64,000 nt of DNA from Myxococcales bacterium. GTDB lineage: Bacteria; Myxococcota; Polyangia; Nannocystales; Nannocystaceae. Location of the stretch: contig JAEUJW010000067.1 of NCBI GenBank assembly GCA_016793465.1, positions 1-64,000 of the forward strand. Reading direction: 5' to 3'. The translations under genes were made by a program, and so were the position numbers. Below the pieces are notes generated by a model. The model searched no databases. It was not told the DNA's origin and saw only the letters and a program-made list of their open reading frames with translations. Shown piece after piece: positions 1 through 64,000 of this stretch (its first letter is position 1; the number at the start of each line of letters is the position of its first letter).

Positions 1-2084
<2,084 letters not shown>

Positions 2085-2113
2085 TGACGATGGTTCCGCG
2101 AGATCTTATTAAT

Positions 2114-2185
2114 CGGCCCCGATCGCACGTATACGTGGAGATGTGGACGAATTATAAAAAGCTCGGGAACCTCGATCGGGGGCCG
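2114..2185. promoter_or_regulatory. Inverted repeats upstream of the VWA gene: candidate operator or terminator
   Basis: This gap of about 135 bases holds a perfect 12-base palindrome, CACGTATACGTG (2126-2137). It also holds a long inverted repeat with arms CGGCCCCGATCG (2114-2125) and CGATCGGGGGCCG (2173-2185). Between the arms lies an AT-rich stretch (attataaaaa). It separates the FG-GAP gene (upstream on the minus strand) from the VWA lipoprotein gene. The palindrome looks like an operator half-site pair; the long repeat could end upstream transcription. No binding protein can be named. Confidence 0.4.
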
Positions 2186-2198
2186 GTGTCGGCGCGGC

Positions 2199-3557
2199 TC
2201 AGGGGTCGGCGATGAGCACGGTGACGCTGCCGGAGATCGAGTCGGCGGTGGCGAGGTCGAGGGCGCCGTCGGCGTTGAAGTCGGCGACGGTCAGGTCGAT
2301 CGGTCCGCCGCCGATGCCGAGGGCGTCGAGGCTGGGCTGCTTGCCCTCGCCGAGGTTGCGCACGACGACGACCTCGCCCTGGTCGCGGTGGACGCCGACG
2401 AGGTCGAGCGCGCCGTCGTGGTCGAGGTCGACGAGGGCGGCGGTGTAGAGGCCCTCGCCGATGGGGATCAGCACGGCCTGGCCGGGGAAGCCGCCGTCGC
2501 CGGCGCCGCGGAGGATCGCCAGCTCGGGGTGGGTGTAGCTGGCGGCGACGATCTCGAGGTGGCCGTCGCCGTCGAGGTCGCCCGCGGCCACGCCGCGCGG
2601 CTCGGGCACCGCGGGCACGCTCGTCAGCGGGCCGAAGCTGCCCGGGCCGTCGGCCAGCCGCACGCTGACGCTGGCGAGCCCCTGGTCGGCGGACGCGAGG
2701 TCGAGGCGGCCGTCCTCGTCGAAGTCGGCGAGCACGAGGTCGTAGGGGCTGTCGCCGACGGCGTAGTGCACGGCGTCGGCGAACTTGCCGGGCTCGCTGG
2801 CGAGCAGCACGCTGACGTCGTTCGAGGCCTCGTTGGCGACCACCAGGTCGGTGAGGCCGTCGGCGTCGAGGTCGGCGGCGGCGAGCGCCCGCGGCTGCTC
2901 GCCGGCGCCCTCGGGCGTGGGGGCGGCGAACTCGCCCGGCGGCGCGCTGTTGAAGTAGAGGGCGAGCAGGTTGAGGCCGATGTCGGCGACCGCGAGGTCG
3001 AGGCTGGCGTCGGCGTTGAGGTCGGCGACCACGAGGCCGCGCGGCTCGAGGAACGAGGGCAGCACCGGGCCGTCGGCGAACCCGCCGTCGCCTGTCCCGA
3101 GGTACAGGTAGATGCTCTGGCTGAAGAAGTCGGCGACCACGAGGTCGAGGCGCGCGTCGCCGTCGAGGTCGCCGTGGTCGATGGCGACCGGCAGCGCGCC
3201 GGTGTCGAGCTTGACCGGCGGGCGGAAGCAGAGGTCGCCGGGGTCGACGACGCCGTCGCCGCAGGTGCTCGCGGGGCCGGTGGTCGGGTCGCCGGAGGAG
3301 GAGGTGTCGTCGCCGGTGGTGGCGGTCGTGGCGCTCGCGCTCGTCGTCGACGCGGCGGACGACGTCGACGGCGAGGGCGACGTCGAAGTGGGCGCGGCGC
3401 CGCCGGTGGTCGGGTCGGCGGCGCCGGAGGAGCCGCCCGTGCCGGGCTCGCCGGTCTCGCCGGCGGGGGCGGACGGGGTGCAGGCGAGCAGCGCGGCGAG
3501 GCAGGGCGTGAGGCGGGTCAAGGGCCGGCCAGGATACGCCCGCGGGGGCGCGGGCAT
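2199..3557 (-). CDS. FG-GAP/VCBS-repeat lipoprotein
   Basis: This 452-residue protein has a lipobox ending AALLAC (Cys 26), then about 75 residues of Ser/Thr/Gly/Pro-rich linker. A short CGDGVVDPGD motif recalls a single degenerate DUF4215 unit. The rest consists of about seven FG-GAP/VCBS-type blades with repeated DxDxDxxxDL calcium-binding loops (GDLDGDARLDLVVAD, ADFDEDGRLDLASAD and similar). Such repeats form beta-propellers on cell-surface proteins. Its ATG overlaps the stop of the upstream VWA gene as TGATG, implying translational coupling, so the two products are likely made and used together at the cell surface. The function beyond Ca-dependent adhesion or structure is unknown. Confidence 0.85.
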   Translation of the reverse strand: MPAPPRAYPGRPLTRLTPCLAALLACTPSAPAGETGEPGTGGSSGAADPTTGGAAPTSTSPSPSTSSAASTTSASATTATTGDDTSSSGDPTTGPASTCGDGVVDPGDLCFRPPVKLDTGALPVAIDHGDLDGDARLDLVVADFFSQSIYLYLGTGDGGFADGPVLPSFLEPRGLVVADLNADASLDLAVADIGLNLLALYFNSAPPGEFAAPTPEGAGEQPRALAAADLDADGLTDLVVANEASNDVSVLLASEPGKFADAVHYAVGDSPYDLVLADFDEDGRLDLASADQGLASVSVRLADGPGSFGPLTSVPAVPEPRGVAAGDLDGDGHLEIVAASYTHPELAILRGAGDGGFPGQAVLIPIGEGLYTAALVDLDHDGALDLVGVHRDQGEVVVVRNLGEGKQPSLDALGIGGGPIDLTVADFNADGALDLATADSISGSVTVLIADP

Positions 3558-5239
3558 CAACCGCGGCGGCGGCGGCGGAGCCAGGTGTCGACGCTCATGG
3601 CCGCGAGCAGCACCAGGGACAGCGAGCCGGCGAGCAGCAGGTGAGCGGCGGCGCGGTCCTTGAACTCGTCCCACAGGCCGGGGCTCGCGCTGGCGACGAC
3701 CGGGATGGCGATGACGATCGGCGCGGGGGCCTCGGCGGCCGGCAGCGGCACCGGGGCCGCGGCGACCGTCGGCGCGGGCTCGGGCTCGGCGACCGGCGGG
3801 GCGGCGGGCGTGGGGTTGCCGAGCTCGCCGCGGATCATGCGGGCCATGGCGTCGTGCAGCGACTCGACGGTGAACTGGTCGACCTTGGGCTTGGCGTGCG
3901 AGCCGCCGACGCCGGAGTGGTCGGTGAGGAAGATGTACTGGCCGCCGGTGGCGCGGGCGGCCAGGCGCAGCTCGGCCTCGGCCTGCGAGAGCACGCCGCT
4001 GCCGGCGATCGGGTAGATCGCGGTGCCGGCCGCGCGGTGGTTGACGACCGACGCGGCGAACTCGCGGGCCTCGTCGCCGGTGTGGGTCGGGGCGTCGGCG
4101 ACGAGGAAGATCATGCGCGCGGTGTCCTCGCCGCTGCGCCAGGCCAGCTGCTCGCTGGCGGCGAGGGCGGCGTGCATGGCCTCGGGCGTGTCGCCGCCGC
4201 CGGTGGCCTGCTGCTGGCCGAGGCGCTCGACGAACTCGCCGATGCCCTGGAAGTCGAAGCGGCGGGTCACGTAGTCGTCGCCGCGGTCGCGGTAGACGAC
4301 GAGGGCCCAGCGCTGGGCCACACCGGGGAACTCGCGGTCGATGCGCTCGGCGATGTCGCGGATCTCGACCTTCAGGTACTCGAGCTCGTCGCCCATGCTG
4401 CCGGTGGTGTCGATCACCAGGGCGATGTCGAGGTTGCCCGGGCGCTCGGCGTGGCGCCGCTCCGGGGCGGACTTCGACCACAGCGCGGCGTCGATGCCGA
4501 GGGCCTTGCGGTCGGCGTCGAGGCGCTTCAGGGCGGTGCGCCAGCCCTTCGCGTCGGCGTTGTCGTCGACGCAGCCGACCGTCAGCGTGCCGGGCCGGAG
4601 CGCGCCGTCGAAGCGTCCGCCCTCGCGACCGAACGTCGAGGCGCCGCCGCCGTCGCCGCGCCCGCCGAAGCCCGCGCCGGCGCCCCGGCCGTAGCCCGAG
4701 CCCGAGCCCTTGCCCGCGGCGCCGACGGAGCCGAGGCCGATGGTGCCCTCGCCGGTGCCGCCGCCGCCGCGGCCGGTGCCGACCAGGCCGAGGCCGCCGA
4801 CGCCGTAGGCCTCGCCGATCTCGGTGCCGGTCAGGCCGCCCCACACGTCGGCGTCGTCCGAGCCGACGGCGAAGGCCGCCCCGTGGGGCGAGGCGAGGAA
4901 CGAGCCCTTGTCGGCCGCCATGAGGCCGAGGATGCCGGCCGAGCGGGCGGCGTCCTCGGCGACGGCGTCGCGCGGGCCGACCGGCGTGGGCGCGCCCATG
5001 CGGCCCTCTTCGCCGCGGTGCACCTGCGCACGGTCGCCGGCGGGCGCCTGCGAGTCGTCCGGCTCCGCCTCGTCGGCCGCGGCGATCTCGCGGGCGACGG
5101 GCAGCTCGGAGGTGCAGGCGTTGCCGGCGAGCAGCACGGCGAGCGCGGTGAGGCCGCCGAGCGCGGCGGTGGTGGTGACGGGCCACCTGTTCCAGAGGCC
5201 ATGTCGCGGGCGGGCGGCGCTGCCGGGTTGCGTGTTCAT
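3557..5239 (-). CDS. VWA-domain exported protein with Gly-rich module and C-terminal anchor
   Basis: A 560-residue protein with an N-terminal hydrophobic segment (about 24-40) ending AGNAC, a weak lipobox. Residues 76-195 carry a GEEGRMG motif followed by a long Gly-rich tract (VWGGLTGTEIGEAYGVGG, then repeated GxG). The VWA domain starts near 271 with MIDAS DTTGSMG (277-283). A Pro/Ala-rich stretch leads to a C-terminal hydrophobic helix (about 533-553) and an RRRRRG tail, so the protein may be held at both ends or sorted by the C-terminus. The Gly-rich module resembles one I recall from myxobacterial AgmX/PglI-type proteins; that comparison is from memory. First gene of a coupled pair with the FG-GAP lipoprotein. 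Confidence 0.8.
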   Translation of the reverse strand: MNTQPGSAARPRHGLWNRWPVTTTAALGGLTALAVLLAGNACTSELPVAREIAAADEAEPDDSQAPAGDRAQVHRGEEGRMGAPTPVGPRDAVAEDAARSAGILGLMAADKGSFLASPHGAAFAVGSDDADVWGGLTGTEIGEAYGVGGLGLVGTGRGGGGTGEGTIGLGSVGAAGKGSGSGYGRGAGAGFGGRGDGGGASTFGREGGRFDGALRPGTLTVGCVDDNADAKGWRTALKRLDADRKALGIDAALWSKSAPERRHAERPGNLDIALVIDTTGSMGDELEYLKVEIRDIAERIDREFPGVAQRWALVVYRDRGDDYVTRRFDFQGIGEFVERLGQQQATGGGDTPEAMHAALAASEQLAWRSGEDTARMIFLVADAPTHTGDEAREFAASVVNHRAAGTAIYPIAGSGVLSQAEAELRLAARATGGQYIFLTDHSGVGGSHAKPKVDQFTVESLHDAMARMIRGELGNPTPAAPPVAEPEPAPTVAAAPVPLPAAEAPAPIVIAIPVVASASPGLWDEFKDRAAAHLLLAGSLSLVLLAAMSVDTWLRRRRRG

Positions 5240-5276
5240 GCGGCGTCCAGACAGCGGCCGCCCGGCGAAGTTCCCG

Positions 5277-5316
5277 GGAAAAATTTATCGGGCCCGCGGG
5301 GCGGGGCCCCGCGGGC
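5277..5316 (-). terminator. Rho-independent terminator after the DUF4215 lipoprotein gene
   Basis: A perfect 10-base stem, GCCCGCGGGG (5292-5301) with CCCCGCGGGC (5307-5316) and a 5-base loop, lies 16 bases beyond the stop codon. On the minus strand it is followed by CCCGATAAATTTTTCC, giving the T-rich tract expected of an intrinsic terminator. Confidence 0.8.
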
Positions 5317-5331
5317 GCGGGCGCGCGGCGG

Positions 5332-7659
5332 CTACTTCCAGCAGTAGTTGGTCGCCGTGCAGTTGTGGTCCATGACGTAGGCGGAGAACGAGCAGCTGCC
5401 GCCGCCGCAGTTGTAGTTGACCGACTTCTTGAAGTCGTCGTCCTGCGGGTTCTGGTTGCAGTACGAGGTGTCGCCCCAGCCGTCGAGGTAGGCGGTGCCG
5501 GTGATGTTGACGTTGTTGATCGAGCACTGGTACTGCGCCGCGGTGCCGCCGAACAGCAGGGCGCAGGCCTCCTTGCAGGTGTAGCAGGGCGGGTTGGTGC
5601 CCCACGGCGGGCCCTGGTTGACCTGGTAGCTGCCGACCACGCTGATGTTCTTGGTGCAGGCGTTGGAGCAGGCGTCGTTGTTGACCTGGTTGCCGTCGTC
5701 GCAGGCCTCGACGTTGGCGCGCACGAAGCCGTCGCCGCACACCGCGTTCTTGCACATGCCGACGCAGGCGTCGGTGTTGACCATGTTGGCGTCGTCGCAC
5801 TGCTCGACGTTCTGCTGGACGATGCCGTCGCCGCAGGCGGCGACCTTGCAGGCGGCGGTGCAGGCGTCGGTGTTGACGAGGTTGCCGTCGTCGCAGGCCT
5901 CGCCGTTGCCGGCCTGGAGGAAGCCGTCGCCGCAGGCGGCGGACTTGCACAGGTTGGTGCAGCTGTCGGTGTTGACCAGGTTGCCGTCGTCGCACTGCTC
6001 GACGTTCTGCTGGACGAACTGGTCGCCGCACTTGGCGGCCTTGCAGGTGTTGAGGCAGGCGTCGGTGTTCGACAGGTTGCCGTCGTCGCACTGCTCGCCG
6101 GCGCCGGGCTGGATGAACTGGTCGCCGCACTTCGGCAGCTTGCAGCTGAGCGTGCAGGCGCCGGTGTTGCTGTTGTTGGCGCCGGCGTCGCACTCCTCGC
6201 CCGGCTGCTTGAAGCCGTCGCCGCAGGTCGCGAGCTTGCAGACGTTGGTGCAGGCGTCGTCGTTGGACTGGTTGCCGTCGTCGCAGGCCTCGCCCGGGCC
6301 CTTGAAGCCGTCGCCGCACACGTTGAGCGAGCAGTCGGACTTGCAGGCCTTGGTGTCGCCGTTGTTGGCGCCGTCGTCGCACTGCTCGACGTTGGCGTGG
6401 ATCAGGCCGTCGCCGCAGAGCGCGGCCTTGCAGGCCGAGGTGCAGTCGCCGGCGTCGCTGTTGGCGCCGCCGAGGTCGCACTGCTCGCCCTTGCTGGGCT
6501 GGAGGTAGCCGTCGCCGCACACCGGCAGCTGGCAGGCGTCGGTGCAGGCGTCGTCGTTGTCGCCGTCCTTGCCGTCGTCGCAGCCCTCGGCGGGGTCGAC
6601 GATCTGGTTGCCGCACTCCTCGAGCTTGCAGGTGCCCGAGCAGCCGTCGCCGCCGGCGAGGCCGCCGTCGTCGCACTGCTCGTCGGGGCCCTTGTCGCCG
6701 TCGCCGCACACGTTGACCTCGCAGGCCGCGTTGCAGGCCTGACCGGGGCCGTTGTCGACGCCGTCGTCGCACTGCTCGGTGCCGGCGCCGGTGTTGTAGA
6801 CGAAGCCGTCGCCGCACACGTTGTCGGCGCAGGTCAGGGTGCAGGCGGCGTTGTCGGAGTTGGCGACGCCGTCGTCGCACTGCTCGCCGGCCTGGATGTG
6901 GTCGTCGCCGCAGGCGGCCGCCGTGCAGTTGGTGGTGCAGGTGTCGGTGTCGACCTTGTTGCCGTCGTCGCACTCCTCGGTCGGGGCGACGAACCCGTCG
7001 CCGCAGGAGGCGAGGGCGCACAGGTTGGTGCAGCCGTCGTTGGTGTCGTCGTTGCCGTCGTCGCAGCCCTCGCCCGGGCCGACGAACCCGTCGCCGCAGA
7101 TCTGGTCGCTGCAGTCCGACTTGCAGCCGTTCATGTCGCCGTTCATCGCCCCGTTGTCGCACTCCTCGCTGGGGCCGACGTCGCCGTCGCCGCAGGCGTT
7201 GAAGCTGCAGCTGGTCGTACAGGCCATGCCGGGGCCGTTGTTCATGCCGTCGTCGCAGTCCTCGCCGGGGTCGATGACGCCGTCGCCGCAGAACGAGCCG
7301 GGGCCGGTCGAGGTCGAGTCGTCGCCGGTGGTCGAGTCGTCGCCGGTGGTGGTCGAGGTCGAGTCGTCGCCGGTGACGTCGGTGGTGGGCTCGTCGGTCG
7401 TCGGCGAGCTCGTCATCGGGGTGCCGCTGGTGAGCGGAGTGCCGCTGGTGACCGGGGTGCCGCTGGTGACCGGGGTGTCGCCGGTGGTGCTGGTCGGTTC
7501 GTCGCCGGTGACCGGCGGCGCGGTGCTCGTCGACGCGATCGCCGTGCTGCCGCCGCTGTCCGTGGCGGTGCCGGTGGAGCCGACCCCGCTGTCGCCGCAG
7601 GCCGCCGTCCACGCCAGACCCCACAACAGACCCCAAGCTCTCGCAGATGTGCGCCTCAT
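5332..7659 (-). CDS. DUF4215 Cys-rich repeat lipoprotein with 17 repeats
   Basis: This is a 775-residue secreted protein. The ATG at 7659 is preferred over the upstream GTG because AGGGAGG lies 8-9 bases before it. A lipobox-like WTAAC is followed by a T/S/D/P-rich linker with SGTPVT repeats. Seventeen tandem DUF4215 units follow, each about 30-36 residues with the pattern CGDGxxxxxExCDDGNxxNxDxCxxxC. The last 100 residues form a different Cys-containing domain (CYTCKEACALLFGG to the end). DUF4215 units are disulfide-stabilised and frequent in surface proteins of Nannocystaceae. The repeats are diverged rather than identical at DNA level, so this is an old expansion. Ligand unknown. Confidence 0.9.
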   Translation of the reverse strand: MRRTSARAWGLLWGLAWTAACGDSGVGSTGTATDSGGSTAIASTSTAPPVTGDEPTSTTGDTPVTSGTPVTSGTPLTSGTPMTSSPTTDEPTTDVTGDDSTSTTTGDDSTTGDDSTSTGPGSFCGDGVIDPGEDCDDGMNNGPGMACTTSCSFNACGDGDVGPSEECDNGAMNGDMNGCKSDCSDQICGDGFVGPGEGCDDGNDDTNDGCTNLCALASCGDGFVAPTEECDDGNKVDTDTCTTNCTAAACGDDHIQAGEQCDDGVANSDNAACTLTCADNVCGDGFVYNTGAGTEQCDDGVDNGPGQACNAACEVNVCGDGDKGPDEQCDDGGLAGGDGCSGTCKLEECGNQIVDPAEGCDDGKDGDNDDACTDACQLPVCGDGYLQPSKGEQCDLGGANSDAGDCTSACKAALCGDGLIHANVEQCDDGANNGDTKACKSDCSLNVCGDGFKGPGEACDDGNQSNDDACTNVCKLATCGDGFKQPGEECDAGANNSNTGACTLSCKLPKCGDQFIQPGAGEQCDDGNLSNTDACLNTCKAAKCGDQFVQQNVEQCDDGNLVNTDSCTNLCKSAACGDGFLQAGNGEACDDGNLVNTDACTAACKVAACGDGIVQQNVEQCDDANMVNTDACVGMCKNAVCGDGFVRANVEACDDGNQVNNDACSNACTKNISVVGSYQVNQGPPWGTNPPCYTCKEACALLFGGTAAQYQCSINNVNITGTAYLDGWGDTSYCNQNPQDDDFKKSVNYNCGGGSCSFSAYVMDHNCTATNYCWK

Positions 7660-7843
7660 GATCGCCGCCCTCCCTGTCGCCACAACCTACAGGGGGTCGC
7701 CACCCCCCCACAACCGCGGCGCATCGGACCGCGGCGCCGCGCGGGGCGACGTGGGGCGGGCCGGGGACCCGCAAGGGTCGCGAACCGTCGGCGCGGTCGA
7801 CTCGCCGCGCCGACGGCGTGGGCTCCGCCAGGGCGGTCTCCGC

Positions 7844-9028
7844 TCAGTCCCAGTTGCGCACGTCGTCGGCGGTGCCGGGCTGGCCGTCCGCGCCCCACGA
7901 GAACACGTCGAGCGGGCCGTGCTTGCCGGGGCACACGACCTCGATGCGGCGGCCCCACGGGTCGGTCGGCCACTCGGTGAGCAGGCCGGCGGCCTTCAGC
8001 TCGGCGTGCTCGGGGCAGGCCTCGGGCTTGCCGCGGCGGAACACGGTGTACGAGTCCTCGACCAGCAGCAGCAGCTGCGCGGCGGCCCGGTCGCGCTCGT
8101 CGGGCGCGCTGGGCTTGCTCATCGCCGCCATCGGCGCGAACTTCTCGACCATCGACTTGATGTCCTCGAGGGTCGAGACGAACCCGAAGCGGAACTCGGA
8201 GCCGACGGCCTCGAAGCGGATCGACTCGACGGTCTTGGCGGCGATGCCCATCATCGGCAGCGCCGCCTTCGCGCCGGCGAGGCCTTCGCTGGCGGTCTTC
8301 TGCAGGGCGGCGGCCTGCTCGATCGACGGCAGGCCGACGGCGATGTCGACGCGCAGGCCCTGGGCGACGTCGACGGTGGCGACGACCTCGCCGACCTTGC
8401 CGCCGAGCGTCGCCTGCAGCTCGTTCGCCGTCTTGTCGGGCACGCGCCCGGCGATCCACAGGTGGGCGGTGCGGTCGACCCGGCCGTACTGGGCCGCCAG
8501 CGGGCCGTCGACGGCCGCGACGCCCCGGTTGGCGATGCGGTCGGCGGCCAGGCCGTTCCACGCGCGCGACGCGAACACGACGGTGCGCCGGTCGACCACG
8601 GTGGCGATCGCCTCGGCGTCGGCCGGCGCCGGCGCGTCGGGGCGGCCGATCACGAACGGCGGGGTCCCGTGGTCGGCCAGCTTGTCGGCGACGCAGCGCA
8701 GCTTGGTGAGGTCGCCGATGTCTTCGCCGGTGGCCACGACGACGGCCTCGTCCTTGCCGTCGCTGCCGATGGTCAGCGCGAGGTGGTGGGCCACGGGGTC
8801 GACGCCGCACTCGCCGAGGCCCGCGAGGCTGCGCTCGAGCTTGGGGTCGTCGGCCATGACCGGGCGCAGCAGGCCGAAGGTCTCGCTGCCGAGGGTGCGG
8901 CCGACGTCGAAGCCGACGAGCAGGCTGGCCTCGGCGGGGATCAGCCGGTCGCCGGTCGGACCGACCTTGGAGGTGCAACCGGCGAGCACGAGGGCGAGCG
9001 CGGCGAGGCGGAGCGGGGCTGTGGCCAT
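7844..9028 (-). CDS. Lipoprotein with GspG-like C-terminal domain
   Basis: A 394-residue protein with a clean lipobox, LVLAGC (Cys 18). The central 300 residues resemble no family I recognise and look like an alternating alpha/beta periplasmic domain. The last 40 residues (TDPWGRRIEVVCPG, then SWGADGQPGTADD and NWD) match the C-terminal part of the type II secretion major pseudopilin GspG, including the Asp-rich calcium loop. There is no prepilin peptidase site, so this is not a pseudopilin. The ATG follows a TACAAT box by 6 bases, suggesting a leaderless transcript. Role unknown; it could be a secretion-associated lipoprotein. Confidence 0.75.
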   Translation of the reverse strand: MATAPLRLAALALVLAGCTSKVGPTGDRLIPAEASLLVGFDVGRTLGSETFGLLRPVMADDPKLERSLAGLGECGVDPVAHHLALTIGSDGKDEAVVVATGEDIGDLTKLRCVADKLADHGTPPFVIGRPDAPAPADAEAIATVVDRRTVVFASRAWNGLAADRIANRGVAAVDGPLAAQYGRVDRTAHLWIAGRVPDKTANELQATLGGKVGEVVATVDVAQGLRVDIAVGLPSIEQAAALQKTASEGLAGAKAALPMMGIAAKTVESIRFEAVGSEFRFGFVSTLEDIKSMVEKFAPMAAMSKPSAPDERDRAAAQLLLLVEDSYTVFRRGKPEACPEHAELKAAGLLTEWPTDPWGRRIEVVCPGKHGPLDVFSWGADGQPGTADDVRNWD

Positions 9029-9034
9029 CGGGGC

Positions 9035-9040
9035 ATTGTA
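9035..9040 (-). promoter_or_regulatory. -10-like TACAAT placed for leaderless transcription
   Basis: On the minus strand TACAAT ends 6 bases before the ATG of the GspG-tail lipoprotein gene, which would put the transcription start at or next to the start codon. No convincing -35 is visible. Confidence 0.5.
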
Positions 9041-9077
9041 CAGGCGGCGGCGCGGGCCGCGGGCGCCATGTCGCGCG

Positions 9078-10541
9078 TCACGCGGGGCCGAGCACGCGCT
9101 CGACGGTGGCGCGGGCGGTCGGCGGGGTCGCGAGGCTGACCAGGACGGCGGCGACGCTCGCGGCGAGCAGACCCCAGGCGACCGGCAGCACGCCGTACGG
9201 CGCGGGCAGCACGCCGAGCTGCGCCAGCAGGAGCACGGCGTTGCCGGCGAGGATCGAGGCGATCGCGCCCGCGGCGGTGCAGCGACGCCAGCGCAGGCCG
9301 AGCAGCAGGGTCGGCACGAGGGTGACGTAGCCGGAGAAGGCGAACGCGGCGATGTCGAAGATCGAGGCCGGCCGCCGGAGGGCGACCGCCAGCACGGCGA
9401 GCGAGAGCACGAGGGTGAACAGGCGGCCGGCCAGGACCTCGCGCGCGCCGGACAGGTCGGGGCGGACGCGGCGGAGGACGTCGCGGGTGAGCATCGACGA
9501 GAGGGTGAGCAGCTGGGCGTCGAGCGTGGACATCACGGCCGCGAGCACGCCGGCGAGGGCCATGCCCTGAAGGACAGGTCCGAGGTGGGCGGCGACCATG
9601 CGGGGGAAGATGCCGTCGGAGGCGCGGCCGGCGAGGCCGGGGAACTCGGCGGCGCCCCACACCCCGAACATGACCGCGGGCAGCCACAGCAGCACGAGCA
9701 CGAGCGGGTAGAGGCGGGCGACGTTCTTCAGCGCGGCCGCGTCGCGGGCGGCGAACGTGCGCACGAACATGTGGGGGAAGGCGATCACGGTGAGGGAGAT
9801 CGCCAGGGCCCACGAGCCCCAGTGGCCGGGGGTGAACTGCGGGGCGTCGCCTTTAATGAGCAGGTGCGGGGCGGCCTCGGCGACGCGGGCGGTGGCGGCC
9901 TCGAGGCCGCCGAGGTCGCCGGCGATCAGCGCGAAGGCGACGACGATGAAGGCCATGAAGGTGGCGCCCTGAAACACGCTGGTCCACATGGTCGCCCGCA
10001 TGCCGCCGAGCGCGGTGTAGGCGATCGTGATGGCGAGCACGAGCGCCGCGGCGGCGGCGAACGAGACGGCGCCGCGGCTGAGGATCTCGACGGTGAGGCC
10101 GACGCCGATGACGCCGGTGACCATGTACGGCAGCGTGTAGGCGAAGAACGCGAGGAACAGCAGGTGGCCGACGAGCGGGCTGGCGAAGCGCTCGCAGTAG
10201 AGCTCGACCGGGGTGATCGCGCCGATGCGCCGCGCGGCCCGGCGGGCGGGGTCGCCGATCAGCCAGAAGGTCAGCGGGATGCCGAGGCCGACGATCGCGG
10301 CGTTGAGCCCGAAGATGCCGACGCCGTGGTGGTAGCTGAGGCCGGGGATCCCCAGCAGCACGAACGGGGTGACGTTGGTGCCGAACAGCGCCATGAACAG
10401 CACGAAGGTCTTCGCTGCCCGTCCGCCGAGGAAATAGTCCTCGGCGGTGCTGTCGGTCCGCCGCCAGGCGAGCCAGCCAATTATTAAAGTGATGAGGAGG
10501 TAGCCGAGGTTGACGAGCGCGAGGACCGTGAGGTCGGACAT
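9078..10541 (-). CDS. Sodium:solute symporter (SSS family)
   Basis: A 487-residue polytopic membrane protein with about 12-13 hydrophobic helices. Its N-terminal signature of the SSS family includes TAEDYFLGGRAAKTFVLF, then GLSYHHGVGIFG and the TPVELYCERF stretch. Members couple Na+ entry to uptake of organic solutes such as monocarboxylates, pantothenate or proline; the substrate cannot be read here. The start codon is one base after the stop of the upstream DUF3311 gene (TGAGATG), so the two are co-translated. DUF3311 proteins commonly accompany SSS transporters of the monocarboxylate (MctP-like) type, which favours an organic-acid substrate. Inner membrane. Confidence 0.88.
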   Translation of the reverse strand: MSDLTVLALVNLGYLLITLIIGWLAWRRTDSTAEDYFLGGRAAKTFVLFMALFGTNVTPFVLLGIPGLSYHHGVGIFGLNAAIVGLGIPLTFWLIGDPARRAARRIGAITPVELYCERFASPLVGHLLFLAFFAYTLPYMVTGVIGVGLTVEILSRGAVSFAAAAALVLAITIAYTALGGMRATMWTSVFQGATFMAFIVVAFALIAGDLGGLEAATARVAEAAPHLLIKGDAPQFTPGHWGSWALAISLTVIAFPHMFVRTFAARDAAALKNVARLYPLVLVLLWLPAVMFGVWGAAEFPGLAGRASDGIFPRMVAAHLGPVLQGMALAGVLAAVMSTLDAQLLTLSSMLTRDVLRRVRPDLSGAREVLAGRLFTLVLSLAVLAVALRRPASIFDIAAFAFSGYVTLVPTLLLGLRWRRCTAAGAIASILAGNAVLLLAQLGVLPAPYGVLPVAWGLLAASVAAVLVSLATPPTARATVERVLGPA

Positions 10542-10542
10542 C

Positions 10543-10746
10543 TCAGTCGTGCTCCGTCCACGGGCCGATCGTCATGTACCACACGACCGCGGCCGCGGCG
10601 GCCATCCACGCCAGGTGATAGGCGAGGTCCCACGGCAGCCACCCGAACACCAGGCCGCCGACGCGGTGGTTCCAGACGTCGAGGTGCAGGACCAGGAGGA
10701 CCAGCACGAGGCAGGCGAGCAGCACGTGGTGGGCGCGGCGCGACAC
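10543..10746 (-). CDS. DUF3311 small membrane protein, symporter partner
   Basis: A 67-residue protein with two hydrophobic helices (about 7-25 and 40-60) and the family-like signature FGWLPWDLAYHLAWM. It is the first gene of a two-gene unit with the SSS symporter, separated from it by one base. DUF3311 proteins are thought to be small accessory subunits of such transporters. The start is a GTG at 10746; a TATCCT box on the minus strand ends 8 bases before it, so the message is probably leaderless. Identification is good; the biochemical role is inferred from context. Confidence 0.85.
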   Translation of the reverse strand: MSRRAHHVLLACLVLVLLVLHLDVWNHRVGGLVFGWLPWDLAYHLAWMAAAAAVVWYMTIGPWTEHD

Positions 10747-10845
10747 GGGGCGCGAGGATACGCGGAGGCGCGCCCGCGGGGCGAACGAAAAGCGGCGGCC
10801 CCGCGGGTGTGGGCTCGCCGCTCGGGGTTCATGCCGCGGTGGGCG

Positions 10846-11658
10846 TCAGCTGTTGTTGCTGCGGTGCACGGTGGCGGCGGCGCGGCGGAGCTCCGAGCGG
10901 CGGCCGGCGTCGCTGCGGACATCGGCGGACACGCCCTGGGTCGCGCCGTTGTACTGCAGGCCCGACTTGCCGATGTCGGCGCGGCTGGCCTCGATGGTGC
11001 GAAAGCCGTCGCGCGCGGGGTCCTGGCCGTGCACGAGGTCGCGGGCGGGATCGGTGACGCGGTCGGGGTCGTCGCTGTGTTCGCGGGTCTTGTCGAGGTC
11101 GGGGCGGTCGATGTCGCGGTTCTGGTCGAGGTCGGGGCGGTCCTGGCGGTCGCGGGTCTTGTCGAGGTCGGGGCCGTCGATGGTGCGGGTGTTGTCGAGG
11201 TCGGGGCCGGCGTTGATCGTGGCGGACCAGGTCTGCTCGGGTTCGACGGTCCGGGTGGCGCCCTGCTGCAGCAGGGCGACGAGCGCCGTCATGGCGTCGA
11301 TGACCGTGAACATGCCGACGAGCTTGCCGTTCTCCATGACGATGGCGGCGCCGAAGCGGTTCTGGATGAGCACGGTGACGACCTGGTCGAGCGGGCTGTC
11401 GGGGGCGCACACGAAGGGGTTGGGCGAGCAGGCCTGCTCGGCGGTGACGCGGCTGGGGTCGACGCCCTGCACGGCCGAGAGGTGGCCGATGTCGCGGTCG
11501 CTGAGGATGCCCACGAGGTGCCCGTTGGTGTACACCGGGAGGTGTCGGGCGTGGATCTGGAACATGCGGGTGAACGCGTCCGCGATCGACAGGCCGCCGT
11601 CGATGATCACGGGGTTCGGGGTCATGAACTGGCTCACGGTCGGGACGGTGGGTCGCAT
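10846..11658 (-). CDS. CBS-pair protein with charged repeat tail
   Basis: A 270-residue soluble protein. Two CBS domains (about 8-57 and 73-120) contain the SQFMTPNPVII and HLPVYTNGHLVGILSDRDI signatures typical of adenine-nucleotide-sensing CBS pairs. Beyond them, residues about 148-191 hold four degenerate copies of a GPDLDxTR-like unit rich in Asp and Arg, likely an unstructured charged tail. The ATG at 11658 is chosen because further-upstream starts would run into the divergent gene's promoter. The output domain is absent, so it probably regulates a partner protein by binding. No operon partner: the neighbouring symporter pair has its own promoter. Confidence 0.8.
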   Translation of the reverse strand: MRPTVPTVSQFMTPNPVIIDGGLSIADAFTRMFQIHARHLPVYTNGHLVGILSDRDIGHLSAVQGVDPSRVTAEQACSPNPFVCAPDSPLDQVVTVLIQNRFGAAIVMENGKLVGMFTVIDAMTALVALLQQGATRTVEPEQTWSATINAGPDLDNTRTIDGPDLDKTRDRQDRPDLDQNRDIDRPDLDKTREHSDDPDRVTDPARDLVHGQDPARDGFRTIEASRADIGKSGLQYNGATQGVSADVRSDAGRRSELRRAAATVHRSNNS

Positions 11659-11794
11659 GGTTCCAACGTGGACGATGTCCGCGAGGACGCCGCCAGCAGG
11701 GTTTTCGACGCCCATGTCCGGGCGGCGTACGGTTTGCGCGGGCGGAGCGGGCGCGGCTTTACGCGGCGGGCCGGGGTCGGTACGCTGACGGACC

Positions 11795-12220
11795 ATGGCG
11801 CCCTGCGAGCGTGGTAGCCGCGGCGGGTTGCGACTGCCGGGGTTGTTGTGGCTCGCGCTCGCGGGTTGTCGCGGCGGTGACGATGGTGAGTCGATGGGCC
11901 AGGGCGGCGGCTGGACGGTGGCGATCGAGACGGCGGGATCTTCGACCGGCGACGAGGAGCTGACGTGCGCGCCCGACCAGACCGCGCGGTGCGAGGCGAC
12001 GGTGTGCCTGCCGCGGCGCGGGACCTGCCCCGCCGAGTGCGATCAGGCCTGCGAGGCCAGCCCGGAGCTGCAGGGGACCCTGACGAATTGCTTCGTCAGC
12101 TGCGGCTACGAGCTGTCGACGCTGTGCGGGCCGGCGGTCCAGAGCGGGCGCTGCTGTTATGTCGTGCACGTCGAGGACATCGGCTGCGTCGCCGAGCCCG
12201 GAGGCGATCGTCCGCGCTGA
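11795..12220 (+). CDS. Small Cys-rich lipoprotein
   Basis: A 141-residue protein with signal peptide and lipobox LALAGC (Cys 25). The mature part is short, begins with a Gly/Asp-rich linker, and has 13 Cys in about 90 residues, including CPAECDQAC and the CCYVV pair, consistent with a disulfide-knotted domain. I do not recognise the family. A TACGCT element ends 8 bases before the ATG, and the gene is divergent from the CBS gene. Likely outer-membrane or surface located; function unknown. Confidence 0.7.
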   Translation: MAPCERGSRGGLRLPGLLWLALAGCRGGDDGESMGQGGGWTVAIETAGSSTGDEELTCAPDQTARCEATVCLPRRGTCPAECDQACEASPELQGTLTNCFVSCGYELSTLCGPAVQSGRCCYVVHVEDIGCVAEPGGDRPR

Positions 12221-12437
12221 CGCAGGCGGCGTGGGGACGGCGGCGCACGATCGGCTGGCGCCCGCGCGAGCGGCGGGCCCTGGCCTTCATGACAGGTCGG
12301 GCGCAGAGCGGCGTACGCGGGCTCTCGCCGGGGTTTTTGCCGGGGTCGACGAGTTCGCGCGCGGACAGCGTCGCGGGTGGTGACGGCGGGGCGCGTTCGG
12401 GGCTGCCCGGGTGAGATCGGGCGCGCGGCGGGGGCGT

Positions 12438-12467
12438 TTGTCGCTCGTGGGCCGGCCAAGGTATCCT
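12438..12467 (+). promoter_or_regulatory. Sigma-70-like promoter of the SIR2/ATPase operon
   Basis: TTGTCG (12438-12443) and TATCCT (12462-12467) are separated by 18 bases. The expected start of transcription is about 6 bases before the ATG at 12481, so the leader is very short or absent. Confidence 0.6.
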
Positions 12468-12473
12468 GGCCGG
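12452..12473 (+). promoter_or_regulatory. Palindrome overlapping the -10 box: candidate operator
   Basis: CCGGCCA (12452-12458) and TGGCCGG (12467-12473) form a perfect 7-base inverted repeat around an 8-base centre. It spans the TATCCT box and reaches to 7 bases before the start codon, a position where a repressor or an mRNA hairpin would block expression. Confidence 0.45.
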
Positions 12474-12480
12474 AGCGACG

Positions 12481-14526
12481 ATGCCGCACGACTTCGCGAC
12501 CGAGGAGGACCTGCTCGACCGACTCACGGCGCAGTCCCACGACGTCGTGTACCTGGTCGGCTCGGCGCTCACGGCCCCGGCGGCGACGGGCGAGCCGGGG
12601 GTGCCGCGGGTCGACGGAGTGATCGCGGAGATCCGGTCGGTGTACACGAAGCCGGACGCGCTGGCGCGCTTCGACAAGGCGCTCGCCGACGAGCCGAGCA
12701 ACCGCTACCAGGCGGCGTTCCGCTTCCTGCAGCGCACGCGCGGGCAGGACCTGGCCAACGCGATCATCCGCCGCTGCGTGCTGCGGGCGCGGGTGACCTC
12801 GGCGAGGTACCCGCAGGTGCACGCGGACGTCGCCGAGGTCGGCGCGGGCGAGCTGTGCCGCTCGCTCGAGCAGGACCTCGAGGGCTGGCACCTGCCGCCG
12901 GCGGTGCGGGCGCTCGGGCAGATCCTCGCGCAGCGGCCGGCCGAGACCCGGCCGGTGGTGCTGACGTCGAACTTCGACCCGCTGGTGACGGTCAGCGTGC
13001 ACCGGGCCGGCGGGCGCGCGTTCACCACGGCGCTGCACAGCGACGGCGGGTTCGCGGCGATCGACGGGCACGGCACGCTGGTGGTCCACTTCCACGGCGA
13101 CTGGTTCCGCAGCGACACGCTGCACACGCCGGCCCAGCTCGGCCAGGACCGGCCGCGGCTGGCGGCCTCGCTGGCCCAGCTGCTGAGCGCGCGCACCCTG
13201 GTGGTGCTCGGCTACGGCGGCTGGGACGACATCTTCACGCGCAGCCTGGTGTCGGTGATCCGCGGTGAGCTGGCGCCGATCGACGTGCTGTGGACGTTCC
13301 GCGGCACGGACGAGGCGGCGCTGGCGGACGACTATAAGGGTCTGCTGAGCAACCTGGGCCCGGGCATCGAGCGGGCGCGGGTGCTGCTTTATAAGGGGAT
13401 CGACGCGCACGCGTTCTTGCCGAAGCTGGCCGAGTCGCTGGGCGCGGCGGCGCCGGTCGTGACGACGGCTCCGGTGACGCCGCAGCCGCCGGTGACGCCG
13501 AATACGCGGCCGGTCACCGGCGAGGTGCTCGGGACGTCGAACGGCACGATCGTCGGGGCGATCCACGTCGACGACCCGGGCGACAGCACGGTGCACGGGC
13601 GCGTCGGCGACACCGGCAGCTGGCGCATCGGCGACAGCGCGATCCTCGGGCCGGTCGACCCGCGGACCGGACAGGGCACAGGGCCGCGGCCGGGCGACGG
13701 CGGCAAGTCACCTGGCCCCGGGGACAGCAACGGGCGCGGGGCGCAACCTGGCCCGGAGGACAGCAGCTCGGCGGGCGGGAGGAACCCGTTCCAGAAGGCG
13801 GGTGCGCTGGCGCTGGACGCGGCGTCGTACGTGCGCCGCGGGTCGGACGACGGGCTGAAGGCGGCGCTCGCCGAGTACGCGCTGATCGCGGTGCGCGGGG
13901 AGTTCTCGAGCGGGAAGAGCTCGCTGCTGCTGCGGGCGGAGCGCTACTGGGGTCGGGCCGAGGCGGCGGTGTGCCGGCTCGACCTGATGGACATGCGCAT
14001 CGACGACGTGAACCTGTTTTACGACGAGTTCTTCCGCGCGGTCGGGGAGTGCTACGGGCAGGAGTTCACGGGCTGGCGCGAGGTGACGGAGGCGGCGCAG
14101 GCGCGGCCGCTGCTGCTGACGCTCGACGAGTTCTCGGGGCTGACGCCGGACGTGGCCCAGCGCTTCGTGCCGGCGCTGCACCGCCTCGGCACCCGGCTGC
14201 GCGAGCAGATCCGCATCGTGGTGACCACGCGCGACCCGTTCGAGGTCGTGCTCGGCAGCTTCCACCTCAACAACCCGAACCTCGGCGACTGGCACACCGT
14301 GGAGATCGCGCCGCTCAGCGAGGCGGAGCTCGCGGGGCTGCTCGGGCACCTCGGGCCGCGCGCGGGGGCGGCGACCCAGGGCCAGCTCGACGCGGTGCGG
14401 CGGCACTCGGGCATGATGCCGAAGCCGGTGCAGTGCCTCGGCTTCAACCTGTGGAAGGACGAGGCGGCGGGCAAGCCTGACGCCGAGCTGGTGGCGCGGG
14501 TGGGTCGCAAGGAGAGCTACCGGTGA
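12481..14526 (+). CDS. SIR2-like domain fused to AAA_35-type P-loop ATPase
   Basis: A 681-residue fusion. Residues about 15-330 form a SIR2_2-type domain: YLVGSAL near the N-terminus, TSNFDPL with Asn 164, VVHFHGDW with His 203 and 205, and VVLGYGGWDD. The Asn and His that NADase-type SIR2 domains use appear present. A Pro/Thr- and Gly-rich linker (about 345-440) leads to an ATPase domain with Walker A GEFSSGKS (473-480) and Walker B LLLTLDE (544-550). This ATPase region aligns by eye with the N-terminus of the next protein. The next gene overlaps by 4 bases (GTGA). SIR2-ATPase fusions are known in anti-phage systems; the role here is inferred. Confidence 0.8.
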   Translation: MPHDFATEEDLLDRLTAQSHDVVYLVGSALTAPAATGEPGVPRVDGVIAEIRSVYTKPDALARFDKALADEPSNRYQAAFRFLQRTRGQDLANAIIRRCVLRARVTSARYPQVHADVAEVGAGELCRSLEQDLEGWHLPPAVRALGQILAQRPAETRPVVLTSNFDPLVTVSVHRAGGRAFTTALHSDGGFAAIDGHGTLVVHFHGDWFRSDTLHTPAQLGQDRPRLAASLAQLLSARTLVVLGYGGWDDIFTRSLVSVIRGELAPIDVLWTFRGTDEAALADDYKGLLSNLGPGIERARVLLYKGIDAHAFLPKLAESLGAAAPVVTTAPVTPQPPVTPNTRPVTGEVLGTSNGTIVGAIHVDDPGDSTVHGRVGDTGSWRIGDSAILGPVDPRTGQGTGPRPGDGGKSPGPGDSNGRGAQPGPEDSSSAGGRNPFQKAGALALDAASYVRRGSDDGLKAALAEYALIAVRGEFSSGKSSLLLRAERYWGRAEAAVCRLDLMDMRIDDVNLFYDEFFRAVGECYGQEFTGWREVTEAAQARPLLLTLDEFSGLTPDVAQRFVPALHRLGTRLREQIRIVVTTRDPFEVVLGSFHLNNPNLGDWHTVEIAPLSEAELAGLLGHLGPRAGAATQGQLDAVRRHSGMMPKPVQCLGFNLWKDEAAGKPDAELVARVGRKESYR

Positions 14527-17500
14527 GCCGGGACAACCCGTACCGGGCGGCGGGGGCGTTCCGCGGCAAGGCGTACATCCGCCGCGAGGCCGACGCGCAG
14601 CTCATCGAGCAGATCGAGGACAACCAGTACTACCCGTACTTCGCGGCGCCGCGGCAGAGCGGCAAATCGAGCCTGCTGATGCGCACGATGTCGGCGCTGG
14701 CGCCGGCGAAGTACCGCTGCGCGCTGGTCGACCTCTCGCCGTTCGTGGTCGCCTCGTACGACGACTTCTGGCGCCAGTTCCTGCACGAGGTGGCCCGCAG
14801 CGCCAACTTCGACCCCACGCCGATCGGCCAGGAGGACCCGCGCGACGTGTTCCTGCTGTGGCTGCGCAGCTGCAAGCAGCGGCTCATCGTGTTCATGGAC
14901 GAGATCGACGTGCTGCTGGGCGTCGAGTGCCGCGAGCAGATCTTCAGCAAGTTCAGGACATTTTTTAATATGCGGGCCCGGTCGGACACGGCCGAGCTCG
15001 AGCGCCTGCAGTTCGTGCTCGCGGGCGCGGCCCACTCGTCGCGCTTTATCAAGGACCCGCGGTGGTCGCCGTTCAACGTGGCCATCGAGATCGAGCTCGA
15101 GGACCTGACGGCGGCGCAGGTCAGCCAGCTCGCGGCCTACCTGGCGACCGCGGGGTCGTTCGCGGGGCCGGACCTGACGCAGCGGGTCTACGAGCTGACC
15201 GGCGGCGGGGTGTTCCTGTGCCAGCTGGTGTTCGAACAGCTGTGGAACATGGCGGCCCGCGGCCACCAGCGCCTCGGCGCGGCCGACGTCGACGCGGTGG
15301 TCGACACGATCGTGGCCGAGAGCCCGCGCAACATCCACTTCTACAACATCTTCCGCCTGGTCACGGCGGACCCGCGGCTGGCGATGCTGTTTCGCCGGCT
15401 GGCCGACGGCCAGGAGCTCGGCCACGAGGAGCAGAAGGAGCTGCGGCTGACGGGGATCTGCCGCGGCGCGGCGCCGTTTCGCAACGAGGTGTACGCGCGG
15501 GTGTTCGGGCCGGGCGGGCCGCTCGACCTCAAGGTGGGCAGCAAGCAGATCGAGCTCGGCAAGCAGCTCGACGCGGCGCTGGCCCGGCGCGAGCGCCTGC
15601 GCATGGACACCGACCACAGCGCGGCGGAGGCGGCGGAGGCGGAGGTCCGGCGGCTGCGCCGCGAGTTCCGCGAGGGCACGAGCCTGCAGGTCGGCGACGT
15701 GCTCGGACGCGGGCGCTGGCGGGTCGACGAGAAGATCGGTCAGGGCGGGTTCGCCACGGTGTGGCGGGCGTTCGACGGCAAGACCCAGGGGGACGTGGCG
15801 ATCAAGGTGCTGCACGGGCAGTTCGCCGAGGACCGCACCCGCCGCGACAGGTTCTTCCGCGGGGCCTGGAAGATGTCGGAGCTGAAGCACCCGGGCATCG
15901 TCGAGGTGGTCGAGCCGTACAGCGAGGAGAACGGCTACTACTACTTCGTGATGGAGTTCCTGCGCGACGGGACGCTCCACGACGCGGTGCTGGACAAGAA
16001 GGTGGGCACGGCGCAGGTGCTGCGGATCGTGGCGCAGGTCGGACGGGCGCTGCACTTCGCGCACTCGAAGGGGCTGGTCCACCGCGACGTCAAGCCGACC
16101 AACGTGCTGGTGTCCGGCGAGGCCGGCAAGCTGACGGACTTCGACCTGGTCCGCGAGACCGACATCACCGGGCAGACCAAGACGGGGGCGATGGGGACGT
16201 TCCTGTACGCGGCGCCGGAGGTGATGTCGCGGCCGCAGGAGGCCGACCCGCGCGCCGACGTGTACGGGCTCGGCATGACGACGGTGTTCGCCCTGCACGG
16301 CGAGGACCTGGCGATGGACGTCATCCGCGACACCGACCGCTTCATCGAGCGCCTGAAGTGCCCGCCGGCGGTCCACGAGGTGCTGAAGACGGCGGTGGCG
16401 TGGGACCGCGAGCAGCGGTTCGCCTCGTGCGAGGCGTTCGTGAATGCGCTCGAGGCGGCGGGGCGCGAACCGAAGCGGGCCGTCGCGGCCGGTCCGGCGG
16501 ACAGCCAGCGCACGGCGGTCCCCGAGTGGGGGGCGCTGGCGGGCGACTCGGTGCTGCTCGGGGCGGCGAGGTCGCGGCAGGCTCCGGCGGCGCCGGCGAG
16601 GTCGGCGGCGCCGGCTGCGTTCGCTCTGGCGCCGAAGTCGGTGACGGCGCCGTCGTCGTCGTCGTCACAGCTGTCGGCGTCGTCGCAGCTGTCGGCGTCG
16701 TCGCGCGACCTGCGGGCGGCGATGGCCGAGGTGCCGGCGCCGCACCCCGACGTCGAGCGCCTGTCCGAGGAGGAGGCGCCGCGGCTCGAGATGCAGAGCT
16801 TCGACGACGACGAGCAGCGCTCGTCGGCGGGGATCCAGGAGCTCGCGGCCCCGGTCGCTGACGCCGAGGATCCCTCGCTGCCGCTCGTCGTCGCGGCGGG
16901 CGGGGCGGCGAGCGCTCCGGAGCTCGCGCCGGCCGCTCCGCCGCCGCAGCCGGCGACGCGGCGCGGGCCCGACGCGGCGGCGGCGCGGGGTCCGGCGGAG
17001 CGCACGGGGTCGATGCGCACGCTGGCGGTCGCGGCCGCGTCGGCGCCGGGCGTGACCGCGGATGTCCTTGCGGACAGGTCGCGGCCGGGCGCGGAGCAGC
17101 CGCGGGCGGCGAGCGAGCCGCAGGCGGTCAAGCAGGCGCCGGCGCAGCCGGCCGAGCGGCGCAGCCGGTGGTTCGCGTACGCGGGGCTGGCGGCGAGCGT
17201 GGCGCTCTTGTTCGTGGCGGTGCAGTCCTCGTCGGACTGGGCCTCCGGCGGAGTCGAGGCGGTGCGCGAGACCGGCCCGGACAGGGGCGCACTGCCCAGC
17301 AAGTCGCCGATCGACGGCTCCGAGCAGGCGGACGTACCGCAGCCGGTGGTCGACGCGAAGAAGGATCTGGAGACGACGCTGACCACGCCGACCACGCCGA
17401 CCACGCCGACCGGGGTGACGCCGCCGACGGCCACGCCGGCGGACGGCGGGCCGACGGCCGCGGCGGACGACGCGGCGGGGGAGACCGAGCCGGCCGAGAC

Positions 17501-18029
17501 GTCGGCGGGGCCCGACGGGGCCGACGACGGCGAGGCGACGGCGCCGCGGCCGAGCGCGACGACCGACGGGGTGACGGCGACGCGGGTGACCGGCGGGGAG
17601 ACGGCGGGCGAGACCGCGGGCCTCGAGACCAAGCAGGTGCCGAGGCCGCCGGAGGAGTCGTTCGACGATCTGCTGCGCGACGGCTGCAAGGAGGCCAACG
17701 GCGGCGACGCGGAGAAGGGTTATAAGAAGCTGCGGGCGGCGCTCGACAGGAACCCGCGCAACATCAAGGTGATCGAGTGTCTGGCCAGGGCGAACATGGG
17801 CCTCAACAACTACAAGGCCGCCGAGATGTACTACCTGCAGATCACACGCATGGAGCCGCGGACGCCGAAGGCGTGGCTCGGCGCGGCGGAGGCCAACGAG
17901 AAGCTCGGCCGGCTGAGCAACGCGGCGGGCTACTACGATCAGCTGCGCGAGTACTTCCCGAACAACGAGTCGGCGGCGGCGTTCTTCCGGGCCAACCCCA
18001 GGCTCGACCCGCGGGCCAGGCAGCGGTGA
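14523..18029 (+). CDS. AAA_35 ATPase / Ser-Thr kinase / TM / TPR fusion protein
   Basis: A 1168-residue protein starting at a GTG that overlaps the upstream stop. The N-terminal ATPase (about 5-340) has Walker A APRQSGKSS at 43-51 and Walker B LIVFMDEIDVLL. A protein kinase domain (about 395-640) has GQGGFATVW, VAIK, HRDVKPTNV near 520 and an APEVM motif. The usual DFG is DFD (about 539-541). A low-complexity Ser/Ala/Pro region follows, then one TM helix (about 883-903), a Thr/Pro-rich stretch and TPR-type repeats (about 1045-1160). So ATPase and kinase should be cytoplasmic and TPRs across the inner membrane. Likely transduces a signal with its SIR2-containing partner. Confidence 0.8.
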   Translation: MSRDNPYRAAGAFRGKAYIRREADAQLIEQIEDNQYYPYFAAPRQSGKSSLLMRTMSALAPAKYRCALVDLSPFVVASYDDFWRQFLHEVARSANFDPTPIGQEDPRDVFLLWLRSCKQRLIVFMDEIDVLLGVECREQIFSKFRTFFNMRARSDTAELERLQFVLAGAAHSSRFIKDPRWSPFNVAIEIELEDLTAAQVSQLAAYLATAGSFAGPDLTQRVYELTGGGVFLCQLVFEQLWNMAARGHQRLGAADVDAVVDTIVAESPRNIHFYNIFRLVTADPRLAMLFRRLADGQELGHEEQKELRLTGICRGAAPFRNEVYARVFGPGGPLDLKVGSKQIELGKQLDAALARRERLRMDTDHSAAEAAEAEVRRLRREFREGTSLQVGDVLGRGRWRVDEKIGQGGFATVWRAFDGKTQGDVAIKVLHGQFAEDRTRRDRFFRGAWKMSELKHPGIVEVVEPYSEENGYYYFVMEFLRDGTLHDAVLDKKVGTAQVLRIVAQVGRALHFAHSKGLVHRDVKPTNVLVSGEAGKLTDFDLVRETDITGQTKTGAMGTFLYAAPEVMSRPQEADPRADVYGLGMTTVFALHGEDLAMDVIRDTDRFIERLKCPPAVHEVLKTAVAWDREQRFASCEAFVNALEAAGREPKRAVAAGPADSQRTAVPEWGALAGDSVLLGAARSRQAPAAPARSAAPAAFALAPKSVTAPSSSSSQLSASSQLSASSRDLRAAMAEVPAPHPDVERLSEEEAPRLEMQSFDDDEQRSSAGIQELAAPVADAEDPSLPLVVAAGGAASAPELAPAAPPPQPATRRGPDAAAARGPAERTGSMRTLAVAAASAPGVTADVLADRSRPGAEQPRAASEPQAVKQAPAQPAERRSRWFAYAGLAASVALLFVAVQSSSDWASGGVEAVRETGPDRGALPSKSPIDGSEQADVPQPVVDAKKDLETTLTTPTTPTTPTGVTPPTATPADGGPTAAADDAAGETEPAETSAGPDGADDGEATAPRPSATTDGVTATRVTGGETAGETAGLETKQVPRPPEESFDDLLRDGCKEANGGDAEKGYKKLRAALDRNPRNIKVIECLARANMGLNNYKAAEMYYLQITRMEPRTPKAWLGAAEANEKLGRLSNAAGYYDQLREYFPNNESAAAFFRANPRLDPRARQR

Positions 18030-18229
18030 GCGGTCCCGTGTGATCGGGGTGCGTGCGTCCGCTGACGGGGCGGTCCATGCGGCGTGACGCGCCGTCAGGC
18101 GCCGGACCGGCGTGGCGAACTGCGCGGACCGCCGTCTGCGACGCGCCAGGCGGCGCCGAGGGTCGAATTTGGTGCCTGTACACCGGCAAGTTGCTGGCCG
18201 GGCAAGAGGTGTGTCACGATGGCCCCGCC

Positions 18230-18499
18230 ATGGCGATCAGCAACATGATGCGAGACGATGCCATCGACGAGGATCCGCAGGGGGACCCGAACAGCGAGGC
18301 GTACTGGGCCGAGCGCGGGCTGAAGCGGCCCCAGCTGGTGTGGGAGCGCATCAGCTCGAGCAACAACATCGAGGCCTATCGCACCAAGGTGCCGGGCGGG
18401 TGGTTCGTCATGCTCGCGCAGGAGTATCGCGACACCGGCGGCTCGTTCTTCTTCCCCGACCCGACCCATCGCTGGGACGGGACCGGCTACCACGGCTGA
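18230..18499 (+). CDS. Hypothetical 89-residue protein
   Basis: A small soluble protein with an acidic N-terminus (MMRDDAIDEDPQGDPNSEAYW) and an aromatic, Gly-rich C-terminus (GGWFVMLAQEYRDTGGSFFF, then PDPTHRWDG). I do not recognise it. The ATG at 18230 is chosen because the residues upstream in the same frame are Arg/Ala-rich and uninformative. It ends 9 bases before the convergent beta-barrel gene. Codon use fits the genome, which supports real coding, but the evidence is modest. Confidence 0.55.
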   Translation: MAISNMMRDDAIDEDPQGDPNSEAYWAERGLKRPQLVWERISSSNNIEAYRTKVPGGWFVMLAQEYRDTGGSFFFPDPTHRWDGTGYHG

Positions 18500-18507
18500 G
18501 CGCGCGC

Positions 18508-19101
18508 TCAGTACCAGGCGAAGCGGAGGCCGAGGTAGGGCGTGTGGCGCATGCCGTCGCCCGGCACGGCGCGCACGTCGTAGTTGACGTTGACGGCGAG
18601 GGCGGCGGACTGGTTGAGCCAGAACTCGTAGCCGAGGCCGAGCAGGCCGCCGATGCCGAACTTGACCTTCTGGCCGTCGCCGCTCGGCACGCCGGCGGCG
18701 CCGAGCCCGGTGCGGATGAAGAAGCCTTTGATGACGTAGATGTAGCCCTCGACGTCGCCGCCGAACAGCGGGTGGGTGCCGAAGCGGGAGTTGCTGAAGA
18801 ATCCGCCGTAGAGATTCACGCCGAGGGTGAAGCGCTTGGTGACGCCGCCGCCGAGCGAGAGCTCGAGGCGGCCGGAGGGGATGACGTTGGCGGCGTCCTT
18901 GTAGGTCGAGGCGAACAGCGGGCTGGCGAAGAACGTGGCGCCGAAGCCGATGCCGGCGCCGACGTAGAAGCCGCGGCGGTCCTGCGGGCCTTCGATCTCG
19001 ATGCCGTGGCGACCGACCACACTGGCCTCGGCGGCCTGCGGCAGCGCCGCGTAGACAGTGGTGACGACGGCGAGCTTCAGCGGCAGGGACTTCATGGACA
19101 T
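18508..19101 (-). CDS. Outer-membrane beta-barrel protein
   Basis: A 197-residue protein with a signal peptide (about 1-26, cleavage near AEA-S). Alternating Gly/aromatic strands are typical of small outer-membrane barrels (GFYVGAGIGFGATFF, GVNLYGGFF, YLGLRFAWY), and the C-terminus ends in the aromatic pair WY expected for BAM-dependent insertion. It follows the COG3014-like lipoprotein gene by 24 bases on the same strand, so it is likely the third gene of the LpoB-like/COG3014-like operon. Specific role unknown; structural or pore-forming functions are both possible. Confidence 0.75.
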   Translation of the reverse strand: MSMKSLPLKLAVVTTVYAALPQAAEASVVGRHGIEIEGPQDRRGFYVGAGIGFGATFFASPLFASTYKDAANVIPSGRLELSLGGGVTKRFTLGVNLYGGFFSNSRFGTHPLFGGDVEGYIYVIKGFFIRTGLGAAGVPSGDGQKVKFGIGGLLGLGYEFWLNQSAALAVNVNYDVRAVPGDGMRHTPYLGLRFAWY

Positions 19102-19125
19102 GGCGGACCTTCTATCTCGCGCGCA

Positions 19126-20577
19126 TCAGCGCAGGGTGGTGACGTCGACGGCGACGAATCCACCGGGCTTCACGTCGGCCGTGAATTCGTGGGTCTCGTG
19201 GCCGCCGGAGCCGGAGGCGGTGATTGTGACAGTGTGCTTGCCGGGGGTGACGGGGACGCGGGTGACGAACACGAAGGCGGGAAGGAGGGTCCAGGAGCGG
19301 GTGTCGGGCTTGTCGGCGGCGACCATGGCGCCCTCGGCGGCGAGGGCGGCGAACAGGCCGATGATCGCGCCGGCGTCGCCCTTGGCCTGTTTGCCGGCCG
19401 CGCGGGCGCCCTCGGCCACGGCGGCGCGGGCGATGAGGCGCGTGATCGCGGCGCCGATGATCTTGGGGCGCAGCGCGTCGTACTCGCGCACGATCTCCGC
19501 GTCGAGGTTGGTCGCCAGCTCCATCGGCCACTCCTGGCCGTCGACCTTTAATTGGCCGGTGTTGAACAGCGCGCCCGAGGGCGCGAGCTCGGGGTAGATG
19601 ACGAACTTGAGGGCGCTGTGCTGGAGGATCGTGGTGTCGCCGGTGACCCACGTGGCGGCGAGGCCGATCGCCAGGCCGATCGGCATGCGCTCGGGGATTT
19701 TGTAGGGGACGCGGCCGACGTTCATCACCACCAGCAGCTCGCCGGCGGGCGGCGGGGCGGGCGGCGCGGCGACGGCAGGGCTGTCCTCGGGGACAGGTTC
19801 GACGGGGGCGGCCTCGGGGGTCTGGGCGAGCAGGGTCGTCGCGGGGCTGTCCGAGGGGACAGGTGCGAGGGACGCGGTCGGCTCGCCGAGGTAGGCGCGC
19901 AGGCGCGGGCTGCGGTAGCTGCTGCGGGCGGCGAGGCGGGCGATGGGGGCGCGCAGGCTGGTGAAGTCGCCCTGCTGCAGGGCCTCGTCGTAGTAGCGCA
20001 GGGCGGTGTCGTACTCACCGAGGCGTTCATATGTAAAACCGGCGAGGTAGCTGCCGAACGCGCCGTGGGCGTCCTTGCCGTTGTCGGTGCCGCCGAGGTA
20101 CTCGCGGGTGATCGTGAAGCGCTTGGCCTCGACGCGGGCGCCGGAGAGGTCGCCGAGCATCAAATAGTTTAAAAGGTTAAAGGCGTTGAGGGCGAGCTTC
20201 TCGGACGGGGGGGCGTGGTACTTGCCGGCTGAATCACTGAAGATCCACTTGCCGATCTGGCCGGGGTCGCGGGCGATGTCGAGGAGGACCAGCTGCTTGT
20301 CGGCGACGCCCATGTCGCGGGCGGACTGCTGCCACCTGCCGCGGGCGTGGAGGATCATGGCGCGCTCGAGCAGGGCGACGATCGTCTCCTTCTTCCACTT
20401 GGTGGGCAGGTCCTTCGAGCTCTTGGTGCCGAGGAACTTGTTGACGATCTTCTCGGACGCGACGAGGTTGCCGGTCTGGGCGGCGTCGCGGGCGAGCTGG
20501 GTGCGCTCGCTGTAGGTCGCGCAGGCGGTGAGGGCCGCGAGCGAGCTCGCGGCCGCGTATCGCAGCAAGGTGGGCAT
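19126..20577 (-). CDS. COG3014-like envelope lipoprotein
   Basis: A 483-residue protein with a lipobox-like LTAC at residues 16-19. The N-terminal half is TPR-like helical (YLAGFTYERLGEYDTALRYY). A Pro/Ala/Glu linker (about 230-270) leads to a C-terminal region with a Gly/Ala-rich helix and a final beta domain (PVTPGKHTVTITASGSGGHE). Overall order and the adjacent LpoB-like gene match the COG3014 family, which is commonly found next to penicillin-binding-protein activator LpoB genes. It starts 3 bases after the LpoB-like stop, so the genes are co-translated. Likely periplasmic, lipid-anchored, acting with LpoB-like in cell-wall synthesis; that role is inference. Confidence 0.75.
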   Translation of the reverse strand: MPTLLRYAAASSLAALTACATYSERTQLARDAAQTGNLVASEKIVNKFLGTKSSKDLPTKWKKETIVALLERAMILHARGRWQQSARDMGVADKQLVLLDIARDPGQIGKWIFSDSAGKYHAPPSEKLALNAFNLLNYLMLGDLSGARVEAKRFTITREYLGGTDNGKDAHGAFGSYLAGFTYERLGEYDTALRYYDEALQQGDFTSLRAPIARLAARSSYRSPRLRAYLGEPTASLAPVPSDSPATTLLAQTPEAAPVEPVPEDSPAVAAPPAPPPAGELLVVMNVGRVPYKIPERMPIGLAIGLAATWVTGDTTILQHSALKFVIYPELAPSGALFNTGQLKVDGQEWPMELATNLDAEIVREYDALRPKIIGAAITRLIARAAVAEGARAAGKQAKGDAGAIIGLFAALAAEGAMVAADKPDTRSWTLLPAFVFVTRVPVTPGKHTVTITASGSGGHETHEFTADVKPGGFVAVDVTTLR

Positions 20578-20580
20578 CGC

Positions 20581-21198
20581 TCAGCGGACGATCGCCTTGG
20601 TGCGCTCCGACTTGTACTGGAAGCGGACCAGGCTGGTCTCGGTCTCGATGACCTGCATGAACAGGGTGTACTGGACCCGGCGTTCCTTGTTGAAGAACTC
20701 GTCGACGGAGCCGACCTTGCCGGTGACGAAGTACTTGGCGCCGACCTGGCGGGAGATCTGGGCGGCGATGGCGGGGTCGTAGATCGCCCGGTTCTGCTGG
20801 ACGGCGACCTCGTTGGCCATCTCGGCCTGGCGCTCGCGGCTGACGACCTGGACCACGCCGCTGTTGACGAGCTCGGTCTCGAGGTCGCCGAGCAGGGTGT
20901 TGAGCTGGTCGTCGATGTGCTCGCTGGTCTCATTTTTGAACGGCCAGATGGCGACGACGACGGGGGCGGGGAAGCTGGTGACCTGGGCCCACCACGGCGA
21001 GGCGTGCAGCTTGTCCAGGTTCATCTGCATGAGCTCCTGGAGGTCGCGGCGGTCGAGCGTGGTGCTCATGGCGCCCTGGTCGAGGTTGGGGTTCTCGGTG
21101 CCGGGGCCGCCGCGCACGGCCTTGGGTTTGCAGCCGGCGCCGGTGCCGGCGACGGCGAGGAGGGCGATCAGCGGGGCGAGCGTGCGCAGTCGGTTCAT
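20581..21198 (-). CDS. LpoB-like penicillin-binding-protein activator lipoprotein
   Basis: A 205-residue protein with a signal peptide ending GTGAGC (lipid Cys near 23). The mature domain has the LpoB/CsgG-type fold signatures: VVAIWPFKNETSEHIDD, LGDLETELVNSGVVQVVSRER and YFVTGKVGSVDEFF. LpoB in other bacteria is an outer-membrane lipoprotein that activates the glycosyltransferase PBP1b from outside. ATG at 21198 has AAGGA upstream. First gene of an operon with the COG3014-like and barrel genes. Good match to the family; whether it activates a PBP here is untested. Confidence 0.8.
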   Translation of the reverse strand: MNRLRTLAPLIALLAVAGTGAGCKPKAVRGGPGTENPNLDQGAMSTTLDRRDLQELMQMNLDKLHASPWWAQVTSFPAPVVVAIWPFKNETSEHIDDQLNTLLGDLETELVNSGVVQVVSRERQAEMANEVAVQQNRAIYDPAIAAQISRQVGAKYFVTGKVGSVDEFFNKERRVQYTLFMQVIETETSLVRFQYKSERTKAIVR

Positions 21199-21253
21199 GG
21201 GGTCCTTGCGAGGGCGGCGTGGACGTGGCCTGGCGGGTGAATGTTCGGGAGGG

Positions 21254-21287
21254 TGCTGCCAAGGCAGCATCAAGATCGTCGGATCTT
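21254..21287 (-). terminator. Two tandem hairpins between ybeD-like and lpoB-like genes
   Basis: TGCTGCC/GGCAGCA (21254-21260 and 21263-21269) and AAGATC/GATCTT (21272-21277 and 21282-21287) are two adjacent perfect inverted repeats. The second touches the ybeD stop codon. No long T-run follows, so they may attenuate rather than fully stop transcription into the LpoB operon. Confidence 0.5.
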
Positions 21288-21604
21288 CAGAGGATCATCA
21301 GGAGGTCGGGGAGGGCGAACAGGCGGCGGTAGACGGCCTCGACGTCCTCGACCTTGTCGGCCTGGAGGGTGAGGCTGACGCACTGGCGGGTGCCGCTCGG
21401 GGTGGTCCGGACCTGCACGCCGACGCGGTCCGGGCCGAGCTCGGCGGTGGCGGCGGCGGTGGCGGCGGCGGTGAAGGCGTCGCCGCCCGCGCCGAAGGCT
21501 TTAATGAGGAACTCGCCGGGGAACTTGTGGACGGCGAGCAGGGCGTCGCGCGAGGGAGGTACACGAGCAGCCGGGGCCGGGGAGGGGTCGGGTGCCGGGG
21601 GCAT
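21287..21604 (-). CDS. YbeD/DUF493 family protein
   Basis: A 105-residue soluble protein. After a Pro-rich N-terminus of about 20 residues it shows the DUF493 pattern: FPGEFLIKAFG, then QCVSLTLQADKVEDVEAVYRRLFALPDLLMIL. The fold is ferredoxin-like (beta-alpha-beta-beta-alpha-beta), similar to ACT domains, and the E. coli homologue YbeD has no firm function. It lies 12 bases downstream of the ECF sigma gene on the same strand and probably shares its transcript. Confidence 0.8.
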   Translation of the reverse strand: MPPAPDPSPAPAARVPPSRDALLAVHKFPGEFLIKAFGAGGDAFTAAATAAATAELGPDRVGVQVRTTPSGTRQCVSLTLQADKVEDVEAVYRRLFALPDLLMIL

Positions 21605-21616
21605 CCCTGGTTCCTA

Positions 21617-22900
21617 TCACGCCGTGCGGCCGGGGGCACGCCGGGGCGCGGGAGCGGCCAGCACGGCGCACAGGAGTTCGACGTCGCCGGGGCCGGCGGT
21701 GCCGAGGGCGGCGCCTGCCGGCCAGGAGCGCAGCTCACCGGGGCGGGTGGTGGCGCCGTCGCTGCCGACGAGCGAGCCCTGGAGCACGAGGACCTCGGCG
21801 CTGTGGCCCGTGTAGCGCATGCCGAGGCTCTGGCCGGGGGCGACGCGGACGAGGCAGGTCGCCGGCCAGGCGGGCGACTGGACCATGGTGGTGAGGAGGG
21901 CGTCGTCGTCTTCGTCGGGCGGGTCGGACATGTCCTCGGGGACACGTGGGTCGGCGCTGAGGTTGATGGCGAGCAGGCGCACGCCGGCGGCGTCGTCGAG
22001 CCAGCCGTGGGGGCGGTCGACGCGGCCGACGTACTCGCGGGCGGCGTCGAGGTCGACGCCGAAGAACCGGGCGAGGTCGACGGCGAACGGCTGCATGCGG
22101 TCGGGGCCGGTGACGGCGGCGAGCAGGCGGGCGCGGATGCGGGGCGAGCCGGGGCCGGGCAGGGTGTAGAGGGCGAGGCTGTGGATGCTGTCGCGGACGG
22201 AGGTGGAGGTCTGGGCGTCGAGGCCGGCGACGGCGTCGCCGAGGTCACAGGCCGAGCGCTCGGCGAACGACAGCTCGCCGAGCAGGTACTGCGCGGCGAA
22301 CTCGTCGGCCATGGTGACGGTGGGCGCGTCGATCCAGTAGAGGCCGGTGCGCAGGCAGCGGAGCGCCTCGGCCAGCTGAGACCGCACCGCCGACACCCCG
22401 AGCCCGGAGCGGTTGGCGATCTCGACGGCGGACAGGCCGTCGAAGTAGGCCAGCTGGAGCACGCTGCGCTGCTCGGCGGAGATGGCGTCGAGCACGCGCT
22501 GGACCTGGCGGCGCATCGGCGGCACGTCGACGGCCTCGACCGTGGTCGCGAGCTGGGCGATCATGGTGTCGTGGGTCGAGGCCATGCGCTTGACCCGGCG
22601 GTTCTGGTTGCGCCGGTGGGCCATGGTGCGCACGCCGATCGTCCACCACACGCGGATGCTGAAGCGCGCCGGGTCGTAGATGCGGCACGAGCGCCAGGCC
22701 TCGACCAGGACGTCGTGCACGGCCTTCTCGGCCTCGTTGCGCTCGCCGAGGATCCGCAGCGCGATGCCGACCAGGAGCGGCGCGTAGCTCTCGCACAGGC
22801 GGACGAAGGCTTCGGGGTCGCCCCGCGAGGCGGCGGCCATCTGCTCCGCCGCCGCGATCTCGCCTGCACGTGCGGCAGCCACCGGATCCCGCTCCGTCAT
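21617..22900 (-). CDS. ECF-type sigma factor fused to anti-sigma-like and cupin domains
   Basis: A 427-residue protein. Residues about 25-100 form sigma region 2 (ERNEAEKAVHDVLVEAWRSC) and about 130-185 region 4 with a helix-turn-helix (QLAYFDGLSAVEIANRSGL). Directly after, EFAAQYLLGELSFAERSACD (about 200-219) looks like the N-terminus of a ChrR/RskA-type anti-sigma factor. The C-terminal 130 residues form a cupin-like beta barrel (LVRVAPGQSLGMRYTGHSAEVLVLQG). In other bacteria sigma and ChrR-type anti-sigma are separate proteins that sense singlet oxygen or metals. Here one chain would self-regulate. The ATG at 22900 lacks a clear Shine-Dalgarno site. The zinc ligands of ChrR are not all visible. 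Confidence 0.75.
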   Translation of the reverse strand: MTERDPVAAARAGEIAAAEQMAAASRGDPEAFVRLCESYAPLLVGIALRILGERNEAEKAVHDVLVEAWRSCRIYDPARFSIRVWWTIGVRTMAHRRNQNRRVKRMASTHDTMIAQLATTVEAVDVPPMRRQVQRVLDAISAEQRSVLQLAYFDGLSAVEIANRSGLGVSAVRSQLAEALRCLRTGLYWIDAPTVTMADEFAAQYLLGELSFAERSACDLGDAVAGLDAQTSTSVRDSIHSLALYTLPGPGSPRIRARLLAAVTGPDRMQPFAVDLARFFGVDLDAAREYVGRVDRPHGWLDDAAGVRLLAINLSADPRVPEDMSDPPDEDDDALLTTMVQSPAWPATCLVRVAPGQSLGMRYTGHSAEVLVLQGSLVGSDGATTRPGELRSWPAGAALGTAGPGDVELLCAVLAAPAPRRAPGRTA

Positions 22901-22973
22901 GCGGAGGAAAGCGTCGCCCCGCGGGCCGCAGGTTGTCAAGGCGGGCCGCCGCGCGCTACGGATCGCGCGGACC

Positions 22974-23750
22974 ATGCAAGCGCCCGAGCTCCTCCGTCTG
23001 TGCCCGCGACTGGCCGCGATCGCCGAGCTCGTACCGCCGGGGCGCACGCTGGTCGACGTCGGCACCGACCACGCGCTGCTGCCGGCGGCGCTGGTGCTGC
23101 GGGGCACGGTGCCGCGGGCGGTGGCCTGCGACCGGGCGGCGGAACCGCTCGCGCGGGCGCGGGCGACGATCGAGCGCCTCGGGCTCGCGGATCGGATCGC
23201 GCTGCGCCGCGGCGAGGGCTTCGCGCCGCTGGCCGAGGACGAGGCCGACACCGCGGTGATCGCCGGGGTCGGGGCGGCGACGGTGCTGCGCATCCTCGCG
23301 GCCGACCCGACGCGGACGTGCAGGTTCCGCCGGCTGGTGCTGCAGCCGAACGGGCTGGTCGGCGACGCCGGCGAGGGCCGCGGGCACACGGCGATCCGCC
23401 GCTGGCTGGTCGAGCACGGGGTCCGCATCGTCGACGAGCGGCTGGTCGAGGATCGCGGCCGGTTCTACGTGGCGATCGCGGGAGAGCCGGACGGGGCCGC
23501 GGGGGCGGTCGGCGGATCGTTCGTGGGCACCAGCGAGGCCGCGGGGTGGAGCCGGGCGGCCTGGGTGTTCGGGCCGGTGGTGCTGCGCCGCGGCGGGCCG
23601 GTGCTGGCCCGCTGCCTGGCGGCCGAGCTGCGGCGCTGCGAGGCGGCGCTGCGGCGGACGGCCGGGCGGGCGGCGGTGGCGGAGCGGCGCGCGCTGGTCG
23701 CGGAGGCCCTGGCACAGGCGCGGCTGCTTGGGCATCCTGGGCAGGTATGA
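22974..23750 (+). CDS. TrmK-like tRNA (adenine-N1) methyltransferase
   Basis: A 258-residue SAM-dependent methyltransferase with the TrmK signatures: RLAAIAELVPPGRTLVDVG with motif I VDVGTDHALLP at 27-37, ACDRAAEPLARARATI, and DTAVIAGVGAATVLRIL. Family members methylate N1 of A22 in tRNA; the usual AGMGG of motif IV reads AGVGA here. The C-terminal region is longer and helical. It overlaps the Hsp15-like gene by 4 bases (ATGA), so both RNA-related products are co-translated. Divergent from the ECF gene. Substrate inferred from family. Confidence 0.8.
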   Translation: MQAPELLRLCPRLAAIAELVPPGRTLVDVGTDHALLPAALVLRGTVPRAVACDRAAEPLARARATIERLGLADRIALRRGEGFAPLAEDEADTAVIAGVGAATVLRILAADPTRTCRFRRLVLQPNGLVGDAGEGRGHTAIRRWLVEHGVRIVDERLVEDRGRFYVAIAGEPDGAAGAVGGSFVGTSEAAGWSRAAWVFGPVVLRRGGPVLARCLAAELRRCEAALRRTAGRAAVAERRALVAEALAQARLLGHPGQV

Positions 23751-24157
23751 CGGACGCAGAGGAGCCGGCGCCGGACGGGCCGAACGGGGACATCGCCGAG
23801 ATGGCGTCGGTGCGGCTCGACAAGTGGCTGTGGGCGGCGCGCTGCTACAAGACGCGCAGTCAGGCGGGCGAGGCGGTCGCGGCGGGGCACGTCAAGGTCA
23901 ACGGCGACTCGGTGAAGGTGGCGAAGATGCTGCGCCGGGGCGACCAGGTCACGGTCCGGGTCGAGGACCACACGCGGATCCTCGACGTGGTGGGCCTCAG
24001 CGACAAGCGCGGGCCGGCGCCGGTGGCTCGTACGCTGTACGTCGACCGCTCGCCGCCGCGGCCCGACCGCGCGCTGGCCGGCGTGACCCGCGACCGCGGG
24101 CTCGGCCGGCCGACCAAGCGGGAGCAGCGAGAGATCCGCCGCGTCCGCGGATACTGA
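23747..24157 (+). CDS. S4-domain RNA-binding protein, Hsp15-like
   Basis: A 136-residue protein with an acidic N-terminus and then an S4 RNA-binding domain (about 21-80): VRLDKWLWAARCYKTRSQAG, HVKVNG and GDQVTVR. The tail is basic (GRPTKREQREIRRVRGY). E. coli Hsp15 (HslR) has this layout and binds free 50S subunits carrying stalled peptidyl-tRNA. The start overlaps the TrmK-like stop by 4 bases. Strong family match; a ribosome-rescue role is inferred from the family. Confidence 0.88.
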   Translation: MTDAEEPAPDGPNGDIAEMASVRLDKWLWAARCYKTRSQAGEAVAAGHVKVNGDSVKVAKMLRRGDQVTVRVEDHTRILDVVGLSDKRGPAPVARTLYVDRSPPRPDRALAGVTRDRGLGRPTKREQREIRRVRGY

Positions 24158-24195
24158 CGTCGAGTGACGGGGCGCAAAGCCGACCCGAGGTTTGG

Positions 24196-24252
24196 TTGCC
24201 GGTGCGCGCGGCGACGGTGTTATCCTGCGGGCCGCGTGCGCGTGCGCGCACG
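24196..24252 (+). promoter_or_regulatory. Promoter and leader hairpin before the Ig-like lipoprotein gene
   Basis: TTGCCG (24196-24201) and TATCCT (24221-24226) are 19 bases apart. Just downstream, CGTGCGCG and CGCGCACG (24235-24252) form a perfect 8-base hairpin at the start of a leader of about 100 bases. A GAAGGAG ribosome site lies 9 bases before the ATG at 24336, so this gene has a conventional leader. Confidence 0.5.
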
Positions 24253-24335
24253 AAATGCCTGCGTGCGTCTCACGCGAAGCACCCCCCGCGGCATGCCGGG
24301 CCTGAATTAACTCGTTTCGTTGAAGGAGAGAGCAG

Positions 24336-25631
24336 ATGCGTGGTCGTCCCATTTTGTTCGTGGTTTCGCTGGCGCTCGCGTGTGGGAACGACGAGGACGT
24401 CGGCGGCGGATCCGGCGCCTCGCAGTCGTCGCAGCCCGACGGGACGACGACAACGAGCGAGCCGCCCACGACCGGTGTAGTCCCGACGTCGACGAGCTCC
24501 GACGACACGACGACATCGGACGACACCACGACCTCCGACGACACGACCGGCCCGACCGCGCCGCAGGACCCGCTCGCGGTCGACTGCGGGGCGCTGCCGA
24601 ACGGCGCGGTCGCGGCGCAGTACGAGCACCAGCCGGACGCGTCGGGCGGCAACCCCGGCTACACGTGGGCGGCGAAGGGGCTGCCGGACGGGCTGACCAT
24701 CGACGCGAACAGCGGGGCGATCACCGGCACGCCGACGACCGCGGGCGCGTACATGGTGACGATCACGGTGAGCGACGAGGACGCCGCGGTGGCCGAGGCG
24801 GAGTGCCCGGAGATCACGATCGGCGACAAGCTCACCGTGGACCTCGACCTGCTGCCCGGGCCGTGCCTGCTCGCGGGCGAGTCGATCCACGACTACCTCA
24901 GCGGCGGCGACAACAGCGAGGTCGTGTGCTCGACCCCGAAGGGCAGCGGCGACGGTGACGTGCCGGCCGGGCTGTCGATCGACCCCGAGTCGTGCGAGAT
25001 CGTCGGGTCGATCGAGGAGACGCGCTACGGCACGTGGGCGTGGATCGTGCGCGCGCGCCAGTCGGGCGTCGACGTGTACGCGCCGTACTGCGCCACGCAG
25101 AGCCAGCAGGCGCCGAGCGCCTACGGCATCTACGCCGCGCACAGCGGCGGGACGGACAACGCGCTCGAGCCGATCGAGGTGACGTACGACCCGGGCGCAC
25201 CGCTGAAGTTCGACGGCGACGCCGACCCCTACTTCGAGGTGACGCGCGACGCGTGCGGCAACTCGTGCTTCTACGGCTTCTACTACCGCCTGTCGTCGTC
25301 GCCGTTCGGCTCGGGCGCGTGCGACGACGACAAGGACGGCTGCTCGGGCCTGTGCCCGCTGATCGACGACCCCGCCGAGCCCGACATGGACAAGAAGATC
25401 GGGTGCTCGTTGGTGCCCAAGATGATGAACCCGAAGACCGGTTTCGCGCACGAGCTGTGGGCCAAGGGCGACACTCCGCCGGCGGTGTTCGCGGACCGGC
25501 CGATGGTGCTGCAGTGGAGCATCGACTACTGCGTGTCGCCGGCCGACGAGTGCAACACGAAGGACGAGATCCTGATGAACGGGGACAACAGCAACCTCGA
25601 ATTCGCCGTGATCTTGCGCCCACAGCCGTAG
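24336..25631 (+). CDS. Lipoprotein with putative Ig-like (He_PIG) domain
   Basis: A 431-residue lipoprotein with lipobox LALAC (Cys 16) and a long T/S/D-rich linker with TTSDD repeats (about 36-70). A He_PIG/cadherin-like fold follows: GYTWAAKGLPDGLTIDANSG, then TGTPTTAGAYMVTITVSD. The remaining 280 residues hold a Cys-containing domain with CDDDKDGCSGLCPL and no family I recognise. GAAGGAG lies ahead of the ATG. Likely a surface adhesin or binding protein. Confidence 0.75.
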   Translation: MRGRPILFVVSLALACGNDEDVGGGSGASQSSQPDGTTTTSEPPTTGVVPTSTSSDDTTTSDDTTTSDDTTGPTAPQDPLAVDCGALPNGAVAAQYEHQPDASGGNPGYTWAAKGLPDGLTIDANSGAITGTPTTAGAYMVTITVSDEDAAVAEAECPEITIGDKLTVDLDLLPGPCLLAGESIHDYLSGGDNSEVVCSTPKGSGDGDVPAGLSIDPESCEIVGSIEETRYGTWAWIVRARQSGVDVYAPYCATQSQQAPSAYGIYAAHSGGTDNALEPIEVTYDPGAPLKFDGDADPYFEVTRDACGNSCFYGFYYRLSSSPFGSGACDDDKDGCSGLCPLIDDPAEPDMDKKIGCSLVPKMMNPKTGFAHELWAKGDTPPAVFADRPMVLQWSIDYCVSPADECNTKDEILMNGDNSNLEFAVILRPQP

Positions 25632-25674
25632 ACCGGGCGCGGGCGCCCGGGCGCCTGCGATATCCTCGCCAACC

Positions 25675-27252
25675 GTGAACGTGTCGACCGACAGCAAGGC
25701 CGCGACGGCGACGGCGACGCCGCCCGCGGCCGAACCGTCGCGCGAGGCGGCGATCGCGTCGCGCGAGCCGGGCCCGACGTCTCGGCCCCCCGGGCCCGAG
25801 GGCGAGCTGGCGGAGACGCGTCCGGGCGAGTCGGGGCTGACCTTGCCCGGAGGACAGGTCGACATGACGACCGGCCCGGGGCCGATGGCGACGACCAACA
25901 TCGAGGCGCTGCCGACCGGGCGCACGCACCCGCCGGGCATGGTGACGACGCTGCGCCCGGCGGGCATGATGACGACCGCCCTCGGCACGCTCGACGGCGC
26001 GGGCGGGGGCTCGCGCGCCAGCTCGCTGACGCCGGGCACGCTGATCGACGGCAAGTACCGCCTCGAGGCGATGCTCGGCAAGGGCGGCATGGGCATCGTC
26101 TGGCGGGCCGAGCACGCGCACCTGCACGGCAGCGTGGCGATCAAGTTCCTGCTCGACCGCTTCCGGGCCAAGCCGCAGGTGATCGAGAGGTTCTGGCAGG
26201 AGGCGACGGTGATGGGGGAGCTCGGCCACCCCAACATCGTGCGCGTGCACGACATCTCGCCGGCCTCGGCCGAGATGCCGTACATCACCATGGAGCTGCT
26301 GCAGCAGGGCAGCCTGCGCGAGTATCTGAAGAAGTCGGGCGGGACGCTGCCGCCCGACGAGGCGGTCGAGCTGATGGACGGGGTGCTGTCGGCGCTGATC
26401 GCCGCGCACAAGCGGGGCATCGTGCACCGCGACATCAAGCCCGACAACCTCATGCTGGCGACCATGCGCTCGTTCGAGACCGACCTCAACGAGGTGCAGC
26501 TCAAGATCCTCGACTTCGGGGCGTCGCTCCTGCTCGACAACCAGAGCGACATCAATACGGCGGAGGGGCTGCTCGGCACGCCGTACTACATGTCGCCGGA
26601 GCAGGCCTCGGGCGCGCAGCTCGACCAGCGGTCGGACCTGTACTCGACGGCGGTGGTGCTCTACGAGCTGGTCAGCGGCAAGCTGCCGCACACCGCCGAG
26701 GACGTGCACTCGCTGGTGTACGCGATCGCCACCGAGGAGGCCCGACCGATCGAGCAGCACGCGCCCAACCTGACCCGCGGGTTTCGCGAGTTCTTCCAGC
26801 GGGCGCTGGCGATGGACCCGAAGGCCCGCTACCAGACGGCCGAGGACATGCGCGAGGGCATGCGCAAGCTGTCGAAGAAGCTGTCGGGTAAGGTCCGCAA
26901 CACCGCGCTGTACATGGCCAGCGGCGACACCGGGCCGCTGGCGGCGCTGACGCCCGAGCGGCCCGACTCGCGGCCGATGCGCTCGTTCCGCGCGTCGCTC
27001 GACGAGCCGCGCCCGTCGGAGACGCTGCCGATGCCGCCGCAGCCGAGCGAGCCGTCGCTGCAGCAGCTGCGGCAGCGACGCTTCCCGGTCGTCGCGGCGA
27101 TCGCCGCGGTGGTGGCCCTGGCGCCGGCGCTGGCCCTGCAGTCGTCGCGCTTCGGCGGGCTCGCCAGGGCGCCGGTGATCGAGACGCTGTTCGCGTGGAT
27201 CGGCTGCGCCGGCGTGGCGGTGTTCCTCGCCTGGCGCGTGACCCACCGCTGA
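25675..27252 (+). CDS. Membrane-anchored Ser/Thr protein kinase
   Basis: A 525-residue kinase. A disordered N-terminus (about 1-118) precedes a canonical kinase domain (about 125-390): GKGGMGIVWRAEH, VAIKFLL, VHRDIKPDNLM, ILDFGAS and GTPYYMSPEQ. All catalytic residues (Lys, HRD Asp, DFG Asp) are present. A linker is followed by two C-terminal hydrophobic helices (about 472-490 and 500-520), so the kinase domain is cytoplasmic and membrane-tethered. The GTG start is 9 bases after a TATCCT box (25661-25666), suggesting a leaderless message. Substrates unknown. Ends 3 bases from the convergent WrbA gene. Confidence 0.9.
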   Translation: MNVSTDSKAATATATPPAAEPSREAAIASREPGPTSRPPGPEGELAETRPGESGLTLPGGQVDMTTGPGPMATTNIEALPTGRTHPPGMVTTLRPAGMMTTALGTLDGAGGGSRASSLTPGTLIDGKYRLEAMLGKGGMGIVWRAEHAHLHGSVAIKFLLDRFRAKPQVIERFWQEATVMGELGHPNIVRVHDISPASAEMPYITMELLQQGSLREYLKKSGGTLPPDEAVELMDGVLSALIAAHKRGIVHRDIKPDNLMLATMRSFETDLNEVQLKILDFGASLLLDNQSDINTAEGLLGTPYYMSPEQASGAQLDQRSDLYSTAVVLYELVSGKLPHTAEDVHSLVYAIATEEARPIEQHAPNLTRGFREFFQRALAMDPKARYQTAEDMREGMRKLSKKLSGKVRNTALYMASGDTGPLAALTPERPDSRPMRSFRASLDEPRPSETLPMPPQPSEPSLQQLRQRRFPVVAAIAAVVALAPALALQSSRFGGLARAPVIETLFAWIGCAGVAVFLAWRVTHR

Positions 27253-27255
27253 GGC

Positions 27256-27861
27256 TCAGCTGGCCGCGCCGCCGCGCAGCTTGCCGGCGAGGGTGGTGAC
27301 GCGCCGGCCGAGGTAACGCGCGTGGGCGAGGTTCGCCTCGGTCGGACCGCCGCCGCCGGCCGTCACCGACACGCCGTAGGGGTTGCCGCCGCTGGTGTAG
27401 ACCAGCGGGTCGGTGTAGCCCGGGGTCGCGAGGATGCCGCCGAAGTGGTAGATCGAGTTGTAGAGCGCGAGTAGCGTGCTCTCCTGGCCGCCGTGGGGGT
27501 TCTGCGCCGAGGTGAAGCCGGCGTAGACCTTGCCCGCGAGCTTGCCCTGGAACCACAGGCCGCCGAGCGTGTCGATGAAGGCCTTGAACTGCGCGGCGAC
27601 GTTGCCGAAGCGGGTCGGGCTGCCGAACACGACGGCGTCGGCCCACTCGATGTCGGCGCCGCTGGCCCGCGGCTCGCCGGCGGAGCGGTCGACGAACGCG
27701 CGCCAGGCGGGGTTGCTATCGATCGCCTGCGCAGGCGCGGTCTCGGCGACGAGGCGCACGCGGGCCTCGCCGCCGGCCTCGGCGACGCCCTCGGCGACCG
27801 CCTGGGCGGTCGCGTGGTTGGTGCCGGTGGCGGAGTAGTAGATGATCGCGACGTTGGTCAT
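27256..27861 (-). CDS. wrbA: WrbA-type NAD(P)H:quinone oxidoreductase
   Basis: A 201-residue flavodoxin-fold protein. The FMN phosphate loop is SATGTNHA at 10-17, GSPTRFGNVAAQFKAFID (80-97) is the classic WrbA motif, and NPHGGQEST and FGGILATPGY follow. The family reduces quinones by two electrons with NAD(P)H, protecting against redox cycling, and forms cytoplasmic tetramers. A TACGAT box ends 9 bases before the ATG. Length is normal (about 200). Divergent from the NADP-binding oxidoreductase gene, perhaps sharing a redox-related control region. Confidence 0.92.
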   Translation of the reverse strand: MTNVAIIYYSATGTNHATAQAVAEGVAEAGGEARVRLVAETAPAQAIDSNPAWRAFVDRSAGEPRASGADIEWADAVVFGSPTRFGNVAAQFKAFIDTLGGLWFQGKLAGKVYAGFTSAQNPHGGQESTLLALYNSIYHFGGILATPGYTDPLVYTSGGNPYGVSVTAGGGGPTEANLAHARYLGRRVTTLAGKLRGGAAS

Positions 27862-27982
27862 GGCCGGCGGATCGTAGCCGCGTGGACGCGGCGGTGGCGA
27901 GGTGCGAATGCCGACGCGGCGACGAAACTTGTGGTCGACCGGCCCCAGCGCTCCGATCGCGGCGGTGGTAGCGTTCACCGCC

Positions 27983-28627
27983 ATGGAAGGCCAACCAACG
28001 ATCGCGATCCTCGGCGCCGGCAACGTCGGCGGCAACCTCGGCGTGCGACTCGCCGCCTCGGGATTTCAGGTGAAGTTCGGCGTGCGCGCGGGCAGCGACA
28101 GCGGCGAGCTGCTGGCCCGCGCGGGCAGCAACGCGGAGGCGCTGGGGGTGCGCGAGGCGGTGGCCGCGGCCGACATCGTGTTCATCGCCACGCCGACGGC
28201 GGTGGCGGTGAGCGTGGCCCGGGACGCGGGGCTCGACGGCAAGATCGTGGTCGACTGCACGAACCCGCTGACGTGGGACGACGGCCCGGTGTGGGCGCCG
28301 CCGCCGGCCGGGTCGGTGGCCGCGGCGCTCGCCGAGGCGGTGCCCGGGGCCAAAATTATTAAAGGGTTCAACACCTTCGGGGCGGAGATCCACCTCGACC
28401 CGGCGCTCGGCGGGACGGTGGCCGACGTGTTCCTCGCGGGGGACGACGCGGAGGCGAAGAAGCTGGTCGCCAGCGTGGCCGAGCGGGCCGGGTTCAGCCC
28501 GGTCGACAGCGGGCCGCTGCGCAACGCGGCGGTGCTCGAGAACCTGGCGATCCTGTGGATCCACCTCGCGCTGCGCGAGGGCCACGGCCGGACCTGGGCC
28601 TTTAAAAAGGTGCCGCGCGGGGGCTGA
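27983..28627 (+). CDS. F420/NADP oxidoreductase-like Rossmann protein
   Basis: A 214-residue protein with an N-terminal dinucleotide-binding motif (ILGAGNVGGNLGVRLA), then VFIATPTAV, KIVVDCTNPL and KGFNTFG. These belong to the family annotated as NADPH-dependent F420 reductase or NADP oxidoreductase (PF03807-type). Many bacterial members work without F420, so the true substrate is unknown. A TAGCGT box ends 8 bases before the ATG. It is coupled to the thioesterase gene through a TGATG overlap. Confidence 0.85.
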   Translation: MEGQPTIAILGAGNVGGNLGVRLAASGFQVKFGVRAGSDSGELLARAGSNAEALGVREAVAAADIVFIATPTAVAVSVARDAGLDGKIVVDCTNPLTWDDGPVWAPPPAGSVAAALAEAVPGAKIIKGFNTFGAEIHLDPALGGTVADVFLAGDDAEAKKLVASVAERAGFSPVDSGPLRNAAVLENLAILWIHLALREGHGRTWAFKKVPRGG

Positions 28628-29436
28628 TGGCGTCGGCGTTCGAGCGGGGCACCGCGATCACGGCGCTGGGGGACGGGCGGTATCTCGTCGAGATCCCGGA
28701 TGGTTGGCAGCAAGGGCGCGGTGCGTTCGGCGGGCTGGTGCTGGGCGCGCTGCTGCGCGCGATCGAGGCCAGCGAGGACGACGCGGGGCGGCTGACGCGG
28801 GCGCTGTCGGGGGAGATCTGCGGGCCGGTGCTGCCGGGGCCGGTCGAGATCCAGACCACGCGGCTGCGTCGGGGCAACAACCTCAGCAACGTCGACGCGC
28901 GCATGATCCAGAACGGCGAGGTGCTCGCGCGGGCCAGCGCCGTGCTGAGCGTCGCGCGGGCCATCGAGACCCCGGAGCTGCGCGACGAACCGCCGGCGTG
29001 CGTGCTGGCGGCCCCCGACTGGCGCGAGGTGCCGGCGCTCGACATGCAGGCCCCGCGCGGGCCGGTGTTCGCGCAGCACCTCGAGTTTCGTCCGACCGGG
29101 CCGCTGCCGTTCACCGGCGGGACGGCGCCCGAGGTCCACGGGTTCGTGCGCATGCGGTCGACGCCGACGCGGATCGACGGGCCGGCGCTGATCGGGCTGC
29201 TCGACGCCTGGTGGCCGGCGGTGTTCAGCATCGAGAGGGTGCCGCGCATGATGGCGACGGTCGGCTTCACGGCGCAGCTGCTGGTCCCGCCGGGGGCGCT
29301 GGCGCCGGACGTGCCGCTGTTCCACTGCGCGCGGGCGTCGGGGCTGCGCGACGGGTTCTTCGTCGAGTTCCGCGAGCTGTGGGCCGGCCAGCGGCTGGTG
29401 GCGCTCAACCAGCAGACCTTCGCGTACCTGAAGTGA
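28627..29436 (+). CDS. Acyl-CoA thioesterase-like double-hotdog protein
   Basis: A 269-residue protein with two hotdog-like halves: RGAFGGLVLGALLRAI near residue 30 and PVEIQTTRLRRGNNLSNVDARMIQNGEVLARASAVLS in the first, then ALIGLLDAWWPAVF and VGFTAQLLVP in the second. This is the layout of TesB-like or PF13622 thioesterases, which hydrolyse acyl-CoA thioesters. Its ATG overlaps the previous stop as TGATG. Substrate not deducible. A strong terminator follows. Confidence 0.8.
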   Translation: MASAFERGTAITALGDGRYLVEIPDGWQQGRGAFGGLVLGALLRAIEASEDDAGRLTRALSGEICGPVLPGPVEIQTTRLRRGNNLSNVDARMIQNGEVLARASAVLSVARAIETPELRDEPPACVLAAPDWREVPALDMQAPRGPVFAQHLEFRPTGPLPFTGGTAPEVHGFVRMRSTPTRIDGPALIGLLDAWWPAVFSIERVPRMMATVGFTAQLLVPPGALAPDVPLFHCARASGLRDGFFVEFRELWAGQRLVALNQQTFAYLK

Positions 29437-29452
29437 GGGCCTGAAAAAGGCG

Positions 29453-29486
29453 AAGACCGCGGACCCTGAGGGGGTGCCGCGGTCTT
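29453..29486. terminator. Bidirectional terminator between thioesterase gene and tRNA-Asn
   Basis: AAGACCGCGG (29453-29462) and CCGCGGTCTT (29477-29486) form a perfect 10-base stem with a 14-base loop. It is flanked by AAAAAGG on one side and TTTCG on the other. It can stop both the thioesterase transcript and the tRNA coming from the other strand. Confidence 0.85.
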
Positions 29487-29491
29487 TCGTG

Positions 29492-29564
29492 CTCCGACTG
29501 TAGGACTCGAACCTACGACCCAGCGGTTAACAGCCGCTTGCTCTACCGACTGAGCTAAGTCGGA
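29492..29564 (-). tRNA. tRNA-Asn (GTT)
   Basis: On the minus strand the cloverleaf is complete: acceptor TCCGACT pairing with AGTCGGA, D-arm with AGCTCAGTCGGTAGAGC, anticodon loop CTGTTAA giving GTT, and T-arm GTAGGTTCGAGTCCTAC. The length is 73 nt to the discriminator G. The terminal CCA is not encoded. Confidence 0.97.
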
Positions 29565-29719
29565 ATGGACTCGGTTCGCGGGGAAATCCCCGCGGGCGAG
29601 GGGGCAGATGTCTATCCGAAGGGCGGGCGCCGGTCAAGGGTGGAAATTGTGCTCGGTGGCAGGCGCGAAAGGGCTTGACTCGGTGTCCCGGGTTCGAGTA
29701 CCTTCCGCGTCCCCTGAGC

Positions 29720-29795
29720 GCGGGAGTAGCTCAGTTGGTAGAGCGTAACCTTGCCAAGGTTAATGTCGCGAGTTCGAGTCTCGTCTCCCGCTCCA
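29720..29795 (+). tRNA. tRNA-Gly (GCC)
   Basis: Acceptor GCGGGAG pairs with CTCCCGC. The D-arm (AGCTCAGTTGGTAGAGC), anticodon loop TTGCCAA (anticodon GCC) and T-arm with GTTCGAGTC are all present. Discriminator U and an encoded CCA (29793-29795) complete the 76 nt, in contrast to the neighbouring tRNA-Asn. Confidence 0.97.
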
Positions 29796-29797
29796 AA

Positions 29798-29839
29798 CAG
29801 CCCGGTTCCCCGATGAGGGGGTCCGGGCTGGTTGCTTTT
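29798..29839 (+). terminator. Terminator of tRNA-Gly
   Basis: CAGCCCGG (29798-29805) pairs with CCGGGCTG (29823-29830), followed by GTTGCTTTT: a standard intrinsic terminator 2 bases after the CCA. Confidence 0.85.
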
Positions 29840-30010
29840 CTGGCTCCGGGAGACGTCGCGGCCCGGGAGGTCGTCGTCCGCGGGCCTGGGGCGCCTCTGC
29901 GGCGAGCACGGCCGCGGTTCGGGCGTGGGGGCCCGGGCCAGGCCGCTCTGGCCCGCGGGCCGTGACCTACCGCAAGGGATCGGGGCTGGCTCCGTGGAAT
30001 AGCTTGTGGC

Positions 30011-30039
30011 TTGCGCAGTTTCACCGACTCGCCTAGCCT
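30011..30039 (+). promoter_or_regulatory. Promoter of the secreted Cys-containing protein gene
   Basis: TTGCGC (30011-30016) and TAGCCT (30034-30039) are separated by 17 bases. The in-frame GTG at 30057 lies 17 bases after the -10 box, which helped choose that start. Confidence 0.5.
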
Positions 30040-30056
30040 CCTCGCTGGTTTTTGTC

Positions 30057-30593
30057 GTGGCCGCCGTTCGCGCACTGCTCCGTTGTTTGCTCATGCTCGC
30101 CCTCTGGGTCGGGGTGAGCGGCGCGGCGTCGGTGCCGGCCACCGCCGCGCCGGCCACGGCGACCGCGCTGGCGAGCCAGTCGGACCTGCAGGAGCGCCTG
30201 CTCGACCTGTTCGGCGGGGTGCGCATCTGCGGCGACGACGAGGACAGCGAGGACGTGCTGTGCGGCGGCGACCTGCTCGCGGGCCTCGTCAGCGATCCCG
30301 CGATGCTGCTGATGTCGAGGGGCATGTGCTCGCGTCTGCTCGAGCACCTGTACCGCCAGCAGGTCTGCGACCCCGGCGCCCAGAACTGCGGGCAGATGGA
30401 CGTCGGCGGGCTGCCGCCGCCGGCCCTGCGTCTGCTCGGCCCGGGCGGGTCGGCGACGACGCTGGCCCGGCACAACGCGGCCCTCGTGCCGTTGACCGAG
30501 CTCCGTCGTGTGGCCCGCCCGCGCGACGACCCCGACCCGACCTCGCACGAACTCGTCCCCGACTCGCCCCCGCCGCGCGCCGCCCTGGCGTAG
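30057..30593 (+). CDS. Secreted hypothetical protein, upstream of thioredoxin cluster
   Basis: A 178-residue protein with a signal peptide (LLRCLLMLALWVGVSGAASV). The mature part has paired Cys residues (RICGDDEDSEDVLCGGD, MCSRLLEHLYRQQVCDPGAQNCGQ) and ends in a Pro/Asp-rich tail. I do not recognise it. The GTG at 30057 is preferred to starts at 30006 or 30093 because it gives a normal signal peptide and sits well after the promoter. Its spaced Cys pairs and position 158 bases ahead of four thioredoxin-fold genes make it a possible redox partner or substrate; this is speculation. Confidence 0.6.
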   Translation: MAAVRALLRCLLMLALWVGVSGAASVPATAAPATATALASQSDLQERLLDLFGGVRICGDDEDSEDVLCGGDLLAGLVSDPAMLLMSRGMCSRLLEHLYRQQVCDPGAQNCGQMDVGGLPPPALRLLGPGGSATTLARHNAALVPLTELRRVARPRDDPDPTSHELVPDSPPPRAALA

Positions 30594-30751
30594 CCGCGCT
30601 CCGGGGACGACCGACGTCGCCACGTATCCTCCGCCGCCTGCGTGCGTGCGAGGACCGCCCCGGAGAGGCGCAGGTGACAGCCACCTGCCTGTCCACGCCC
30701 TCGGCCAATCGGCTTTAAACGGCGCTGGACCCCTGTTCGAGACGGTTTCGC

Positions 30752-32344
30752 ATGCGGTCCCACAACCTCGTCAAAATTCTCGGGCTCAGTCTTGCCCTCC
30801 CCACGGGTAGCCTGGCGTGCACGTCGGAGCCCGGCCATGCCCACCCGGCCGGTCACCACAGCGCGCCGGCGGTGCCGGAGGTGCGCCACCGGATCGCGGT
30901 GGCGGCCGACGACCAGGCGCTCGGCGGCGCCGAGCCGCTCGTCACCATCGTCGTGTTCTCCGACTACGCGTGTCCGCCGTGCGGGCGCGCGTGGCAGGTG
31001 TTCGACCACCTGCTCGAGGACTACGGCCAGGACATCCGCGTGGTGTTCCGGGCGATCACCATCCCGGGCTTCGCCGACGGCGAGCGGGCCGTCGAGGCCG
31101 CCCTCGCCGCCGGGGCGCAGGGCCAGTTCTGGCCGATGCACCGCCGGCTGTACAAGGGGTCGTCTTCACGGCCCTCCGGGCCTGCGGAGCCGCCGCGCTT
31201 CGACCGGGCGGCATTAAAAAGTTACGCCGAGGAGCTCGGGCTCGACGTGACGCGCTTCCTCGACGACCTCGACCTCGGGGCGTTCAGCGCGGCGCGGGTG
31301 CAGCACCGGCGCGAGGCGGTCTCGCTGGGCATCTACTTCGGGCCGGTCTCGCTGGTCAACGGGCGGCCGGTGATCGGCTTCCGCGACGAGGCGAGCTGGC
31401 ACGACCTGATCGACCAGGAGATCCTCGCGGCGCGGGCGAAGATCCGCGAGGGCACCCCGCGCGCCGAGGTTTATGCGGCCTTCCAGGCCGAGGCCGTGGC
31501 CGCGCCGATCGACCTCGAGGGCGAGGCGCTCGCCGCCCGCAAGCAGCTCGAGCAGCGCTTCGCCGTCGACGTGAACAAGCTCCCGGCCGACTTTAAAAAG
31601 GCCGAGCCGGGGCAGCGCTATCAGGTGCCCGCGGGCGGCGCTCCGGCCTCGGGCCCCGCCGACGCGCCGGTCGAGCTCGTCGTCTTCATGGACTTCGAGT
31701 GCCCGTTCTGCCGCCGCCTGGCCCAGGACGGCTTCGCGGCGCTGCGGGAGAAGCACGCCGAGGACGTGCGCCTCGTGTTCCGCCAGCTGCCGCTGCCGGC
31801 CCACCAGGGCGCCGACGGAGCGGCCCGCGCGGCGGTCGCGGCCGGCAACCAGGGCCAGTTCTGGCCGTTCGCCGAGAGGCTGCTGGCGAGCGACACCCGG
31901 CGGCTCGACCGCGGCGCCTTCATCGCCGCGGCGCAGGCGGTCGGGCTCGACGAGGCCAGGTTCCTCGCCGACCTCGACGCGCCGGCCACCGCCCGGGCTG
32001 TCCGCGAGGACATGTTGCTCGCGCGCCGGCTCGGCGCGAGCGCCACGCCGGCGCTGTTCTTCAACGGCCGCTTCGTCAACGGCGTCGCCGACGTCGAGAT
32101 GTTGCTGGCCGAGGTCGCCGCCGAGTTGAAGGCGGCCGACGAACTCGTCGAGGCAGGCACGCCGCGCGCCGGCGTCGCCGCCGCCCTGCTGGCCCGGGGG
32201 TTGCCTCCGGACCAGTTCCCGAACCCCGACTCGGACAAGGCCGCGGGGCCCTCCAAGCCAGACACTGCCCGGCCCGCCGGGCCCGATCCGACCATCACCC
32301 CGAACCCTGGGCCCTCCGGGCCAGCCACCACCCCTGCGCCTTAA
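30752..32344 (+). CDS. Exported protein with two DsbA-like thioredoxin domains
   Basis: A 530-residue exported protein, with a hydrophobic leader ending TGSLAC (Cys 23, an imperfect lipobox) and a His-rich start to the mature region. Domain 1 has FSDYACPPC with the redox pair at 74 and 77. Domain 2 has DFECPFC with the pair at 317 and 320. Each is followed by the VVFR and GQFWPMHRRLY/GQFWPFAERLL helices of the Thioredoxin_4/DsbA family. Between domains is GTPRAEVYAAF, repeated in the sister proteins. The tail (about 500-530) is Pro/Gly/Thr-rich. First of four adjacent redox genes, in the periplasm or outer membrane. Roles in oxidation, reduction or isomerisation cannot be told apart from sequence. 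Confidence 0.85.
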   Translation: MRSHNLVKILGLSLALPTGSLACTSEPGHAHPAGHHSAPAVPEVRHRIAVAADDQALGGAEPLVTIVVFSDYACPPCGRAWQVFDHLLEDYGQDIRVVFRAITIPGFADGERAVEAALAAGAQGQFWPMHRRLYKGSSSRPSGPAEPPRFDRAALKSYAEELGLDVTRFLDDLDLGAFSAARVQHRREAVSLGIYFGPVSLVNGRPVIGFRDEASWHDLIDQEILAARAKIREGTPRAEVYAAFQAEAVAAPIDLEGEALAARKQLEQRFAVDVNKLPADFKKAEPGQRYQVPAGGAPASGPADAPVELVVFMDFECPFCRRLAQDGFAALREKHAEDVRLVFRQLPLPAHQGADGAARAAVAAGNQGQFWPFAERLLASDTRRLDRGAFIAAAQAVGLDEARFLADLDAPATARAVREDMLLARRLGASATPALFFNGRFVNGVADVEMLLAEVAAELKAADELVEAGTPRAGVAAALLARGLPPDQFPNPDSDKAAGPSKPDTARPAGPDPTITPNPGPSGPATTPAP

Positions 32345-32395
32345 AGGGCCAATACCATCCGCAACACGCCGCCTCCGGCCGACAAGACAACACCC

Positions 32396-34585
32396 ATGAA
32401 ACGCATCAGTCTTCCCTTCCTCGTGGTCTCGGCGCTCGCCGTGGCCACCTCTTCCATGACCGGCTGCACGGGCAACCGCGGCGGCACGCCCGCCAACAAG
32501 GACGCCGCCGCCAACACGCAGCCCGGCGCGCCCGGGGCCAAGGTCATCACGATGGATGACGTCGACGAAAAGCTCAACGCCAAGGTCCAGGGCGAGCGCT
32601 TCCGCGTGACCTACAACGACAAGGACCCGTTCTTCGGCGCCGACGCGCCGCTCGTCACGATCGTCGAGTTCTCGGACTTCCAGTGCCCGTTCTGCTCGAA
32701 GTTCGCCGACATGCTGCACGAGCTGATGAAGGACCCGGCCTACGCCAAGGACGTGCGCGTGGTCTTCAAGCAGTTCCCGCTGCCGATGCACAAGGACGCG
32801 GGCACCGGCTCGGAGGCGGCGCTGGCCGCCGGCGACCAGGGCAAGTACTGGGAGATGCACGACCTCCTGTTCAAGAACCAGAAGGCGATGACCCGCCCGG
32901 ACGTCGAGAAGTACGCCGAGCAGCTCGGGCTCGACATGGCGAAGTTCAAGGAGGCGCTCGACAAGGGCACGTTCAAGGCCAAGGTCGAGGCCGACATGAA
33001 CATGGGCAAGCAGTTCGGGGTGCGCGGCACGCCGAGCTTCTTCATCAACGGCAAGTGGCAGCGCGGCGCGCCGCGGGCGATCGACGGCCTGAAGAAGCTG
33101 ATCGACGAGGAGAAGGCGGCCGCCGAGCAGCTGATCAAGGACGGCAGCGCGCGTGAAGAGGTGTACGCGCGCATCATGAAGGCCGCCAAGGACAAGCGGG
33201 TCGAGCCGCCGCAGGAGAACAAGCCGCGCCCCGGTCAGCCCGACCCGGCCGTCAACTACGCGGTGCCGCTCGACGGCCGCCCGGCGTTCGGCCCCGAGGA
33301 CGCGCTGGTGACCATCGTCGAGTACAGCGACTTCCAGTGCCCGTTCTGCAGCCGCGTCAACCCGACGATGAAGCAGATCAAGGAGACCTACCCGAAGGAC
33401 GTGCGCATCGTGTTCCGCCAGCTCCCGCTCGGCTTCCACGACCGCGCCCGCCCGGCCGCCAAGGCGGCGCTCGCGGCGGCCCAGCAGGGCAAGTTCTGGG
33501 AGATGCACGACGCGCTGTTCGCCAACCAGAAGGCGCTCGACGACAAGTCGCTCGAGACCTACGCGTCGCAGATCCAGGGCCTCAACCTCGACCAGTGGAA
33601 GAAGGACCTGGCCGACGCCAAGCTCGAGACGCTGGTCAAGGAGGACGAGACCGTCGCCGCCAAGTTCGGCGCGGGCGGCACCCCGGCGTTCTTCATCAAC
33701 GGCCGCTTCCTCTCCGGCGCCCAGCCGTTCGAGGAGTTCGACAAGCTGATCAAAGAGGAGAAGGGCAAGGCCGAGAAGTTCCTGGCCGCCAACAAGGGCG
33801 TCAGCAAGAAGGACGTCTACGAGGCCATGCGCAAGGGCTGGGAGACCGAGCTGAAGGTCCCGCCGCCGCCGCCGGCGGCCGACTTCAAGCGCCGCGACGT
33901 CAGCACCAAGGGCCTCGCGGGCAAGGGCAACCTGAAGAACCCGAAGGTCACGATCGTGGAGTGCTCGGACTTCGACTGCCCGTTCTGCAAGCGCGGCGCC
34001 GACACGGTCGCGCAGATCACCAAGGAGTTCGGCGACAAGGTCGGGATCTACTTCCGCAACTACCCGCTGCCGATGCACAAGATGGCCGAGCCGGCCCACC
34101 GCGCCGGCATCGCCGCGCAGAACCAGGGCAAGTTCTGGGAGATGCACGACCTGCTGTTCGCCGACAAGGCCAAGCGCGCCGACAAGGACTTCGAGGGCTA
34201 CGCGCAGCAGCTCGGGCTCGACATGGTCAAGTTCCAGCGCGACTACGCCGACGCCGCGACCGCGCAGCGGGTCAAGGACGACATGGCCGAGTGCACCAAG
34301 ATGGAGGTCCGCGGCGCGCCCGGCTTCCTGATCAACGGGCGCCTGATGAGCGGGGCCCAGCCGTTCGAGCGCTTCAAGGCGGTCATCGAGGAGGAGATGA
34401 ACGGCGGCTTCGAGGCCACGCAGAAGAAGGAGAAGGAGGCGGCGGCCAAGGGGCAGAAGCCCGGCGCTCCGGCGCAGCCCGGCGCCCCGGCGCAGCCCGG
34501 CGCGGCGAAGAAGCCGGCCGGCGCCGACGCGCTGCCCCCCGGCCCGACCCCGGGCAAGCCGGCCGAGCCGGCGCCGAGCAAGTGA
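32396..34585 (+). CDS. Lipoprotein with three DsbA-like thioredoxin domains
   Basis: A 729-residue protein with leader and lipobox-like SMTGC (about 20-24). Three full thioredoxin-like domains follow in tandem, each with the CPFC active site: pairs at 97/100, 315/318 and 528/531. Each copy repeats DFQCPFC (DFDCPFC in copy 3), FRQLPL or FKQFPL, GKYWEMHDLLF and GTPSFFINGKW-type motifs with the cis-Pro. Ordinary DsbA-family proteins have one such domain of about 200 residues; three in one chain is unusual. It begins 51 bases after the previous gene. The Lys/Pro-rich tail may be disordered. Confidence 0.88.
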   Translation: MKRISLPFLVVSALAVATSSMTGCTGNRGGTPANKDAAANTQPGAPGAKVITMDDVDEKLNAKVQGERFRVTYNDKDPFFGADAPLVTIVEFSDFQCPFCSKFADMLHELMKDPAYAKDVRVVFKQFPLPMHKDAGTGSEAALAAGDQGKYWEMHDLLFKNQKAMTRPDVEKYAEQLGLDMAKFKEALDKGTFKAKVEADMNMGKQFGVRGTPSFFINGKWQRGAPRAIDGLKKLIDEEKAAAEQLIKDGSAREEVYARIMKAAKDKRVEPPQENKPRPGQPDPAVNYAVPLDGRPAFGPEDALVTIVEYSDFQCPFCSRVNPTMKQIKETYPKDVRIVFRQLPLGFHDRARPAAKAALAAAQQGKFWEMHDALFANQKALDDKSLETYASQIQGLNLDQWKKDLADAKLETLVKEDETVAAKFGAGGTPAFFINGRFLSGAQPFEEFDKLIKEEKGKAEKFLAANKGVSKKDVYEAMRKGWETELKVPPPPPAADFKRRDVSTKGLAGKGNLKNPKVTIVECSDFDCPFCKRGADTVAQITKEFGDKVGIYFRNYPLPMHKMAEPAHRAGIAAQNQGKFWEMHDLLFADKAKRADKDFEGYAQQLGLDMVKFQRDYADAATAQRVKDDMAECTKMEVRGAPGFLINGRLMSGAQPFERFKAVIEEEMNGGFEATQKKEKEAAAKGQKPGAPAQPGAPAQPGAAKKPAGADALPPGPTPGKPAEPAPSK

Positions 34586-34695
34586 GTCGGTGAGGACCGC
34601 GGGCCGGGCGCAGCGCACGGCCCGCGGCACCAACGCTGCGGCCGCGGCCGCGGCGTTGCGCTGCGAGGGTTTTGCAGGTACGTGGAGACGTCTCG

Positions 34696-36123
34696 ATGAG
34701 CGACCAAGATAAGGCCCCACCGTCCGCCCCGCCGTCGTCGACCCCCAAGCGGTCCGTGACGGGGCTCCTCCTCGCCGTGCTCGGCTTCGCGGCCACGCTC
34801 GGGCTCGGGTTTTTGGCCGGGCAGTGGATCCGCGATCGGTTCTTCGGGGAGCCGGCGCAGATCGCCGAGGGCGACCGCTACAAGGTGCCGATCCGCGGCG
34901 ACGAGCCGGTCAAGGGCCCGGCCGACGCGCTGGTGACGATCATCGAGTTTAGCGACTTCCAGTGCCCGTATTGTTCGAAGGTCAACGAGCCGCTGCGCAG
35001 CGCGATGAGCGGGCTCGGCGACGACGTGCGCGTGATGTTCAAGCACTTCCCCCTCGGCGGCCACCCGCAGGCCAAGCCGGCCGCGCAGGCGGCGTGGGCG
35101 GCCGAGAAGCAGGGCAAGTTCTGGGAGCTGCACGACCTGATGTTCGCCAACCAGCGCGCGCTCGCTGACAGCGACCTCGAGGGCTACGCCCGGCAGCTCG
35201 GCCTCGACATCGAGAGGTTCAACGCCGACCGCAAGAGCGAGGAGGCCAGCGCGGCGGTCGACGGCGACCAGCGCTCGGGCATCAAGGCCGGCGTCAGCGG
35301 CACGCCGTCGTTCCTGGTCAACGGTCACCCGTACAGCGGGGCCCTGCCGGCCAACCAGTGGCGCGAGATCCTCGAGCACGAGCGCAAGGCCGCGCAGGCG
35401 CTGGTCGACGCCGGCACCCCGCGCGCCGAGGTGTTCGCCGCGCTCATGAAGGACGCCAAGGAGTCGCGCGTGGGCGCCGGCAAGGCCGCCGGTCGCCGCC
35501 CCGGCGAGCCCGACCCGGCCAAGACCTACAAGGTGCCGGTCGACGCGCGCCCGGTCTACGGCCCGAGCGACGCGCTCGTCACGCTGGTGATCCTCAGCGA
35601 CTTCCAGTGCCCGTTCTGCAAGAAGGTCAACGCGGCGCTCGACGAGGTCAAGGAGAAGTACCCGAACGACGTGCGCCTGGTGTTCCTCCAGCGCCCGCTG
35701 CCGAGCCACCGCGGCGCGCGCGACGGCTCGCGCGCCGCGCTCGCGGCCCACCGCCAGGGCAAGTTCTGGGAGATGCACGACAAGCTGTTCGGCAACCCGG
35801 CCGACATGTCGAAGGAGACGTTCATGCGCTACGCGCAGGAGCTCGGCCTCGACACCGCGACCTTCGAGCTCGACATGGCCGCCGCCGACCTCGAGCAGAT
35901 GATCAAGGACGACGAGGCGCTGGCCAACAAGCTGGGCTCGCGCGGCACCCCGGCGTTCTTCATCAACGGGCGCTTCATCAGCGGCAACATGCCGTTCGAG
36001 TCGTTCGCCGCGCTGATCGACGAGGAGAAGGCCAAGGCCCAGAAGCTCGTCGACGCCGGGACCCCGAGGTCCGAGGTCTACGCCAAGATCATGGCGAGCG
36101 CCGAGGAGAAGCCGGGGGCCTGA
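34696..36123 (+). CDS. Membrane-anchored protein with two DsbA-like thioredoxin domains
   Basis: A 475-residue protein. ATG at 34696 has GGAG upstream and is chosen over a TTG further 5'. One N-terminal TM helix (about 21-40, LLLAVLGFAATLGLGFLAG) anchors it in the inner membrane with the domains in the periplasm. The active sites are CPYC (90-93) and CPFC (305-308). The helices GKFWELHDLMF and GKFWEMHDKLF are conserved. It lies 110 bases after the three-domain protein and 1 base before the TlpA-like gene, so transcription and translation with the latter are linked. Confidence 0.88.
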   Translation: MSDQDKAPPSAPPSSTPKRSVTGLLLAVLGFAATLGLGFLAGQWIRDRFFGEPAQIAEGDRYKVPIRGDEPVKGPADALVTIIEFSDFQCPYCSKVNEPLRSAMSGLGDDVRVMFKHFPLGGHPQAKPAAQAAWAAEKQGKFWELHDLMFANQRALADSDLEGYARQLGLDIERFNADRKSEEASAAVDGDQRSGIKAGVSGTPSFLVNGHPYSGALPANQWREILEHERKAAQALVDAGTPRAEVFAALMKDAKESRVGAGKAAGRRPGEPDPAKTYKVPVDARPVYGPSDALVTLVILSDFQCPFCKKVNAALDEVKEKYPNDVRLVFLQRPLPSHRGARDGSRAALAAHRQGKFWEMHDKLFGNPADMSKETFMRYAQELGLDTATFELDMAAADLEQMIKDDEALANKLGSRGTPAFFINGRFISGNMPFESFAALIDEEKAKAQKLVDAGTPRSEVYAKIMASAEEKPGA

Positions 36124-36124
36124 T

Positions 36125-36730
36125 ATGGCCGACGCGCTGCAGGCCGGCGAGGACGAGGGCGGACGCGCCGCCGGGGTGATCGCGCTGATCGTGTTCGTCA
36201 GCCTCGGCGCGGTCTTCGTGTTCTGGTTCGCCTCGGCGCTGAAGCCGGCGGTCACCGCCCAGAGCGCGGCGGCCTGCCGCTCGCTCGCGCCGGAGAAGCG
36301 CGAGGGTCAGGCGCCCGCGTTCACCGTCCAGGACCTGCAGGGCAACCCGGTCTCGCTGGCGGACTTCGCGGGCAAGCTCGTCATCGTCAACTTCTGGGCG
36401 ACGTGGTGCGAGCCGTGCATCCGCGAGTGGCCGCAGCTCGACCGCCTGTCCGAGCGCCTGGCCGGGCGCGACGACGTGGTCATCCTCGCGGTCAGCATGG
36501 ACAGGAGCCCGGCCGAGCTGACGCCGTTCCTCGCGCGCATGGGGCTCGAGGCGACCGGCGTGAAGGTGCTGTGGGACCCCCAGCAGTCGGTGCAGAAGGC
36601 CTTCGGCACCACGCAGCTGCCCGACACCTACTTCGTCGGGCGCGACGGCCGGCTGCTCGACGCATTCATCAATGTGCGCGACTGGGGCCGCCCGGCGGCC
36701 TACCAGTGCGTCGAGTCGATGCTGCGCTGA
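36125..36730 (+). CDS. TlpA/ResA-like membrane thioredoxin
   Basis: A 201-residue protein with one N-terminal TM helix (about 16-38) and a periplasmic AhpC/TSA-like thioredoxin domain: VIVNFWATWCEPCIREWPQL with the WCEPC pair at 95/98, and TTQLPDTYFVGRDG containing the cis-Pro. ResA/TlpA proteins reduce periplasmic disulfides, for example in cytochrome c maturation, taking electrons from CcdA/DsbD. It is the last of the four-gene redox cluster and is the likely electron donor to the multi-domain proteins, by analogy. No CcdA or DsbD gene is in the window. Confidence 0.88.
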   Translation: MADALQAGEDEGGRAAGVIALIVFVSLGAVFVFWFASALKPAVTAQSAAACRSLAPEKREGQAPAFTVQDLQGNPVSLADFAGKLVIVNFWATWCEPCIREWPQLDRLSERLAGRDDVVILAVSMDRSPAELTPFLARMGLEATGVKVLWDPQQSVQKAFGTTQLPDTYFVGRDGRLLDAFINVRDWGRPAAYQCVESMLR

Positions 36731-36736
36731 AGGCCC

Positions 36737-36756
36737 GGGCCGATTGGCCGCGGCCC
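36737..36756. terminator. Terminator-like hairpin between convergent genes
   Basis: GGGCCG (36737-36742) and CGGCCC (36751-36756) pair around an 8-base loop in the 33-base gap between the convergent TlpA-like and CorC-like genes. No T-run; moderate support only. Confidence 0.4.
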
Positions 36757-36763
36757 GTCGGTC

Positions 36764-38119
36764 TCAGTCGGCGTGGCTGCCGGGCTGGGTCAGCTCGCTG
36801 TTCGAGTCCGAGGTGCCGGCGGAGTTCTCACGGGTCGCGCGGACCTTGAGCACGCGGCGCTCGTCGGCCTCGGCGACGTGGAACACCCAGCCGGCGTGGA
36901 CGATCTCCTCGCCGATGCGGGGGATGTACTCGAAGCGGTGGAACAGGAAGCCGGACAGCGTCTCGTAGTTGGCGGCCTCGTCGCCGTCGAGGTCGACGCC
37001 GAGGACCTTCTCGGCGTCGCTGACGTTGATGGTGGCGTCGAACAGGTAGGCGCCCTCGCCGAGGTGTTGGACCTCCTTGGAGTCCTCGTCGGTCTCGTCG
37101 TAGATCTCGCCGACGACCTCCTCGACCGCGTCCTCGAGGGTGACGAGGCCGGCAGTGCCGCCGAACTCGTCCATGACGATGGCCATGTGGGTCTTCTTGG
37201 ACTGCAGCAGCTGGAAGAGGTCGAGCACCTTCATGTTCTCGGGGGCGTACACGGTCTTGCGGGCGATCATGCGGACCGTGACGACGTCGAGCTTGTCGAG
37301 GTGCTTCAGGACGTCGCCGATGAAGGCGATGCCGGTGATCTTGTCGGTCGTCTCGCGGTAGACCGGCACGCGGGTGTAGCCGTGCTCCTCGTTGAGGGCC
37401 ATGAGGCGGCGCAGGCTCGACGTCTCCTCGATGGCGATCATGTCGACGCGCGGGGTCATGATGGCGCGGACCGGCGTGTCGCTGAGGTCGAAGACGTTGT
37501 TGAGCAGCTCCTTCTCCTGCTCCTCGAGCACGCCCTCCTGGCGCGAGGCGGACACGATCATGCGGATCTCCTCCTCCGAGTGGGCGGTGTGGTGGCCGGT
37601 CACCGGCTTCAGGCCGAACAGGCGCACCACGCCGTTGCCGGTGGCGTTGAGCACGTAGATGACCGGGCGGAAGATGGTCGCGAACACGTGCAGCGGGATC
37701 GAGATGGCCAGCGAGACCTGCTCGGCGCGCTGCAGGGCCAGCGACTTGGGCGCGAGCTCGCCGAACACGATGTGCAGGGCGGTCGAGATGGTGAACGCGA
37801 TCACGAACGAGATCGTGGTCACCGTGCCGGGGTCGAGGCCCCAGGTCAGCAGCGTCGGCGAGACCAGGTGCTCGATCGCCGGCTCGGCGAGGAAGCCGAT
37901 GCCGAGGCTCGCCATGGTGATGCCGAGCTGGGTCGCGGCGATGTAGAGGTCGAGGTTCTGGACCGCAGAGTGGGCCCGTTTGGCCAGGAAGTTGCCCTCG
38001 TTGGCCAGCTGTTCGAGGCGGGTGCGGCGGACGCTGACGAGGGCGAACTCAGCGGCGACGAAGAAGCCGTTGAGCAGGACCAGGACGAAGAGCGCCAGCA
38101 CCCCGAGGACGTCGTTCAT
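36764..38119 (-). CDS. CNNM/CorC-HlyC family membrane protein
   Basis: A 451-residue protein. The DUF21/CNNM transmembrane region (about 1-200) begins LFVLVLLNGFFVAAEFALVSVRRTRL. A CBS pair (about 215-340: VRAIMTPRVDMIAIEE and HMAIVMDEFGGTAGLVTLEDAVEE) follows, and then a C-terminal CorC_HlyC domain. The family is implicated in Mg2+ or Co2+ handling; bacterial members are Na+-coupled Mg2+ exporters. Inner membrane, with CBS in the cytoplasm. Complete and of normal length. Confidence 0.92.
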   Translation of the reverse strand: MNDVLGVLALFVLVLLNGFFVAAEFALVSVRRTRLEQLANEGNFLAKRAHSAVQNLDLYIAATQLGITMASLGIGFLAEPAIEHLVSPTLLTWGLDPGTVTTISFVIAFTISTALHIVFGELAPKSLALQRAEQVSLAISIPLHVFATIFRPVIYVLNATGNGVVRLFGLKPVTGHHTAHSEEEIRMIVSASRQEGVLEEQEKELLNNVFDLSDTPVRAIMTPRVDMIAIEETSSLRRLMALNEEHGYTRVPVYRETTDKITGIAFIGDVLKHLDKLDVVTVRMIARKTVYAPENMKVLDLFQLLQSKKTHMAIVMDEFGGTAGLVTLEDAVEEVVGEIYDETDEDSKEVQHLGEGAYLFDATINVSDAEKVLGVDLDGDEAANYETLSGFLFHRFEYIPRIGEEIVHAGWVFHVAEADERRVLKVRATRENSAGTSDSNSELTQPGSHAD

Positions 38120-38400
38120 CGCCGCGCGTGCTCCTCGCCATGCAGACCTGTGGGGTCAGCGGCGGCGGCGACGCGCGCCGGGTGGGGGGGGCGCGCGTCC
38201 GGGGGTCGAGAGGGAGGTTCTCCGAGCAAGGGCGGGGATTGTATCAAGCTTTGCCGCGCGCGCTCATCACGGGCACGAGAATGCGCGTGGGTGCGCCGGG
38301 TGGGCGCCGGGTGGGGCCTGGTCAAAAATGCAGAAGCGACCGGAGTAATCCGCGCGGGGCGCGGGCGTGTTAGCGTGGCGCGGTTCGGAGGGACGAGGCG

Positions 38401-39279
38401 ATGCGACGGACAATCCGGCTCCGCGGGGGTGCTGTTTGGGGTTTGGGGCTCGTGCTGGGCGCCGGGTGCATCGAGTTCGAGCGCGGCGAGGACGAGTCGA
38501 CGGGCGGCAGCACGGGTTCGGAGGGCGAGTCCACGGGGGTGCCGACGAGCGGCGCGGACACGGCCGCGACCGGGGAGTCCGGCGGCGGCGAGGCGACCGG
38601 CGGGGGGATCGGCGGCGAGTGCGATCTGTGGCTGCAGGACTGCCTGGACGGCAGCAAGTGCATGCCCGTCGACAGCGACGCCGACGGCATCCAGGACGCG
38701 ACCAAGTGCGTGCCGCTGTCGGCCAACCCCAAGCAGGCGGGCGATGACTGCAAGGTCGAGGGGTCGCCGGCGAGCGGCATCGACGACTGCGGCGAGGGGC
38801 TCATCTGCTGGGGGGTCGACAAGCAGAACGAGGGCCAGTGCGTGCAGATGTGCGAAGGTTCGCAGTGGGCGCCGACCTGCCCGGACGGGCTGATCTGCGA
38901 CGTGAGCAACGGCGGGGCGCTGCCGCTGTGCCTGGCCCCGTGCGACCCGCTGACGCCGTCGTGCGGGGCCGGCAAGGTGTGCATCTTCACCTCGACCGGC
39001 GACGGCATCTTCGTGTGCGACACCGACGCGAGCGGCGAGGGCGGCTACTACGGCGACGACTGCGAGTACATCAACGTGTGCGACGACGGCCTGCTGTGCG
39101 CGCCGGCGGCGGCGGTGCCGGGCTGCCTGACGCCGGGCTGCTGCACCGAGTACTGCGACCTCGACGAGCCGGACAACCTGTGCAGCGGGGCGCCGAGCCA
39201 GCAGTGCCTGCCGTTCTACGACAACAGCGAGCCGCCGCCGGGCTTCGAGGACGTCGGGGTGTGCACGATCCCCATGTAG
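38401..39279 (+). CDS. Cys-rich lipoprotein with Ser/Thr/Gly linker
   Basis: A 292-residue protein with lipobox VLGAGC (Cys 23), a low-complexity E/S/T/G linker (about 28-75) and then a mature region with more than 25 Cys. Typical elements are CDLWLQDCLDGSKCMPVDSDADG, GLICWGVDKQ, CLAPCDPLTPSCGAGKVC and a CTPGCC-like cluster. This architecture recurs in Nannocystaceae secretomes; no enzymatic motif is visible. GGAGGG precedes the ATG and a TAGCGT box lies about 30 bases upstream. It ends at a strong hairpin shared with convergent ApaH. Function unknown. Confidence 0.75.
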   Translation: MRRTIRLRGGAVWGLGLVLGAGCIEFERGEDESTGGSTGSEGESTGVPTSGADTAATGESGGGEATGGGIGGECDLWLQDCLDGSKCMPVDSDADGIQDATKCVPLSANPKQAGDDCKVEGSPASGIDDCGEGLICWGVDKQNEGQCVQMCEGSQWAPTCPDGLICDVSNGGALPLCLAPCDPLTPSCGAGKVCIFTSTGDGIFVCDTDASGEGGYYGDDCEYINVCDDGLLCAPAAAVPGCLTPGCCTEYCDLDEPDNLCSGAPSQQCLPFYDNSEPPPGFEDVGVCTIPM

Positions 39280-39284
39280 GCTGG

Positions 39285-39326
39285 TGACCTTCGGGACAGG
39301 TCCCGGGGGACAGGTCCCGAAGGTCA
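39285..39326. terminator. Bidirectional terminator hairpin carrying GGGACAGGTCC elements
   Basis: TGACCTTCGGGAC (39285-39297) pairs perfectly with GTCCCGAAGGTCA (39314-39326), and the loop itself repeats GGACAGG. The distal arm includes the ApaH stop codon. It lies between convergent genes. A related hairpin occurs at 45790-45819. Confidence 0.75.
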
Positions 39327-40061
39327 GTAGGCGCGGGCCGAGTCGACCTGGACGACGCGGTCCTCCTCGTGGCACCACGCGGTCAGCTTCTCGCCGTACA
39401 CGCAGGCGCTGTCGAGGCCGATGGTGTGGTGGGCGCCGCGGTAGTGGCCGCGCCAGGCCCAGTGCCCGTGCACGACGAGCGCGGGGCCGGGCCAGAACTC
39501 GTCCCACGGGCGGTAGGGCGGCGGGCAGTCGGCGGGGTCGCGGTCGAAGCGGCTGCGCTCGCCGGAGGCGGTGCAGCAGCGGACGCGGGTGGCGAACGAG
39601 ACCTCGGGGCGGTCGAGCCAGGCGTCGTCGTGGGGGGCGGCGTTGACGGTGTCGGCGAGGCCGACCAGGTCGCGCCACTGGGGGTGCACGCCGGCGTGCA
39701 CGGCCCACACCGGCGGGGTCTTCGAGCCCTCGGGCGCGGGCAGGTGGGCGAGGAACGGGAGGGCGCGCAGGCGTGCGAGCAGCGAGTCGGCGTCGTGGGC
39801 CGCGAACAGGGCGGACAGCGTGTCGTGCTTGCGCGGCCAGCGGCCGGAGCGGACCAGCAGGGCGTAGACGTCGTGGTTGCCGATGACGCCGCGGCCGCCG
39901 ACGTCGCGCCACAGGCGGAGGGTGGCGAGCGAGTCGGGGCCGCGGTTGACGAGGTCGCCGAGGCACCACAGCTCGTCGCGTGCGGGGTCGAAGGCGATCG
40001 CACGGAGCAGGCGATCGAACTCGGAGGCGCAGCCCTGGATGTCGCCGACGAGCCAGCGCAT
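39324..40061 (-). CDS. apaH: Symmetrical diadenosine tetraphosphatase
   Basis: A 245-residue metallophosphatase with the ApaH-type motifs in order: GDIQG near the N-terminus, GDLVNRGPDSL, GNHDVYAL, AVHAGVHPQW and VVHGHWAWRG. ApaH hydrolyses Ap4A to two ADP using paired metal ions, and in some bacteria removes Np4 caps from RNA. Slightly shorter than E. coli ApaH (about 280). A TACACT box on the minus strand ends 6 bases before the ATG, pointing to a leaderless message. Cytoplasmic. Divergent from the IgGFc-binding-like gene. Confidence 0.9.
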   Translation of the reverse strand: MRWLVGDIQGCASEFDRLLRAIAFDPARDELWCLGDLVNRGPDSLATLRLWRDVGGRGVIGNHDVYALLVRSGRWPRKHDTLSALFAAHDADSLLARLRALPFLAHLPAPEGSKTPPVWAVHAGVHPQWRDLVGLADTVNAAPHDDAWLDRPEVSFATRVRCCTASGERSRFDRDPADCPPPYRPWDEFWPGPALVVHGHWAWRGHYRGAHHTIGLDSACVYGEKLTAWCHEEDRVVQVDSARAY

Positions 40062-40156
40062 GCGGGGAGTGTAGGCCGACGGTGGGGTCCGTGAGGAGAG
40101 AGCTTGCGCACAGCCGGAGCGCTGCGCTTGCGCGGGGGATCCTCGAAACTGCGGCC

Positions 40157-42079
40157 ATGCGTACGTTCTCGCCGAAGCTCAGTTCTCTCGCGCTTGTGCT
40201 GGTCGCGCCGCTCGCCTGCGGCGACGACGGCAATGAACCGACGGGAGGCTCGATCTCCTCGACCGGCGTGACGATCACCGCCACCGCGACGCTGCCGGGC
40301 GACACGAGCAGCGGCGAGCAGCCGACCGATCCTTCGGGCCCGGGCGTGACCGAGACCGGCATCGGCATGAGCGACAGCGAGTCGTCGCCGACGAGCACGT
40401 CGACGAGCGACCCGTCGACGTCGACGAGCACGTCGACCACCGAGGCGACGACCGTGGCCGAGACCACGCAGACGAGCGGGCCGGTGTCGGCGAGCGAGAC
40501 CGGGACGACGCAGGGATCGACCGGGCCGGAGTGCGCGTGCGAGCCGGGCTCGACCGACGGCTGCGACGGGGGCCAGATCCTGACCTGCAGCGACGACTGC
40601 CAGGGCTTCGAGCCCCAGCCCTGTGATGTCGGGCAGTCGTGCGTCGACGGGGCCTGCACGGCCATGCTGTGCAACCCGGGCCAGGTGGTCTGCGACGACG
40701 CGGCCACCGAGAAGACCTGCAACCCGCAGGGCGACGGGTTCGACCCGCCGGTGGCCTGCGGGATGACGCAGGAGTGCGCGTTCGGCCAGGGCTGCACGGA
40801 GCTGTGCGAGCTCATCCTCGGCGACCCGAGCAGCGTGGGGTGCGTGTTCCGGGCCAACAAGATGCAGAACTTCGAGGAGGAGCCGTCGGCGGTGACGGTC
40901 GGCAACGTGTCGAAGACGCTGACGGCGACGGTGTCGCTGTACCGCTGGCAGAACGGGCAGGAGACGATGGTGGGCGCGGCCCAGATGGTGCTGCCCGGCA
41001 AGAGCGCGCAGTTCGACCTGACCACGCCGACGCAGACGCCGGGCACGACCAGCGTGCTGAAGGCCGACTCGACCTACAAGATCGTCAGCAACGTGCCGGT
41101 GGTGGCCTACCAGCACTCGCCGATCATGGCCGAGGCGCACAACGACTCGTCGATGCTGCTGCCCGACCACGCGCAGCAGAAGAACTACATGATCATGGCC
41201 TACAAGCCGAACGTCGGCGGCAACCCGGCGTACTTCGACGTGATCGGGCTGAAGGACGGGACCATGGTCAGCTGGGTCCCGCCGGTCGCGACCGTCGCGG
41301 GCAACGGGGTGCCGGCGGTCAACGCCGGGGCGATGGGCCAGGTGGTGATCGGCGACTACGACATGCTGCAGGTCAGCTCGGGCCAGAACGACATCTCGGG
41401 CACGATCGTCACGCTGTCGCAGCCGGCGTGGGTGACCGCCGCGGTGCAGTGCGTCAACGTGCCCGCCGGGGTCACGTTCTGCGACCACATCGAGGAGCAG
41501 ATGATCCCGATCGAGTACTGGGGCACCGAGTACGTCGGCGCCCACGCGCCCAAGCGCGGCAGCGAGGACTACTGGTGGCGGGTCTACGCCGCCGAGGACA
41601 ACACAACCATCAACACCGCGCCGGCCCAGGCGGGCTTCCCCAAGGTGCTCAACAAGGGCCAGTTCTACGAGTTCTCGACCACGCAGAGCTTCATCTTCAC
41701 CGGCGACAAGCCGTTCATGCCGGTGCAGTACCTCGAGGGCGAGAACGGCGGGGCCGGCACCGGCGACCCGGCGTCGTACCAGATGGTGCCGGTCGAGCAG
41801 TTCCTCGACCGCTACGTGTTCGTCACCGGCATCGGCTATAACCCGAACTACGTGCAGATCGTGCGCAAGACCGGAGGGCCGGACGTGCTGGTCGACGGGG
41901 CGGTGGTCAACGGCTACTACGCTGTAGGCGCGTACGAGGTCGCGGACTGGAAGATCAGCGCGGGCACCCACCTGGCCGAGAGCGACGCGCAGTTCGGCAT
42001 CTACCAGGTCGGCTACACGGGCGTGACATCGTACGCGTACCCGGGCGGGCTGCGGCTGAAGGTCATCAACCCGCAGTGA
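40157..42079 (+). CDS. IgGFc-binding-like surface lipoprotein
   Basis: A 640-residue protein with a hydrophobic leader ending VAPLAC (Cys 21) and a long S/T/E linker (about 25-130) with STSTS repeats. A short Cys-rich segment (CACEPGSTDGCDGG, CSDDCQGFEPQPCDVGQSCVDGAC) leads to a 440-residue beta-rich domain: VPVVAYQHSPIM, NDSSMLLPDHAQQKNYMI, YWGTEYVGAHAPKRGSEDYW and MPVQYLEGENGG. These are hallmarks of the IgGFc-binding N-terminal family (PF17517-type) seen in many secreted bacterial proteins. Probably surface-exposed adhesion; the ligand is unknown. Confidence 0.8.
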   Translation: MRTFSPKLSSLALVLVAPLACGDDGNEPTGGSISSTGVTITATATLPGDTSSGEQPTDPSGPGVTETGIGMSDSESSPTSTSTSDPSTSTSTSTTEATTVAETTQTSGPVSASETGTTQGSTGPECACEPGSTDGCDGGQILTCSDDCQGFEPQPCDVGQSCVDGACTAMLCNPGQVVCDDAATEKTCNPQGDGFDPPVACGMTQECAFGQGCTELCELILGDPSSVGCVFRANKMQNFEEEPSAVTVGNVSKTLTATVSLYRWQNGQETMVGAAQMVLPGKSAQFDLTTPTQTPGTTSVLKADSTYKIVSNVPVVAYQHSPIMAEAHNDSSMLLPDHAQQKNYMIMAYKPNVGGNPAYFDVIGLKDGTMVSWVPPVATVAGNGVPAVNAGAMGQVVIGDYDMLQVSSGQNDISGTIVTLSQPAWVTAAVQCVNVPAGVTFCDHIEEQMIPIEYWGTEYVGAHAPKRGSEDYWWRVYAAEDNTTINTAPAQAGFPKVLNKGQFYEFSTTQSFIFTGDKPFMPVQYLEGENGGAGTGDPASYQMVPVEQFLDRYVFVTGIGYNPNYVQIVRKTGGPDVLVDGAVVNGYYAVGAYEVADWKISAGTHLAESDAQFGIYQVGYTGVTSYAYPGGLRLKVINPQ

Positions 42080-42138
42080 TCCGCGGGGCGGCGCCCCTTT
42101 ACGAGACATCCGCCGCGGCGTAGGTTTAAAAAAGGCCT

Positions 42139-43398
42139 ATGCAAACTCTGTCGCGACTCCTCCTCGGGTTCCTCGGAGTCGCGGCGTGTCAGTCGCCCGC
42201 GTCCGAGCTCACGGGCTCGAGCGAGACGACAGGCTCGACCGATATGGTCGGAGAGGACACGGGCTCGTCGAGCGGCGGCGTGTCGTGCGCGGACGGCGAC
42301 TTCGAGGTCCTCGGGGTGTGTTACCACCCGGAAGAGACCCCGAGCATCCTCTCGGCGAGGTATGTCGCCGCCGGCGACTTCGACGGCGACCAGGCGACCG
42401 ATCTGGTGACGACGTGCCTCGGGACCGTCGAGGCGCTCGGCATCTGCTTTCTGTCGGCGGGGGGAGCCATCATCAAACGAGACGTCGCGTGGATGACCAG
42501 CGGTAACGCGCAGGTGCACGCGGCCGACTTCAACGCAGACGGGGTCGCCGATGTCCTGGTGACCGAGATGTATCACTTCGCCGTGTTCTCCCTCGATCAG
42601 GGGGCGTTCGTGGAGCTGAGCAGCTCCGAGTACGACAGTGATGTTCATGAGGCCGCGGACGCGCTGATGTTCCCGGCCGTACCGATCGACCTCGACCAGG
42701 ACGGGAGAGCGGAGGTCGTCGCGGGCAGCGGCTTCCTCGGGCTTCGGGTGTGGCGGTTCGATGCGCTCGAGTCGATGTGGGTGCCCTCCGGTGAGCGTCA
42801 CGGCCTGTTCGGCTGCGGTGACATCGCCGACGTTCGGGTCGTCGACCTCGATGGCGACGCGGCGCCGGAGCTGCTCGCGCTCGGCTCGCACAACAACTGT
42901 GACGCGAATCTGTCACCCGGCTCCGGCTGGAACCGCATCTCCGTGTTCGCGCGCAAGCCGAACGCCCTGGAGCTCGTGCCGGCGGGGGACTTCGCGGCCG
43001 AGCTGGCGGCTTACAGGTTCGACGTCGCGGATTTTAATAATGAGGACGGCGCGCCGGACCTCGTCGCGGCCGGCAAAGACGACATGATGCTGTTTCTCGG
43101 CAACGGCGACCGGAGCTTCGACCCTCCGACGCCGCTGCACGAACTGGCACGCTTCATCGGCACAGGGCCTCACGCGGCTGACTTCGACGGCGACGGCATC
43201 GACGAACTCACGGTGGAACATGGCGCTGGCGACTACCAGGTCCTGGTCGGGTTCCCGTCGCCTCAGATCTTGGCGCTGCCATCGACAGTGACCAAGGTCC
43301 GGCTCGTCGACGATCTGAACGGCGACGGGCACGCGGACATCGTGTCGCTCTCTGCCTCCGACAAGTATCCGCTGGTCGTGTCGCTGTCGACGCCTTGA
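42139..43398 (+). CDS. FG-GAP/VCBS-repeat lipoprotein
   Basis: A 419-residue protein with lipobox GVAAC (Cys 17), a short S/T/G linker and about seven FG-GAP-type repeats with calcium-loop signatures (AAGDFDGDQATDLV, AADFNADGVADVLV, DLDQDGRAEVVAG, DDLNGDGHADIVSL). It probably forms a beta-propeller. Compared with neighbours it uses more A/T-ending codons (for instance around 43030), hinting at different history. RBS AAGG precedes the ATG. It ends 8 bases before the convergent membrane-protein gene. Confidence 0.8.
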   Translation: MQTLSRLLLGFLGVAACQSPASELTGSSETTGSTDMVGEDTGSSSGGVSCADGDFEVLGVCYHPEETPSILSARYVAAGDFDGDQATDLVTTCLGTVEALGICFLSAGGAIIKRDVAWMTSGNAQVHAADFNADGVADVLVTEMYHFAVFSLDQGAFVELSSSEYDSDVHEAADALMFPAVPIDLDQDGRAEVVAGSGFLGLRVWRFDALESMWVPSGERHGLFGCGDIADVRVVDLDGDAAPELLALGSHNNCDANLSPGSGWNRISVFARKPNALELVPAGDFAAELAAYRFDVADFNNEDGAPDLVAAGKDDMMLFLGNGDRSFDPPTPLHELARFIGTGPHAADFDGDGIDELTVEHGAGDYQVLVGFPSPQILALPSTVTKVRLVDDLNGDGHADIVSLSASDKYPLVVSLSTP

Positions 43399-43406
43399 AT
43401 CTTTTA

Positions 43407-44426
43407 TTAACTGTCGCGCGCGTGGGCGCGGCCCTCGAGGATGAGGAGGGCCGCGGCGATCAGCTCGAGGTGGCCGTGGAAGCGGGCCATGCGAAAGTAG
43501 CCGTTGCAGGCGCGCATGAGGTCGACGACGGCCCAGGCGGCGATCGCGACGGACACGGCGACGGCGAGCCAGACGCCGACGCGGGTCATGTCGCGGCAGA
43601 GGTCGTCGTAGCTGGCGCGGAAGGTCGGCGGGGTGGTGCGGGCGCGGTCGTCGTCGGGCAGCAGCTGCAGCCACACGGCGTAGTGGATCGACTGGGCGAA
43701 GCAGAACAGCAGCACGAGGCGCAGGCCGAGGTCGGGGCCGAGGCCGGGCGAGAGCCGCCAGGCCTGGTAGGAGGCGTTCATGTTGCCGCCGTACCAAGTC
43801 AGGCCGCCGGTGGCGTGGACCAGCCACAGCGCGGCGTCGCTGAGCAGGAACAGGCTGGCGGCGATCAGGAGGACGAGCGGGATCCAGTGCAGCCGGCCGC
43901 TGCGCGGGCGCCAGGCCCACCACAGGCCGACGGCGATGAAGTTGTGGGCGTGGGCGAACACGACGTCGCCGGTGCGGCCCATGAGGTGGAAGGCGAGCGC
44001 GATCGCGGCGATCGCGGCGATGACGATGACGCGACGGACGATCGTGGCGCGGGCGACCACCGCGGCCGCGGCGGCGCCGACGAAGCCCCACGCGAGGTCG
44101 CCGCCGACGGCCGTGTAGAGTAGAGGGGCGCCGGCGAGCAGCCAGATCGCGGGGCGGCGGTGATAACCTGTCCGAACGACCAGGTAGCGGAGATCCGAGA
44201 CGAGGTGCGGCACGCCCCACAGCAGCGGGCCGAGGATCAGCAGCCACAGCGGAAATATTAAAGTTGCCGCGGTGGCGCTGACGATCATCGCCGAGAACAG
44301 CAGGCTGACGCGCAGCTCGCGGCGGGTCATGAGCGGGCGGGCGAGGTCGCCGAGCAGGTGCAACCACCGCCGGCGCAGCCAGTCGGCGGCGGCGATCGGT
44401 GCGGGGGCTGCGGCGGTGCGGGCCAT
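43407..44426 (-). CDS. Polytopic membrane protein with conserved His motifs, family not recognised
   Basis: A 339-residue protein with about 8-9 hydrophobic helices. Three histidine-bearing motifs stand out: GVPHLVSDLRYL (about 71), AHAHNFIAVGLWW (about 158) and CFAQSIHYAVWL (about 245). A final RFHGHLEL lies near the C-terminus. Spaced intramembrane His with Asp recall metal-binding membrane oxygenases or desaturase-like folds such as Brp/Blh, but I cannot assign it. Its ATG lies inside the first of several tandem repeats that duplicate the start region (44411-44575). Confidence 0.6.
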   Translation of the reverse strand: MARTAAAPAPIAAADWLRRRWLHLLGDLARPLMTRRELRVSLLFSAMIVSATAATLIFPLWLLILGPLLWGVPHLVSDLRYLVVRTGYHRRPAIWLLAGAPLLYTAVGGDLAWGFVGAAAAAVVARATIVRRVIVIAAIAAIALAFHLMGRTGDVVFAHAHNFIAVGLWWAWRPRSGRLHWIPLVLLIAASLFLLSDAALWLVHATGGLTWYGGNMNASYQAWRLSPGLGPDLGLRLVLLFCFAQSIHYAVWLQLLPDDDRARTTPPTFRASYDDLCRDMTRVGVWLAVAVSVAIAAWAVVDLMRACNGYFRMARFHGHLELIAAALLILEGRAHARDS

Positions 44427-44575
44427 GACGCGGGCTCAGGCGGGGCGACGGAGCGGGGCGAGCGCGGCGGCGGTGCGGGCCATGGGGACTCGGGCGGGGC
44501 GACGGAGCGGGGCGAGCGCGGCGGCGGTGCGGGCCATGACGACTCGGGCGGGGCGACGGATCTCGGCGGGAGTGG
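44411..44575 (-). repeat. Tandem repeats duplicating a start-codon region (three copies, about 55 bp)
   Basis: Copies begin at 44411, 44468 and 44522 (CGGCGGTGCGGGCCATG core), with spacings of 57 and 54 bases. On the minus strand each encodes MARTAAAPAP or MARTAAALAP. Copy 1 supplies the actual N-terminus of the membrane protein; copies 2 and 3 carry spare ATGs upstream, so the gene's 5' end has been duplicated in tandem. Confidence 0.85.
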
Positions 44576-44639
44576 AGATCGGTCGGAGCATCGGCAGACG
44601 AGCGATGGGGCGAGTCATGGGAGGCCGCGGCGAGCGATG

Positions 44640-44781
44640 AGACAGGTCGGTGAAGCGTCAGGCCGGCTTGCGGGCGCGGCGGAGCATGACGGGGACGCCG
44701 AGCAGGGCGAAGACAGGTCGGTGAAGCGTCAGGCCGGCTTGCGGGCGCGGCGGAGCATGACGGGGACGCCGAGCAGGGCGA
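44640..44781. repeat. Perfect 71-bp tandem duplication
   Basis: Bases 44640-44710 and 44711-44781 are identical over 71 positions. Copy 2 contains the 3' end and stop codon of the MYXO-CTERM-like gene (44729-44890), encoding the last 16-18 residues. Copy 1 is a loose extra tail downstream. The region 44427-44728 is otherwise without a gene. Confidence 0.9.
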
Positions 44782-44890
44782 GGGCGCCGAGGCACATGAC
44801 GGGCTCGGCGGCGACCGAGCAGCCCTTCTTGGGCGGGTCGCCGGGGGGGATGTCGAGCGAGAGCAGGGCGAGCAGGGTGAGGCCGACCAT
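44729..44890 (-). CDS. 53-residue exported protein with MYXO-CTERM-like tail
   Basis: A very short protein: MVGLTLLALLSLDIPPGD, then PPKKGCSVAAEPVMC, then LGALALLGVPVMLRRARKPA. It has a hydrophobic N-terminus and a C-terminal Gly-Cys, hydrophobic helix and Arg-rich end. That order is the MYXO-CTERM sorting pattern known from myxobacterial surface proteins, usually at the end of long proteins. Here little else is present, so it could be a minimal surface lipoprotein, a stub left after loss of a larger gene, or a small peptide signal. Supported by frame continuity and the clear tail motif. Confidence 0.6.
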   Translation of the reverse strand: MVGLTLLALLSLDIPPGDPPKKGCSVAAEPVMCLGALALLGVPVMLRRARKPA

Positions 44891-45000
44891 CGGGCGATGG
44901 TGGCACGAAGCGGGCGGGGCGTGGAGGGGTGGCGCGCGGGGTGAGCGATCGCATGGGTCGCGCAGGATGTCGACCAGGTCGCGCGGCGGGCTGATATGGT

Positions 45001-45780
45001 GTGTTCGTGCTCGCGCCGGTGTGGCCGCTCGGAGATCCGCTGGCCGGGCCGGCGGTGCTGGTGCTGACCGGGGTGGTCGCCGGCGTCGCCAACACGCTGG
45101 CCGGCGGGGGGTCGTTCCTGGTGCTGCCGATTTTGATCGGGCTCGGGCTGACCCCGGGGGTGGCCAACGCGACCAGCCGCATCGGCGTGCTGGCGCACGG
45201 GCTGGGCGCGACGGCGACGTTCGCCCGCACCAAGTCGCTGCACGCCGGGGTGGTGGCGAAGCTGGCGCCGGCGATGTGCGCGGGCGCGGTGTTCGGGGCG
45301 TGGCTGGCGACGCGCCTCGACGACGCGCTGCTGCGGCCGCTGTTCGGGGCGATCCTGGTGCTGTGGGCGGTGGTGTTGATCGTGCGGCCGGGGCGCTTCG
45401 TGGCCCCGGCCGAGGCCCACGCGCCGCGCGAGCCGGGGTGGCTGGCGTACGGGCTGGCGCTGCTGGTCGGAGTTTATGGCGGGTTCTTGCAGGCGGGCGT
45501 CGGCTTCCCGCTGATGGCGCTGCTGGTGTGGTTGCTGGGGCACGACACGCTGCGCGCCAACGCGGCGAAGGTCGCGCTGGTGTTCGTGTACACGGTGCTG
45601 GTGATGGCCGTGTTCGCGGCGGCCGGGCAGGTGGCGTGGCGCGAGGGGGCGATCCTCGCGGTCGGGATGGTGATCGGCGGGGTGATCGGCGCGCGCGCGC
45701 AGGTCCACGTCGGGCCCGCGCTGGTGCGCTGGGCCTTGGTCGTGATGGTGGCGATCAGCGGGCTGGCGCTGCTGCTTTGA
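45001..45780 (+). CDS. TauE/SafE-family membrane transporter
   Basis: A 259-residue protein with 7-8 hydrophobic helices and the TauE/SafE signatures: GVVAGVANTLAGGGSFLVLPILIGLGLTP in the first half and YGLALLVGVYGGFLQAGVGFPLMALLV in the second, reflecting the internal inverted repeat. The family exports sulfite, sulfoacetate or other organic anions; the substrate is unknown. A TATGGT box (44995-45000) abuts the GTG at 45001, so the alternative GTG at 45007 would be a better leaderless start. Confidence 0.88.
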   Translation: MFVLAPVWPLGDPLAGPAVLVLTGVVAGVANTLAGGGSFLVLPILIGLGLTPGVANATSRIGVLAHGLGATATFARTKSLHAGVVAKLAPAMCAGAVFGAWLATRLDDALLRPLFGAILVLWAVVLIVRPGRFVAPAEAHAPREPGWLAYGLALLVGVYGGFLQAGVGFPLMALLVWLLGHDTLRANAAKVALVFVYTVLVMAVFAAAGQVAWREGAILAVGMVIGGVIGARAQVHVGPALVRWALVVMVAISGLALLL

Positions 45781-45789
45781 GGTGGAGGA

Positions 45790-45819
45790 CACGGGCATGT
45801 CCCGGGGGACATGTCCGTG
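45790..45819. terminator. Hairpin between convergent transporter and RtcB-like genes
   Basis: CACGGGCATGTCC (45790-45802) and GGACATGTCCGTG (45807-45819) pair with one mismatch around a CGGG loop. The arrangement resembles the 39285-39326 hairpin with the same GGGACA core, suggesting a related element used at convergent gene ends. Confidence 0.7.
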
Positions 45820-45822
45820 CGG

Positions 45823-46866
45823 TCAGGCGCCTTTGAAGCAGAGCAGCGGGCGCAGCGTGCGGACCACGCGGGTGAGCTCGCGTTGCGCGCGCATGACGGC
45901 GCCGATGTTCTTGTAGGCGGCCGGGGCCTCGTCGCGCAGGGCCTCGGCGCTGCGGTGGTCGAACCACACGCCGCGCATCTGCTCGACCAGGGCCTCGCGG
46001 GAGATCCTGCGGCGAGCGTCGCTGCGCGCGAGCTGGCGGCCGGCGCCGTGGCTGCTCGAGCAGAGGGCGGCGGTGCAGCCGCGGCCGCGCACGTGGTAGC
46101 TCGGCGCGCCCATCGAGCCGGGGATCACGCCGGGCTCGTCAAGGGCGGCCGAGATGGCGCCCTTGCGGTGGACCCACATGGCCTCGCCGGCGTGGGTCTC
46201 GCGGCGGACGAAGTTGTGGTGGCAGGCGAAGCCGGAGTCGGGCACGGCCTGTACTTTGAGGCAGGTCGCGACGACCTCGGCGGCGCGCTGGCACAGGCGC
46301 TCGCGGCTGCGGGCGGCGTAGTCGAGGGCCCATGCCATGTCGGCGAGGTAGGCGGCGCCCTCGGGGCTTTCGCCCTGGATGCCGCGCAGACCGCCGCCGA
46401 TGGGGGTGGCCTGGGTGTCGTGGTGGTCGCGGATGGCCTGGCCGAGGCTGCGCGAGCCGCTGTGGACCATGAGCCACAGGCGGTCGTCGTCGTCGGCCTG
46501 CAGCTCGACGAAGTGGTTGCCGCGGCCGAGCGTGCCGAGCTGGAGGCCGGCGGTCCTGCGCTTGTGCGACTCGAGCGCGGGCGTCGAGAGCGGGCGCTCG
46601 GCGAGGTCGGCGGGCAGCGGGTGCTCGCCGTGCGGGTGGCGCAGGGTCGGGATGGCGCGCGCGAGGCCGGCGAGCACGGCGGCGGGCAGCAGCGCGGTGC
46701 GGGTGGCGACCACGGTGCCGACGCACACCTCCTCCGCGAGGTGGACGTCGGGCATGACGGCGACGCGGGCGACGTCGTGGGAGCGACACAGGCGCGCGAG
46801 GGCGGCCTTGACGTCGGCGGGCGGCGGCTCGGCCGTCCATTGCTGAAGGATCGGCGCGTGCTTCAT
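45823..46866 (-). CDS. RtcB-family protein lacking the catalytic Cys segment
   Basis: A 347-residue protein clearly of the RtcB RNA-ligase family: MPDVHL (38-43), LGTLGRGNHFVEL (110-122), HSGSRSLG (135-142), CHHN (215-218), PGSMGAPSY (249-257) and the SHGAGR guanylylation motif with His 273. In E. coli RtcB, PAAV is followed by VDIGCGM, holding Mn ligands Asp75 and Cys78. Here V64 runs straight into LAGLARAIPTLRHPHG, so that stretch of roughly 20 residues is gone in frame. Metal binding and 3'-phosphate ligation are probably impaired. AGGAGG lies 7 bases before the ATG. It overlaps the RbfA-like gene by 4 bases. Confidence 0.85.
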   Translation of the reverse strand: MKHAPILQQWTAEPPPADVKAALARLCRSHDVARVAVMPDVHLAEEVCVGTVVATRTALLPAAVLAGLARAIPTLRHPHGEHPLPADLAERPLSTPALESHKRRTAGLQLGTLGRGNHFVELQADDDDRLWLMVHSGSRSLGQAIRDHHDTQATPIGGGLRGIQGESPEGAAYLADMAWALDYAARSRERLCQRAAEVVATCLKVQAVPDSGFACHHNFVRRETHAGEAMWVHRKGAISAALDEPGVIPGSMGAPSYHVRGRGCTAALCSSSHGAGRQLARSDARRRISREALVEQMRGVWFDHRSAEALRDEAPAAYKNIGAVMRAQRELTRVVRTLRPLLCFKGA

Positions 46867-47210
46867 GCGTCGTCCTCCTGGCGCGGGGTGAGGCGCAGGA
46901 CCTCGAACACGAGGTCCGGGGTGCGCTTGCGGTGGATCGCCTCGGCGACCTCGCCGCGGAGGTACGGACGCAGGGCGTCGAGCCGCGGCAGGACCTCCAC
47001 GACGTCGGGCTGGGCGAGGCCGGGCGGGCTGGCGAGGCGAACGATCAATCGTCCGCTGCCGGGCTCGGGCACGACCTCGACGACGTAGAGGTCCTGCAGC
47101 GCGGGGTCGTCGACCTCGCCCGCGAGCACGAGGCCGATGCGCTCCTCGACTTGCCGGCACAGTTGATCGACCTTGCGCCGGGCCCGGGCTGGTTGTTGCT
47201 GGCCGAACAT
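46863..47210 (-). CDS. RbfA-like ribosome-binding factor
   Basis: A 115-residue protein with the RbfA pattern: RKVDQLCRQVEERIGLVLAGEVDDPALQDLYVVEVVPEPG, then RPYLRGEVAEAIHRKRTPDLVFEV. RbfA is a KH-like factor that binds 16S rRNA during 30S maturation. It starts at the ATG at 47210; an alternative ATG at 47285 adds a basic N-terminus. The stop overlaps the RtcB-like ATG (ATGA), so the pair is translated together. Because a genome normally has another rbfA in the nusA-infB operon, this may be a specialised paralogue. Fit is good but not certain. Confidence 0.7.
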   Translation of the reverse strand: MFGQQQPARARRKVDQLCRQVEERIGLVLAGEVDDPALQDLYVVEVVPEPGSGRLIVRLASPPGLAQPDVVEVLPRLDALRPYLRGEVAEAIHRKRTPDLVFEVLRLTPRQEDDA

Positions 47211-47641
47211 GGCGGCCGGATCGGGGTGGTATTCAGTTGTGGCCGGGCCGCGACGGCGCCGGCGAGATTGATCTCGATGATGCATAAATGCGTTCGCAAG
47301 GCCGCTACGCGTCGGTTTACGACGCTCGGCGGCAGACACACGGACACGGAAACACAGCTCCCGTCAGACCATTATTAAAAATGGATCGACGGAGACTGAA
47401 CTCTACGCGCGCGCGATGTGGACAAGGGAACGCATGACACGATGCTCCGGCTAAGAGCGAGGCGGCAAGTTACAACACGCGATGACGATGTGCAAGCGGC
47501 GGCTTTCGAGGAGGTGACAACTTCTTCGAAGCGGATGGTCGGCCGCTCGCCGGGTGAGGCGCACGCAGCACGCTGCGATCACGCGTGATGGTGGGGGCGC
47601 GAATTTTTTCGGGCGAGGTGCGGCGTGCTAGAGCGGCGGCG
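47211..47641. other. 431-bp region without a recognised gene
   Basis: Divergent gap between the RbfA-like and Rpn-like genes. Base composition is noticeably richer in A and T than its surroundings, with CATTATTAAAAATGG near 47370, and it contains short inverted stretches (CTTCTTCGAAG). A TAGAGC box ends 8 bases before the ATG at 47642. No coding frame with typical codon use is seen. It may hold promoters and 5' regions, or a remnant of acquired DNA. Confidence 0.5.
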
Positions 47642-48547
47642 ATGGCGGGCAACCAACACGATGGGGTCGTCCAATTGTTCCGCGAGCACCCGGAGCTGGC
47701 CGCGAAGCTGCTCGAGAGGTTGCTCGGCGTGACGGTGCCGGAGCACGTGCGCTCGACCGTGACGGAGTCGGTACTCGGCAAGCTGGCGCCGCCGCCGCTC
47801 ACGGCGGACCTGGTGGTCGAGCTGGTCGATGCCGAGGGTCGGCCGCAGCTGGTGACGATCATCGAGGTGCAGGGCAAGGAGGATCCGGACAAGCTGCTGT
47901 CGTGGCCGACGTATCAGACGCTCGCCCGCTACTCGCGGCGCTGCGACGCGTGTGTCGTGGTCGTGACCTGGGACGACGACGTCGAGGCGTGGGCGAGCCG
48001 ACCGATCCGGCTGGGACCGGGCAACGACGGGTTTCGTGTGCACGTGCTGGGGCCGCGGCGGTTCCCGCCGATCGTCGATCCGGCGGCGGTCGCGGTCGAC
48101 CCGACGCTGGCGGTGCTGACGTACATGGCCCACGGCAACGAGGCCGGCGGCATCGAGGTGCTGTACGCGACGCTCGCGGCCGTGCCGGAGGTGGACAGGG
48201 AAAATCGCAGGGTGTACGCTGCTCTCCTCTTCACGAAGGTCAGCGCGGCGCTGAGGGCGGCGCTGAAGGCGAAGGTGACCGAGATGCAGAGTTCCCCCGA
48301 AACCGAGCTTCCAGACATCCTGCAGTGGTTCGTCGACCTGGGCGAGGCGAGGGGCGCGGCGAAGGGCGAGGCGAAGGGCGAGGCGAAGGGCGAGGCTAAG
48401 GCGCTGCTCAAGATCCTCGAGGTCCGTGGGATCGGCGTTCAGCCCGATCAGCGGGACAGGATCTTGGAGTGCCGGGACGAGGTGCAGCTCGAGGGCTGGA
48501 TCGCCCGTGCGGCGCTCGCCCGCACGGCGGACGAAGTGTTCGCTTAG
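47642..48547 (+). CDS. Rpn-like PD-(D/E)XK family protein
   Basis: A 301-residue protein of the large myxobacterial and streptomycete family related to Rpn recombination-promoting nucleases. It has FREHPELAAKLLERLLGV, then a core TADLVVELVDAEGRPQLVTIIEVQG whose Asp and Glu-x-Gln match a PD-(D/E)XK site, and KLLSWPTYQTLARYSRRCDACVVVV and VLTYMAHGN. The C-terminus has AKGEAKGEAKGEAKAL, coded by a 12-base tandem repeat that varies among relatives. Members are often multi-copy and horizontally mobile; nuclease activity is not shown here. The stop overlaps the convergent gene's stop. Confidence 0.75.
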   Translation: MAGNQHDGVVQLFREHPELAAKLLERLLGVTVPEHVRSTVTESVLGKLAPPPLTADLVVELVDAEGRPQLVTIIEVQGKEDPDKLLSWPTYQTLARYSRRCDACVVVVTWDDDVEAWASRPIRLGPGNDGFRVHVLGPRRFPPIVDPAAVAVDPTLAVLTYMAHGNEAGGIEVLYATLAAVPEVDRENRRVYAALLFTKVSAALRAALKAKVTEMQSSPETELPDILQWFVDLGEARGAAKGEAKGEAKGEAKALLKILEVRGIGVQPDQRDRILECRDEVQLEGWIARAALARTADEVFA

Positions 48548-49752
48548 CCGCGCCGCGGGACCGCGGCGGTGAGGCGAGTCGTCGCGGCTTCGCGGTGCTG
48601 CGGGGTCGGGTGGAGGCGGGCGGAGAGGGCGGAGATCCAGTCGGGGGTGCTGCCGCAGCAGGCGCCGACGAGCGAGAGGCGCGGGTGGGCGTCGACCAGG
48701 GCGGTGACGCTGTCGGCGAAGGTGATGGCGTCGGTGGCGTGGGTCTGCCAGCCGTGGACCGGGTCGTTGTGGCCGGTGTGGGGGTAGAGGCCGAGCGCGA
48801 GGTCGGGGCGAGCCTCGGCGGCGGACAGCAGAGCGGGCAGGGCGGCGGGCAGGTGCTGCAGGTCGGTGCAGTTGATGAGGAGGGCCGCGAGCTCGAGGCC
48901 CTCGAGGGCCGCGATCAAACTATTAAGGGTGTCGCCGGAGAGGAGGTGGGCGTCGGGGCGGGCGACGACGGCGAGCCAGATCGGGAGGCCGAGGCCCTGG
49001 GCGGCGGACACGGCGGCGCGGGCCTCGTCGACGCGGCCGAACGTCTCGGCGAGCAGGAGGTCGCAGCCGGCCTCGGCGAGCTGGGTGGCGATGGCGCGGT
49101 GGGCGGGCAGGGCGGCCTCGCCGGGCGAGTGCTCGGGGCGGAAGCAGTCGGCGATCGGGCTGATCGCGCCGGCGATGCGGGTCTCGCGGGCGCGCGGGGA
49201 CTCGGCGGCGTGCTGCTCGCGGGCGGCGCGGGCGAGGGCGACGGAGGTGCGGGTGAGCTCGGCGGCGCGGCGCTCGAGGCCGGCGGCGGCGAGGTTCTGC
49301 GCGTGGGTGCGGAAGCTGTTGGTGGTGAGGACCTGGGCGCCGGCGCGCAGGTAGTCGAGGTGGATCTGCCGGACGACGTCGGGGGCCTCGAGCAGCGCGT
49401 GGGCCGACCACAGCGGGGCGGTCATGCGGGCGCCGCGGCGCTCGAGCTCGGTGCCGGTCGCGCCGTCGAGGAGGATCGGCGCGCGGTCGGGCGAGCGCGT
49501 CGACGGGCGCGCTGCGGCTGGTCCCGGGGAGACAGCGAGGGCCGCGTCGCCGGGGGCGGTCGCGGCTGGCCCGGGGGACAGGTCGCGGATGGCGGTCGCG
49601 GCTGGCCCGGGGGAGACAGCGAGGGCCGCGTCGCGGGGGGCGGTCGCGGCTGGCCCGGGGGACAGGTCGCGGAGGGCGGTCGCGGCTGGCCCGGGGGACA
49701 GGTCTGGGGGCGAGGTCCCCGCGGCGCGCGCTTCGGGTGGCCGCGGGGACAT
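48544..49752 (-). CDS. Homocysteine S-methyltransferase-like protein with repeat N-terminus
   Basis: A 402-residue protein whose last 310 residues match the homocysteine S-methyltransferase family: ILLDGATGTELERRG, AGAQVLTTNSFRTHAQNL, AGCDLLLAETF, the Cys-bearing INCTDLQHLP and the paired Cys GACCGSTP, consistent with zinc-bound catalysis of methyl transfer to homocysteine. The first about 85 residues are five SPGPAATA-type repeats encoded by tandem DNA (49511-49704), and no other ATG or GTG in frame exists before ILLDG. So either the enzyme has this odd extension, or translation starts at a rare codon within the repeats. Convergent to Rpn-like. Confidence 0.8.
   Translation of the reverse strand: MSPRPPEARAAGTSPPDLSPGPAATALRDLSPGPAATAPRDAALAVSPGPAATAIRDLSPGPAATAPGDAALAVSPGPAAARPSTRSPDRAPILLDGATGTELERRGARMTAPLWSAHALLEAPDVVRQIHLDYLRAGAQVLTTNSFRTHAQNLAAAGLERRAAELTRTSVALARAAREQHAAESPRARETRIAGAISPIADCFRPEHSPGEAALPAHRAIATQLAEAGCDLLLAETFGRVDEARAAVSAAQGLGLPIWLAVVARPDAHLLSGDTLNSLIAALEGLELAALLINCTDLQHLPAALPALLSAAEARPDLALGLYPHTGHNDPVHGWQTHATDAITFADSVTALVDAHPRLSLVGACCGSTPDWISALSARLHPTPQHREAATTRLTAAVPRRG
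49511..49704 (-). repeat. Tandem repeat of GGCTGGCCCGGGGGA with alternating 48/36-base spacing
   Basis: Five copies of the 15-base core start at 49516, 49564, 49600, 49648 and 49684, so spacings alternate 48, 36, 48 and 36. Units end in GACAGGTC or GAGACAGC. In the coding frame they give DLSPGPAATAxR and DAALAVSPGPAATAxR. Similar GGGGACAGGTC words occur at 39294, 39309, 17078 and 25854. Confidence 0.85.
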
Positions 49753-49756
49753 GGCG

Positions 49757-50317
49757 TCAGAGCTTGTTGTCCTCGGTCATCAGGCAGTACTTGGGGTCGC
49801 CCTCTTTGCTGATGGTCGGCATGCGGCGGCACTCGTAGCCCTCGCGGGGGCAGTCGGCGTCGCAGCCGCACTCGGGCACGCAGCCCTCGAAGTAGCCGTC
49901 GAGGCCGATGCAGTCGGCGCCCATGAAGCAGTCGGCGGCGCCCTTGACGAAGGTCGTCATGTTGTCGGGCAGGGCGCAGTTGTTGCTGCAGTAGCCGCCG
50001 GGCAGGCCGTAGACCATCAGGATGTCCTTCAGGCACTTGGCGTCGGGCGTGCCGATGAAGTCGACGCAGTCGGCGTCGACGTCGCAGGGCTGGCCGTAGT
50101 TGGCCATGAGGTCCTTGCCCATGCAGACCTCCATGGCGCCGGTGGTGGGCGTGGCGGTGCTCTCTTCGCTGCCGGCTTCGCTGCCGGACTCGCTGCCGGG
50201 GTCGGAGGGGTCGGAGTTGCTGACGCTCGAGGTGCTGCTGTTCGACGACGTGCTTTTATCGTCGCCGCATGCCGTCGCGAGCAGCGCGAGGGCGAAGGTC
50301 AAACAGGCTGTGCGCAT
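49757..50317 (-). CDS. Small Cys-rich lipoprotein
   Basis: A 186-residue protein with lipobox LLATAC (Cys 17), then an S/D/E/G linker (NSSTSSVSNSDPSDPGSE) and a Cys-rich mature domain (PCDVDADCVDFIGTPDAKC, YCSNNCALPD, GCVPECGCDADCPREGYEC). ATG at 50317 is used because a TACCCT box on the minus strand ends 6 bases before it. Domain style matches the 38401 lipoprotein. Located upstream of the methyltransferase with a 4-base gap. Function unknown. Confidence 0.75.
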   Translation of the reverse strand: MRTACLTFALALLATACGDDKSTSSNSSTSSVSNSDPSDPGSESGSEAGSEESTATPTTGAMEVCMGKDLMANYGQPCDVDADCVDFIGTPDAKCLKDILMVYGLPGGYCSNNCALPDNMTTFVKGAADCFMGADCIGLDGYFEGCVPECGCDADCPREGYECRRMPTISKEGDPKYCLMTEDNKL

Positions 50318-50369
50318 GGCCGCAGGGTACGCATGCGGGCCGCGTGGAGGCCAGCATATGTCCGCAAGT

Positions 50370-51581
50370 TCATGTGCGCTCGAGCACGACGGCGATACCC
50401 TGGCCGACGCCGATGCACATGGTCGCGAGCCCCCAGCGGGTGCGGGTGCGGGCGAGACCATGAGTCAAGGTGGTCACGATGCGGGCGCCGGAGCAGCCGA
50501 GCGGGTGGCCGAGGGCGATGGCGCCGCCGGCGGGGTTGACCCTGGCGGGGTCGAGGTCGAGGGAGCGCATGGAGGCGACGGTCTGGCTGGCGAAGGCCTC
50601 GTTGAGCTCGGCCATGCCGATGTCGGCGGGGCCGATGCCGGCGCGCTTGAAGGCGATGCGGGAGGCGGGCACGGGGCCGATGCCCATGACGCCGGGGGCC
50701 ACGCCAGCGTGGCCCCACGCGGCGATGCGGGCCATGGGTCGCAGGCCGAGGGCGTGGGCCTTGGCGAGGCTGGTGAGGAGGACGGCGGAGGCGCCGTCGT
50801 TGAGCGGGGAGGAGTTGCCGGCGGTCACGGTGCCGCCTGGCTTGAACACGGGCTTCAGTTTGGCGAGCTGCTCGCGGGTGGTGTCGCGGCGCACGCACTC
50901 GTCGCTGGCGAAGCGGGTCGACTCGCCGCCCTTCGGCGCGGGCAGATCGATCGGCACGATCTCGTCGTCGAACCAGCCCTCGTCCTGGGCGGCGGCGGCG
51001 CGCTGGTGGCTCGTCAGGGCCCACGCGTCCTGGTCGTCGCGGGTCACGTGGTAGCGCTCGGCCACGTTCTCGGCGGTGATGCCGAGCGGCTCGGTGCCGT
51101 AGAGGCGCTCCATCGCCGGGTTGACCATGCGCCAGCCGAGCGCGGTGTCGAAGAGCTGGGCGTCGCGCGCGAACGCCTCGCCGGCCTTCGGCATGACGAA
51201 CGGGGCGCGGGTCATGCTCTCGACGCCGCCGGCGATGTAGACCTCGCCCTCGCCGACGAGGATCGACTTGGCGGCCTGCAGCACGGCCTCCATGCCCGAG
51301 CCGCACAGGCGGTTGACGGTCACGCCGGGGACCTCGACCGGCAGGCCCGCGAGCAGCAGGGCCATGCGCGCGACGTCGCGGTTGTCCTCGCCGGCCTGGT
51401 TGGCCGCGCCGAAGTAGACGTCGGCGAGCTGTTCCATGGCCGCGGTGTTGTGCTCGGCGTGCCAGCGCACGACGTGGGCGGCGAGGTCGTCCGGGCGCAC
51501 CGGGGCCAGGCTGCCGCGGAACCGGCCGATCGGTGTGCGAACGGCGGCGACGATGACAGGCGTGCGAGCGTCGGAGGTCAT
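50370..51581 (-). CDS. Thiolase (acetyl-CoA C-acyltransferase)
   Basis: A 403-residue type II/III thiolase with all family landmarks: VAAVRTPIGRFRGSL at the N-terminus, nucleophile Cys 93 in NRLCGSGMEAV, HPLGCSGARI with the GGAIALGHPLGCSGAR motif, NEAFA and the second catalytic Cys in CIGVGQG. Enzymes of this type cleave 3-oxoacyl-CoA (beta-oxidation) or condense two acetyl-CoA. Length and motifs are normal for FadA/PcaF-like enzymes, and which reaction dominates cannot be read. No fatty-acid oxidation partners are adjacent. Cytoplasmic. Confidence 0.92.
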   Translation of the reverse strand: MTSDARTPVIVAAVRTPIGRFRGSLAPVRPDDLAAHVVRWHAEHNTAAMEQLADVYFGAANQAGEDNRDVARMALLLAGLPVEVPGVTVNRLCGSGMEAVLQAAKSILVGEGEVYIAGGVESMTRAPFVMPKAGEAFARDAQLFDTALGWRMVNPAMERLYGTEPLGITAENVAERYHVTRDDQDAWALTSHQRAAAAQDEGWFDDEIVPIDLPAPKGGESTRFASDECVRRDTTREQLAKLKPVFKPGGTVTAGNSSPLNDGASAVLLTSLAKAHALGLRPMARIAAWGHAGVAPGVMGIGPVPASRIAFKRAGIGPADIGMAELNEAFASQTVASMRSLDLDPARVNPAGGAIALGHPLGCSGARIVTTLTHGLARTRTRWGLATMCIGVGQGIAVVLERT

Positions 51582-51742
51582 GGGGCATCTGGGGTACCAC
51601 GACCGGACCCGGGCGCCGGGCGCCGCCAGGCTTGCCCTTTCTCACGGAAACGCGGCGGAGCGGGCGCGTGGCGGCGGTTTGCGGGCTGCGCGGGTGGGGC
51701 GCGGGCTTTCAGGCGCGCGGGGGCCTGATAGGCTGCCGGCGG

Positions 51743-55573
<3,831 letters not shown>

Positions 55574-55623
55574 CGAGCTGTATCCTCGGGGCGCGGGGCC
55601 GGCGTGGGTCGGGGGGGACGAGC

Positions 55624-57024
55624 ATGCATCGTGGGGACGTCGAGGATGGGAGTCGGGGCGAGCTGCTGCAGCGCGAGGCGGCGACGTTCCTCGAGGCGAT
55701 CGCCGCGCGGCCGGCGGACGACCTCTACGCGCAGCTCGACGCCGAGGTTGCGCAGGACACGGCGGTGCGCGGCGGGCCGGTGCGCTGGCGGCGGGTCGCC
55801 GAGCTCGGCGGGGAGATCCTCCGCGGGGTCGCCAAGGACCTGCGCGTGGCCGTGTACACCGCGTTCGCGCTGTACCGGACGCGCGGCGCGGAGGGCCTGG
55901 CGATCGGGCTCGGCGTGATCGACGGCCTGCTCGAGCGGGCCTGGGCCACGCTGGTGCCGCCGCGCCCGCGCGGGCGGGTCCAGGCGATCGCCTGGCTGCT
56001 CGAGCGCCTCGAGCAGACCACGCGCGACGAGCAGCCGCGGCTGCTCGACGTCGACGGCTGGCGGCTGGTGCGGGCGCTCAGCGAGCGCCTCGAGGCGCGC
56101 GTGCGGGCGAGGTTCGGCGCGCAGGCGCCGGAGTTCGCGGGCTGGAGGGCGGCGCTCGAGTGGGTCGAGCGGGCGCTCGCGGCCCTGCTCGAGGCGGCGG
56201 GGCCGGGCCGCGGGGCGACGAGCGCCGCGGGCCGACGCGGCGAGCGCGAGGCGGCGGGCGGCGAGCGGCGGATCCTCGAGGTCGGCCTGCCGCGCCGGCT
56301 GATCGCCCAGGTCGGGGTGCCGCTGCACGTGCTGCTGCGCGTGCCGGGCACGCCCTCGCTGCTCGAGCGGCTGGCCGCGGCCGAGCCGCCGCGCTCGGAG
56401 GGCGAGGCGGCGTGGCACGACTTCCCGCCCGCGGCCGGCGGCGAGGCGGTGCCGCTGAGCGTGAGCGTGAGCCTGCAGGGCGACGACTTCCGCTGCGCCG
56501 ACACCCGCAAGCGCGTGCGCCTCGGCCGCGGGCGCGACGCGCCGCTGCTGACGTTCTTCGTGGCGCCGCGGCGCGCGGGTCCGGTGAGCGTGAGCGTCGA
56601 GGTCGCGATCGACGGCGAGGTGGTGGTCGGCGGCGAGCAGGTGTGGCGCGTGTGCGTCGAGCGCGGCGCCGCGGGCGAGCCGGCCCAGGCGGGCTTCGTG
56701 TGCCAGAGCGGCGCGCTGCCGGGGCTGTACGCGTCGGCGGGGGCGGGCGGGCGCGCGGCCGAGGTCGCCCTGCACGCGCTGCTGTGCGAGCTGTTCACGC
56801 CCGACGAGCTGTACCGCTGGATGCGGCTCAACTTCGCCGCGTGGTCGGTGGAGGTGCCCGGGGCGGCGTCGGTCAACGAGGTGGCGTACGCGGTGGTCGA
56901 CAGCGGGGCGCGGCTGGGGCGGCTCGACGAGTGGTTCTTCGAGGCGCTCGCGGCCCAGTTCCCGCTGCAGGTCGAGCGCATCGCCGGCGTGCGCCGGGGC
57001 TTCGCGGGGGGAGGTGCGGCGTGA
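55624..57024 (+). CDS. ImpA_N (TssA-like) protein with C-terminal EAD-like domain
   Basis: A 466-residue protein. The N-terminal part (about 20-130) matches the ImpA_N domain of type VI secretion TssA: DLYAQLDAEVAQDT, VRWRRVAELGGEILRG, KDLRVAVYTAFALYRTRG, AWATLVPPRPRGRVQAIAWLLERL. The middle is linker and a beta-rich segment. The C-terminal 90 residues (ALHALLCELFTPDELYRWM, then NEVAYAVVDSGARLGRLDEWFFEALAAQFP) resemble effector-associated domains (EAD1-like), adaptor domains of conflict systems. No other T6SS gene is nearby. A TATCCT box at 55580 and a G-rich ribosome site precede the ATG. Follows the kinase gene by 50 bases. Confidence 0.75.
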   Translation: MHRGDVEDGSRGELLQREAATFLEAIAARPADDLYAQLDAEVAQDTAVRGGPVRWRRVAELGGEILRGVAKDLRVAVYTAFALYRTRGAEGLAIGLGVIDGLLERAWATLVPPRPRGRVQAIAWLLERLEQTTRDEQPRLLDVDGWRLVRALSERLEARVRARFGAQAPEFAGWRAALEWVERALAALLEAAGPGRGATSAAGRRGEREAAGGERRILEVGLPRRLIAQVGVPLHVLLRVPGTPSLLERLAAAEPPRSEGEAAWHDFPPAAGGEAVPLSVSVSLQGDDFRCADTRKRVRLGRGRDAPLLTFFVAPRRAGPVSVSVEVAIDGEVVVGGEQVWRVCVERGAAGEPAQAGFVCQSGALPGLYASAGAGGRAAEVALHALLCELFTPDELYRWMRLNFAAWSVEVPGAASVNEVAYAVVDSGARLGRLDEWFFEALAAQFPLQVERIAGVRRGFAGGGAA

Positions 57025-57761
57025 GCGACGACGAGGCGGAGCTGGACATGTTCCGCGAGGAGTCGACGCGCATCGTCGACGACTTCGCGCGGATGCTCGG
57101 CGAGTATCGGGCCGGGGCCGCCGACGGCGACGGCGACCCCGACCTGCTCAACCGGGCGTACCGGGCGGTCCACGGGCTGAAGGGCTTCGCCGGGGCGTTC
57201 GGGGCCTCGGCCGTCGGTCGCCTCAGCCAGGGGCTCGAGCGGGCGCTCGACGACATGCGCCTCGGCCGGCGCGCGCGCTCGCCGGAGGTGTTCGCGGCGC
57301 TGTCCGACGCGGTCGCGATGTTCGGCCGGCTGCTCGCGCCCGCGGGCGAGGGCGGCGTCGACATCGAGCCGCTGCTCGTCCGGCTGCGCACGCTCGGCGA
57401 GCTGCCGCCGTCGGACGAGCCGCGCGAGAGCATCGCCTGGGTCGGGGCGAGCATCGTCGAGGCGGTCACGCAGTACGAGGAGCACCGCCTGCGCGAGAAC
57501 CTCCGCGCCGGCCGCAGCCTCTACCGCGTGCGCGCGGTGTTCACCGCCGAGACCATCGACACCGGCGTCGAGCGGCTCGGCGAGCGCATGAAGCCGTGGG
57601 GCGAGGCCATCACCTACGTGCCGAGCCCCGACGAGGCGCCCGACGACAGCATCGTCATCGACGTCGTGCTCGGCTCGCACGCGGGGCTCGCCGAGATCTC
57701 GGCGGCCCTCGGCGATCGCGACGTCAGCGTGCACCGCATCGAGCGCGGCGAGGCGACGTGA
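57021..57761 (+). CDS. HPt-domain protein, CheA P1-like, without kinase domain
   Basis: A 246-residue protein. Residues about 1-110 are an HPt four-helix bundle with the phosphoacceptor-type AYRAVHGLKGFAGAFG (His near 50) and a CheA-like start (DEAELDMFREESTRIVDDFA). The C-terminal half (SLYRVRAVFTAETIDTGVERL, GEAITYVPSPDEAPDDS) resembles a small regulatory domain found after HPt in some chemotaxis-type proteins. There is no histidine kinase or receiver domain. The GTG overlaps the ImpA_N stop (GTGA), so they are co-translated. It may relay phosphate from an external kinase. Confidence 0.75.
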   Translation: MSDDEAELDMFREESTRIVDDFARMLGEYRAGAADGDGDPDLLNRAYRAVHGLKGFAGAFGASAVGRLSQGLERALDDMRLGRRARSPEVFAALSDAVAMFGRLLAPAGEGGVDIEPLLVRLRTLGELPPSDEPRESIAWVGASIVEAVTQYEEHRLRENLRAGRSLYRVRAVFTAETIDTGVERLGERMKPWGEAITYVPSPDEAPDDSIVIDVVLGSHAGLAEISAALGDRDVSVHRIERGEAT

Positions 57762-57798
57762 GCGCGGATGTACGCGCACGCTTCTCCGCGGCCGTGGA

Positions 57799-57840
57799 GC
57801 CTCGCGTGAGGCCGTGCGGCGCCGCGTGACGCCGCGGCGC
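57799..57840 (+). terminator. Tandem hairpins after the HPt gene
   Basis: GCCTC/GAGGC with a GCGT loop (57799-57812) and GCGCCGCG/CGCGGCGC with a 6-base loop (57819-57840) lie 37-80 bases beyond the HPt stop. They form stable stems without a T-run and probably mark the operon end, as the next gene has its own promoter box. Confidence 0.45.
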
Positions 57841-57970
57841 GGCTGAAGCTTCGGTTCATACGGCCGGCGCAGCGGCTGCGGGCGATTCCGTCGCCGGGGC
57901 CACGGAACGACGGTCCTCGCGGCGCGCCGGGTGAACCGGCCCGGGGGTTCCGCCGAACGGGGCCGGGGTG

Positions 57971-57976
57971 TAGGCT
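57971..57976 (+). promoter_or_regulatory. -10-like TAGGCT before the SIR2-like gene
   Basis: TAGGCT ends 10 bases before the ATG at 57987, leaving no room for a ribosome site and implying a leaderless message. The -35 region is weak (TTCCGC at 57948). Confidence 0.45.
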
Positions 57977-57986
57977 GTTTGACCCA

Positions 57987-58922
57987 ATGTCTACCCAGAT
58001 GACCGACGCCGACTGGGACCTGCTGGCAGCGCGGGTCGTACGCGGCGGGTGCACGCCCTTCCTCGGGGCTGGCATCAACCAGGGGCACATCCCGCTGCCG
58101 GGGGACATCGCCCTGCGCTGGGCGGAGGACGGCGGTTATCCGCTCGAGGACCGCTGGAACTTCGCCCGGGTGGCGCAGTTCATGTCGGCGGCGCGGGGGC
58201 CCAAGTGGCCGCGCGACGAGCTGGCGGTGGCGCTGCGCGACGTGCGTCCGGGCGACGTCGAGGAGAAGGACGACATCCTGGTCGGCCTGGCCGAGCTGCC
58301 GTTTCGCACCTACGTGACGACCACCACCGACGAGCTGCTGGTCCGCGCGCTGCGCTATCGCCGGTCGAAGCGGCCGCGCATCGACTTCGTGCGCTGGCAC
58401 GAAGCGCTGCGCACGACCTCGCTGGCCACGGTGTTCGAGGAGGACCCGCACTACGTGCCCTCGGTCGAGGAGCCGCTGGTGTTTCATCTGTACGGGCAGA
58501 TCGCGGTGGCGGAGTCGCTGGTGCTGACCGAGGACGACCACTTCGACCTGCTGGTGGCGACGGCGCGGCACCCGCCGCTGATCCCGCCGCCGGTCCAGCG
58601 CGCGCTGCGAGGCGGCGCGCTGCTGTTCCTCGGCCACCCGCTGGCCGACTGGAACTTCCGGGTGCTGGTCCGCAGCCTGTGCGGCGCCAACTTCGGCGAC
58701 CTGCAGGACGGCACGATCAGCGTGCACGTGGCCCCGCCGGGCGACGACAACAAGGACGTGATCGAGTACTTCGACAGGTACTTCGAGCGCCTGCACATCC
58801 GGGTGTACTGGGGGTCGCCGCAGGAGTTCCTGGCCAGGCTGCGCGAGCGCTGCGCGGCCATCCCCACGCCGGCCGCGGGCGGCGGCAAGCCGCGACGCAC
58901 GGGAGACGACCATGCAGCATGA
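57987..58922 (+). CDS. SIR2-like protein (SIR2_2 family)
   Basis: A 311-residue protein of the SIR2_2 type: CTPFLGAGINQGH (22-34), FRTYVTTTTDELL (107-119), VFHLYGQ with His 167, VLTEDDHFDLL and LLFLGHPLADWNFRVL. These correspond to the NAD-binding Rossmann loops. In NADase-type relatives the second motif reads TTNYD. Here Thr 113 replaces the Asn, so classical NAD hydrolysis may be reduced, though the His remains. The final 11 bases overlap the STAND gene start, so the two are co-expressed. SIR2 proteins paired with STAND ATPases occur in anti-phage systems. Confidence 0.82.
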   Translation: MSTQMTDADWDLLAARVVRGGCTPFLGAGINQGHIPLPGDIALRWAEDGGYPLEDRWNFARVAQFMSAARGPKWPRDELAVALRDVRPGDVEEKDDILVGLAELPFRTYVTTTTDELLVRALRYRRSKRPRIDFVRWHEALRTTSLATVFEEDPHYVPSVEEPLVFHLYGQIAVAESLVLTEDDHFDLLVATARHPPLIPPPVQRALRGGALLFLGHPLADWNFRVLVRSLCGANFGDLQDGTISVHVAPPGDDNKDVIEYFDRYFERLHIRVYWGSPQEFLARLRERCAAIPTPAAGGGKPRRTGDDHAA

Positions 58923-61470
58923 CGGCCAGAACAGTCCGTTCCCCGGGCCGCGGCCGTTCACCGCGGCCGAGCGCAAGAACTTCTTCGGGCGCTCGGGCGA
59001 GCTGCGGGACCTGGTCTCGCTGGTCATCGCCCACCCGCTGGCGGTGCTGCACGGCCCGACCGGCAGCGGCAAGACGTCGCTGATCCACGCCGGCCTGGTC
59101 CCCGAGCTCGAGGCGGCGGGGTTCGAGGTCCTGCCGGTGGCGCGGCTCGGCGGGCTGTTGCCGCCGGGCACCGACGCCTCGCGCCTGCGCAACGTCTACA
59201 CCTACAGCGTGCTGCTGCACTGGGCCCGCGAGGACGAGCGGGACGTCGACCTGCTGTCGGGCTACACGCTGGCGGCGTACCTGAAGGGGATCCTCGCGCG
59301 CGACCCGGACAGCAAGAAGCCGCTGGCGATCGTGTTCGACCAGGTCGAGGACATGTTCTTCACCTATCCGGAGCAGTACCACCACCGCGAGGCGTTCCTG
59401 CGCGAGCTCGCCGAGGTGCTGCAGGGCGAGCGGGGCTTCGGCCTGAGCGGGCGCCCGCTGCGGGTGCTGCTGGCGATCCGCGACGACCGCCTCGCCGACC
59501 TCGAGCGCCACGCCCACGTGGTGCCCGACGCGCTGCGCGTGCGCTTCGCGCTCGACGACCTGCACCTGGCCGAGGCGATCGAGGCGATCCGCGAGCCGGC
59601 GCGCGGGGTCATCTCGCAGGCGGACGCCGAGCAGCTGGCGCGCGCGCTGGCCCACCGGCGCGTGCGCCTGCCGAACGGCAAGCTTGCGCTGATCGCCAGC
59701 GAGGTCATCGACCCCATGCACCTGCAGGTCGCGTGCGACGAGCTGTGGGCCCGCGGCGGCCGGCCGGGGGCGATGGGCAAGGACCTCGACCCCGACGAGG
59801 CGCTCACGCGGTTCGTCGGCGCCGCGGTGCGGCGCGCGAGCAAGGGCTGGGGCGGCGAGCGCAAGATCCGGCGCTGGCTCGAGGACCGCATGCTCACCCC
59901 CGACGGCGGGCGCGCGACGGCCCGCCGCGGCGCCAACGCGACCGGCGGCCTCGTCAACGAGATGGTCGAGAACCTCGAGCGCGAGCGCATCATCCGCGCC
60001 GAGGAGCGGCTCGGCAACAAGTGGTACGAGCTGGCCCACGACCGCCTGATCGTGCCGCTGCAGCGCAGCAACGCCGCCTGGTCCGAGGAGCAGCGGCGCG
60101 GACGTCGGGCCTGGCGCGTGGTCCTGTGGGCCCTCGTGCTCGCGGGCGTGGCGGTCGGCGCGGTCGTCGTCGGCCGCATCGCCGCGCGCTGGTGGGAGGG
60201 CGTGCAGGGCGAGAAGGACGAGCTCAATTCGAAGCTCGCGGTCGAGGGCGAGGAGCGCGACCGCCTGACCCGCCAGCGTGGGCTGGCGTGGGGCGAGCTC
60301 GAGGGCCTGTACCGCCAGGTGACGCTCGAGCGGCTCGACGCCGAGGTGCTCGGGCTGTCGCGCGACGTCATCGCCCTGCAGGCGGCGATCGTCGACATGG
60401 GCCGCTACCGGCCGGCGGCGCAGGACCTCGAGAGCGAGGGCGAGACGCTCCTCAACTTCGCCCAGACCGGCATCTCGCTGGCCGGTATGACCGCCCGCGT
60501 GCAGCAGGCCAGCGCGCAGACCAGCGCGCTCATCGCCGACGTCGCCGCGACGCGCAAGGCCAACTCGTCGCCCGAGCTGAAGGACATGTTCGACCGCCTG
60601 CGCGACGGGGCCGAGGAGCTGGAGCCCGAGCTCGAGCGCCTGCGCCGGGCGCTCAACACCGCGTCGGGGCGGTTCGCCGCCTACAACGCGCAGCTGTCGA
60701 CCGCGCTCGAGACGTTCGAGGGCCGGCCCGGCACCTCGCCGAGCGCCCGCGTGCGCGAGGGCTCGATGGGCCACTGGCGCGCGGGCTACCGCGCGTGGCT
60801 GAGCGGCGACCTGGTCAACGCGAAGGCCCGCTTCGCCAAGGCGGTCGAGCGCGACGCCTCCAACCCGTCGGCCCACGACGGCCTGGCCCGCGTGGCCTGG
60901 GCCGAGGGCAAGGTCGACGACGCGGCCGCGGAGTATCGCCGGGCGCTCGCCGAGCGCAAGGACTTCAGCCCGTCGCTGACCGGCATCGCCGAGGTGTACC
61001 TGCACCAGAACCACATCGCCGACGCCGAGCGCTGCGCGCGGCAGGCCCTGCACTACCAGCCCGACTACGCGGCCGCGTTCCTGGTGCTGAGCGAGGTCCG
61101 TCGGCGCCTGGTCAGCGAGCCGCTCGGCGAGATCCACGACGACAACCCGTGCGGCACCACGCACCACAGCCCAGGTCCGGCGACCGCGTCGGGTCCGGCC
61201 ACGCCGGTGCTCACGCCGCCGCCGTCGACGCCCGCCGCGGCCGCGCCGATCGAGCCCGAGCCGACGCCCGCGCCGGAGCCCGCGAATGTCGAGCCGACGC
61301 CCGCGCCGGAGCCCGCGAAGGTCGAGCCGACGCCCGCGCCGGTCCAGCCCAAGCCGCCCGCGCCCAAGAAGAAGCCGCCGGCCAAGAAGAAGGCGCCCGA
61401 CGAGGCGGGCTCGGAGCCCGCGGCGCCGGTCGACCGCACGCCGCCGCCGATCGAGATCAGCCCGCCCTGA
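58912..61470 (+). CDS. STAND-type NTPase with TM helix and TPR repeats
   Basis: An 852-residue protein beginning with the nSTAND1 hallmark FPGPRPFTAAERKNFFGR. Walker A GPTGSGKTS is at 48-56 and Walker B LAIVFDQVED with Asp 143. The winged-helix-like region ends near KWYELAHDRLIVPLQR (about 375-392). One TM helix (about 402-422) follows, then coiled-coil-like sequence (about 425-610), TPR-type repeats (about 619-735) and a Pro/Glu/Lys tail. The NTPase would be cytoplasmic and the TPRs periplasmic. STAND proteins oligomerise on sensing a ligand. GGGAG precedes the ATG. Most likely the switch for the SIR2-like partner. Confidence 0.82.
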   Translation: MQHDGQNSPFPGPRPFTAAERKNFFGRSGELRDLVSLVIAHPLAVLHGPTGSGKTSLIHAGLVPELEAAGFEVLPVARLGGLLPPGTDASRLRNVYTYSVLLHWAREDERDVDLLSGYTLAAYLKGILARDPDSKKPLAIVFDQVEDMFFTYPEQYHHREAFLRELAEVLQGERGFGLSGRPLRVLLAIRDDRLADLERHAHVVPDALRVRFALDDLHLAEAIEAIREPARGVISQADAEQLARALAHRRVRLPNGKLALIASEVIDPMHLQVACDELWARGGRPGAMGKDLDPDEALTRFVGAAVRRASKGWGGERKIRRWLEDRMLTPDGGRATARRGANATGGLVNEMVENLERERIIRAEERLGNKWYELAHDRLIVPLQRSNAAWSEEQRRGRRAWRVVLWALVLAGVAVGAVVVGRIAARWWEGVQGEKDELNSKLAVEGEERDRLTRQRGLAWGELEGLYRQVTLERLDAEVLGLSRDVIALQAAIVDMGRYRPAAQDLESEGETLLNFAQTGISLAGMTARVQQASAQTSALIADVAATRKANSSPELKDMFDRLRDGAEELEPELERLRRALNTASGRFAAYNAQLSTALETFEGRPGTSPSARVREGSMGHWRAGYRAWLSGDLVNAKARFAKAVERDASNPSAHDGLARVAWAEGKVDDAAAEYRRALAERKDFSPSLTGIAEVYLHQNHIADAERCARQALHYQPDYAAAFLVLSEVRRRLVSEPLGEIHDDNPCGTTHHSPGPATASGPATPVLTPPPSTPAAAAPIEPEPTPAPEPANVEPTPAPEPAKVEPTPAPVQPKPPAPKKKPPAKKKAPDEAGSEPAAPVDRTPPPIEISPP

Positions 61471-61485
61471 GCTCGAGGTGAGCCG

Positions 61486-61518
61486 CACACGAGGGCCCGC
61501 GCGTCGGGTCCTCGTGTG
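61486..61518. terminator. Bidirectional terminator between STAND and HEAT-repeat genes
   Basis: CACACGAGG (61486-61494) and CCTCGTGTG (61510-61518) form a perfect 9-base stem in the 62-base gap between convergent genes. Confidence 0.7.
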
Positions 61519-61532
61519 TTCGCGTCGCGGGC

Positions 61533-62888
61533 TCAGCGAGCGGCCCAGGCGAGCAGGGTGTCGTAGGCGGCGCTGGCGACCCGCGGCGCGTCGTCGCGGA
61601 CGCACCGCGCGAGGCGCTCGGCGAGCGCGGGCGAGGGGTCCGCGTCTTTTAATAATTTCGCGGCGGCGGCGCGGCTCATCGCGGCGTGGGCGCCGAGTTC
61701 GGCGCCCACGGCGTCGCGCACGTGGTCGAGGCGCAGCAGCGTGCCGAGCTGCGCGCGCGGCTCGACGGGCTGCCAGCTCTTGCCGTGGACGGCGCCGCGG
61801 CCGAGGTGCGGCGCGAGCACCTGCCAGGCGGCGGGGTCGGGCGTGCGGCGGGCGACGGCCCCGGCCGCGGCGACGGCGACGGCCGGCAAGGGGTCGGCGA
61901 GCATGCCGCGGAGCTGCTCCTGGACCGCGGGGTCGTCGACGGCGGCGAGCGCCTGCACGGCGTACATGCGCACGCCGTCGTCCTCGTCGCGGAGGCGGGC
62001 GCGCACGGCGGCGAGCGCCTCGGGTCGATCGAGCCGCCGCGCGAGCTGCTGCACCGCGCCCCAGCGTACGTAGTTGGCGGGGTGCTCGAGCGCGCGGAGG
62101 GTGGCCGCGCGGGCGGCCTCGCCGTCGTGCAGGCCGACGATCCGCAGGGCCTGCTGCGCGTCGATCGGCGAGTCGCCGGCGAGCCGCGGGACGAGGGCGG
62201 CGGCCACCGCGTCGAATTGCGCGACCGGGACGAACGCCGGCCAGAGGACGGCGAGGCGGCCGGGGTCGCGGGCCAGCGCGGCGAGCAGCGCGTCGGCGTG
62301 GGCCTCGCTGGCGGCGGCCCCGGCGAGCGCGTGCGCGGCGATCCAGGCCCGGCGCCCGTACAGCTCGGCGAGCAGCCGCGTCGCCGCCCCGGGGTCGGCG
62401 GCGGCAATTCTTAAACTGCGGCGCAGGGCGCGGGCGACGGCGCCGGGCAGGGGTCGTTCGCCGGCGAGCAGGGTCAGCAGCGCGTCGCGGACCTCGGGCT
62501 CCGTCGCGACCGGGCGCAGGACCTCGACGGCGGTGCTCTGCGCGTGCGCGTGGGCGTCGCCGAGGCAGACCACGAGGGCGCGGCGGATCGCCGGGTCGTG
62601 GACCTGCGACGCGAGCCCGCGGATCGCCGCGACGCGGGCCCGCGCGGCCGGCTCGGCCAGCCGCGCGAGCAGCAGCGCCGCGATCTCGGGGTCGCCGCTC
62701 AGTGGTTGCAGCCGCCACGCCGGCATGTCCTCGGCCAGCAGCTCGCGCACGCGGCCGAGCAGCTCGGCGCGCAGCTCGGTCCGCAGGGCGCGGGCGATCA
62801 GCGAGCCGGACGCGCGCCACAGCGGCTCGGCGCGCGTCGCCTCGAAGATGTCGATCAAGATGTCGACGACTTTAATTAGGGCCGTCAT
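61533..62888 (-). CDS. HEAT-repeat protein
   Basis: A 451-residue soluble, mostly helical protein built of HEAT-like units: LARLAEPAARARVAAIRGLA, RDEDDGVRMYAVQALAAVDDPAVQEQLRGML, DPLPAVAVAAAGAVARRTPDP. About ten units are visible, suggesting a solenoid for protein interaction. The start is set at the ATG at 62888, since upstream in-frame codons offer only a rare CTG overlapping the hydrolase stop. Its upstream neighbour on the same strand is the hydrolase, so they may form one transcript. No specific family name is certain. Confidence 0.7.
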   Translation of the reverse strand: MTALIKVVDILIDIFEATRAEPLWRASGSLIARALRTELRAELLGRVRELLAEDMPAWRLQPLSGDPEIAALLLARLAEPAARARVAAIRGLASQVHDPAIRRALVVCLGDAHAHAQSTAVEVLRPVATEPEVRDALLTLLAGERPLPGAVARALRRSLRIAAADPGAATRLLAELYGRRAWIAAHALAGAAASEAHADALLAALARDPGRLAVLWPAFVPVAQFDAVAAALVPRLAGDSPIDAQQALRIVGLHDGEAARAATLRALEHPANYVRWGAVQQLARRLDRPEALAAVRARLRDEDDGVRMYAVQALAAVDDPAVQEQLRGMLADPLPAVAVAAAGAVARRTPDPAAWQVLAPHLGRGAVHGKSWQPVEPRAQLGTLLRLDHVRDAVGAELGAHAAMSRAAAAKLLKDADPSPALAERLARCVRDDAPRVASAAYDTLLAWAAR

Positions 62889-62965
62889 GTCGCCGGCGAG
62901 CGCGTCGGCGGCGAACGCGAGGAGCCCGCCGCGGAGGGCGGGCTCGTGGGCTTCGGCGGGGAGGG

Positions 62966-63751
62966 TCAGGCGGCCGAGTCCGGGGCGAGCCACTGCTGCA
63001 GGCGAGCGACGAGGTCGTCGGTGCACTCGAGCTGCGGGTAGTGGCCGGTGCCCTCGAACACCTCGAGGCGGGCGCCGGCGATGAGGTCGACGATCGTGGC
63101 CTTCAAGAATTCGGGGGTGAGCGGCTGCTCCTTCTCGCCGGGGATGACGAGGGTGGGCACGCGGAGCTCGCCCATACGGCCGGCGAAGTCGGCGGAGCGC
63201 CAGGCGTCGAAGCCGCCGAACCACGCCTCGGGGACCACGCTGGCGCAGCCGTCGATCGCGGGCTCGAGGAGCTCGGGCGCGACCGGCCTGGCGAACATCA
63301 TGCCGAGGGTCTGGGCGGCGCCCTCGCGGCCGTTGTGCAGGCTGCGGAAGAACCCGATCTGCTCGTCGTTGAACGGCACGCCGGAGGGCGGCACGGGGCA
63401 CATGAGGATGAGCTTGCGCAGGCGGTCCTGGCGCTCGAGGGCGGTGCGCAGGGCGATCGTGCCGCCCATCGAGTGGCCGACGAGCACGATGTCGCGGAGC
63501 TCGAGCGCGTCGATCAGGGCGGCGATGTCCTCGGCGTAGCTGTCGATGCTGTAGCCGTCGCGGGGCTTCGAACTCCAGCCCGAGCCGCGGAGGTCGGGGG
63601 CGATCAGCCGGCCCGCGTGCTCCGGCCAGCGATTGAAGAGCTCGCGCCAGATGTGGCCGGACACCGCCCATCCGTGGACGAGCAGGGCGGTGGGGCCTCG
63701 GCCCCGGTCTTGGACGTGGAGGTGAATGCCGCTGGGAAGTGCTACCCGCAT
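62966..63751 (-). CDS. Alpha/beta hydrolase
   Basis: A 261-residue alpha/beta-hydrolase fold enzyme: the oxyanion HGW at 26-28, the nucleophile elbow GHSMGG with Ser 94, a cap region (GREGAAQTLGMMFARPV), and GTGHYPQLE carrying the catalytic His near 243. The acidic residue is probably in IPGEKEQPLTPEF. Such enzymes hydrolyse esters, lactones or epoxides; the substrate is unknown. On the minus strand TAAGTT lies about 9 bases before the ATG, a candidate leaderless promoter. Length normal for the family. Confidence 0.88.
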   Translation of the reverse strand: MRVALPSGIHLHVQDRGRGPTALLVHGWAVSGHIWRELFNRWPEHAGRLIAPDLRGSGWSSKPRDGYSIDSYAEDIAALIDALELRDIVLVGHSMGGTIALRTALERQDRLRKLILMCPVPPSGVPFNDEQIGFFRSLHNGREGAAQTLGMMFARPVAPELLEPAIDGCASVVPEAWFGGFDAWRSADFAGRMGELRVPTLVIPGEKEQPLTPEFLKATIVDLIAGARLEVFEGTGHYPQLECTDDLVARLQQWLAPDSAA

Positions 63752-63867
63752 GGTCCGCGAACTTACCAGGGATCCGGCGGCCGGACCCGGGGTTCGGCAG
63801 ACCCCGCGGACACCAACGTGCGCGGGCATTGCCTCGCGCTTCGCGGGGGGTGTATTCGCGCCCTGTG

Positions 63868-64000
63868 ATGCGGACACCCCGTTTGTTGCTGATCCTCGCG
63901 GCCTGCGGCGGGAGCCCGGCGGGCACCACCGACGCCGGCGCCGACTCGACCGGAGGCGACGGCACGGGCGGCGCGGCGCCGACGAGCTCCGGCGACGGCA
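63868..64000 (+). CDS. Lipoprotein, 5' part only (runs off window)
   Basis: The first 44 codons are visible: a short leader with lipobox LAAC (Cys 13), then a linker of Thr/Gly/Asp/Ser typical of this genome's lipoproteins. The rest lies beyond the end of the window. Divergent from the hydrolase; no clear ribosome site. Probably the same surface-lipoprotein type as the genes at 38401 and 49757. Confidence 0.7.
   Translation, partial: MRTPRLLLILAACGGSPAGTTDAGADSTGGDGTGGAAPTSSGDG

Follow-up and report, generated by a model that had tools for sequence, protein, structure and literature searches.

Can a SIR2-STAND system be divided between one protein that senses and another that executes? Known SIR2-STAND immunity takes the form of one protein, Avs5. 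The question is raised by two overlapping genes in a 64,000-nt stretch from a Myxococcales bacterium (contig JAEUJW010000067.1; the whole stretch is hereafter called the window), which most likely represent a SIR2-STAND protein split into a sensor/executor pair and thus a new variation on the known arrangement.

Anatomy of the gene pair

Gene A (12481..14526; 681 aa, ATG start) encodes a SIR2 domain, a disordered linker, and an ATPase domain (ATPase-alpha), and gene B (14523..18029; 1168 aa, GTG start) encodes a second ATPase domain (ATPase-beta), a Ser/Thr kinase, a transmembrane (TM) helix, and tetratricopeptide repeats (TPRs); these and all features given below lie on the + strand. Both open reading frames and their 4-base overlap, as described in an earlier note on this DNA, were found at these coordinates. 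The overlap, GTGA (14523..14526), comprises the stop codon of A and the GTG start of B and is identical in all eight loci compared (the window, L001 to L006, and the metallophosphoesterase variant L064), suggesting that A and B may be translationally coupled. The third-position GC content is 0.97 in A and the same in B.

The SIR2 NADase-like domain occupies residues 1 to 328 of A (12481..13464) and matches SIR2_2 (PF13289) over residues 159 to 264 with 28.4 bits against a Pfam cutoff of 24.5. Its T-S-N-F-D stretch (residues 162 to 166; 12964..12978) is the counterpart of the TTNxD motif, and H-F-H-G (residues 203 to 206; 13087..13098) contains the HG motif; N164, D166, H205, and G206 are kept in 50/50 aligned homologs. 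Where sirtuins have the GAGxS motif, the first loop of A reads G-S-A-L-T (residues 27 to 31; 12559..12573); across the 50 aligned rows, position 27 is G throughout, position 28 is S in 42 rows and A in 8, position 29 is A in 41, P in 6, and G in 3, and position 31 is T in 46. When a predicted model of the SIR2 part was compared with known structures, SPARSA, ThsA, KomBC, DSR2, and Avs5 were matched, and the 50 matches listed are mostly defense SIR2s known as NAD+ consuming, along with human FAM118B. SIR2 scored best in this region, with no other fold better, which bears out the earlier view of A as a SIR2-STAND-like protein, and the modeled SIR2 part is placed with the defense NADases. Homologs of the module are also fused directly to a kinase-TPR region, to FHA, and to TIR. 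The FHA and TIR fusions hint at signaling scaffolds and, with the altered first loop, would fit a SIR2 domain that makes a signal or modifies proteins (by ADP-ribosyl transfer or deacylation) and so regulates the kinase of B or another target; we consider this very improbable, given that the structure matches listed are mostly to NAD+-consuming defense SIR2s. The linker that follows (residues 329 to 430; 13465..13770) has a pLDDT of <50 and is gappy and variable in the homolog alignment. Among the 120 homologs listed, 43 cover 100% of A, so its architecture is not a chance one.

ATPase-alpha (residues 434 to 681; 13780..14523) has a STAND/ORC-type fold, and A ends at residue 681, where this fold ends. 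ATPase-beta (residues 1 to 345 of B; 14523..15557) belongs to AAA_35 (PF14516; 67.2 bits against a Pfam cutoff of 27), which we take to be the Npun2340/2341 (MNS-clade) STAND family. The claim that both ATPases are AAA_35-like held for B by this measure, whereas the Pfam search returned no AAA_35 match in A at an E value of 0.01. That the two are homologous was nevertheless borne out by blastp (29% identity over 91 columns; E = 4e-5), by a hidden Markov model of B-type ATPases that scores A at 32 bits over residues 432 to 541, and by models whose fold matches are similar and of the STAND/ORC type in both. The Walker residues of ATPase-alpha (K479/S480 and D549/E550) are present in 22/22 aligned sequences, and those of ATPase-beta (K48/S49 and D126/E127) are present in 31/31 aligned B orthologs.

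The PknB-like kinase of B (residues 400 to 631; 15720..16415) scores 134 bits with Pfam Pkinase and has DFD in place of DFG. K428, E453, D522, K524, N527, and D539 are each present in 31/31 B orthologs; a pseudokinase reading was therefore rejected, and the kinase is intact, as had been supposed. It matches the PADLOC models PD-T4-6 and Stk2, as most PknB-like kinases would. The proposed single TM helix (residues about 882 to 902; 17166..17228) is borne out by hydropathy, which peaks at 1.5 or more downstream of the kinase in 31/31 aligned B orthologs. Around the helix, the side facing the kinase has more lysine and arginine in 19 of these orthologs, as much in 10, and less in 2, a weak indication that the kinase side may be cytoplasmic. 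The TPR region (residues about 1045 to 1160; 17655..18002) is fast evolving, with a median identity to the window protein of 35% versus 86% for the ATPase in the ortholog alignment. Many B orthologs are annotated with TPR families, although in the window protein itself TPR_16 reaches 29.9 bits at residues 1087 to 1144, below the Pfam cutoff of 32.7. We infer that the TPRs may sense an envelope signal and that the kinase may relay it.

Comparison with known systems

The top Foldseek match of A is Avs5 (9jap; E = 7.7e-9) and spans both domains. In Avs5 (AVAST type 5), as in A, an N-terminal SIR2 domain is followed by a STAND-type ATPase fold, and the two share the N and D of TTNxD (PMC12931631). 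Avs5 is, however, a single protein that includes a C-terminal part of its own, whereas A ends at the ATPase and has no such part; sensing probably resides in B, with its second ATPase, kinase, and TM helix. The SIR2 proteins Thoeris ThsA, SPARSA SIR2, DSR2, SIR2-HerA, and KomBC share with A the SIR2 fold and the TxNxD and HG motifs, but A has an ATPase pair and a kinase as company. Domain scans of A and B recovered no SLOG, Argonaute, or HerA match; scans that took in the neighboring proteins likewise found neither the SLOG or TIR domains expected of Thoeris nor the HerA of SIR2-HerA, the partner being an AAA_35-kinase protein instead. PknB-type PASTA receptor kinases resemble B in their order of kinase, TM helix, and repeats; they differ in that B has TPRs rather than PASTA and an additional N-terminal ATPase, and B scores 176 bits against a cutoff of 450 with NCBIfam NF033483, over the kinase part only.

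The earlier statement that no such system had been described needs qualification. A published prediction, nSTAND2, describes an operon of two adjacent genes that both carry a STAND NTPase, one of them fused to variable effectors, for which a hetero-oligomer was proposed (Kaur et al. 2021; PMC8195603). The likeness lies in adjacent STAND genes with variable modules on one of them. In nSTAND2, however, the effector-bearing NTPase is eroded and the commonest effectors are GT4 and HEPN (PMC8195603), whereas the effector-bearing ATPase of A keeps K479, S480, D549, and E550 (22/22), B scores to AAA_35, and the modules found here are SIR2, metallophosphoesterase, TIR, and DNA-binding domains. The same source names the Npun2340/2341 (MNS-clade) family as an NTPase of conflict systems, and the part of its description at hand contains no SIR2-kinase pair (PMC8195603). 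Searches of the open-licence PMC literature found no paper on PF14516, none joining "AAA-like domain," WD40, and operon, and none joining Nannocystis and SIR2.

A putative two-protein switch

We lean toward a two-protein STAND-type switch in which B senses and A executes by NAD+ hydrolysis. B would be a membrane-anchored sensor with ATPase-beta and the kinase in the cytoplasm, one TM helix, and TPRs probably outside the cytoplasm, and A would be a soluble executor carrying its SIR2 domain on a flexible tether beside ATPase-alpha. Both ATPases would be inactive at rest; upon a trigger sensed by B, most likely infection and possibly another envelope or cell-state signal, ATP-bound ATPase-beta would nucleate hetero-oligomers with ATPase-alpha, phosphorylation by the kinase would act as a licensing step, and the clustered SIR2 domains would hydrolyze NAD+, with the cell being arrested or killed. 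The anatomy, catalytic residues, folds, overlap, adjacency, and N-terminal module exchange (see below) are supported here, and we infer the alpha-beta contact, oligomerization, kinase substrate, NAD+ loss, and trigger. An antiphage function of the pair is plausible. Sensing and execution seem to be divided between two proteins here, each with an intact ATPase and with a receptor-like kinase in the path; if the ATPases co-assemble, the pair would make the licensing of one STAND protein by another, as in plant NLR pairs, accessible to simple genetics and would show whether suicide by NAD+ depletion can be set off by bacterial Ser/Thr kinases.

Distribution and genomic setting

Full-length A was found in six genomes, all of Nannocystis, and B adjoins A in 6/6 of these loci; the proposed two-gene unit is thus upheld, and the refuting case, homologs that occur singly and are never adjacent, was not seen. 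Each genome has one full-length locus, which is in pieces in G006, and G005 has an additional lone SIR2 paralog. As further observations, A is spread over several frames in L006 (N. pusilla Na p29), P0048 is a single fused protein of 902 aa, and Sorangium relatives are present among the homologs (P0153 to P0157). In metagenomes, contigs of equal size link 10/31 B clusters with A clusters, which suggests that A and B may co-occur there as well.

One upstream flanking gene is common to all six Nannocystis loci, further genes of the upstream block are common to four or five of them, and the downstream flanks are partly shared. In these six genomes, A-B is a fixed chromosomal locus; a mobile defense island is unsupported, and the fixed position speaks against a mobile defense locus. 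The flanks of the window itself, when compared with 8 kb around the six loci, gave matches of kinase homology only, so that the shared synteny covers those six loci; the neighbors of the pair are ordinary (a symporter, CBS, LpoB, and a sigma factor), and of eight window proteins scanned, not one looks like a defense protein. A second locus in the window was rejected, as tblastn found no second copy of the A or B ATPase there; other kinase matches, at 26050-26643 and 51920-52537, are plain kinase homology. A phage origin was likewise rejected, the SIR2 part having no match at an E value of 1e-5 in 50,697 phage records; viral contigs yielded three distant SIR2 relatives (27 to 28% identity).

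Module exchange on a tandem-ATPase chassis

A new finding is that A and B are part of a modular two-gene chassis, in which an N-terminal module-ATPase gene is followed by an ATPase-sensor gene. In a sister genome (L064), a kinase-type B is paired with an intact metallophosphoesterase protein instead of SIR2, the one intact case of exchange within the kinase clade. A second metallophosphoesterase case, G017, is broken, its alpha of just 146 aa beginning as a phosphoesterase and ending as an ATPase. The alpha ATPase of G016 is 35% identical to that of A over the ATPase. Searches with the alpha ATPase brought back only SIR2-family proteins, 46/47 of which have PF13289 (the 47th, P0012, is a full-length A ortholog to which Pfam assigns no domain); within this alpha subfamily, G016 and the broken G017 are therefore the basis for exchange. 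In other tandem AAA_35 operons, gene 1 carries metallophosphoesterase, TIR, another SIR2 type, or DNA-binding modules, and gene 2 ends in WD40, PAS-GAF, TPR, or histidine kinase regions. Such operons also occur on cyanobacterial, chloroflexal, and abditibacterial plasmids. In the genome survey, at most five candidates were scored per genome in a sample of genomes, making the counts from that survey lower bounds. The ATPase tree has long branches and eight open forks, and only the kinase-type clade (100/99) was used; in the tree as a whole, the "MPE" label includes G017 and the second system of G001, and four rows labeled "unk" have no known domain before the gene 1 ATPase (L116 being represented by its first pair). 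The exchange of modules on a shared chassis strengthened the earlier idea that the ATPase pair may gate SIR2 activity, and did no more than that.

A Ser/Thr kinase was found in 0/15 gene 2 proteins scanned from other tandem operons; it thus seems confined to one clade, and its role may be that of an add-on. This count bears on a reading that we find quite improbable, in which the kinase is the effector of an Stk2/PD-T4-6-like abortive system, with the SIR2 protein secondary and A only an ATPase partner. Its intact residues and PADLOC matches would fit, as would three kinase-type betas with a Pfam-confirmed kinase (G008, G344, and G373) that have no recognizable alpha gene alongside, but L064 swaps the alpha side while the kinase stays on beta, and the SIR2 catalytic residues are kept in 50/50.

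In three operons (L100, L103, and L117), a DNA-binding module replaces the enzyme, and the chassis is therefore not only for killing. Along with the histidine kinase and PAS-GAF sensors, these outputs resemble general signaling, and the single full-length locus per genome, the upstream gene common to the six Nannocystis genomes, and the ordinary neighbors point the same way. The same biochemistry might then serve a Nannocystis housekeeping or developmental NAD+ switch set off by a signal of the cell's own that the TPR/kinase receptor picks up, e.g., in starvation, envelope stress, or programmed lysis during multicellular development, a possible reading that we nonetheless doubt. Against it, SIR2, TIR, and DS9-like phosphoesterase, the enzyme modules put on the chassis, belong to the repertoire of immune systems, and the fast-evolving sensor end fits a contested interface, though also loose constraint.

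Beyond the sensor/executor switch favored for A-B, we tentatively entertain a general bacterial relay in which one overlapping operon encodes two related STAND ATPases, with an exchangeable receptor on gene 2 (membrane kinase-TPR, WD40, PAS-GAF, TPR, or histidine kinase) and an exchangeable output on gene 1 (SIR2, TIR, metallophosphoesterase, or DNA binding). It would extend over Myxococcota, Cyanobacteriota, Chloroflexota, Abditibacteriota, and perhaps Pseudomonadota, and its Nannocystis form would link the destruction of NAD+ to a receptor with a Ser/Thr kinase. Such a relay would resemble the sensor/executor NLR pairs of plants; no description of it was found in the open-licence PMC literature. 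Module exchange predicts that a swapped output on the same ATPases would answer to the same trigger.

A beta match was found in 34 plasmid records; among the eight examined, six have an ATPase gene directly upstream and two (L112 and L113) do not. Elsewhere, the phosphoesterase part and the ATPase part of the second system of G001 lie in different frames, and gene 1 of L115 matches AAA_22/AAA_16 rather than AAA_35.

Gene pair and its conservation

We found the pair on the + strand of the window (GC content, 68-76% in 4-kb stretches) as a 681-aa ORF, A (12481-14526), and a 1168-aa ORF, B (14523-18029), which overlap by the bases GTGA as one unit and both have their closest named matches in Nannocystis. 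A combines a SIR2 domain (SIR2_2 in Pfam, 28.4 bits, marginally above the cut-off) with an ATPase domain, the two being separated by a linker of ~100 residues predicted with low confidence; in B, an AAA_35 ATPase and a PknB-like kinase are followed by a TM helix and a TPR region. Median identity to the window within B is highest in the ATPase (86%) and falls through the kinase (70%) and TPR region (35%) to the linkers (21-23%).

A single scan of genome contigs recovered relatives of A at 38 loci, six of which (L001-L006, all Nannocystis) encode B's ATPase directly 3'; these are also the six that match A over its full length, L006 in pieces. Of 29 family genomes, 10 gave a match to A and 14 to B's ATPase. 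Since one upstream gene is common to all six loci (more of that block is present in four or five), the pair occupies a fixed place on the chromosome in these Nannocystis genomes; downstream flanks are only partly shared.

SIR2-kinase fusions and module exchange

SIR2 modules homologous to that of A (48-58% identical) occur with a kinase in single proteins, namely P0058 (SIR2-kinase-TPR) and P0074 (kinase-SIR2). Others are joined to NB-ARC-TPR (P0076) or to FHA and TIR (P0060). The fusions support a functional link of the A-type SIR2 with the B-type kinase and TPR, and the one with FHA hints at phospho-dependent control. Four proteins of ~1560 aa related to B's ATPase (P0163, P0165, P0166, and P0170; 41-46%) list AAA_35, a kinase domain, and PF13086 and PF13087, which we take to be helicase-type AAA domains; they may be single-chain cousins of the A-B system. 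A lone 528-aa SIR2 paralogue of A in N. poenicansa (L128:6152-7738), with TPNFD in place of TSNFD, a lower third-position GC (0.72), and no ATPase seen, follows an ORF judged by eye to be transposase-like (4478-5584) and looks like a mobile relative.

In genome G016, the gene preceding a kinase-type B shares the GTGA junction, but a metallophosphoesterase (Metallophos, 51 bits) replaces SIR2 in it; in G017, a kinase-type B is preceded by a short gene starting as a phosphoesterase. The beta (second-gene) ATPase tree places both betas in a single clade (support, 100/99) with the seven SIR2 pairs and two lone kinase-betas, so the gene-1 module has been exchanged at least once within it. The alpha (first) gene of the G017 pair (L065:10844-11284) has only 146 aa, a phosphoesterase start being joined to an ATPase end, through either decay or an assembly fault. 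Beside the kinase-type betas of L095, L096, and L098 (G008, G344, and G373; 1437-1646 aa, L096 cut at a contig end), no recognisable alpha gene was seen; the L098 kinase has HRN at B's HRD position.

Wider tandem AAA_35 operons

Nannocystaceae carry a second, paralogous operon type, a metallophosphoesterase-alpha with a WD40 beta (L066-L072; beta scanned by Pfam in L066 only). Across 356 Myxococcota genomes, AAA_35 matched at least 36 times in at least 18 genomes, and at least 22 of the 36 matches sit in at least 11 adjacent pairs. In these 11 pairs, gene 1 carries a metallophosphoesterase (six, with a frame of its own in G001), a different type of SIR2 (two, L101 and L102), DNA-binding Trans_reg_C (two, L100 and L103), or TIR (one, L094). 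On plasmids, an ATPase gene lies directly upstream of beta in six of eight records inspected among 34 matching ones (Nostoc [two records], Leptolyngbya, Chlorohelix, Abditibacteriota, and Sphingobium). Gene-1 modules there are TIR (L114), CHAT plus TIR (L116, second pair), and HTH (L117); no known module precedes the ATPase in L110, L111, L115, or the first pair of L116.

Fifteen gene-2 proteins of tandem operons outside the kinase clade were scanned. Eight carry WD40 (L066, L097, L100, L103, L108, L110, L111, and L117), and one each PAS-GAF (L114), a histidine kinase (L116), and TPR (L115, below cut-off); in four, the ATPase is followed by no known domain (L094 [truncated at its contig end], L099, L101, and L102), and none of the 15 has a Ser/Thr kinase.

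A two-gene operon whose genes both encode a STAND NTPase, nSTAND2, has been predicted in print (PMC8195603); its effector-bearing NTPase, however, is eroded, and its effectors are different. Kaur et al. 2020 (PMC7159879) describe other multi-component systems with kinases as effectors, mostly with disrupted catalytic residues. Neither tandem AAA_35 pairs nor the SIR2-kinase pair turned up in the open-licence papers searched.

Proposed mechanism

In the likeliest reading, B acts as a membrane receptor, and its ATPase and kinase would license the ATPase of A, whereupon the SIR2 domains would be clustered and NAD+ destroyed; we infer A-B contact, oligomerisation, phosphorylation of A, and the trigger. 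The positive-inside count across 31 B orthologues (19 for, 10 equal, and 2 against) weakly favours TPRs outside the cytoplasm. The accompanying gene-1 modules (SIR2, TIR, and DS9-like phosphoesterase) favour a role in defence, while the fixed chromosomal locus, the pair's ordinary neighbours, and the DNA-binding gene-1 modules of relatives are evidence favouring a housekeeping or developmental use.

Other features of the window

A 1862-aa ORF (51436-57024) matches ImpA_N (type VI secretion) at residues 1428-1522 and has a kinase-like tblastn match at 51920-52537. Three adjacent proteins with repeated DsbA/thioredoxin domains, then an AhpC-TSA/redoxin protein, occupy 30752-36730.
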